Source: a virus
Length of the DNA stretch: 29,084 bases
Strand: one strand, 5' to 3'
IMG/VR virus record: IMGVR_UViG_3300044679_000082
Coordinates: 1 to 29,084 of that record
Shown here: positions 1-29,084 of the stretch, one piece after another
Layout: each line of letters starts with the position of its first letter
How positions within the stretch are numbered: the stretch's first letter is position 1
The notes under the pieces: model-generated
The model's database searches: none
What the model saw: the letters and a program-made list of their open reading frames with translations, nothing else
What the model was told of the DNA's origin: nothing
Program-made: the position numbers and the translations under genes

Positions 1-243
1 AGATCTAATCATCCAGCAACAGATACTAGCGCCAAAGTTCAACGGACAACCACAAGTAGTAATGGTGCAACTAAAACTACAAGTGGGACTAATTTTAAAT
101 TAAATCGTCATCAAGAAGAGGCGTTAATAAAGATGGGCGTATTGTCTGAGACTGATAGAAGAGTTTTAGATAGCGAACGTTTAAAATATTATACAAAAGC
201 TTGGTCAGATACGAAGAAGAAATATGAGGGAGAGAGAGCATAA
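1..243 (+). CDS. Unidentified protein, C-terminal 80 residues only
   Basis: The first frame is open from the left edge to a TAA at 241-243, so only the carboxy end is present. The fragment begins Ser/Thr/Asn-rich and low in complexity, then becomes a charged helical stretch (rich in Glu, Lys, Arg; includes HQEEALIKMGV) that ends in KYEGERA. Its stop overlaps the next start (TAATG), which indicates translational coupling. By position, upstream of the capsid genes, it could be the end of a portal, scaffold or other head-assembly protein, but no diagnostic motif is visible and I do not assign a function. Confidence 0.75.
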   Translation, partial: RSNHPATDTSAKVQRTTTSSNGATKTTSGTNFKLNRHQEEALIKMGVLSETDRRVLDSERLKYYTKAWSDTKKKYEGERA

Positions 244-953
244 TGGGTGCATCAATAGATAGTTTAGTAAAAGAAGAATTAAGTCGATCAGTCAAAAAAG
301 GTGCTGGTCTAGAAGATATTCCATCAGTTAAAATGGATGAACAAAAATCAGAAGAAGATACGAGATTAACTAAGGCATTAGATGCTAGTCGTACTTCTCG
401 GATTAAGAGCAAGGTTGAAACGGCTACGTTAGGCAAGCCGCGGTTAACCAAAGAGGCGTTACGTGCGTCTCAAACAAATTATTTGCCTACACCAAAGAAA
501 AAAGATCCTAACTATAAATATACTTGGTTGAGCACTGATCATAATGCAAAACCTCATTTTTGGGATGCGCAAGAGAATTTGGGTTTTTTCCCATGTTCTG
601 TTAACGATTATCCAGATATGATTCCACATGTCTATCAGACTAAGGTAGATTTGAATATATCATCAGATAAAGTAGTTTACAAAGAAATGATTCTATGTAA
701 GTTACATGTTGATGACTGGCAATTATTGATGACCGAATATCATCATGATCGCCCAGCTGAAGCAGCTCGAGATATTTATAGGAACCATACCAATAGGTTA
801 AAAGCTTTTGGTGGTAGTGTAAGGGATGTATCGAGGCAGTTACTGGAACAAGAAACTTACGAACCAGATTCCGGTACTGCAGGGGTGACTTTAAATAGTC
901 AAGGTCGCTTTGTACAAACAAGAGCGCCTAAATTTAATCTATCGAAGGAATAA
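243..953 (+). CDS. Pre-capsid conserved phage protein, function unknown
   Basis: 236 residues. The ATG overlaps the upstream stop (TAATG) and follows a purine-rich GAGGGAGAGAG ribosome site. The first 85 or so residues are highly charged and probably disordered (many K, E, R, S). The rest has aromatic-rich beta-like segments such as YKYTWLSTDHNA and ENLGFFPC, followed by a helical end. A protein with this order, charged amino end then a compact W/Y-rich part, commonly sits just before the capsid genes of podovirus-like phages. That placement suggests head assembly (scaffold or head accessory protein). This is inference from position; no catalytic motif is seen. Confidence 0.8.
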   Translation: MGASIDSLVKEELSRSVKKGAGLEDIPSVKMDEQKSEEDTRLTKALDASRTSRIKSKVETATLGKPRLTKEALRASQTNYLPTPKKKDPNYKYTWLSTDHNAKPHFWDAQENLGFFPCSVNDYPDMIPHVYQTKVDLNISSDKVVYKEMILCKLHVDDWQLLMTEYHHDRPAEAARDIYRNHTNRLKAFGGSVRDVSRQLLEQETYEPDSGTAGVTLNSQGRFVQTRAPKFNLSKE

Positions 954-957
954 TAAA

Positions 958-1560
958 ATGGCTTCAGTATTTCAGCCAAATGGATTTCGTCCGGCGTTTC
1001 ATACGTCTGGTACAGCTAATCCTCGGCAACAATTCGGTTCATTGCAAAGCAATGCAACTAATGCGATTTATTCATGGCAGCCTTGTAAACTTGTAAGCGG
1101 TTATATTCAAGCAGCAACTGCTGCAGATGATACCCTAGCAGGGATTTTCGCAGGTGCACAATGGATGGATTCAGTTTCAGGTTTCGTAAAAGAGTACCCA
1201 TGGGTACCAGCTAATACAACTTTCTGGCCATCTGCCAATGAAGGTGATCCGTATTCTACTACTAATGCGCCATATGTATATCAAGATACCGCAATGGAAT
1301 TTGTGGTTCAAGCAAATGGTCCTTTAGCTATTACAGCTTTGGGTCAAACATTTAATTTGGATCTAGCTACAATTGGTAATGGTTCTGCAGCGGGTTATTC
1401 TGAAGCAGCCTTGGATGCAGTAAGTGGCCCGGTGTCTGGTGGTCAATTCATCGTTACAGAATTATATAAAGCTCCCCCTACAACTGATACAAATCAGTGG
1501 GGTGATGCATATACAATTGTAATGGTTAAACTTAACCCACTAACTTCGAATTTTAGTTAA
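958..1560 (+). CDS. Capsid decoration-like structural protein
   Basis: 200 residues. The ATG at 958 has AAGGAA about 8 bases upstream; a longer reading from 910 would overlap the previous gene and is less likely. The protein has the layout of a small head protein family found directly before the major capsid gene of many podoviruses: an FxPNGFRPAFH opening, a central GIFAGAQWMDS segment, a WP..T.FWPS stretch, and YVYQDTAMEFVVQANG, matching the family pattern of 'GFRPVRH ... GVF.G..Y.D ... F.VQA'. It is Ala/Thr/Gly-rich and predicted all-beta, with no signal peptide. It probably decorates or stabilises the capsid. The family match is from memory of the pattern. Confidence 0.7.
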   Translation: MASVFQPNGFRPAFHTSGTANPRQQFGSLQSNATNAIYSWQPCKLVSGYIQAATAADDTLAGIFAGAQWMDSVSGFVKEYPWVPANTTFWPSANEGDPYSTTNAPYVYQDTAMEFVVQANGPLAITALGQTFNLDLATIGNGSAAGYSEAALDAVSGPVSGGQFIVTELYKAPPTTDTNQWGDAYTIVMVKLNPLTSNFS

Positions 1561-1570
1561 GGAATAAATC

Positions 1571-2509
1571 ATGTCAGCACCAATTACTTTAGTCTCCCTA
1601 CGAGAAGTCGTAGAGCCGATTGTAAATGAGAATTTCGACGGCGTGTATGCACAGCGTAGAAATGAATGGAAATCAATCTATGTTCAACGTCCTGGATTGA
1701 AACGTTCATCTCACGTAGAAACTGTGTTGTTCGGTATGGGTAATGCACCGATTGTGGGTGACGGCGAGCCGATCCCTTATGATCAAGGTGGTACATTATG
1801 GTCTATTAATTTCCCTTATTATGTAACAGCTCTTGGATTTGCTATCACTCGGATGGCAATTGAGGATTCTGAATACATTGATTTGGCAGCAACATTTGGT
1901 CGCCACCTAGCTCAGTCGCTTTATGAAACGGAAGAGGTTCTGGCAGCTAATGTTATTAATAATGGTTTTAATAGTAATTACACCCAATTAGGGGGTGATT
2001 CTCAACCATTGTTTAGTGCAAGTCATGGTCTTTATGATGGAACCTATTCTAATATTCTAACTGGTAATCCTGCATTGTCTCAAACCTCTGCAGAACAAAT
2101 GATTATCCAATTAAGTCAATTAGTAGATTCTCGTGGTAAAAAGATCAACGTAGCTCCTCATCAGTTTGTAGTGCCTCCTCAATTAATTTTCCAAGCGGAA
2201 ATTATTTTGAAGTCATTACTACGTCCTGATACAGCTAATAATGCAATCAACCCGATTCAAAGTTTAGGTTTGTTAGAAGGCGGGATGCAAAAAGTAACGC
2301 GTTTAACTAGCCCATATGCTTGGGGTATGACAACTGACTTGAATGCTAAAGGTGACATGGGTTTAGTTAGATTTAACCGTAGAGAATTAACTCGGAAATC
2401 TCAACCAGACTTTTTGACTGATAGTTTACAATTCATTATGAGTATGCGTTATATCTTCGGTTGGGTAGATCCACGTGGAATTATCTTCTCGTCAGGAATT
2501 GGAGGCTAA
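1571..2509 (+). CDS. Major capsid protein
   Basis: 312 residues with a start at 1571 preceded by AAGGAA. The order of elements fits an HK97-fold major capsid protein of the Mu gpT/podovirus type: a helical amino end (LREVVEPIVNENFDGVY), a positively charged segment, a beta-rich E-loop-like part (GDGEPIPYDQGG), a long spine-like helix (IDLAATFGRHLAQSLYETEEVLAANVINNGF), then NVAPHQFVVPPQLIFQAEIILKS and a carboxy beta part ending in MRYIFGWVDPRGIIF. The helix followed by 'PLFSASHGL' and 'LVVPP.L' is characteristic of this group. Neighbours on both sides are head proteins. It should be the most abundant virion protein. No protease or fused scaffold is apparent. Confidence 0.85.
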   Translation: MSAPITLVSLREVVEPIVNENFDGVYAQRRNEWKSIYVQRPGLKRSSHVETVLFGMGNAPIVGDGEPIPYDQGGTLWSINFPYYVTALGFAITRMAIEDSEYIDLAATFGRHLAQSLYETEEVLAANVINNGFNSNYTQLGGDSQPLFSASHGLYDGTYSNILTGNPALSQTSAEQMIIQLSQLVDSRGKKINVAPHQFVVPPQLIFQAEIILKSLLRPDTANNAINPIQSLGLLEGGMQKVTRLTSPYAWGMTTDLNAKGDMGLVRFNRRELTRKSQPDFLTDSLQFIMSMRYIFGWVDPRGIIFSSGIGG

Positions 2510-2510
2510 T

Positions 2511-3020
2511 ATGAGTTTTGTTGGAATTAGTAATTCAAATACAAGTCCTACTAAATTCGTTGGAGTCGTTGGCACTTCTGATCCTACTCAAGATGGTCAA
2601 ATAACTGTAAATAGTTTTGGACAAACTTCTAGTAGTTATGGAGTTGCTCAAATACTTCAGCCAGTGTATTTAACTGCGCGCAATGGGGGTACATTTTCAG
2701 GCACTGCGAATATCCCTACTGGAGCGCTTATTACTGGAATTAAAGTTTACAATACAGGTGCATCAGCAGTTCCGGGTAGTACGACAGTAAATATTGGTTT
2801 GAGTGCTTCTGGTACTCAAATTATGAATACTACGTTGACCTTGGCTGCTTATGCGTATTTAGACTTATTTGCAGATTTTGCAACAGGTTATGGTGAATAT
2901 TTACCGGTAACTTATGGCAATAATCTTTACTATGTAACTGCTTCAAGCCAATTAACTTCGGCTGTAGCTGCTACATTGACAGTAGTTTTTAGTTATATGC
3001 AATCTCCAACGCAGTCTTAA
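2511..3020 (+). CDS. Small beta-rich virion protein
   Basis: 169 residues. ATG at 2511 follows GGAGG one base after the capsid stop; an upstream GTG reading (2475) would lie inside the capsid gene and lacks a ribosome site. The protein is Thr/Ser/Gly/Ala-rich with alternating hydrophobic residues, a composition typical of beta-sandwich decoration or head-fibre proteins, and includes a repeated glycine turn pattern (GGTFSGTANIPTGALITGIK). It lacks cysteines, a signal peptide and membrane segments. Being the last gene before a strong terminator and tightly coupled to the capsid gene, it is probably a capsid accessory protein made in high amount. I do not recognise a named family. Confidence 0.75.
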   Translation: MSFVGISNSNTSPTKFVGVVGTSDPTQDGQITVNSFGQTSSSYGVAQILQPVYLTARNGGTFSGTANIPTGALITGIKVYNTGASAVPGSTTVNIGLSASGTQIMNTTLTLAAYAYLDLFADFATGYGEYLPVTYGNNLYYVTASSQLTSAVAATLTVVFSYMQSPTQS

Positions 3021-3028
3021 TCTGCATC

Positions 3029-3057
3029 CCAACTGTTCGGGAAATCCGAACAGTTGG
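3029..3057 (+). ncRNA. Perfect 12-bp RNA hairpin after the capsid operon
   Basis: CCAACTGTTCGG at 3029-3040 is the exact reverse complement of CCGAACAGTTGG at 3046-3057, with a five-base loop GAAAT. No T-run follows, so it is not itself a classical intrinsic terminator; it precedes the T-run terminator at 3067-3132. It may stabilise the 3' end of the capsid message or be part of a structured RNA. Confidence 0.75.
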
Positions 3058-3066
3058 TGGTAAATG

Positions 3067-3132
3067 CCCAGTAAGGCCTCTATTGCGGAACTCGTAAGAT
3101 CTCTCAAATATGCGCACCACTGGGTTTTTTTT
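3067..3132 (+). terminator. Intrinsic terminator with a long structured loop, capsid operon
   Basis: CCCAGT (3067-3072) pairs with ACTGGG (3119-3124), immediately followed by eight T (3125-3132). The 46-base loop is unusually large. It sits between the capsid genes and a new promoter (3138-3146), as expected for an operon end. A competing pairing (GTGGT 3057-3061 with ACCAC 3116-3120) would disrupt the terminator stem. Confidence 0.6.
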
Positions 3133-3137
3133 ATATA

Positions 3138-3146
3138 TGCTATAAT
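3138..3146 (+). promoter_or_regulatory. Extended -10 promoter TGC-TATAAT
   Basis: A consensus -10 TATAAT at 3141-3146 preceded by TGC, located 34 bases before the start of the small-gene run and directly after a terminator. No convincing -35 hexamer is visible, which is tolerated when the TGn extension is present. Confidence 0.6.
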
Positions 3147-3179
3147 AAGCAATTGTGTTTTGAGGCTGAGACATTCGAT

Positions 3180-3332
3180 ATGGGAAAGCTAGCATTAAGA
3201 GCGCGTCATAAAGTTTCGGGCTATATGGATAATAGATTTATGTGGTTAATTAGTTCAATTGGAACAGGTATAGGGATGGCTATATTATTTATAGATATCT
3301 TTAGAATGGGTCGTATTTTAATGAATAGTTAG
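3180..3332 (+). CDS. Small single-pass membrane peptide
   Basis: 50 residues, ATG at 3180 and TAG at 3330-3332. It has a basic amino end (MGKLALRARHK), then a hydrophobic segment of about 20 residues (about 21-41: MWLISSIGTGIGMAILFIDI, glycine-rich in the middle) and a short basic tail. It is first in a tightly spaced run of five very small genes behind its own promoter. The ribosome site is modest (GAGGCTGAG). Such peptides in phages include pinholins, superinfection-exclusion and host-takeover proteins, but nothing identifies this one. The consistent hydrophobic core and the compact spacing to the next gene support it as real. Confidence 0.55.
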   Translation: MGKLALRARHKVSGYMDNRFMWLISSIGTGIGMAILFIDIFRMGRILMNS

Positions 3333-3340
3333 GAGACAAA

Positions 3341-3499
3341 ATGAGCAAGAAACATCCAGGATTTGCAGCAGTAGAGAAAAAAATCGAAAAAGAAGGTTAT
3401 TCTAAAAAATCAGCAGGAGCTATTTTGGCGAATACGACAAGGAATGCTAGTAAATCGGCTAAAAAGAAAAATCCTGCTTTGAAAAAGGTCAAAATGTAA
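3341..3499 (+). CDS. Small basic phage protein (HPGF type)
   Basis: 52 residues, ATG at 3341 with AGGAG at 3331-3335. Sequence opens MSKKHPGFAAVEKKI and continues EGYSKKSAGAILANTTRNAS, ending in a lysine-rich tail. The pattern 'HPGF..V...I....G.S...AGAILA...R.AS..AKK.NP.L..V' is a widespread small phage protein that usually lies near head or tail genes; its role is not known to me. The strong positive charge would suit DNA or RNA binding or packing with DNA in the head. Its stop overlaps the next start (TAATG). Confidence 0.75.
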   Translation: MSKKHPGFAAVEKKIEKEGYSKKSAGAILANTTRNASKSAKKKNPALKKVKM

Positions 3500-3669
3500 T
3501 GCCAGTTCCACAGTTGAAGAAATTAGCAAAGAAAACGAAGACGAATTTAAAGACCGTTGAAAAAGATTGGTCAAAGGCTAAAGAAGAATATCCCGGCAAT
3601 TGGAAAGCCATTGCAGGTACTACAAAGAAAATTGAAGAAAATCGTATGAAGGCGAGAAAGAAAAAATGA
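3499..3669 (+). CDS. Lysine-rich small protein
   Basis: 56 residues starting at the ATG that overlaps the previous stop (TAATG at 3497-3501) and ending in TGA at 3667-3669. About a third of the residues are lysine or arginine; the middle reads EYPGNWKAIAGTTKK and the ends are basic helices. No signal peptide or membrane segment. The start is set by the overlap, since no independent ribosome site is seen, so it is expected to be translated by coupling. Function unknown; nucleic-acid binding is plausible from charge alone. Confidence 0.65.
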   Translation: MPVPQLKKLAKKTKTNLKTVEKDWSKAKEEYPGNWKAIAGTTKKIEENRMKARKKK

Positions 3670-3791
3670 AAAAACCTATGAAAAAGATGCTTGAGCATGA
3701 AAAGAAAGAAATCAAGGAATCTAAAAAAGGCATTAAGGCGGATATGAAAGAGATGAAAGTAATTAAGTCTCTGAGTAAGAAGAAAAAGTAA
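3666..3791 (+). CDS. Lysine-rich micropeptide
   Basis: 41 residues, start overlapping the previous stop (ATGA at 3666-3669) and stop overlapping the next start (TAATG at 3789-3793). The peptide is a nearly continuous charged helix of lysine, glutamate and methionine (for example MKKPMKKMLEHEKKEIKESK). It is the shortest of the coupled set and could be dismissed as chance, but exact overlaps on both sides and uninterrupted direction argue that it is translated. Function unknown. Confidence 0.55.
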   Translation: MKKPMKKMLEHEKKEIKESKKGIKADMKEMKVIKSLSKKKK

Positions 3792-3997
3792 TGAGCAAGA
3801 AAAATCTTTATACTTGGTTTAATCCCACTTTAGAAATTGTTGCTGAGAAATTATATGATAAAAGGGATTATATAAAAGAGACGATTGTTACTTCGGAATA
3901 TTCTGAAAAAGAGTTTAATTATTTAAAGGGTTGTCTTGCCAATTTAGATGATGTATTGGAATTATTGGAAAAAGTAGATCAAGATAAAAACGGGTAA
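3791..3997 (+). CDS. Small acidic helical protein
   Basis: 68 residues. ATG at 3791 overlaps the preceding stop (TAATG). In contrast to its basic neighbours the carboxy half is acidic and helical (CLANLDDVLELLEKVDQDK), while the amino end carries YTWFNPTLEIVAEKLYDKRD. It closes the small-gene operon; a hairpin terminator follows six bases after the stop. A negatively charged partner encoded next to basic peptides could neutralise them, but that is conjecture. Confidence 0.65.
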   Translation: MSKKNLYTWFNPTLEIVAEKLYDKRDYIKETIVTSEYSEKEFNYLKGCLANLDDVLELLEKVDQDKNG

Positions 3998-4002
3998 TAA
4001 AA

Positions 4003-4028
4003 AAGCTAACCAATTTCTTAGTTAGCTT
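4003..4028. terminator. Bidirectional hairpin terminator between convergent genes
   Basis: AAGCTAAC (4003-4010) pairs with GTTAGCTT (4021-4028) across a 10-base loop. On the minus strand the hairpin is followed by six U (from A at 3999-4004), a good intrinsic terminator for the 5644-to-4081 genes. On the plus strand it is followed by the weaker CTTCTTC. It lies between the convergent stops at 3997 and 4081. Confidence 0.7.
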
Positions 4029-4080
4029 CTTCACTCATGATTGTAGCATTACTTTTCTAAATATGCAAGTTTTCTAATGT

Positions 4081-4536
4081 TTATCCATTATTTCTTGAAC
4101 TTGGAGGAATATAATCTTCTCCATTCCCATCATCATATGGATTCCCAAACTCTTGTGCAGTATTAAACGGATTAGGAGTTACCGGTTGAGTCTCTATCCC
4201 TGGTGTTCCGATAACGAGTCCCTGAATAACTCCGTTGTACTGTGTGGTGACTACTGGTACTCCGCCTTGGGCATTAGGGATACCTAAAATCGGAGGTCGA
4301 ACTACATTGTATTGGTTTGGAACAATGCTTTGTAATGGTCGAGGGTATTGAAGTGCAAATGCATCGGGCTGTAAAGGAGGTAATCTATATGGGTCTCTCA
4401 TATCCCAACATTCTTGGCAGACTCTTAAGCCAGGAGAATTTCCGTCTTTCATTAGGTTTAAATATGGCATAGGTATTTTACATCTATCACAACATCCGAG
4501 CGCATTTACCCCGGAAGAAATCTTAGAGTTAGCCAC
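4081..4536 (-). CDS. Zinc-ribbon virion-associated phage protein
   Basis: 151 residues, with a GTG start at 4536 behind AGGGAA. Two CxxC pairs are visible near the amino end, C16-x2-C19 and C40-x2-C43 (CDRC and CQEC), separated by a hydrophobic stretch, followed by WDMRDPYRLPP. This 'CxxC ... GLRVC..C.D...P...PP' pattern is a common small phage protein found next to head-tail connector genes. The remaining hundred residues are Pro/Gln/Asn/Gly-rich and probably unstructured. It is read from the minus strand after the adaptor-like gene, with a 40-base gap holding a possible -10 (TATAAT at 4563-4568). Likely a structural or assembly protein; the exact role is unknown. Confidence 0.7.
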   Translation of the reverse strand: MANSKISSGVNALGCCDRCKIPMPYLNLMKDGNSPGLRVCQECWDMRDPYRLPPLQPDAFALQYPRPLQSIVPNQYNVVRPPILGIPNAQGGVPVVTTQYNGVIQGLVIGTPGIETQPVTPNPFNTAQEFGNPYDDGNGEDYIPPSSRNNG

Positions 4537-4576
4537 GCTTTTCTTCCCTAGTCCTAAGCTTCATTATATACTATCC

Positions 4577-5644
4577 TCAATTTTGATAAGGCACTAAAAC
4601 GGCGCCAAGCAGATTGATGTTTGAATCATCGGAGTTATTGAACTCGGCTATATTAACTAAACGATCGGCTTGAGCTGCTATACCGTTTCTGAGTTCTGGG
4701 TCAACCCCTGGCAATTCCCAGGACATCTTGGTTGCGAGTGTGAATTTAATGCAGTCTATAAACCAGACGGGTACTTTTATAGCGTTAGGCATTGAGACAA
4801 ATTGATCAATGGTATCATAGGTATAATAATGAATACTCCAGTTGAAAACTTGTGCGCTATTTGGACTTTGCCAGAACCATATTTCGGGAGGTACTGTTTT
4901 TTTGAAATAATAGTTGATAGGCGTTCCTTGTATCCCTTTTGATGGGTAGGCAAAAAAATCATCTCTATTCATTTTTGCAATGGGGATTTCGCGTCCTAAT
5001 CCGGTATATCCTGTATAGAATCCGCGGGAGGAAAGGGTTTCTCCGGGTGCTACAGAGACTTTAAGATAGCTACCTTGGAAAGGTGTCATAAAGTCATACC
5101 AAATGCTAAATCCATCGGTATAAGTTGTTGTAGGATATGTAGTTATGGGTACATAATTGATTCCATCAGTACTTGCTGAAAACGTAAGTGTAACGGTTTG
5201 TTCGCCGTAAAAAAATAAGCCAAAATAATCGTATATTTCGACTGTGTTTCCTGTTAAGAGGAAGTAATCAGAAGTAGTAGCATATGAGAACCATTCATAA
5301 TCAGTAAGGTATTGAGTATCTACAGCAGTCGGTCCGCCACTCGGACTAACAATAGCATGATTCATTGTGCGCCAGTTAAGGTCGAAGATATCAATTACGT
5401 CAGGTGGTAAAAAGTATTTCCATTTCAGTGGTTCAAATCCGAGGACTCTATCTTCGAGTGCCCAAATTGGGATTCCTCGATTGTTTAATTCCATAAGTGA
5501 AAGTAAGAGGTTCTCTTTTGAAAATCGAATCATTTCTGGAGTTAATTCAGAAGTTGATTTCCCGCAGATACGAATAGCATGGTCGAGGAGTTGTGCAACC
5601 GTAATATTTATGTTACTTGCCGGTGGATAATTAACCACAATCAT
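4577..5644 (-). CDS. Head-tail adaptor / tail-stub structural protein (P22 gp4-like)
   Basis: 355 residues. The amino part (TVAQLLDHAIRICGKSTSELT, then LSLMELNNRGIPIWALEDRV) and the carboxy part (YYFKKTVPPEIWFWQSPN, then VPVWFIDCIKFTLATKMSWELPG) fit the podovirus connector or DNA-stabilisation pattern in which a helical adaptor is followed by 'Y...R..P.i..wP.P' and a helix of 'P..w...l...LA..LA'. Between them, about residues 120-215, is an extra Thr/Tyr-rich beta region. The ATG at 5644 directly abuts AGGAG with no spacing; a GTG two codons later (5638) is six bases from it and may be the true start. It is transcribed away from the fibre genes from a divergent promoter region. Confidence 0.6.
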   Translation of the reverse strand: MIVVNYPPASNINITVAQLLDHAIRICGKSTSELTPEMIRFSKENLLLSLMELNNRGIPIWALEDRVLGFEPLKWKYFLPPDVIDIFDLNWRTMNHAIVSPSGGPTAVDTQYLTDYEWFSYATTSDYFLLTGNTVEIYDYFGLFFYGEQTVTLTFSASTDGINYVPITTYPTTTYTDGFSIWYDFMTPFQGSYLKVSVAPGETLSSRGFYTGYTGLGREIPIAKMNRDDFFAYPSKGIQGTPINYYFKKTVPPEIWFWQSPNSAQVFNWSIHYYTYDTIDQFVSMPNAIKVPVWFIDCIKFTLATKMSWELPGVDPELRNGIAAQADRLVNIAEFNNSDDSNINLLGAVLVPYQN

Positions 5645-5665
5645 CTCCTAATATTTATTGGAGAA

Positions 5666-5674
5666 ATTATAACA
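5666..5674 (-). promoter_or_regulatory. Extended -10 promoter TGT-TATAAT, minus strand
   Basis: On the minus strand TATAAT (5671 down to 5666) is preceded by TGT, about 22 bases before the start of the adaptor-like gene. It pairs back-to-back with the plus-strand promoter at 5690-5698. Confidence 0.55.
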
Positions 5675-5689
5675 CAGATAGAGGGGGTA

Positions 5690-5698
5690 TGCTACAAT
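5690..5698 (+). promoter_or_regulatory. Extended -10 promoter TGC-TACAAT
   Basis: TACAAT at 5693-5698 preceded by TGC, 30 bases before the ATG at 5729, in the short divergent region. No clear -35. Confidence 0.5.
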
Positions 5699-5728
5699 TC
5701 TCTAATCAACTTTTAGTAGGATAATAGT

Positions 5729-5935
5729 ATGCCACAAGTAGTATTTTCAAAGAATTCACCTGAGGGGATGAACTTTAATTTACCTTTTGTTCTTGAAGTC
5801 AATAATACTATAACTATTCCTCAATTACCGCCTGCTAGTACATTAACTGGAACAGAGCAATTGATGATTCAACAGGGAACGACGACATGTTTTATAACAC
5901 TAAATCAGTTGGCTACTTTTATTCTGAACACATAA
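5729..5935 (+). CDS. Stand-alone virion-anchor module protein
   Basis: 68 residues, ATG at 5729 with TAGGA upstream. The carboxy half (QLPPASTLTGTEQLMIQQG, then FITLNQLATFI) is the short anchor motif that opens many phage tail-fibre proteins: 'I..LP.a..l.gtE.l.i.q.g.t....l..l'. The same motif opens the next two fibre genes, but here nothing follows it. It could be a minimal structural adaptor, a remnant of a fibre that lost its receptor-binding part, or the donor of a modular anchor. It is followed by a new promoter, so it is a single-gene unit. Confidence 0.65.
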   Translation: MPQVVFSKNSPEGMNFNLPFVLEVNNTITIPQLPPASTLTGTEQLMIQQGTTTCFITLNQLATFILNT

Positions 5936-5948
5936 GTCTTAGAAAACC

Positions 5949-5976
5949 TTGCAGATATTTATAGCTGTGGTAAAAT
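5949..5976 (+). promoter_or_regulatory. Sigma-70-like promoter TTGCAG-16-TGG-TAAAAT
   Basis: TTGCAG at 5949-5954, a 16-base spacer, and TAAAAT at 5971-5976 with a TGG extension. It is the best-formed -35/-10 pair in the window and lies 61 bases before the exported-protein gene at 6038. Confidence 0.65.
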
Positions 5977-6037
5977 ATTGCTAAGGCTGGATAAGTCAAT
6001 TAAATGGCAATCTCTCTAATCTTTAAAGGAATTTATC

Positions 6038-6316
6038 ATGAAAAAGTTATTATATGTTCTTTCGTGTCTTGGATCAATCAATTTAGCTTCCGCAGTATCA
6101 CCAGCACCCTCCTATGGTCAAATGGCCTACTATGGTCAATGGGAAAGCACGTTAAGATACCCTTACCATGCTAATCATGCAATGACAACTACTCCAGTAG
6201 TACTTTTTGAAAGTGCTGCTTATGAAAGTGGTGCAGTTGTACAATATGTAGCAACCGGAGTTCCAACTGTAGGTAAATATCCTAATTCTGATACAGCGTG
6301 GGTTGCGCAACAATAG
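6038..6316 (+). CDS. Small exported protein with Sec signal peptide
   Basis: 92 residues, ATG at 6038 behind AAAGGA. The amino end MKKLLYVLSCLGSINLASA has the charged start, hydrophobic core and A-x-A cleavage site of a Sec signal peptide, cut probably after residue 19 before VSPAPSYG. The mature part is about 73 residues, rich in Tyr, Ala, Thr and His, with no cysteine. C10 sits too early in the hydrophobic core for a convincing lipobox. It has its own promoter and lies between fibre genes, an arrangement typical of a moron-like gene. Periplasmic or surface action (for example receptor masking or exclusion of other phages) is possible but not shown by the sequence. Confidence 0.7.
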   Translation: MKKLLYVLSCLGSINLASAVSPAPSYGQMAYYGQWESTLRYPYHANHAMTTTPVVLFESAAYESGAVVQYVATGVPTVGKYPNSDTAWVAQQ

Positions 6317-6333
6317 TTTTATAGGGTTATGAT

Positions 6334-7005
6334 ATGTCAACACCTTTAATTCCATTGGACGAGCTCCCTGCGGGGGGTGCCGTTCTAGATACGGATTTAT
6401 TGCTAATTGAGCGGGATACGGGGATTAATTATACTATTTTGGGAAGCACTATTACGAGTGCTACTACAAATGTGATGACTACCCTAGGTGATTTAATTAT
6501 TGGGAATACCGCAGGAGCGCCATTAAGATTGGCAGGGAATATTACAACTACTCCTAAGTATTTGAAATCACTCGGTACAGGGAGTGTTGCGAATCTTGAG
6601 ACGTGGGCTCAAGTAGCATATTCTGATGTGAATGGGGCGCCTAGTTTCAGTGGTGGTACTTGGACGCCGACGGATGCGAGTGGAGGTAGTCTCACATTTA
6701 CTGTAACTTATGCTACTTATCGGGAAAGTAATAAGATATGCGTATTGCAATTGCAATTAGCATTTCCTGCGACTTCCGATAGTAATGACATATTAATTGG
6801 GGGTCTCCCGAAGACTGTTTCGGCGACAGCCGTTTCCTCGGTGGGTTCTATAGTGGTTAATGCAACTATGTTAACTTCTACCCTCATTCCACAACTAAGT
6901 TCTACGGGAATATTTATTTATGATAATACAAACGGCGCCCGTCTGACAAATGTGGGGTTGAGTGGACTTACTATATATCTAACAATTACATATCAAACTA
7001 CTTAA
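6334..7005 (+). CDS. Tail fibre protein with virion anchor and C-terminal receptor-type domain
   Basis: 223 residues. Three parts are visible: an anchor motif at residues 8-40 (DELPAGGAVLDTDLLLIER), a connector of the kind widely shared by phage fibres at about 49-92 (TTLGDLIIGNTAGAPLRLAG followed by TTTPKYLKSLGTGS), and a beta-rich end starting at GGTWTPTDASGG that carries the 'GLP' turn (ILIGGLPKTV) of small receptor-binding or collagen-tip-like domains. ATG at 6334 has only a weak AGGG ribosome site. It is followed by a paralogous-anchor fibre gene 13 bases on. It probably attaches to the virion through its amino end and contacts the cell through its carboxy end. Confidence 0.75.
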   Translation: MSTPLIPLDELPAGGAVLDTDLLLIERDTGINYTILGSTITSATTNVMTTLGDLIIGNTAGAPLRLAGNITTTPKYLKSLGTGSVANLETWAQVAYSDVNGAPSFSGGTWTPTDASGGSLTFTVTYATYRESNKICVLQLQLAFPATSDSNDILIGGLPKTVSATAVSSVGSIVVNATMLTSTLIPQLSSTGIFIYDNTNGARLTNVGLSGLTIYLTITYQTT

Positions 7006-7018
7006 TAAAGGATAGTCA

Positions 7019-8767
7019 ATGACTACTCAAAAAAAAATAGATCAATTACCTTCAGGAGGTGCTGTTCAGGCATCTGATTTGTTCTTAATTGAGCGAACGG
7101 ACGGGGATAGTTATAAAGTTTTGGGTAGTGCATTGGGAGGGCTCACCACTAACACAACAGCCTATGATGGGAATGATCTTACTACTACGGTAAATAGCGT
7201 TTCCTCAACTCCTTTAGAGATAGATGGCGGAACAATTTTAGTAACTGACCCCACGGGAGGTAGTCCGAATAGTGTTGTATTAGATACCGCATTAGCAAAT
7301 GCATATTTGCCTCAAACAACAACTGCATTAACGATAACTGCCCATAATCTAACGACATATGGAGGCACGCCAGCTTATACAGGTACAGATACTAAGACTG
7401 GCATAGTGCATAATGTAAATATTCAATTAACGCAGACCGAGGGATTTACTGCTACTGCACAGCTAGGTGCTACTACATATCCTGCACCAGTCTATCCCCT
7501 AGATAGTTATCTTACTGGATTAGCTGTTAATCCAGCGCAGGATACGGTCTCTAATATAGTAATTCAACAACCTGTATTAACGCAACCTCCCACATATGCA
7601 AATTTATTTTCTACTTTGGGTGATGCGTATTGTACATTTATTACGGATAATAGCGGAATAACTTATTATTTAATTGCCGGCGGTGCGTCCAACACCCTCT
7701 TTACTTATTATTTTAATGGTACGCAATGGGTCTCTAGAGGAAGTTTTAATTATGGCTCTGGACCTGTGGGTGGAATATTCGCATTTATGGATGCATCTAA
7801 TGTTATGTATGCTGCGATAACAAGAAGTAATGCTAGTTATGCTTACATTTGTTATGCAACTGGTAGTGGTGGGACACTTGTATGGCATAATACAACTCAA
7901 GGAACTATATCTGTAGGTGATAATGCAACAGGTATAACTGGATTTACTGATACGTTTGGAGTTCGCTATCTTGTAGTCTCAGCCACTGGAGATACTGACA
8001 TGTATGCATTTTATTTGTCAGCTGGTAGTGGATTATCTGCAGTATTCACCGGAACGGCTCAAGGTGAAATAATTATCCCTTACACGCCGCCTCTCCCGGT
8101 AGCTGCCTTTGTAGATTCATCCACCCAATATGTGATAGTTGGCTATCAAGATAGTGGTGTGGGTTCAGGAGGATATAATTTATATTATATATCAGGTACA
8201 GGTGTATTAATGACGCTTAACCTTACAGATCAAGGTGAAGTTTTTCTATATGGGCTAACAGAAGTAGATATGATTAGTACATTTATGAATAATGGGACAA
8301 CATATATCACATCTTTAGATGGTCAAGTTTATAACGGCTTTGATACAGCTTCATTGTCAGGAGTGGGTGCAAGTGCGGTTTTGACCGAAATAGGTGTTAT
8401 TTATTATGGTGGAACTAATTCTTATAGTTTAACTACTATTAATGTAATGGATAATTCATTATTATATTTACCTGTTTATAATGACGGATTTGCTAATACA
8501 ATAAATGCATATGTATTTAATAGTGGGACTGCCTCATGGGTGCCATATACTACGTATGCAATCGGCTCTAATCCGTGGGGTATAGCTTCTGGTTTTGCTG
8601 GTTCAACTCCAATGGTAGGAGTAACAGCTCAGGCCGGCGCTTTGTATAAGATTGAAACACAAGGAGTCGATGGAGGTAATCAAATAGTAGATACTTCTGG
8701 AAATATATATCTTCCTCCTTGGACAGCGGCTTTTAATACTGCAATTACATTTGATTATACGGAGTAG
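7019..8767 (+). CDS. Large tail fibre / receptor-binding protein with propeller-like body
   Basis: 582 residues, ATG at 7019 behind AAAGGA. It opens with the anchor motif (IDQLPSGGAVQASDLFLIER), closely matching the previous gene, then a Thr-rich linker. From about residue 175 onward it is built of recurring beta units spaced roughly 50 residues apart, each with a hydrophobic strand and an aromatic 'Y.YY..G.G' strand (TYYLIAGGASNTLFTYYFNG, YAYICYATGSGG, MYAFYLSAGSG, YNLYYISGTG), suggesting a beta-propeller. No enzymatic motif is apparent, so binding rather than depolymerase activity is the simpler reading. The repeat spacing is judged by eye. Confidence 0.7.
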   Translation: MTTQKKIDQLPSGGAVQASDLFLIERTDGDSYKVLGSALGGLTTNTTAYDGNDLTTTVNSVSSTPLEIDGGTILVTDPTGGSPNSVVLDTALANAYLPQTTTALTITAHNLTTYGGTPAYTGTDTKTGIVHNVNIQLTQTEGFTATAQLGATTYPAPVYPLDSYLTGLAVNPAQDTVSNIVIQQPVLTQPPTYANLFSTLGDAYCTFITDNSGITYYLIAGGASNTLFTYYFNGTQWVSRGSFNYGSGPVGGIFAFMDASNVMYAAITRSNASYAYICYATGSGGTLVWHNTTQGTISVGDNATGITGFTDTFGVRYLVVSATGDTDMYAFYLSAGSGLSAVFTGTAQGEIIIPYTPPLPVAAFVDSSTQYVIVGYQDSGVGSGGYNLYYISGTGVLMTLNLTDQGEVFLYGLTEVDMISTFMNNGTTYITSLDGQVYNGFDTASLSGVGASAVLTEIGVIYYGGTNSYSLTTINVMDNSLLYLPVYNDGFANTINAYVFNSGTASWVPYTTYAIGSNPWGIASGFAGSTPMVGVTAQAGALYKIETQGVDGGNQIVDTSGNIYLPPWTAAFNTAITFDYTE

Positions 8768-8771
8768 AGAT

Positions 8772-9029
8772 ATGAGTTTACGAATTAATTATGCGAATTT
8801 ACCAAATTTATCTAGGGAAATAACAGTAAACGAACCCGTTGTTGTAGGCGATTCGATGACAGCAACTTTAAATATCAATGTTAATACTGGGGTACGTGTG
8901 ATTCCGCTTGAGCGAACGCGAACAATCCCCTATAATTCTACAAGTGAATTATCGCCTAAGGCTCAGTTTTATGCATATTTGTTGACTTTAAAACCATTTC
9001 AAAATGCGGTTGAGATTCCTGATAATTGA
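8772..9029 (+). CDS. Small beta-type protein of unknown function
   Basis: 85 residues. ATG at 8772 follows GGAG four bases after the fibre stop; the longer reading from 8751 overlaps that gene and lacks a ribosome site. The protein includes ITVNEPVVVGDSMTATLNIN and ends in a helical AQFYAYLLTLKPFQNAVEIP. No cysteine, signal peptide or membrane segment. It lies between the fibre and lysis genes and could be a minor virion or chaperone protein. I do not recognise it. Confidence 0.7.
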   Translation: MSLRINYANLPNLSREITVNEPVVVGDSMTATLNINVNTGVRVIPLERTRTIPYNSTSELSPKAQFYAYLLTLKPFQNAVEIPDN

Positions 9030-9040
9030 TTGGGGAGAGA

Positions 9041-9337
9041 ATGACTGAAGCCATTTTATTAAAGTCCATAGACGAGTTAAGTAGGAAAGTAGATAAATTA
9101 GAAGAGACTTTGGAAAAATTCCAAGAGAAAGTTGGGACTAATTTTGAACAACTTGACGAAAAAGTAGAAGGTCATGGACGTATTATTGCTACGGGTACAG
9201 GAGCTTTAAAAACAGTTCTTTGGGTCTCTACTACTGCAGTTACTCTCTGGAGTATTTATTCAGGGATGGTTTCAAAGTCTGAGGCAATAAGACATTCATT
9301 TGAACCACCGGCAGCGATCTATAATAAAGGAAATTAA
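9041..9337 (+). CDS. Coiled-coil plus membrane-anchor protein (XhlA-like layout)
   Basis: 98 residues, ATG at 9041 behind GGGGAGAG. Residues 5-45 form a charged heptad-like coiled coil (LLKSIDELSRKVDKLEETLE), followed by a hydrophobic segment at about 55-73 (ALKTVLWVSTTAVTLWSIY) and a short tail. This coiled coil then single membrane segment matches the layout of the XhlA haemolysin/lysis-associated family, which acts with holin and endolysin in some phages. The next gene is the holin candidate two bases away, which supports a lysis role. Assignment rests on layout and context, not on a signature motif. Confidence 0.6.
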   Translation: MTEAILLKSIDELSRKVDKLEETLEKFQEKVGTNFEQLDEKVEGHGRIIATGTGALKTVLWVSTTAVTLWSIYSGMVSKSEAIRHSFEPPAAIYNKGN

Positions 9338-9338
9338 A

Positions 9339-9644
9339 ATGTTCTTTATTCATATATTAAAAGATGGAACCTTTAAAGTAAAGTTAACATTCTATATAAA
9401 TGTAATAAAAGAATATTTACAAATGCCATCAACTTGGGAGGCTATTATTGGTCTTATTAGTATTGTTGCATCATTGTTAAAGCCAGTTGATAAAGATTTA
9501 ATCCTTTACTCTGGCGCATCTATATGGGCATTTTTAAGGTTAATTACTAGGGATACAACTAGTGTCTTTGGTCGAATAATAAAAGCAGCTGTTACAGCTC
9601 ATGATGAGTTGCAAACTAATATTCCACCTAATGATGCAGCTTAG
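9339..9644 (+). CDS. Putative holin, two membrane segments
   Basis: 101 residues, ATG at 9339 behind AAAGGAAA; a longer reading from 9300 overlaps the previous gene and has no ribosome site. Two hydrophobic segments are seen, about 33-47 (WEAIIGLISIVASLL) and 53-69 (DLILYSGASIWAFLRLI), joined by a short KPVDK loop, with a soluble tail of about 30 residues. Size, two-segment topology and position directly before spanin and endolysin fit a holin that permeabilises the inner membrane to release the lysozyme. No family signature is recognised. The stop overlaps the spanin start region. Confidence 0.55.
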   Translation: MFFIHILKDGTFKVKLTFYINVIKEYLQMPSTWEAIIGLISIVASLLKPVDKDLILYSGASIWAFLRLITRDTTSVFGRIIKAAVTAHDELQTNIPPNDAA

Positions 9645-10170
9645 AATAATTCTCTACATTTGCTCATATATGGCAATTTTTTTTATAGGATGGCATGAGC
9701 GAGCTATTAGGGATAACAGTAAGTCGATGGGTCAGACAATCGATTTGCAGGCTAAACAAATTGTACAACAAAATCAAATCATCGCTAGTCTCCAACAACA
9801 AAATCAGATAAGTAATGGGGCCGCTAAACAATATGAATCAGAAGCAGAAGCATTAAGAGTTTCTACGGCAAATTTGAGTAGGGAGTTAACAGATGTTAGT
9901 ACTCAGAATCGGATTAATCTTGATAATAAGCTTAGTAATGAGTTCTTGTGGTATGTTCAACAGTCCGAGCAATCAAGACCACGCGTGCCCTCCTTATCCA
10001 TCTCCCCCGGCGGATTTAATGCAGAAAGCGCAACCTCTGTCAGTCCCAGTGCAGAATTAATTAATATTACGGGTAACTTTGCTCAATGTAATTTGTATAT
10101 TGAGCAATTGAATAGTTTAATTGGATGGATAGAAAGTCAACAAAGTGGTAATATCACGAGCAGGAATTGA
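9631..10170 (+). CDS. Inner-membrane spanin (Rz-like)
   Basis: 179 residues from the chosen ATG at 9631 (others at 9601 and 9634; none has a clear ribosome site). I prefer 9631 because the hydrophobic anchor (RIILYICSYMAIFFIGW) then begins within a few residues of the start, as in Rz proteins. After the anchor comes a long Gln-rich coiled coil (AKQIVQQNQIIASLQQQNQI) and a carboxy segment with CNLYIEQLNSLIGWIES. The periplasmic coiled coil should meet the outer-membrane partner. It overlaps the holin stop, wholly contains the Rz1-type gene in another frame (9893-10060), and overlaps the endolysin start. Rz-type function is a confident inference from layout and the nested gene. Confidence 0.75.
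   Translation: MMQLRIILYICSYMAIFFIGWHERAIRDNSKSMGQTIDLQAKQIVQQNQIIASLQQQNQISNGAAKQYESEAEALRVSTANLSRELTDVSTQNRINLDNKLSNEFLWYVQQSEQSRPRVPSLSISPGGFNAESATSVSPSAELINITGNFAQCNLYIEQLNSLIGWIESQQSGNITSRN
9893..10060 (+). CDS. Outer-membrane lipoprotein spanin (Rz1-like), nested in Rz
   Basis: 55 residues, read in the +1 frame entirely within the Rz-like gene. ATG at 9893 is preceded by AGGGAG (9880-9885) with a seven-base spacer, an excellent ribosome site inside a coding gene. The product starts MLVLRIGLILIISLVMSSC, a lipoprotein signal with the modified cysteine at residue 19 (SSC), leaving a mature peptide of about 37 residues that is rich in proline (CPPYPSPPADLM). Proline-rich short lipoproteins nested in Rz are the hallmark of Rz1 of lambda. 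With the Rz-like protein it should bridge the periplasm and fuse the membranes at the last step of lysis. Residue -3 is Met rather than Leu, slightly off consensus. Confidence 0.85.
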   Translation: MLVLRIGLILIISLVMSSCGMFNSPSNQDHACPPYPSPPADLMQKAQPLSVPVQN

Positions 10171-10603
10171 GTTAATAGAAAGTTTTGAGGACTATAGAGC
10201 GGGTCCTTATTTAGATGCGGCAGGTGATCCTACAATTGGTTATGGCACAAGGACGTATCCTAATAATGTTGCTGTTACTATGGAAGATGCTCCAATTAGC
10301 AAATTAGAAGCTGCTATTTATTTACAATCAAGTTTGAATAAAATTTGTTTATGGATTAATCAAAATATTACTTGCACTCTTAATCAGAATCAATTTGATG
10401 CACTGTGCTCTTTTTTTTATAATGTCGGGTGGAGAGGTTTTATAAATAGTAATCCTAATACGTGGCATGTTCTTTCTTCATGTAATTTAAGTCAGTTTGC
10501 CCAGGACATGTTAAAGTTTTGTCATGTAAATGGAGAGGTATGTCCGGGGCTTGTTTCTCGTAGAGAGAAAGAGCAAGCATTGTTTTTGACGCCTATGATA
10601 TAA
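10145..10603 (+). CDS. Endolysin, T4-type lysozyme (GH24 muramidase)
   Basis: 152 residues. The start is GTG at 10145, inside the end of the spanin gene; it places ISRAGIELIESFE at the amino end exactly as in T4/P22-type lysozymes. The catalytic triad E-8x-D-5x-T is present as E15, D24 and T30 in ESFEDYRAGPYLDAAGDPTI, followed by GYGT. The mid-part NQNQFDALCSFFYNVG and the end GLVSRREKEQALF are family hallmarks. It cleaves the MurNAc-GlcNAc bond of peptidoglycan. There is no signal peptide or signal-anchor, so release should depend on the holin. It is slightly shorter than T4 lysozyme (164 residues), usual for the group. Confidence 0.95.
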   Translation: MVISRAGIELIESFEDYRAGPYLDAAGDPTIGYGTRTYPNNVAVTMEDAPISKLEAAIYLQSSLNKICLWINQNITCTLNQNQFDALCSFFYNVGWRGFINSNPNTWHVLSSCNLSQFAQDMLKFCHVNGEVCPGLVSRREKEQALFLTPMI

Positions 10604-10604
10604 T
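10596..10604 (+). promoter_or_regulatory. Extended -10 promoter TGA-TATAAT overlapping the endolysin stop
   Basis: TATAAT at 10599-10604 preceded by TGA; it includes the endolysin TAA stop. It lies 27 bases before the ATG of the adaptor-like gene at 10632. No clear -35 is present. Confidence 0.45.
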
Positions 10605-10631
10605 CACTAATCATTGTTTCATGGGGGTACT

Positions 10632-11453
10632 ATGTCGGACGTATTTACTACACAGTCACTACAGACATTAGATCCCGATATTACATGGACATATACATCT
10701 TTATGTAATTATTTACAAAAGTTCTTAGATCGTACTGATTCATCGACAGTTAATAATATTCCCCGATTTATTAGTTTAGCTGAATCAAGATTGGCATCTG
10801 ATCTTAAGGTTTTATCTCAAGTAAATACAGTTCAATTTACATTACCTCAAACGGTAAAAGCTTCAGGTTATTTAGCTGGAGGGAGTTCTAATCCTCAGGG
10901 GCCATTTATAATCGAGGGATTTAATGGTCAAATGAATTACGGGATTGAAATTCAGTACCCGCCTCAATCTTTGCCTTATAGTGTAACTATATCTAAACCG
11001 CAAGGCTATCGGATGACAAAGAGTTTGGCGGTGGTTACTCCTCAGGGACGTAATTATATGTACAACCGTTCTTATGAATATGTGCAGGAATATTTACAGG
11101 ATTTTAGTACATTAAATTTAGCGGATCAATCTAATTATACTGGTTGGATATATTATTCAGATATAGATATTAGTAATATTATAATTGGGCCATTAGTAGA
11201 AGATATGGCTTATACTTTTGAATGGCAATATTATGCTGAAGTTCAACCATTAAGTTCAGCAGTTCAACAGAATTATTTTACTATTTATTACCCACTTGCG
11301 CTTATATATGCAGCTCTTATTTGGGCATCCGAATATTTGCGTAGTGATAATAGATCTATGCAATGGGAACAGACCTATCAGTCCATTATAGGTGGTCTCA
11401 ATAAAGAAAATAGTGAGAGACAAATGGATAATTCAAATTTACGTTTAAATTAG
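10632..11453 (+). CDS. Phage adaptor / head-tail connector protein
   Basis: 273 residues, ATG at 10632 with GGGGGT upstream; the reading from 10614 adds residues before the ribosome site and is rejected. Amino end WTYTSLCNYLQKFLDR, then VNNIPRFISLAESRLASDLK, follows the widespread connector pattern 'sL...i..wl.R.d....iP.fI.lAE.ri..dl'. The middle is a beta domain and the end (YYPLALIYAALIWASEYLRS, then WEQTYQSIIGGL) matches the family's carboxy helices. Such proteins sit under the portal and link head to tail. It opens the operon with the large fibre and hub genes. It is a second adaptor-like protein in this window besides the minus-strand one. Confidence 0.75.
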   Translation: MSDVFTTQSLQTLDPDITWTYTSLCNYLQKFLDRTDSSTVNNIPRFISLAESRLASDLKVLSQVNTVQFTLPQTVKASGYLAGGSSNPQGPFIIEGFNGQMNYGIEIQYPPQSLPYSVTISKPQGYRMTKSLAVVTPQGRNYMYNRSYEYVQEYLQDFSTLNLADQSNYTGWIYYSDIDISNIIIGPLVEDMAYTFEWQYYAEVQPLSSAVQQNYFTIYYPLALIYAALIWASEYLRSDNRSMQWEQTYQSIIGGLNKENSERQMDNSNLRLN

Positions 11454-11462
11454 GGAATCGAT

Positions 11463-14400
11463 ATGCCACCATTAACAGTTAACTTTACTAACCCTTTAGG
11501 CGAACAAATCAACCCGACGAATACTACTTATCAATCATATAGTATTCCGACAACAGCGTATTTCTTTTGGCCAACGCAGGTCATAACTGATACCACAACT
11601 CAATTCTATGTGGCTGGTACAACTGTGTTGACTTCTAGCGCAGCAGCAACTGTTCTGTTACCGCCTGTAGAATTAGTGAGCGCAGGATCAGCATTCATAT
11701 TAGCTAATGTGGGGACATATACGCTTGCAATTCAGGGGAGTGATACTTCAAGTATTATTAACATTACTAGTGGTCAACGGGTATTATTTAATACTACAAC
11801 AAATGTAGTAACGAGTGTTGAGTCAGCCTGTTGGGCAACTACTGTATTGGGAGCAACGACTAATACGAACACTTTAAGTCAAAATTTAGGTAATAGTTTA
11901 CGATTTATTACTACGACTAATGAAGTACAAGTAGCTCAAACAGTGACGTCTATTCAGGCAGCTTTACCTGGGAGTGCTAATGTATATACATTAGGGATTC
12001 CTCAAGCAATAACCTATTGCGCTACAACATTAATTAACCCTCCTGGAATTAATACTCAAGTCAATGTCCAATTGGGGATTAGTGCCCAATTATATGGAGC
12101 TTGTGGTTTTACATGTACTTTTGTAAATGAAGGTAATCAGCCAGTAGTTATTCAAACTCAAAACAACGATACGATTAATGGGTTACCTATTCAATCTAGT
12201 AATGATTCAGCTAGTTTTGTTCTAATTCCGAGTTCGTCATGTAATTTAACTTCGACTACTAATGGCGATTGGTTAATTACTGCTCAAAGTTCTCCTTATC
12301 AACAGATTTTTAGAACAGCAAGTATTAATCTAGCGACAGCTAACTATGTTGGGTTGAGTAATCAATCAAGTCAGACAGTAGGGATTGATAATGTAACTAT
12401 ATTACCTAATCCATTGGATGGTGCATCAATTGCGATTGATATGTCTACTAATTTAGATTTGATCTATTCCCCGCTTTGGATTATTACAGGAAGTCCTCCA
12501 ACAGCTATTCAGGAGTATTATGCAAGTATAGGTCAATCTTCTTTTTGGATTTTACTACCGAATAATTTTACATCTATTTATTTTGTATTAGCCCAATCAA
12601 CTACGAGTGCATTTAAATTTGGCTTGGGTGCAGAATATGTAACGGGTCCAACTACATATGTAGTAATTCCTCCTTTAAACGATTCATATGAAACGAATGG
12701 GAATACCACGTGGCCAATTCAATATTCAGCTGCTATTACTAATAGTCCCCTAACTCAATTCACGTCTAGTCTGTTATTTACAGGTGGTGGAGGTAGCGGA
12801 ACTCTTTATCCAGATATTACAGATATTGATGGGACAGTGTATATAACAGGTCCAGGCGGTTTAATTGTAGAGAATGGACCATTAGAATTAAGTGGCTCTT
12901 TTAGAGGTACTATTGGGGGCAATGAAATTGCAGTTGTAATTCCTGAGCCTTACGTATTAAATGATTTAGTTGTAGTAGGTACCGGAGGTAATACAGCGGA
13001 TAGCGGTATTGCAGTGAGTACTAATCAATCATTGTTGCCCGGAACTAATTATTATGTACCGACTCAAGAGGCGGTTCTCCAATATATTAGTACAGTAATA
13101 ACAAGTCCTTTAACATTTTTAGGTACTTGGAATGCAACTACAAATACACCTCATTTAGTAGCTGGTACTGGCGTAGTAGGTGATACTTATATTACAGCTG
13201 TAGCGGGTACCCAAACGGCGCCTAGTGGCACTTCTACGTCTTATAATGTGGGTGATTTTCTTGTTTATAATCAAAATGCAATTTGGTTAAAAATCCCTAT
13301 GACTTCTTTTGTGATAAGTGTCAACGGGTTAACTGGGGTTGTAGTTCTTAATTTAGAAGACTTGAATGATGTTGTAATCACATCTCCTGGCGATGGTGAT
13401 GTGCTAGTTTATGATAGTGGATCGAGCGAATGGGTTAACGCGCCTTATCCTCCTAATATGACTTTAGAAGATTTAGTTGATGTCAATGTTATATCTCCTC
13501 TAAATGGGCAGGTCTTAACGTACAACAGTAGTGTTTCTGAGTGGGAGAACATGACTATTCCTACTGGAATATATTCTGACTTTAATAGAGTATCTGAAGT
13601 TGCTACCCCTTACACTATTCTCGTTTCAGATAGTTTTAATTTACTTTATATGACAGGTTCAGGCACCTATAATATCCCTAGTCCTTCTGGATTTGCTATT
13701 GGGTTTACCGTATGTATAAGTAATAGTGAACTGACTTCCGGCAATGGGCACATGAGTATTAGTGGTCCGGATGGAGTTGTTGCAATTACTCAAACTAATA
13801 CAGGCATCCCTGCATATTATAAATTTGAGGTAGCGTATTCATCAACTTTAACTTCAAATATCTGGGTAGTTAATAACATTGAGTATAACGAATACTCCGA
13901 ATTAGTGACTGAAGCAAGCCTAGATGGAGGCACCTTACCAGCAAGTTTTACTACACTTGATACAAGCGGAGTCGCAACCCTTAATAGTTTGGTAGTGGAT
14001 AATGCAGCAACATTTTTAAATACCGCGGGTGGTGCTAAAATTCTTATGATAAATGATGCTAATACCCAGCCTGCTGCTCAATTTTATATTGAAGGTGAAA
14101 ATACTCCTTATAGTGGTCTCGGTGGGGCGGGCAATCCTGCAGTATTAAAAGCATATGGTGGAGCTGGCCAGAGTTCGATGTCTTTTTCTTATAATAGTAC
14201 AGATGGTCGCCCTTATTTGCCTGAAGCTACTGTAGGTACTGCAGGTGGCCCTTTGGCGGTAGCATGTTGGGGTGATTTAAAATTTAATACTCTACTTACA
14301 GGTCCAACTTATGTAATATATCCTAGTGGCGCATGTGATATTTGGGGAGTAGCTTTGATTAGTAATCCGAGTACTTCCACAACGGTTACTTTACCGTTCG

Positions 14401-14591
14401 AAGTTTTATATGCATCATTTCTGCTAACATCTAATGGTCAATTTGATGGTGCCTCTTATTCTAATTTATTTGTAGAGTTGATAGCAAATCAGATTAGTGA
14501 GACGCAGTTTGATATTATTATGAGTGCAGCTCCAAGTGCGTCTAATACGGCAAATATAAGTTATTTTGTAAGAGGTCAGGTTCCATTATAG
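11463..14591 (+). CDS. Large tail fibre protein (1042 residues)
   Basis: ATG at 11463 after a weak GGGAATCG site. The protein is Thr/Ser/Asn/Gly-rich and almost entirely beta. Recognisable parts: residues 552-612 (FLGTWNATTNTPHLVAGTGV ... GDTYITAVAGT ... YNVGDFLVYNQNAIWLKI), a module shared by many phage fibres; residues 619-637 (SVNGLTGVVVLNLEDLNDV); and a tandem repeat at 631-658 and 668-696 with the pattern LEDLxDVxVxSPxxGxVLxYxSxxSEWxN. The carboxy quarter (from about 835) is a separate beta-rich region likely carrying the binding tip. It lacks an obvious catalytic motif or chaperone-cleavage domain. It lies between the adaptor and the gp10-like hub gene. Confidence 0.75.
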   Translation: MPPLTVNFTNPLGEQINPTNTTYQSYSIPTTAYFFWPTQVITDTTTQFYVAGTTVLTSSAAATVLLPPVELVSAGSAFILANVGTYTLAIQGSDTSSIINITSGQRVLFNTTTNVVTSVESACWATTVLGATTNTNTLSQNLGNSLRFITTTNEVQVAQTVTSIQAALPGSANVYTLGIPQAITYCATTLINPPGINTQVNVQLGISAQLYGACGFTCTFVNEGNQPVVIQTQNNDTINGLPIQSSNDSASFVLIPSSSCNLTSTTNGDWLITAQSSPYQQIFRTASINLATANYVGLSNQSSQTVGIDNVTILPNPLDGASIAIDMSTNLDLIYSPLWIITGSPPTAIQEYYASIGQSSFWILLPNNFTSIYFVLAQSTTSAFKFGLGAEYVTGPTTYVVIPPLNDSYETNGNTTWPIQYSAAITNSPLTQFTSSLLFTGGGGSGTLYPDITDIDGTVYITGPGGLIVENGPLELSGSFRGTIGGNEIAVVIPEPYVLNDLVVVGTGGNTADSGIAVSTNQSLLPGTNYYVPTQEAVLQYISTVITSPLTFLGTWNATTNTPHLVAGTGVVGDTYITAVAGTQTAPSGTSTSYNVGDFLVYNQNAIWLKIPMTSFVISVNGLTGVVVLNLEDLNDVVITSPGDGDVLVYDSGSSEWVNAPYPPNMTLEDLVDVNVISPLNGQVLTYNSSVSEWENMTIPTGIYSDFNRVSEVATPYTILVSDSFNLLYMTGSGTYNIPSPSGFAIGFTVCISNSELTSGNGHMSISGPDGVVAITQTNTGIPAYYKFEVAYSSTLTSNIWVVNNIEYNEYSELVTEASLDGGTLPASFTTLDTSGVATLNSLVVDNAATFLNTAGGAKILMINDANTQPAAQFYIEGENTPYSGLGGAGNPAVLKAYGGAGQSSMSFSYNSTDGRPYLPEATVGTAGGPLAVACWGDLKFNTLLTGPTYVIYPSGACDIWGVALISNPSTSTTVTLPFEVLYASFLLTSNGQFDGASYSNLFVELIANQISETQFDIIMSAAPSASNTANISYFVRGQVPL

Positions 14592-14600
14592 GATTGATAG

Positions 14601-17600
14601 ATGGCTAATCAACAAGAGATGCAAGCTCCTCCTCAGATGAAGAAGGAGATTTACCGGCTCGTGATAGAACCGGGTCTATGGAGAGATTACACTACGTTCT
14701 CCTCCCAAGGGTGTACCTATATGAATTGGTTCAGGTGGTATCATGGTCGCTTACGAAAAATCGGGGGATTCCAATGGATAGGTGGTCTTAATACTTATAC
14801 AACTGATTCTGCATTCCTCCCTTACAATGGTCCTTATGGTAATCCGTATACTCAACCATCTTATCCAGGGAAGCAATATTTGGGTCAAGATTTGAGTAAG
14901 CCTTTTAGTGCAACTAAGGATTATTATGTTGCAGAAAAAAGTCAATTAGAGGTTAATAAAGATTCGGTTAATCATGGCCTTTTAGTGAATACGCTTGAGG
15001 GTCGCTTTGGGGTTGAGATTCAAACAGGCTCTGGTGAAGCTGGATATAATCAATATTTCTATAATAATGAATATGGTCCTGATGGTACTGCCCTCCCTGC
15101 CACGTTTTATGACGGTACTGGAATAGTAACAACAACTGGATGGGGCATCCCTCGGAAGATATTTGCAGTTGTATTAGATAGTGTTGATAAGTTAGTAGTA
15201 ACGGGAGACTATAATCAACCTTTGAATCCTTTGTTACCAGATAATCTTGTCTTCCAGGGCACATGGAATGCTCAAACTAATGGTACAACTAATGCCCAAA
15301 TCTTTTCGATAGCTTATGGGTTGAATGCAATAACTAAACAATCTACATATGTCGCGGTGGGGGATGTAGGAACAGTTCTAAGTTCAACCAATGGGGTAAA
15401 TTGGAATGTAATTATAGTAGGTACAGATGCTTTCTATAGTATTGCTTATAATCCTCAGTTAGCATTATTTTGTGCAGTAGGTGCCCAAGGAACGATCCAA
15501 ACTTCACCAGATGGGGTCAATTGGACTGCTCAGGTTAGTGGAACTACTCAAACACTTTATGCTGTAACTTATGGGCCGACTGGTTTTGTAGTTGTTGGCC
15601 ATGCTGGTGCTAATCTTATATCATCGAATGCTACGACATGGACGGTACAGCCGGTTATTACGACTGTTAATTTATTGGCTATTACATACGGAGATCAATA
15701 TGTTGCGGTAGGTCAAATGGGTCAAATTTGGTCATCTCCTGATTCAGTGACATGGACAAGTCAAACGAGTGGGGTAACTGTTTCATTAAATAGTATCTGT
15801 TTTAATGGAAGTAATTTATATGTAGTTGTAGGAGATACAGGGAATATTTTGACTTCCCCGGACAATGTAACATGGACGCCTCAAACTAGTGGCACTACTC
15901 ATAATTTGAAAGGGGTGTGTTACAACTTCGTTGATTTATATGTTACTGTTGGAGAAGGTGGAATAATATTAAATTCTGCTGCCGGGGTTACTTGGACTCC
16001 TGCAGTTAATCCTACTCCGGTTCCTCAATATGATTTATATGCAGTAGTTTATGGGACTGATTTTTTAGCAGTTGGAGCTCATGGAGTGTGCCTATCTGCC
16101 CCTGACGGGATTAATTGGGTGATTGTATCTCCCCTGCCGATTATTGTTGCAGGTCAAGGTACAATTGGCTGGTATTATACTGTAACGGTAGCAGGATTTC
16201 AGAATTTGGGATTAGGTCGTGTCTATTATACTGTAGGTATGATGGTTTTCTATGATACAACGAGTCATTGGAATGTTCAAGTGCAGTATGGCGGCGTAGC
16301 TTTTGCGAATGAGGTCTACCCGGTAACTCCAACTGATTTTGTGAATGGTATTTTCCCTCCTGGTTTTGGCTATACGCCAGGCAGTCAATATATTTGGTCA
16401 TTAGATGCATTGAATTTAACTACAGGTCAAACTTCTGCTGATACATCTACATATATTGTAGCGCATGCTAGTTGCCCTTCTGGAAATATATCTGATGATA
16501 CTCCAACTTATGTTTTTATTATTCAAGCCAGTGCTATGACGGCTGGAGCTTTAATGTCTCCTTTATCGGCGAGCACTCCATTAAGTGTACAGAATCCTTC
16601 ATTGATTTGTAATACAGAAATAAGTGTGAGTGGTGGGGTAGTTGCAGTTGGTCCGTTCTTATTTGCATATGGGGCCAATGGGTTAATTCTCAACTCTGAT
16701 GTGAATAATCCTGAGAAGTGGGCGGCAGTAAATTCATATGCTTGGCAGATCAACCCGGGGTTAGCGAATGCGGTAAATATTAGTAACAGTAAGATTGTGA
16801 AGGGTATTAACTTTCACGGTGCTGGTACATATGCGGCATTGTTCTGGAGTCTAGACTCATTAATTATGGCTACTTATTGCGGTGCACCTAACGTATTTGC
16901 ATATACAGTAATTGCGACTAATATAACGATTATTGCGCAGAACTCGGTAGTTGAGCGCGCAGGTACATTCTATTGGTTAGGCGACGGGCGTTTCTTTGTA
17001 TATAATGGTGGATTAGTACAAGAGGTCCCTAATTTACAAAATAAGAACTGGTTTTTTGAGGGTATTAATCCAACTTATAAGAATAAGGCTTGGGGGGTAT
17101 TAAATGCTGAGTATAGTGAAGTAATTTGGCATTTCCCTTATGGTGCATCTACTGAATGCAACTGGATGTTGATTTATAATTATGAATCAAATTGTTGGTA
17201 TGATTGTCCTATTACGCGAGGTGCTGGGGTTTATGCAGCGTTTATTGCCAATCAAATTTGGATAGATAATGTAGTTAATCCAGCCACTCAGAAATATGAT
17301 GTATTTTTACATGAGACGGGAACTGATTATGTAAATGAAGCGGGGAACGCTGCAGCTATTCCTTCATCCTTTGTTACTCCGGACATCGGTTTTTTAAGTA
17401 ATACCATGATGATTGGATCACCTAAGACTCCTTATGGATTGATGGGTAACTTCACGGAGGTTATTCGGGTTGAGCCTGATTTCTTAGGTTCTGGTCCTTG
17501 GGTCTTAAACTTTTTAACTCGTAAGTACGCAAATAGTGCAATAATGACGAGTGAAGATAATCCATTTAGTACGAACACTGAGAAGATTGACTGTCGGATA

Positions 17601-17708
17601 CAGGATCGGATTATTCAATTACAAATATCGAATATGGCAGTTAATTCGAATTTCTTTTGCGGTGATTTCATGATTACAGTAAATGTTGGTGATGCGCAAG
17701 GATTATAG
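14601..17708 (+). CDS. Tail hub protein (P22 gp10-like) with an inserted seven-repeat propeller
   Basis: 1035 residues, ATG at 14601. The start of the protein (PGLWRDYTTFSSQG, then NWFRWYHGRLRKIGGFQWI) matches the podovirus tail structural family with 'PGi.rD.t.f....w.d..W.RF..G...KiGG'. The carboxy half (ERAGTFYWLGDGRFFVYNGG, then CNWMLIYNYESNCWYDCPI) is also typical. Between them, about residues 220-512 (15258-16136), are seven 40-residue units each ending in a tryptophan after a turn (W268, W308, W347, W385, W425, W465, W506; for example DGVNWTAQVSGTT) and carrying a YVAVG/FVVVG strand, like Ycf48/BNR-type beta-propeller blades. It likely forms part of the tail tube or hub that closes the portal. 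Confidence 0.75.
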   Translation: MANQQEMQAPPQMKKEIYRLVIEPGLWRDYTTFSSQGCTYMNWFRWYHGRLRKIGGFQWIGGLNTYTTDSAFLPYNGPYGNPYTQPSYPGKQYLGQDLSKPFSATKDYYVAEKSQLEVNKDSVNHGLLVNTLEGRFGVEIQTGSGEAGYNQYFYNNEYGPDGTALPATFYDGTGIVTTTGWGIPRKIFAVVLDSVDKLVVTGDYNQPLNPLLPDNLVFQGTWNAQTNGTTNAQIFSIAYGLNAITKQSTYVAVGDVGTVLSSTNGVNWNVIIVGTDAFYSIAYNPQLALFCAVGAQGTIQTSPDGVNWTAQVSGTTQTLYAVTYGPTGFVVVGHAGANLISSNATTWTVQPVITTVNLLAITYGDQYVAVGQMGQIWSSPDSVTWTSQTSGVTVSLNSICFNGSNLYVVVGDTGNILTSPDNVTWTPQTSGTTHNLKGVCYNFVDLYVTVGEGGIILNSAAGVTWTPAVNPTPVPQYDLYAVVYGTDFLAVGAHGVCLSAPDGINWVIVSPLPIIVAGQGTIGWYYTVTVAGFQNLGLGRVYYTVGMMVFYDTTSHWNVQVQYGGVAFANEVYPVTPTDFVNGIFPPGFGYTPGSQYIWSLDALNLTTGQTSADTSTYIVAHASCPSGNISDDTPTYVFIIQASAMTAGALMSPLSASTPLSVQNPSLICNTEISVSGGVVAVGPFLFAYGANGLILNSDVNNPEKWAAVNSYAWQINPGLANAVNISNSKIVKGINFHGAGTYAALFWSLDSLIMATYCGAPNVFAYTVIATNITIIAQNSVVERAGTFYWLGDGRFFVYNGGLVQEVPNLQNKNWFFEGINPTYKNKAWGVLNAEYSEVIWHFPYGASTECNWMLIYNYESNCWYDCPITRGAGVYAAFIANQIWIDNVVNPATQKYDVFLHETGTDYVNEAGNAAAIPSSFVTPDIGFLSNTMMIGSPKTPYGLMGNFTEVIRVEPDFLGSGPWVLNFLTRKYANSAIMTSEDNPFSTNTEKIDCRIQDRIIQLQISNMAVNSNFFCGDFMITVNVGDAQGL

Positions 17709-17713
17709 ATTTA

Positions 17714-17722
17714 TGCTATAAT
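17714..17722 (+). promoter_or_regulatory. Extended -10 promoter TGC-TATAAT, ejection-protein operon
   Basis: TATAAT at 17717-17722 with a TGC extension, 30 bases before the ATG at 17752. The following bases (CAGGTATA) recur after the promoter at 19509. Confidence 0.6.
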
Positions 17723-17751
17723 CAGGTATAAACTTTTTAAGGAATATAGCT

Positions 17752-18270
17752 ATGTCAGGAAGTAGCTCGCAGGGTGCAAGTGCCCCGGCTTTAGCACCAG
17801 GACAATTAGGTCCAGGCCAGATGGGTCCAACTCAAACAGCAGTACCTACACAAAGCGCGGCACCAGCAGCTTCATCAAGCACACCGCAATCCCAGGGTAA
17901 CTTTTGGACGGGCACACCTCAAGCGACTCCTCAGCAAGCTCAACAATGGTTGGCTAGTCCGCAGAATCAGCAATTACTTAATTCTGCAACTATGATGAGA
18001 TTAAGTGGTAATACTGATATGGCTAACCAGATGTTAGCAGGTACCCCGTTACAACAAAATACAGGTGGGGCACTAGGCTCTATAGCAAGATCAATTACTG
18101 GTGAGACTCAGGATCCAATTGAGGGATTAACTCATTTAGCCCTAGCTTCAGGATTGCAGCTATTACGTAATCAACAAGCTCAGAATTACATGCAAGGTGA
18201 ACCGAATCAAATGCAGAATTTAGCAAGTCAACAACTAGCTGCGCAGCGGCAGAACCTAGTTGGATATTAA
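17752..18270 (+). CDS. Gln/Ala/Pro-rich internal virion-type protein
   Basis: 172 residues, ATG at 17752 behind AAGGAA. Residues 1-50 are Pro/Ala/Gly/Ser/Gln-rich and unstructured (APGQLGPGQMGPTQTA); the rest is helical with many Gln and Asn (QQAQQWLASPQNQQLLNSAT, then LALASGLQLLRNQQAQNYMQ). Composition and position at the head of a run of similar genes fit a small ejection protein or its assembly partner, carried inside the head and delivered with DNA. No signature motif is seen. It has its own promoter and ends 10 bases before the next start. Confidence 0.65.
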   Translation: MSGSSSQGASAPALAPGQLGPGQMGPTQTAVPTQSAAPAASSSTPQSQGNFWTGTPQATPQQAQQWLASPQNQQLLNSATMMRLSGNTDMANQMLAGTPLQQNTGGALGSIARSITGETQDPIEGLTHLALASGLQLLRNQQAQNYMQGEPNQMQNLASQQLAAQRQNLVGY

Positions 18271-18280
18271 GGAGATAATT

Positions 18281-18664
18281 ATGTCAGGTGGCGGTGGCGC
18301 TCAAACAACTGGTAGTCAAAATGCAACATCTTCAACGATGTTTCCTCAATTCCAGAATAATTTCTTATCGAATGCTTATGGTCAGCAGACCAATGCACAA
18401 AATGGTGGATCAGCAGCGACGGCACCTACAGGGCCGGGGATTTTTGATTTATTGGGTAGTCAGATGAGTTATTTGCAAGGAGAAGCTCCGATACTGCAGG
18501 GCGGCGGCCAAGCGGCGCCTGGATCTGTATTTGCGGGCGGGGCTAGTCAAATACCTAATGTACCCAGTCAGTATCCGATTGGCGGTCAGTTTCCATCGGG
18601 TGGGGTGGTGCCTCCTCCAGCGACTCCGGCGAGCAATCAGGGTGCAGGGTTGAGTAATACTTAG
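18281..18664 (+). CDS. Low-complexity Gly/Gln/Pro-rich virion-type protein
   Basis: 127 residues. ATG at 18281 follows AAGGAG; the reading from 18260 includes the ribosome site and is rejected. The protein is rich in Gly, Gln, Ser, Ala and Pro (for example GGQAAPGSVFAGGASQIPNV) with one short helical part (GIFDLLGSQMSYLQGEAPIL). It is probably a small internal or scaffold-like virion protein. It ends five bases from the converging endonuclease gene, and its Pro/Gly-rich end (GGVVPPPATPASNQGAGL) could be a natural end or could have been altered by that insertion. Confidence 0.6.
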   Translation: MSGGGGAQTTGSQNATSSTMFPQFQNNFLSNAYGQQTNAQNGGSAATAPTGPGIFDLLGSQMSYLQGEAPILQGGGQAAPGSVFAGGASQIPNVPSQYPIGGQFPSGGVVPPPATPASNQGAGLSNT

Positions 18665-18669
18665 CAGGG

Positions 18670-18828
18670 CTAGGCCCATTCCCAGTGATAGCCTCCTGCG
18701 GTGATGTGATGCGTCCTTTTATGGGCAACCCCGGCGATATTGCTTCTATTAATTCCTGTAGCTTTAGCTGCTTCAGTACATGAGTTATAAATAAGATTAG
18801 TTTCAACACATTTTACTTTTTTCCTCAT
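18670..18828 (-). pseudogene. NUMOD-type DNA-binding tail of the HNH endonuclease, out of frame
   Basis: 52 codons on the minus strand from an ATG at 18828 to TAG at 18670-18672. The peptide reads VKCVETNLIYNSCTEAAKAT, then INRSNIAGVAHKR and ends in AGGYHWEWA, the pattern of a nuclease-associated modular DNA-binding (NUMOD1-like) helix-turn-helix: 'V.c.eT...y.S..eAak..gi....I...c......aGGyhW'. It begins at an ATGA overlap with the stop of the upstream HNH gene and is one base out of frame with it. Either a single A was lost in the AAAA run near 18828, splitting one endonuclease gene, or the two parts are made separately by restart at the overlap. Confidence 0.7.
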
Positions 18829-19355
18829 TTTAATTGATATTCTGGATTTTCCCATAGTTTTTTAGAGTGTTCGCTCATTTTCTCTTGATGTTCTTTCTTA
18901 GACCAAAGAGCGATGGCTCTTTTAGAGCACCCTTCTTTATGTTGAACAGTATTTGTTCCTTTTTTCATGTTCTCTCTGTATATAGGATTTGCCATTGCAT
19001 TATTACGTCCTTTCATTGAGGTTGATTTTAATTCCTTAATGTACCTTAAAATTCGAGGGCATGGAATATATCGATATTGATCACGTTCAAAACATTTTGT
19101 AATCATTGTATGTAATGCATCTATCATTTTCTTTTTATTTTCTTCTTCAGGAAGCATTTTACTCAAAAGGAGATGAGCAATAAAATGCTCTTTCACGGTC
19201 AAGATGACAAGGTTAAATTTATAATGTTTATATGTATTCGGAAGAGATTTAGGAATAATATGGTGCCGTTCAGTATATCCTTCTGGTTTTGTTCTAAAGA
19301 TAGCTTTCTCCATGAGCCGTAGATAGGTTTTTGTGTATTTGTTTTCTAAAAACAT
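18825..19355 (-). CDS. HNH homing endonuclease, nuclease portion
   Basis: 176 residues, ATG at 19355 preceded by AGAAGGAAA. The HNH core is clear: ERHHIIPKSL (H31, H32), a middle NLVILT (N48) and EHFIAHLLL (H57, H61), a metal-dependent nuclease motif that cuts DNA. The second half is basic (KGRNNAMANPIYRENMKK, then KLWENPEYQ), resembling repeats that wind DNA in free-standing phage homing endonucleases. The expected HTH end is found in the next frame. It is opposite in direction to the virion genes on both sides, as expected for a mobile free-standing homing gene. A terminator-like hairpin and a second hairpin lie just upstream of its ribosome site. Confidence 0.85.
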   Translation of the reverse strand: MFLENKYTKTYLRLMEKAIFRTKPEGYTERHHIIPKSLPNTYKHYKFNLVILTVKEHFIAHLLLSKMLPEEENKKKMIDALHTMITKCFERDQYRYIPCPRILRYIKELKSTSMKGRNNAMANPIYRENMKKGTNTVQHKEGCSKRAIALWSKKEHQEKMSEHSKKLWENPEYQLK

Positions 19356-19372
19356 GATTTCCTTCTGATAAT

Positions 19373-19418
19373 AAAAAACCCACTAAAAGAACGATTGCAG
19401 CATTCGATTAATGGGTTT
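19373..19418 (-). terminator. Intrinsic terminator just upstream of the HNH gene
   Basis: Read on the minus strand, AAACCCATTAA (19418-19408) pairs with TTAGTGGGTTT (19386-19376) with one G-U pair, giving an 11-bp stem, then six U (19378-19373). An internal small stem is also possible. It is only about 11 bases before the endonuclease ribosome site, so it could stop read-through into that gene or act as an attenuator. Confidence 0.7.
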
Positions 19419-19426
19419 GATATTCA

Positions 19427-19469
19427 CGAGCTAATTTTTATTCTCTGCAATAGACCATAAATTAGCTCG
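19427..19469 (-). ncRNA. 11-bp hairpin in the endonuclease leader
   Basis: CGAGCTAATTT at 19427-19437 and AAATTAGCTCG at 19459-19469 are perfect reverse complements with a 21-base loop. Together with the terminator at 19373-19418 it makes a two-hairpin leader on the minus strand. No T-run follows in either direction. Confidence 0.6.
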
Positions 19470-19506
19470 CTAGGGAAGGATTGTAACATACTAAATGAGA
19501 TTTTGT

Positions 19507-19514
19507 TGTATAAT
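19507..19514 (+). promoter_or_regulatory. -10 promoter element TATAAT, second ejection-protein promoter
   Basis: TATAAT at 19509-19514, followed by CAGGTATACAC and an AAGGAG ribosome site at 19531-19536. The arrangement repeats that at 17717-17722 almost exactly. No convincing -35; TG lies directly next to the hexamer. Confidence 0.5.
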
Positions 19515-19542
19515 CAGGTATACACAATTTAAGGAGCATGTT

Positions 19543-20199
19543 ATGCCGACAGAAAGTCCAGGCCTCTCTAATATTGGAATGGGGATGAACCAAGGATTTA
19601 ATCCTGGAGCTGCAGGAGGCACAGGAACTACTACTCAGCAAATGCCTGGGCAACAGTTGAATCCAAATAATATGATCTACGGAAGTAATAATGCTATTCA
19701 GAGTGGTGAGAATTCTCTTTTACAAAATACAGGCTTCAATCAGAATCAGTTTTCTAGTTTTTTAAATCCTTATGTTAACGATGTGGCTAATAATATGGCC
19801 ACGCAATCTGCAATTAATTTTGGGCAAAATACAGCTCCGATGCTTCAGTCTCAAATTGGCGCTGGCGGACAATTTGGATCTGCACGTGCTGACGCATCTA
19901 TGCAACAGGCAGCAACGCAAAACGCGCAAAACTTGATGTTTAATCAGTCACAATTGATGAATCAAGGGTTTCAAAACGCCATGCAGAACTACGGCCAGTT
20001 CCAAAATAATGCTATTAATGCAGCGGGGCAGATGGGTAATTTGGGTAATATTGGTAACAATATGGCTTTATCACAAGAGATGGCTCCATTGAACATGTTG
20101 CAATCCATTGGCGAAACAGGTGCGATGCAACGGATACCTGCGGCTCAGCAACAGCAATCAGGTTCTTACAATCCTTATTACATGCCTGGCTTGCTCTAG
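19543..20199 (+). CDS. Internal virion / ejection-type protein, Gln/Asn-rich
   Basis: 218 residues. ATG at 19543 follows AAGGAG; the reading from 19495 would run through the promoter and is rejected. After a low-complexity start, residues about 70-160 contain NQFSSFLNPYVNDVANNMAT, then QSQIGAGGQFGSARADASMQ and a Gln-rich helix. This 'NPY...V...i......g....l...i...g..GqfGSsR......' pattern is familiar from a family of podovirus internal or tail-associated proteins that often start the ejection block. It probably leaves the virion with the DNA. It is separated from the previous members of the block by the endonuclease cassette. Confidence 0.7.
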   Translation: MPTESPGLSNIGMGMNQGFNPGAAGGTGTTTQQMPGQQLNPNNMIYGSNNAIQSGENSLLQNTGFNQNQFSSFLNPYVNDVANNMATQSAINFGQNTAPMLQSQIGAGGQFGSARADASMQQAATQNAQNLMFNQSQLMNQGFQNAMQNYGQFQNNAINAAGQMGNLGNIGNNMALSQEMAPLNMLQSIGETGAMQRIPAAQQQQSGSYNPYYMPGLL

Positions 20200-20207
20200 G
20201 AGGGGAT

Positions 20208-21764
20208 ATGACAGCAACTACTCAATCGCAAGATAATTCTAATCAACAAAGTGGATTAAGTGGTATTAATCCTGTAGCTGGGATGATTGGTACTAACTCA
20301 TTATTTCAACCGATTGTAAATACGGCTAATGCCAATTTGTTGGCTAGTATGCCATCACTTGATACGTATAATCAATTGCTAAGGTCTAATGCGGTAAATG
20401 CGCCTATTGTAGGCGCTAGTCAGATGGCGCAGCCGGGGTATAGCTCTGGTATGGATCAGGCAGCGGTAGCTGGATTAGGTGCATTAACTGGTTATAATCC
20501 GCTACAGGGGTTTAGGGGGATGAGTACGTCACCTGCGGCTCTTGCACCAGTTGTACAACAGCTTCAGAATCAAGCTGACATAAGTCGTCAGCAAAATGTA
20601 CAGCGTGGTCAAGCAGCGTTTGGCCTTGGTGGGGCTTCACAGGATTATTTGAACTCATTAGCTAAAGAGCTAGCAATGTCTCCAACTAGTGGGATGTTAC
20701 CTACGCCGCAGAACATCGCACAGTTGGGCCAATACTATCAAAATACTGCAGCTCAGGGGCAGCAATATGCTAACCAAGCGGCGCCGGAGGCTTTGGCGGC
20801 TAATGCGGGCAGTCCATTAGTAACTGCTGGTATTCGGCAGAATTTGGGGAATGCATATGCAAATACATATGCTCCGAATAGTTATACACCTAATGCAGTT
20901 CAATCTATTTATAATGCAGTTACGGGTAATAATCCTAATCTATATCAAAATTATCCAAATAAAGAAGGATATTTAAGTGCGGTTTCTGATCCTGGGATTG
21001 AGACTAAAGCGGCTAATGCTGCTAGTTTGAAACAATTAAATGAGACGCTTCAAGCCAGTAATACAGATGTTGCGCAAATGTTACCTAATGTGGAGCAGAA
21101 TTTAGGGAATTTGAATAAGATTGTTACTGATCCTACTATAACTAAAAACTTAAATTCATATGTTAAGAGTCAGAATCCTAATGCTAAAGATTTTGTACAA
21201 AGTAGCTTGTTTACTGATTTAATGGGCAAAGTCGGGATTACAGGAGATCCCGCAATGATTCAGGCTACGCAAGCCGCGGTATTAAATAATCCGAAAATAA
21301 TGGGTAATTTATCTTCAGCTATTCAAAGTGGATCTATTAATACGGGATTATTAACTCAGATGGTTCAACAAGCGGTAAATGGGGTAAAGAGTAATTATAG
21401 GGTTAATTCCATAGCGGCAGATTTATCTAATCAATTAACTGGAGATTCTCTCCATAATGTGAATCCTACAAAGATTATGACAGATGTACAAAATAATAAG
21501 TATTTAAGTCCAAATGCCGCATTGAGTAAACTTCCATATGTGGATAAAACTGGTCAATATACAGATGCGCAAGGTAATTTAATGACTCCAGTAACTGATG
21601 CTAATGGGAAAACTGCATATAAGCCGCAAGTAGGGACGACGGTTAATAATGCTCAGGCTTTTAATATGATGTATAAGGATAATTTGGCTAAAAATCCTGA
21701 TGATAAAGTTCAAGCTTACATAGATACTAATAAGATGATGGATGCGACCAGAGGAGTTCAGTAA
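20208..21764 (+). CDS. Internal virion / ejection-type protein (518 residues)
   Basis: ATG at 20208 has a strong AGGAGGGG site. The protein is Asn/Gln/Ala-rich and mainly helical. Residues 105-155 contain a long helix (QQLQNQADISRQQNVQRGQA) and AFGLGGASQDYLNSLAKEL, resembling the 'RG..aFGg...' element of the preceding protein. Later parts are helical with many NPN and QNPNA turns and end in DNKVQAYIDTN-like acidic helices. No enzyme motif is seen. Size and place in the block suggest a counterpart of T7 gp15 or P22 gp20, though I see no specific homology. Its stop overlaps the next start (TAATG). Confidence 0.65.
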   Translation: MTATTQSQDNSNQQSGLSGINPVAGMIGTNSLFQPIVNTANANLLASMPSLDTYNQLLRSNAVNAPIVGASQMAQPGYSSGMDQAAVAGLGALTGYNPLQGFRGMSTSPAALAPVVQQLQNQADISRQQNVQRGQAAFGLGGASQDYLNSLAKELAMSPTSGMLPTPQNIAQLGQYYQNTAAQGQQYANQAAPEALAANAGSPLVTAGIRQNLGNAYANTYAPNSYTPNAVQSIYNAVTGNNPNLYQNYPNKEGYLSAVSDPGIETKAANAASLKQLNETLQASNTDVAQMLPNVEQNLGNLNKIVTDPTITKNLNSYVKSQNPNAKDFVQSSLFTDLMGKVGITGDPAMIQATQAAVLNNPKIMGNLSSAIQSGSINTGLLTQMVQQAVNGVKSNYRVNSIAADLSNQLTGDSLHNVNPTKIMTDVQNNKYLSPNAALSKLPYVDKTGQYTDAQGNLMTPVTDANGKTAYKPQVGTTVNNAQAFNMMYKDNLAKNPDDKVQAYIDTNKMMDATRGVQ

Positions 21765-24700
21765 TGCCTTGGTCAGATAGTGCTTTGGCTAGTGAGGGAT
21801 ATAGTGCACCTTCTGCTGCCCCTGCTCCTGCACCTCAACCGGTAGTAACTACGGATGCAAATGGAGAAAAGACAATAGATGTTGTTGGTGGAACTCGTGC
21901 TGCTACCCCAACTCGTACTACGCCTGGTTGGTCAGCTGATGCATTAGCTAGTGAAGGTTATAACAAACCTCAACAGTCATCTTCCCCGGTAGCTTCTTCA
22001 GTAGCTTCCCCGGTAGCACAAGCAGCAGCCTCTGCTCCTTATTCACCACAGGCGTCTGCTTCTTCACCAAATAATAATGCTCAATTAACTCCAATAGGGC
22101 GCGGGCTAACTGATCTAATTAATAATGTACAGAACCCAACCCCTATTGCCAATCCGGTCGGTCGTGCCTTAGCTTATGGCGCAGCAGGTGCTGAGATGGG
22201 GGGCTTGGAGAGATGGAGTCCTGTAACAGCAATTGCGGCTCCAGTTGCACGAGCAACCTTAGGAGCCATTAATACTGTGATGGATAAAGGGATCCATAAT
22301 ATTGGATGGGGAGATATTATTCAGGGCGCAGGGGAAGGGATCGCTAATCCTGCATATACAGTTACCAATGCGATTGCACATTTAGCTGGCAGTAAATTAG
22401 ATCCATCAACTATGACTCCTGCAGATATAGCCGCTGCCCTCGGGGGAGCTAGTTTAGGTGCAACAGGTAGTGTTGCAGGTTTAATTAATAAGTTACCTTT
22501 AACAGCTATAACTACTGGGTTAGGATTTGGTTCCCAACTGGCAGGAAATACGATTGCAAATAATATGCCTAATTATCCACAAACTGCAGCAGCTATTAGA
22601 GGCCTTTCAGCAAGTGCCTTCCCTATTGGTATGGGGATAGGATTAGGGGCTCTTAGTAATACTATAGGTGCTAAATATCCAGGTATGTCGGATGTGGTTA
22701 AGAATTTTACTGGAGATGTCCCTACTTCTAGTGAAGCCGGTGTAGCTAACCAAACCGAGCAAGCCCTGGGAGGTTCTAAAGACTTCTTAGCAGGTGGCCC
22801 GGCTTATACAACACCTACTGCTCAAGCACCAACTAACGCTCCAGATAATATTGTGAAACAAGCAGAGTGGAATCAGGCGCAGAGTCAAGGCAAGCCGGGG
22901 GTACCTCCTGCTGGGCCTACAGCCACTCCAGAAGCGATTTTGAGTGGCATGTTGAGTAATAAGGTCACTTCATCTCCAGAAGCGCTTGCTGATGCTAATA
23001 ACGAGGTTTTTGGTAATGCCCAAAGCGTTATGAACAATGCGGAAACAGCAAAAACTAAAGCATACACAGATGTAGATACTCATTTGGGGGATACTCCACT
23101 GCCTCTCGATCCGGTGAAGTCTTTTAATATATTGTCGGCAGGTCATGCCTATGGTGGGGGAGAAGTAGCACCACCAATTCCTACAACACCTCTGGCTCCT
23201 TCAGATGTAGCTGATAAATTATATGATATAGCAAATAATTCTACAGCTCAAGAACCATGGGTTAAACAAAGTATGTCTTATTTTATGAATAATTATTTTG
23301 AGCCTTTAATTAGGTCTGGGTCATTAACTGGGTCGCAAAACACCGCAGCCCAAGGCGTATGGAATGCGATTAATTCTTCAATTAATATGAAGGGCTTACC
23401 TCAAGAGCGATTAGCTCAATGGCAAGGAGTAAAAGATTTATTAAAATCTTCTAAACTTGATGCGTTATCCCCTGGAGGAGTTGCAGCCGATCCTGAGATG
23501 TTAAATACATATAATAATGCAGAACAACTCCATGGGGCCTTAGCTAATGCCCAAGAGGTATCTCCTATTTTGGGGACTAAAGGATTCGGGAATGATGCAA
23601 AAGCAGTTACTTATAAGAATACCGGGTTAGATCAATTTAGTCCAAGTGATCCATCCAAGCCCAACCCCTTAGCTTATCTTGAGAACGTTTCTAAGGCTGC
23701 TAATAATCTTGATCCCACATTTATTGATAATAATCAGCCTACATTGCAGAATATATATGATAAGTCGAAGCAGTATGCAAATGAAGTCGGTAAGACTGGT
23801 GTAGATCAGAACCTACTTCAACAAAGAACGACTATAACTAATCAGAACCAAGCAGCCCTCCAAAATGGAGCATATAGAGGTGCTACAATAGCTCCAGATT
23901 CACTTATAGATACTACGCCTACAGCTACGCATGGTTTTGCATCCGCTAAGCCGTTTGTTCAGCAACCGGTGGGTGATAATCCAGGGGGAGAGTTTAACTC
24001 CAATGCCTTCGTCCATTCAGTAATGAATGATGATCTGGTAAATAATCCTAATCATCCTACTAATGCCCTATTGGCTGAATTAAATGCTAAATATCCGGTG
24101 GGATCTCCAGAGAGAGATCAAATGGTTCAGAATGTAAGTGGCTCACTTCAAAACGGGATAGATAATGAATTTAAACAAGGTGCAACTAAGGGGACAGATA
24201 CAGGTCCAGATTTAGTAAGTATCCTTGGTAAGATGGCCACAATGCATGCTAATTTAAATGGAGGCGGCACGGGTCAAATACTAACACCTGAGTTAGCTCA
24301 AACTTTAACTAATGGTAGTGAACTATATCCCTTGGTAAAAAATGGGGATGTGACTCATGATATTCTTAATACCAAATTACAAGGGTATAACCCAGAAGCG
24401 CCAAATGCTGCCACTCAAGCAGCTAATATATATTCTAACTTGACTACTATTGGTAATAATATAAAAGCCCAAAAAGCTGCATTAGGAGTTCAACCGCAAC
24501 CATCATTAATTAATCAAGCGATAAATTTAACTTCAAGTGGAGCTTACGATAGAATTAAGAGTGTGTTATCAAGCGCTAAAAACACTAAGCAAGCCCAAGC
24601 AAATCAACTCAGTTATATGGGTGGTCAATTAGGTACTCCAGGAGGTCGAGCGCAGTTATATCAAGATTTATTGAATGCACAAAAGGTAAATGCAGCTAAC

Positions 24701-24793
24701 CAGCGCTACATCAAGGGCGGGCCAATCTCTGGAGCTGTCACTGGAGGGCTTGGCGCAGGCTTGGCGCTTCCTTCTCAGCCTCAACAACAATAA
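21764..24793 (+). CDS. Large internal virion / ejection-type protein (1009 residues)
   Basis: The ATG overlaps the previous stop (TAATG). The amino end carries a repeat, WSDSALASEGY at 3-13 and WSADALASEGY at 56-66, a motif seen near the start of large podovirus internal proteins, within Pro/Ala/Ser-rich linkers. Residues about 135-300 hold Gly/Ala-rich hydrophobic stretches (ALGGASLGATGSVAGLI, FPIGMGIGLGALSN) that could enter the host membrane during ejection. The rest is a long helical body with Asn/Gln-rich linkers, ending in a Gly-rich GAVTGGLGAGLALP. No lytic transglycosylase motif was found. It is probably the largest protein injected with the DNA. Confidence 0.7.
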   Translation: MPWSDSALASEGYSAPSAAPAPAPQPVVTTDANGEKTIDVVGGTRAATPTRTTPGWSADALASEGYNKPQQSSSPVASSVASPVAQAAASAPYSPQASASSPNNNAQLTPIGRGLTDLINNVQNPTPIANPVGRALAYGAAGAEMGGLERWSPVTAIAAPVARATLGAINTVMDKGIHNIGWGDIIQGAGEGIANPAYTVTNAIAHLAGSKLDPSTMTPADIAAALGGASLGATGSVAGLINKLPLTAITTGLGFGSQLAGNTIANNMPNYPQTAAAIRGLSASAFPIGMGIGLGALSNTIGAKYPGMSDVVKNFTGDVPTSSEAGVANQTEQALGGSKDFLAGGPAYTTPTAQAPTNAPDNIVKQAEWNQAQSQGKPGVPPAGPTATPEAILSGMLSNKVTSSPEALADANNEVFGNAQSVMNNAETAKTKAYTDVDTHLGDTPLPLDPVKSFNILSAGHAYGGGEVAPPIPTTPLAPSDVADKLYDIANNSTAQEPWVKQSMSYFMNNYFEPLIRSGSLTGSQNTAAQGVWNAINSSINMKGLPQERLAQWQGVKDLLKSSKLDALSPGGVAADPEMLNTYNNAEQLHGALANAQEVSPILGTKGFGNDAKAVTYKNTGLDQFSPSDPSKPNPLAYLENVSKAANNLDPTFIDNNQPTLQNIYDKSKQYANEVGKTGVDQNLLQQRTTITNQNQAALQNGAYRGATIAPDSLIDTTPTATHGFASAKPFVQQPVGDNPGGEFNSNAFVHSVMNDDLVNNPNHPTNALLAELNAKYPVGSPERDQMVQNVSGSLQNGIDNEFKQGATKGTDTGPDLVSILGKMATMHANLNGGGTGQILTPELAQTLTNGSELYPLVKNGDVTHDILNTKLQGYNPEAPNAATQAANIYSNLTTIGNNIKAQKAALGVQPQPSLINQAINLTSSGAYDRIKSVLSSAKNTKQAQANQLSYMGGQLGTPGGRAQLYQDLLNAQKVNAANQRYIKGGPISGAVTGGLGAGLALPSQPQQQ

Positions 24794-24798
24794 CTATC

Positions 24799-24829
24799 GT
24801 CCCCGACGCTTACAACGGAGTACGGGGAC
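24799..24829. terminator. Hairpin between convergent genes
   Basis: GTCCCCG (24799-24805) pairs with CGGGGAC (24823-24829), a GC-rich stem six bases beyond the plus-strand stop at 24793 and before the minus-strand stop at 24839. It lacks a U-run on either strand, so it may be a Rho-assisted or 3'-end-protecting hairpin. Confidence 0.5.
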
Positions 24830-24838
24830 AACAGTATC

Positions 24839-25306
24839 TTAGCAAATCCCTTGTTGAACCAATCTTAGTACTACATCAAAAGGTGTAGTTCCTGAATTAA
24901 CAATTAGACGATAAAAATAACAAGGATATATAGCTTTAACTATTTGAGATGTAGAAGCATTAGTTAAACTAGGATAAGGGGCTACCCATCCATCAGGATC
25001 AGGGATTACATTCCCATAATCAGGATTATTTTGCATCGACAAATCATCAACAAACTTACCTAAATTAATCTCAACGGTATAATTTGCAGTACCTGTAACT
25101 AAGACTTGGATCGATAATTCAAAAAAGGCATTGTTTACATTAGTAGTAAGATATCCTGGACCAGTAAAAGGTAAAGATTCGAGTAGAATATCAAAAGTAC
25201 CCTCAGGACCTTCTCCGATGATATCAAATAGAGGTCCACCTCCAGTTGATCCGGCGAGGATCGAATCTGTCGATGTGATTGAATAACTTATTTGTTGTAC
25301 TTGCAT
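24839..25306 (-). CDS. Small beta-sandwich phage protein, paralogue A
   Basis: 155 residues, ATG at 25306 behind AGGA. From about residue 67 it is strikingly similar to the next gene upstream: LVTGTANYTVEINLG, then VDDLSMQNNPDYGNVIPDPD, GWVAPY, YPCYFYRLIVNSGTT and VQQGIC. Its first 60 or so residues (STDSILAGSTGGGPLFDIIG) are not shared. The strand pattern 'tgt..yt..i......' with a late 'Y.Y.R...nsGT' fits a family of small phage beta-sandwich proteins that decorate virions. It is last in the minus-strand operon and meets the ejection genes head-on. Confidence 0.65.
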   Translation of the reverse strand: MQVQQISYSITSTDSILAGSTGGGPLFDIIGEGPEGTFDILLESLPFTGPGYLTTNVNNAFFELSIQVLVTGTANYTVEINLGKFVDDLSMQNNPDYGNVIPDPDGWVAPYPSLTNASTSQIVKAIYPCYFYRLIVNSGTTPFDVVLRLVQQGIC

Positions 25307-25333
25307 AAAAATCCTATATAGAACAGTACATTA

Positions 25334-25702
25334 CTACCTTATACCTTGTTGAATTACTTTTGTTACAATGGTGGAGCTTCCTGTACCTGAGTTAGCCACG
25401 CAGCGCAAAAAATAATGCGGGTAAAGTCCTTGAACTAATTGAGATGCTGTCGCTGCCGTAATAGCAGCATATGGAGATACCCACCCATTAGGGTCAGGGA
25501 TAACGGTGCCATATGTAGGAGTATTTTGTAGAGATGGATCATCTACAATCATACCTAAATTAATCTGTATTGTATAATTAACCGTACCAGTCACAAGCGT
25601 CTGAATTGATTCAAAATACCCGGTATTATCCACATTAATGGTGATTAAATCACTTGTGGCAGGATAGGTGGAAGTGGTTAGCGTAGTTGAGATTAAGCGC
25701 AT
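25334..25702 (-). CDS. Small beta-sandwich phage protein, paralogue B
   Basis: 122 residues, ATG at 25702 behind AAGGATTTT, nearly the same leader as paralogue A (AGGATTTTT). Shared segments include LVTGTVNYTIQINLG, VDDPSLQNTPTYGTVIPDPN, GWVSPY, YPHYFLRCVANSGTG and VIQQGIR. The late aromatic-arginine motif followed by NSGTG is seen in phage decoration-like beta proteins. The pair is a tandem duplication with the older divergence at the amino end. A possible extended -10 (TGG-TAATAT) lies 30 to 38 bases upstream, so these two genes may be expressed apart from the replication genes. Confidence 0.65.
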   Translation of the reverse strand: MRLISTTLTTSTYPATSDLITINVDNTGYFESIQTLVTGTVNYTIQINLGMIVDDPSLQNTPTYGTVIPDPNGWVSPYAAITAATASQLVQGLYPHYFLRCVANSGTGSSTIVTKVIQQGIR

Positions 25703-25731
25703 TCTAAAATCCTTTTAAATATCAATATAGT

Positions 25732-25740
25732 ATATTACCA
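25732..25740 (-). promoter_or_regulatory. Possible extended -10 promoter TGG-TAATAT, minus strand
   Basis: On the minus strand TGGTAATAT (25740-25732) lies about 30 bases before the ATG of paralogue B. The element resembles the plus-strand TGGTAAAAT at 5968-5976. It is weaker than the others and overlaps the end of the upstream gene spacing. Confidence 0.35.
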
Positions 25741-25745
25741 TATTC

Positions 25746-26009
25746 TTATGGTTGAGGCGGTTGCGCGTAAATCCAATCCGGATCAGGAGAGGCCATTAGA
25801 GGTTGTCCCCCATTTATATCTTCAATCGGAGGTAGGGTGTACCACTTATATTGAGTGGTACTTTGGGCGCCAGCATTAATAATAGGACGATACATATAGA
25901 TATTACCATCTTCATCAATGGCCGTTGTTACCGTCATGATACCAGGGCCATTTACTTCAGTAACTGAAGTACTAACAAACGTCGGTACCGGTGGGGTAAA
26001 TGTACTCAT
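25746..26009 (-). CDS. Small Pro/Thr-rich protein of unknown function
   Basis: 87 residues. ATG at 26009 overlaps the stop of the HU-like gene (ATGA) and has AAGGA upstream. It begins MSTFTPPVPTFVSTSVTEVN, continues with DEDGNIYMYRPIINAGAQST and ends Pro-rich in DPDWIYAQPPQP. It has a beta character, with no cysteine and no membrane segment. The 'DPDWIY' end faintly recalls the 'PDP.GWV' motif of the neighbouring paralogues, but too weakly to claim kinship. Coupled translation with the HU-like gene suggests shared expression timing. Unknown function. Confidence 0.65.
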   Translation of the reverse strand: MSTFTPPVPTFVSTSVTEVNGPGIMTVTTAIDEDGNIYMYRPIINAGAQSTTQYKWYTLPPIEDINGGQPLMASPDPDWIYAQPPQP

Positions 26010-26299
26010 TTTATTCCTTCTTTATGAATATTAATAGATTTTTTAAATTTAACTGTCGGTTTAAATAATACTCGGTTATATACTATCGGATCCGATTTAC
26101 AATTAGGAATAAGCCCCGAATTAACCTGAACCTTGTATTCTTTAGGGTAAAATGTTCCAAAGCCCGGAATATATACATGCTCTCCGGCTGCTAACTCCTG
26201 TCCAATAGCAGAAAAAAGTGTTGCCACTGTATTGTACACATTTTGATTGTCCTTATACGTTTTTTTTATTATTTCATGCAGGGTTGTTAGTTTGCGCAT
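26006..26299 (-). CDS. HU/IHF-like DNA-binding protein
   Basis: 97 residues. ATG at 26299 lies inside the end of the primase-helicase gene with AGAGGAA seven bases upstream. The amino half is helical (LHEIIKKTYKDNQNVYNTVA, then LFSAIGQELAAG) and is followed by the HU hallmark HVYIPGFGTFYPKEYK, equal to 'v.l.GFGtF....r', then a beta-arm region and VLFKPTVKFKKSIN, equal to 'i.FkpgK.lk..vN'. The arm tip, usually RNP, here has LIPNCKSDP instead of a clear arginine-asparagine-proline. It should bind and bend DNA as a dimer, perhaps in replication or packaging. The 26-base overlap indicates coupled translation with the replication gene. Confidence 0.8.
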   Translation of the reverse strand: MRKLTTLHEIIKKTYKDNQNVYNTVATLFSAIGQELAAGEHVYIPGFGTFYPKEYKVQVNSGLIPNCKSDPIVYNRVLFKPTVKFKKSINIHKEGIK

Positions 26300-29084
26300 T
26301 TAATTCCTCTCTACTAAAATTAAAGTTTTCTAGGTGATATTTTGGGATGGGGATACAAAAGGCTTTAACTCTGATAGGTATAGCCGAACTGCCATCTATA
26401 CAGGTTTTTACATCTTTAGTAAGATTAGGTGTCACATCCTGATAGCCTGCCATATTCTTCAAATCCTCCATATATTTATGGTATGGTTGAGTATTCTCTT
26501 TACAATATTTTTTAAATGCTTCATGCGCCACAATAATAATGCCACTTTCTGGATAACTATCATTTACATTGTTATAGAATATTTCAATTCTACCCAATAC
26601 ATCATTCCGTGGGCAACTGGCTAAAGTATTAACGACACTGTCATAAACTCGGCGAATTTTAACGAACTTATCGGCTTTGGCTGCAATGAAATTTTGTAAT
26701 ACAACATCTGCAGTAGCAACTGCTTCGCGGAGTCTTAATCTGCTAGAATAGACTACTTCAATAATAACCCTAAATACCCGCTCCATATCAAAAGGCACAA
26801 GCCCTAGTTCTTTTGCAATGCCTGCGCCCAACCACGCTGTGCATATAATTGTTGCCCAAAAACGTTCTTCAGCTTGAAACTCAAAATCAAAATGTTTTTC
26901 AAATCTATCCTGAGCATCAGCGACCATATCCTCTAAGTCACCATTCATTTGGTATTGGGTTATTCGGCGCAGATATATTTCGCCTGCGTGGCCATAATGA
27001 GCTTGAACAAGGAGGCTAATGTGTTTACCAATCTCATCAATCCGTTGGGTGGGATTTATGTCTAATTCAAAAAGCCGGGCTTTTTGCCCTTGAGCTGATG
27101 ATTCGTGTGAGTCTAATTTATCGAAAAGTGATTTGTTGCTTGTAGACAGCAATAGTAAGTTCCATTTCTTTACAGCTCGACTATCTCCCTCTCGTGTAGC
27201 TCTGCCCTTTTCCTGCCCCATAGAAGCGTAATAGAGCAGCTCAGAGATGCGTTTACCATCCAATGCAGAGATCTCATCTATAAACGCTGGTAAGTTGTTT
27301 AAAGCGCTAAATTTATTGAACATATCATTATCAGTATCTCTAGGCATCAACATAAGTAATGTAGGGTTACCATAAACACTGTTCATAATATGGCACGCCG
27401 TCGTCTTCCCCGTACCTGTCATCTCACTGTACAAGTTAATCGCCGCTCCCCCAATAGTGGTAAAGCGTACCAATGGCGTTGCATAAGCTAATAAATAAAC
27501 AAAAGCATGTTTTTCTAATCCTACTCCATTTAAGAGAATGATAGGTTTGAGCCATTCATCAAAGCTACCCTTTTTAACAAAGGCTTTACTATAGGTGTAT
27601 GGTGCTGTTCCTTGAGGTGTAATAGAATCTTCTTTTTCTTCTTCACCTTTAATCTCACGCACTCCATAAATAAAAGATCCTTCACTTGTCCATCCCATCT
27701 GAGTCGCTACGCGTTGGATAGGTTTATTTGCTTCGTAAAGGTTAGCACATGCTATTAAATATTCTTGTACTCGTTTCATAAGCATAGGCTGAAGCATTAC
27801 TCCTGCATTGGCTAATTTGCCTTGTAGTCCTTCATTTTTCCCTGCTCCATATAATTGGCTAGCTTCCACTTCTAATGTCCTCCATGAATGCCCTCGCTTT
27901 ATCTTAAAACGTAGGAAGTTAATAGGATTTCGAATGTCTGATAATTCTGCTCTACTATCCAGATAAATAAGATAAGTAGTTACGGTAACTAATTCTCCAT
28001 TGACTAATTTTACAATATGCCCGTCTTCATTTAAATAATAAGTAGGTGGTAATTCAAAATCATTCCCTTTACTGTCTGAGACAGTATTATTGTTAGTAAT
28101 AGCTACTTGTAATGGCGTTTTTACTGCATCTTTGAAAGTACATCCCTTACATCCTTGTGAATTAATTTTTTCAAAATAAGCACAGGTTGTAGGACCTGTT
28201 GCTCTTGTTTTCCATTGTCTCATTTTTGCTAAAGTTTTGGAGCGATTATATTCCGGATAATTTGCGGAGCTCCATCGTTCAGCGGTATTCTCAGGTTGAT
28301 CACAACTTGCCGCGACTCCTAGCACTGCGTACCATAATACTTCAGCCACATTTGCATTCTTAGCGATAGCGTTAATTTGTTGGCAATTTTGTTCTACTAA
28401 TTCGCTATTTACCGCTTGATAACTGTCCCATGTAATCCCCTCTTCCATCTGTAAGAGCGCAATCGGTGGTTTCCCAGGCAGCCCTTGAGCATTGGATTGA
28501 TTGGAAGATGGTTGATTAGCTAGTTCGGGTTGATGAGCGCCTTTATAAGGGGCTAACAACTTATTAACAAAATCTATATCTACTGTATCAGTTGCCCATC
28601 TTCTTACTTCAACTTCCCGCAAGGGTATCAATTTATGGTTAAAACTTCCGACTGGACGCAATACATATGCGGCATCATTAATTTTAGTACTATCTATTAA
28701 TAAATAATTACGTTCAAAAGCTATTTTTAAATAAGTACTTGTTCTTTCCCATATTACTTTTGAACATCCCTCTTTTAACCGAATATAAACATGTAATCCG
28801 CCTCCCGAACTAACTATAGTATATTGATTTAAAGAGAACCCCAACTTAATCATTACCACATCAAGTGCATTAGCCGCATCTGCTTGGGTGGCATATGGTT
28901 TATTATCTCCACAGTCAATATCAAACGCAAGCACATGGAAAATGGCAGCATGTTTTTTTGTTCGTCTTACTACTGTCTTGCCCTTTACTTTTTCTACATT
29001 ATTTGTAAAAAGGCCAATTGCATAATAAACCTCTCGTTTTTCCTCAATATATCTTTTAAATATTTCGACAGCTTTATCTACAGT
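26274..29084 (-). CDS. AEP-type primase fused to P-loop helicase (start beyond window)
   Basis: 936 codons are visible and the frame is open to the right edge; a GTG at 28934 lies mid-domain and is not the real start. Counting from the edge, motif I is FDID (D55, D57), motif II is SGGGLH (S93-H98) and a following VLRPVGSFNHK (141-151) supplies the third catalytic element of an archaeo-eukaryotic primase domain. A Cys cluster, C301 with C312-x2-C315, is probably a zinc site. The second half has Walker A SEMTGTGKTT (553-562) and Walker B FIDE (601-604) in a DUF927-like setting, with an arginine-rich KGRATREGDSR later. It should prime and unwind phage DNA for replication, as in P4 alpha-like proteins. 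Confidence 0.85.
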   Translation of the reverse strand, partial: TVDKAVEIFKRYIEEKREVYYAIGLFTNNVEKVKGKTVVRRTKKHAAIFHVLAFDIDCGDNKPYATQADAANALDVVMIKLGFSLNQYTIVSSGGGLHVYIRLKEGCSKVIWERTSTYLKIAFERNYLLIDSTKINDAAYVLRPVGSFNHKLIPLREVEVRRWATDTVDIDFVNKLLAPYKGAHQPELANQPSSNQSNAQGLPGKPPIALLQMEEGITWDSYQAVNSELVEQNCQQINAIAKNANVAEVLWYAVLGVAASCDQPENTAERWSSANYPEYNRSKTLAKMRQWKTRATGPTTCAYFEKINSQGCKGCTFKDAVKTPLQVAITNNNTVSDSKGNDFELPPTYYLNEDGHIVKLVNGELVTVTTYLIYLDSRAELSDIRNPINFLRFKIKRGHSWRTLEVEASQLYGAGKNEGLQGKLANAGVMLQPMLMKRVQEYLIACANLYEANKPIQRVATQMGWTSEGSFIYGVREIKGEEEKEDSITPQGTAPYTYSKAFVKKGSFDEWLKPIILLNGVGLEKHAFVYLLAYATPLVRFTTIGGAAINLYSEMTGTGKTTACHIMNSVYGNPTLLMLMPRDTDNDMFNKFSALNNLPAFIDEISALDGKRISELLYYASMGQEKGRATREGDSRAVKKWNLLLLSTSNKSLFDKLDSHESSAQGQKARLFELDINPTQRIDEIGKHISLLVQAHYGHAGEIYLRRITQYQMNGDLEDMVADAQDRFEKHFDFEFQAEERFWATIICTAWLGAGIAKELGLVPFDMERVFRVIIEVVYSSRLRLREAVATADVVLQNFIAAKADKFVKIRRVYDSVVNTLASCPRNDVLGRIEIFYNNVNDSYPESGIIIVAHEAFKKYCKENTQPYHKYMEDLKNMAGYQDVTPNLTKDVKTCIDGSSAIPIRVKAFCIPIPKYHLENFNFSREELNAQTNNPA

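Follow-up and report, generated by a model that had tools for sequence, protein, structure and literature searches.

A predicted exported accessory protein encoded in the fibre-gene cluster of an uncultivated phage lineage

Whether a second phage can enter is decided by small proteins that the resident phage directs to the host envelope; the well-understood published cases found here come from coliphages. One account (PMC7677548) describes the T4 early gene product Spackle (gp61.3), a 97-aa precursor that yields a soluble, disulfide-containing periplasmic protein of 75 aa and inhibits gp5, the tail lysozyme of the superinfecting phage. Another (PMC9586334) describes T5 Llp, a small lipoprotein that binds the receptor from the periplasm, and whose gene lies adjacent to and downstream of the receptor-binding gene pb5. 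This list would grow by an unrelated example from a fibre cluster in a lineage known only without cultivation.

The window analysed here is an entire virus record of 29,084 bases, though this contig probably represents part of a longer genome. Its gene 6038-6316 encodes a 92-aa protein (Table 1) that shares features with both coliphage systems. Like Spackle, it combines a signal peptide with a soluble mature part of similar length (75 versus 73 aa); like Llp, it is small, predicted to be exported, and encoded beside receptor-binding tail genes. Unlike Spackle, it lacks a cysteine pair, and its gene lies in a late fibre cluster. Unlike the exclusion lipoproteins Llp and Cor, it carries no lipobox (motif [LVI][ASTVI][GAS]C; PMC11893012) and has a predicted SPase I cleavage site: its sole cysteine, residue 10, follows V-L-S within the h-region, and the mature part contains none. 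No match to Spackle was found in Pfam or PDB sequences, and none to Llp or Cor in the PDB search (E limit 10). Judged by its sequence, the protein belongs to neither the Spackle nor the Llp family. Interference with superinfection is therefore proposed by analogy, since there is no sequence match, no lipobox, and no cysteine in the mature part. Other small exported phage proteins with genes close to those for receptor binding have been described, and this protein would be a new and unrelated example if export holds.

Table 1. Positions of the features discussed and the evidence for each; the last row refers to a related locus, all others to the window
Feature	Position	Strand	Evidence or remark
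Tail-adaptor homologue	4577-5644	-	Homologues in 92 loci
68-aa ORF, virion-anchor motif only, no distal fibre part	5729-5935	+	Anchor HMM E 4e-11 after iteration; HMM seed
Promoter-like site TTGCAG-16-TAAAAT, extended -10 TGn	5949-5976	+	Weighted score, rank 18 in window
Ribosome-binding site AAAGGA	6025-6030	+	Sequence reading; 7 nt 5' of the ATG of 6038-6316
Orphan gene for predicted exported protein	6038-6316	+	92 aa, ATG start; coding score; no convincing homologue
Predicted Sec signal-peptide codons	6038-6094	+	19 aa, predicted cleavage between ASA and V; rule-based score 31.1
Predicted mature part	6095-6313	+	73 aa, 8.0 kDa, pI 5.4, acidic, without cysteine
Anchor-bearing fibre-type protein, 223 aa	6334-7005	+	Anchor HMM E 1e-9, seed; homologues in 2 loci
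Anchor-bearing fibre-type protein, 582 aa	7019-8767	+	Anchor HMM E 1e-10, seed
Separate lysis cassette: Rz, nested Rz1 (9893-10060), phage lysozyme	9601-10603	+	PHROGs and Pfam matches
Signal-peptide ORFs of locus L049	6214-7326; 11535-13964; 14336-15207		Structural region

ORF 6038-6316 is a real coding gene. Its codon-usage score of 0.293 is gene-like on a yardstick of 13 reference genes (0.105 to 0.477) and 11 spurious ORFs (at most 0.176). The coding signal sits in the mature part, with a score of 0.369, against 0.0 for the codons of the signal peptide and -0.141 for the in-frame gap upstream. The RNA-family search returned no match, and the leader folds no better than shuffled sequences (z 0.53). 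Structure prediction from the single sequence gave an uninformative model (pLDDT 45.7). A likeness to chitin-binding modules, suspected by eye, received no support from Pfam.

The N-terminus, MKKLLYVLSCLGSINLASA followed by V, fits export by Sec and cleavage by SPase I: an n-region beginning MKK, the h-region LLYVLSCLGSINL, and the site ASA before V. This agrees with the preliminary description, which had reported a Sec signal peptide with an A-x-A site and a mature part of about 73 residues, and had proposed signal-peptide prediction as a check. The score of 31.1, which comes from our own crude rule for n-, h- and c-regions and not from SignalP, was reached by 26 of 20,000 whole-protein shuffles and by 33 of 20,000 shuffles of the first 40 residues. 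Among the 384 start codons of window ORFs of at least 60 aa, this gene alone attains it. Actual export and cleavage of the protein are predicted.

The genes around it are of a different kind. An N-terminal motif, ITxLPxAxxLTGxE, is common to the flanking ORFs that begin at 5729, 6334 and 7019, and is taken to anchor these proteins in the virion; the claim that structural genes stand on both sides is thus upheld. An HMM of 27 columns, iterated from these three seeds, matched 29 segments: 27 forward ORFs (seeds included) and two short reverse-strand segments, which were set aside. None of the 27 forward ORFs has a signal peptide ahead of its anchor motif (0/27), and the HMM did not report the 92-aa protein even at E 100. 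Because 27 anchor proteins lack the signal peptide and the 92-aa protein lacks the anchor, the conclusion that its build is that of an exported protein, unlike an ordinary virion fibre, is well supported.

Transcription from a promoter of its own is plausible. The gap upstream of the gene measures 102 nt, versus 13-17 nt between the next genes, which is compatible with a promoter without proving one. A site with an extended -10 element lies within this gap, and to that extent the proposal of an own promoter stands; the further assertion that this is the best -35/-10 pair in the window does not, since the site ranks 18th and falls under the 9/12 cut. That ranking comes from a weighted scan using our own weights and a bonus for the extended -10, in which 2.2% of 80-nt plus-strand stretches equal the site. 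A consensus scan of positions 1-14000 found no plus-strand site of at least 9/12 within 5936-6037, and its 50 sites are at chance level (52.5 expected, sd 7.0).

Homologues of the 92-aa protein were sought widely. Exact-peptide scans, which detect close relatives only, gave no convincing homologue in viral or genome contigs, nor did tblastn give a convincing match in phages or plasmids; a Hymenobacter plasmid match (E 0.2) was put down to chance from its surroundings. PDB sequences yielded only two flavoprotein chains (E 0.9, at an E limit of 10). No family matched in Pfam, PHROGs, NCBIfam, or PADLOC, whether enzymatic, fibre-domain, or defence. The best other hit had E 0.21 in a set of 10,920 six-frame ORFs from the fetched loci, and E 0.4 in a set of 20,365 drawn from the window plus fetched loci. 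A search of 50 whole records found it in none (0/50), an empty result that, having no positive control, proves nothing. Signal-peptide proteins beyond the adaptor gene were also sought in the 66 relatives whose loci extend 2.5 kb or more past that gene. Four of the 66 were flagged, of which three contribute ORFs of just 43-55 aa; the remaining one, L049, is convincing. With a single convincing case in 66, the feature, as read from these sequences, is not conserved.

Absence of conservation had been named beforehand as evidence against the proposal, and this outcome, zero homologues in all searched collections, does go against it. The missing homologues imply that gene 6038-6316 is lineage-specific, and they weaken the functional claim without killing it. 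The best reading of the sequence is that of a variable, lineage-specific accessory gene whose product is probably targeted to the periplasm.

The lineage itself appears isolated. For the major capsid protein (1571-2509), identity is 45% to the counterparts in Caulobacter phages RW, RLK, KcrB, and GB2A, and mostly 43-48% to those in the nearest uncultivated virus contigs. Annotated relatives carry genes for terminase, portal or head-to-tail connector, GroES-like protein, and adaptor. When viral contigs were scanned for exact peptides of three of its proteins (adaptor, 1,035-aa structural protein, primase), no near relative turned up; nor was one found in genome contigs with the capsid protein. 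Wherever an adaptor homologue occurs in other loci it shares the strand of the capsid gene (92/92), whereas in the window it lies on the minus strand. Segment 4081-5644 is accordingly read, because of these 92 loci, as an inversion in the window's lineage. The minus-strand pair there consists of the adaptor gene and a cysteine-pair gene that looks zinc-ribbon-like by eye.

The host is likely diderm. Rz1 matches phrog_3198 (E 4.1e-6), and a spanin gene of Rz1 type inside Rz points to a host with an outer membrane. The 92-aa protein is itself no such outer-membrane spanin, a lipoprotein encoded within Rz; the phage's Rz1 lies elsewhere, in the lysis cassette. The existence of that separate Rz/Rz1/lysozyme cassette also makes lysis control the weakest of the roles suggested earlier. 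Expression from a prophage, another suggestion, finds no support either: no integrase or repressor matched in the proteins scanned, a subset of the ORFs of a probable fragment.

Together, these features suggest the following model. A lineage-specific accessory gene would have been inserted into the late fibre cluster; its product would be made with a Sec signal peptide and cut after ASA; the soluble 73-residue protein would be freed into the periplasm of a diderm host; and there, at the envelope, its likeliest action would be to interfere with a further infection, through the receptor or through the tail enzyme of the incoming phage. We give this reading, an accessory gene whose exported periplasmic product interferes with superinfection, a probability of about 0.4. 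Its parts differ in standing. Sequence evidence supports coding, signal-peptide architecture, placement, and a likely diderm host, and the neighbouring fibre-type genes were counted in favour of this reading, as was the signal peptide placed ahead of a tail-fibre region in L049. Against it, zero homologues means that there is no functional anchor for the protein; the single convincing case among 66 relatives and the lack of any defence-family match, or of a PDB match better than the flavoprotein at E 0.9, weigh on the same side. Thus the suggested action on the host envelope holds as regards the build for export; the envelope role itself we infer, and an exclusion function would follow by analogy.

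The same export evidence, coding score and signal peptide alike, would serve an exported accessory protein with another envelope role unrelated to superinfection, such as host-surface modification, cell protection, or lysis timing, and nothing links the 92-aa protein to exclusion or defence families. Yet the complete lysis cassette 3 kb away makes a lysis role redundant and no enzymatic family matches, so that this alternative is considered somewhat unlikely. Export might instead serve the virion, if after lysis the protein joined or coated fibres or receptors. Relatives do encode fibre-like proteins that carry signal peptides (L049 6214-7326, 11535-13964, and 14336 onward; L002 4482-5693), but the 92-aa protein has neither the anchor motif nor a fibre-domain match, and the 27 anchor-bearing proteins have no signal peptides; a virion accessory is quite unlikely.

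Two further explanations dispense with export. The N-terminus could be hydrophobic by chance, or could stay uncleaved as a membrane anchor, in a small cytoplasmic or inner-membrane protein, as the zero codon score of its codons and a signal-peptide call below SignalP grade would allow. The rarity of its score among shuffles, its uniqueness among window starts, the classic KK n-region, and the ASA site make this distinctly improbable. Alternatively, the ORF might be a decaying fibre-gene fragment, broken downstream of 5729-5935: that ORF consists of the anchor alone, shares its frame with 6038-6316, and is separated from it by a gap with one further in-frame stop. However, the gap is not gene-like whereas the mature part is, and the ORF opens with a new ribosome-binding site and a signal peptide, which leaves decay very improbable.

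The relatives mentioned above deserve closer description. Our signal-peptide rule picked out 13 ORFs from 2,455 gene-like ones in the window and the fetched loci, a count that leaves out loci L001, L007, and L094-L097. Five of the 13 count as credible and fall within structural regions: three belong to L049, one is L002 4482-5693 (403 aa), and the fifth is the window ORF. The other eight were not counted with these. Two in L070 are an overlapping pair, spanin-like by eye; that in L135 overlaps another ORF and probably has its true start internally; L002 3847 has homologues in other loci without such an N-terminus; those in L009, L062, and L074 stay as candidates; and that in L114 is an in-frame extension of a capsid ORF. 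The L114 ORF (1112-2173) carries a 50-residue Sec-like N-terminal extension in frame with the capsid sequence, possibly an open frame that arose by chance or an artefact of assembly.

A further signal-peptide ORF, L094 7379-7828, lies just downstream on the same contig as L049, so that this single contig has four in its structural region. In L049 6214-7326, a 24-residue signal peptide stands directly ahead of a tail-fibre C-terminal region: residues 34-354 match positions 790-1093 of the 1096 in tail-fibre phrog_4492 (E 1.6e-33). A homologue in Synechococcus phage S-H34, also a tail-fibre protein, starts without a signal peptide. Visual inspection had suggested a virion anchor behind the signal peptide of L049 14336, but the HMM gave it no support.

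Phages L049/L094 and L002 have capsid proteins 45-47% identical to that of the window, and their fibre-type proteins, like the 92-aa protein, bear Sec-type signal peptides in a structural region. Unlike it, they are fibre-like and 290-809 aa long. Convincing similarity to the 92-aa protein was not found among them (best E 0.025 and 0.035 in a four-sequence set); the E 0.035 match, to the L002 protein, falls mostly in the signal peptide and was rejected as homology. Some phages of the group might export stand-alone receptor-binding or fibre-like domains through Sec as decoys or receptor masks, with the 92-aa protein as a minimal member. This broader proposal, which depends mainly on the L049 contig, is improbable. 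Literature screened by title and start of abstract contained no account of signal-peptide fibre decoys, which is weak evidence. The lead from L049 is more novel than the 92-aa gene: its signal peptide joined to a tail-fibre C-terminal region offers the testable idea that exported fibre tips mask receptors.

Two other parts of the window drew attention. The structural protein encoded at 14601-17708 has repeats that by eye resemble Ycf48-type beta-propellers, a weak DUF6242 match, and a resemblance to another phage's gene whose annotation reads photosystem II assembly factor. On the minus strand at 18825-19355 lies an ORF that by eye resembles an HNH homing endonuclease.

Follow-up and report, generated by a model that had tools for sequence, protein, structure and literature searches.

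The open reading frame at positions 9893–10060 (plus strand) of the window, the 29,084-nucleotide stretch of the IMG/VR record IMGVR_UViG_3300044679_000082, encodes with a probability of about 95% the Rz1-type lipoprotein (o-spanin) of a two-component spanin. It lies wholly inside the gene of the i-spanin (Rz), in the +1 frame, and the genome would be that of a tailed phage with a Gram-negative host. The sequence features of an embedded two-component spanin were found here: a nested open reading frame, a lipobox of the permissive pattern, a predicted i-spanin membrane anchor, a cysteine, a family relation and a lysis cassette. A preliminary description had proposed an Rz1-type spanin within an Rz-like gene, and this is borne out by family matches, by a motif and a nested position seen in five other phages, by the lysis cassette and by a distortion of codon choice that is confined to the overlap.

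The host gene (9634–10170, plus strand, with an alternative start at 9631) encodes an Rz-type i-spanin of 178 amino acids. Its product matched phrog_1403 (E 4.3e-5), phrog_13 (8.7e-4) and phrog_89 (1.4e-3), with residues 4–170 covered. One hydrophobic window of modest strength (residues 1–19, Kyte-Doolittle 1.68) is found at its N terminus and is predicted to be the membrane anchor. With its neighbours, this gene makes up a lysis cassette in the order probable holin, Rz with Rz1 inside, and lysozyme-type endolysin. The probable holin (9339–9644, plus strand) is a hydrophobic protein of 101 amino acids named from its position and hydrophobicity; no family match was found for it in Pfam and PHROG-type profile searches. 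At its start, the Rz-like reading frame overlaps the stop codon of the preceding gene; its last 26 bases are overlapped by the reading frame of the endolysin, a phage lysozyme (10145–10603, plus strand; PF00959, E 2.6e-26; phrog_7, E 1.2e-36) in which no signal sequence was seen. Just before the putative holin, 9026–9337 (plus strand) encodes a likely coiled coil with one weak hydrophobic stretch and a weak match to XhlA (E 0.1), and is possibly a holin-associated gene.

The nested reading frame runs from an ATG at 9893 to a stop codon at 10058–10060, and its 55-codon product is MLVLRIGLILIISLVMSSCGMFNSPSNQDHACPPYPSPPADLMQKAQPLSVPVQN. It spans 0.48–0.80 of Rz; in about 70% of known embedded cases the o-spanin starts at 0.4–0.5 of the i-spanin (PMC6139136). 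Because in-frame stops are located two codons (TAA) and six codons (TGA) upstream, 9893 is its first possible start. A Shine-Dalgarno sequence, AGGGAG (9880–9885, plus strand), precedes the ATG with a 7-base spacer. Both the complete reading frame in another frame of the Rz-like gene and this ribosome site seven bases before the ATG had been noted earlier and were located as described. The duplex of AGGGAG with the anti-Shine-Dalgarno sequence (-8.4 kcal/mol) ranks first among the 20 start codons found in alternative frames within Rz, and is similar to those of the main genes of the window.

By sequence pattern, the nested protein starts with a signal peptide of 18 residues (9893–9946, plus strand) that ends in the lipobox V-M-S-S|C, and is followed by the codon of a predicted lipid-modified cysteine, Cys19 (9947–9949, plus strand; lipobox pattern). 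The SSC end given in the preliminary description is correct, but its signal of 19 residues is one too long, as the cysteine itself is residue 19. The signal, with Cys19 and Arg5, fits the permissive PROSITE-type lipobox pattern. The Met at lipobox position -3, which had been pointed out as unusual, breaks the strict consensus [LVI][ASTVI][GAS]C yet still lies within the permissive pattern. The +2 residue after Cys19 is Gly and not Asp, the residue that causes inner-membrane retention under the Lol sorting rule. The mature part includes 37 residues, 8 of them prolines, and begins with CGMFNSPSNQDHACPPYP. It is proline-rich, as had been stated; CPPYPSPPADLM, which was given as the whole of it, is only its proline-rich middle (9986–10021, plus strand), where alignment with lambda Rz1 identified the motif C-x3-P-x-P-P-x2-[LIV]-M. 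Each of the two partners includes a predicted periplasmic cysteine (Cys152 in Rz, Cys32 in the Rz1-type protein). At least one periplasmic cysteine, a usual rather than an absolute trait, is present in 507 of 528 known systems. A six-frame scan of the window found the nested reading frame to be the sole convincing lipoprotein-like one.

The nested protein matched phrog_3198, ‘Rz-like spanin’ (E 4.1e-6); lambda Rz1 hits this family as well, with E 1.5e-29, and the family of lambda Rz is phrog_13. No close relatives turned up in the collections searched, either by tblastn of Rz against phages (E up to 10) or by pattern scans, which covered viral contigs for Rz, Rz1 and the endolysin, and genome contigs for Rz. 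Following up weak matches brought in first Iodobacter phage PhiPLPE and the metagenomic phage MW202796, then MW202520 and an IMG/VR contig (L012). In all four, the match is an out-of-frame lipoprotein reading frame within an i-spanin-like one, and this nested position was not a selection criterion of the search that recruited them. The motif occurs with exact spacing in lambda, PhiPLPE, MW202796, MW202520 and L012, in each case nested in an i-spanin reading frame. Since the latter four were recruited with this protein or its profile, motif conservation among them is partly ascertained; lambda, which was not recruited by similarity search, serves as an independent comparison. Loss of the nested frame, the cysteine or the ribosome site in relatives had been named beforehand as evidence against the assignment; in the relatives that were found, all of them distant, both cysteines and the nested frame are preserved. 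The records of MW202796, MW202520 and PhiPLPE give no separate annotation for the o-spanin. In MW202520 both spanin genes are unannotated (1284–1697 and 1462–1659), the o-spanin being nested in the i-spanin.

In order to weigh these features against chance, the Rz gene was recoded synonymously. Alternative-frame reading frames of at least 55 amino acids that start with ATG proved to be common (20–28% of recodings), and the contig may be a fragment, so that another o-spanin could lie outside it. Both points are in keeping with a chance open frame in a genuine Rz gene, in a phage that uses Rz alone or an o-spanin from elsewhere in its genome. We nevertheless consider this very improbable. Nested reading frames of at least 40 amino acids that are lipoprotein-like appeared in only 83–181 of 100,000 recodings (0.08–0.18%), and C-x3-P-x-P-P-x2-[LIVM]-M in 3 of 100,000, while it is found once in the six frames of the real window. 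The match to phrog_3198 and a start site that aligns with that of lambda also speak against chance, as does the absence of a second convincing lipoprotein reading frame from the six frames of the window. Codon choice, compared with the phage's own usage, gives further evidence: z is -3.3 in the overlap and -4.3 in its proline stretch, and -1.0 in the rest of Rz. GC content is 63% in the proline stretch versus 39% in the whole contig. The abnormal codon choice is confined to the overlap and is the effect expected of a second coding frame.

If the nested gene is an o-spanin, its mode of action can be proposed by analogy with lambda. The protein would be exported, cut after Ser18, lipidated on Cys19 and sorted to the outer membrane, and may dimerise via Cys32. 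Its proline-rich part would bind Rz at the C-terminal end of its periplasmic domain, and the i-spanin in the inner membrane and the lipoprotein in the outer membrane would form a complex across the periplasm. Once the holin and the endolysin had acted and the peptidoglycan was degraded, the Rz-Rz1 complex would fuse the inner and outer membranes and release the progeny. It is from this analogy that we infer lipidation, disulfides, complex formation and lysis. That this is a former o-spanin gene, now non-functional, for example if the Met at -3, off the strict consensus, blocks lipidation, is less probable still, as the signal fits the permissive pattern, the protein retains both cysteines along with the prolines aligned to lambda P33, P35 and P36, and deviant lipoboxes of o-spanins are on record (AWAC, LNGC and FVGC, of which AWAC was experimentally verified; PMC6139136).

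Several other genes of the window were noted in addition. The major capsid protein (1571–2509, plus strand) is related (45%) to those of the 62-kb Caulobacter phages RW, RLK, KcrB and GB2A. None of the four capsid relatives examined (L002–L005) matched phrog_3198, and therefore the capsid gene and the lysis genes do not move together here, which suggests that the latter are exchanged as modules; the record of L002 has a lysozyme. On the minus strand, 18825–19355 includes an HNH-like ‘ERHHIIPKSL’ and the overlapping reading frame 18670–18855 a NUMOD-like ‘SCTEAAKATGINRSNI’ (by eye). Together (18670–19355) they look like one homing endonuclease gene that was split by a frame change and inserted among structural genes. 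Also on the minus strand, the product of 26006–26299 is small and, by eye, resembles HU/IHF; that of 26274–28934, with 886 amino acids, matches DUF927 (E 2.1e-28) and is probably a helicase or primase.

In database searches with the nested protein, the top match was the embedded spanin of PhiPLPE, with 44% identity over 36 amino acids and an E-value of 2 when taken alone (CPVIPPPPADVMQK against CPPYPSPPADLMQK). The PhiPLPE o-spanin is nested in an annotated Rz-like spanin that adjoins a lysozyme, and the spanin was listed as an embedded singleton (PMC6139136). PhiPLPE differs in that its i-spanin belongs to phrog_2466 and phrog_1327 and its endolysin is located upstream. In the metagenomic phages MW202796 and MW202520, both from Manatee Spring, the o-spanins include CPKFPSPPEELM and CPPFPSPPNVLM, respectively; they lack annotation and lie within i-spanin reading frames. 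These i-spanins are shorter (136–137 amino acids) and 20–27% identical to the Rz described here; MW202796 also has a capsid relative in common with the window.

Lambda Rz/Rz1 is the prototype of the embedded two-component spanin, and there, as here, Rz1 is read in the +1 frame and begins about halfway through Rz. Both Rz1 proteins have a short proline-rich mature part. The identity to lambda is only 27% over 86 columns for Rz and 36% over 45 for Rz1 (BLASTP E 0.008 and 0.005, respectively, as single comparisons), the lipobox lacks the Met at -3 in lambda, and the Rz-Rz1 pair lies before the endolysin in the window and after it in lambda. The Rz1 start regions agree in 14 of 18 bases with the same 7-base spacing (AGGGAGTTAACAGATGTT in the window, AAGGAGTTAGCTGATGCT in lambda). 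This block also codes for Rz residues, RELTDV in the window and KELADA in lambda, which fall into one column block with KEINDA of MW202796 when the Rz proteins are aligned with MAFFT. It is possible, though less likely than not, that the dual-coded block ([KR]E[LI]xD in Rz, encoding the Rz1 ribosome site and start) is common to both phages by descent. With a protein identity of only about 27%, such descent would make the embedded architecture ancient and maintained, not re-evolved, across very divergent phages.

Within the mature part, Cys32 aligns with lambda Rz1 Cys29, the cysteine of the homotypic disulfide. The mutation-sensitive lambda prolines P33, P35 and P36 are kept, and P34 is replaced by Ser both here and in the two metagenomic phages; the pentaproline of lambda corresponds to YPSPP in the window. 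P34 is the sole pentaproline residue of lambda Rz1 that tolerates substitution (PMC5295617). At the position of P32 the window has Tyr, whereas PhiPLPE, MW202796, MW202520 and L012 have Phe or Ile, which are likewise hydrophobic. The lambda alignment points to C-x3-P-x-P-P-x2-[LIV]-M as a core motif, with serine in place of lambda's third, substitution-tolerant proline. Embedded two-component spanins were found in 182 of 677 phages surveyed in 2018, and 196 of 528 o-spanins in that survey were unannotated (PMC6139136). As nested spanin genes are routinely overlooked, a divergent example is of use in annotating them. The spanin pair described here is a real and ordinary, if very divergent, example of the known lambda-type embedded class.
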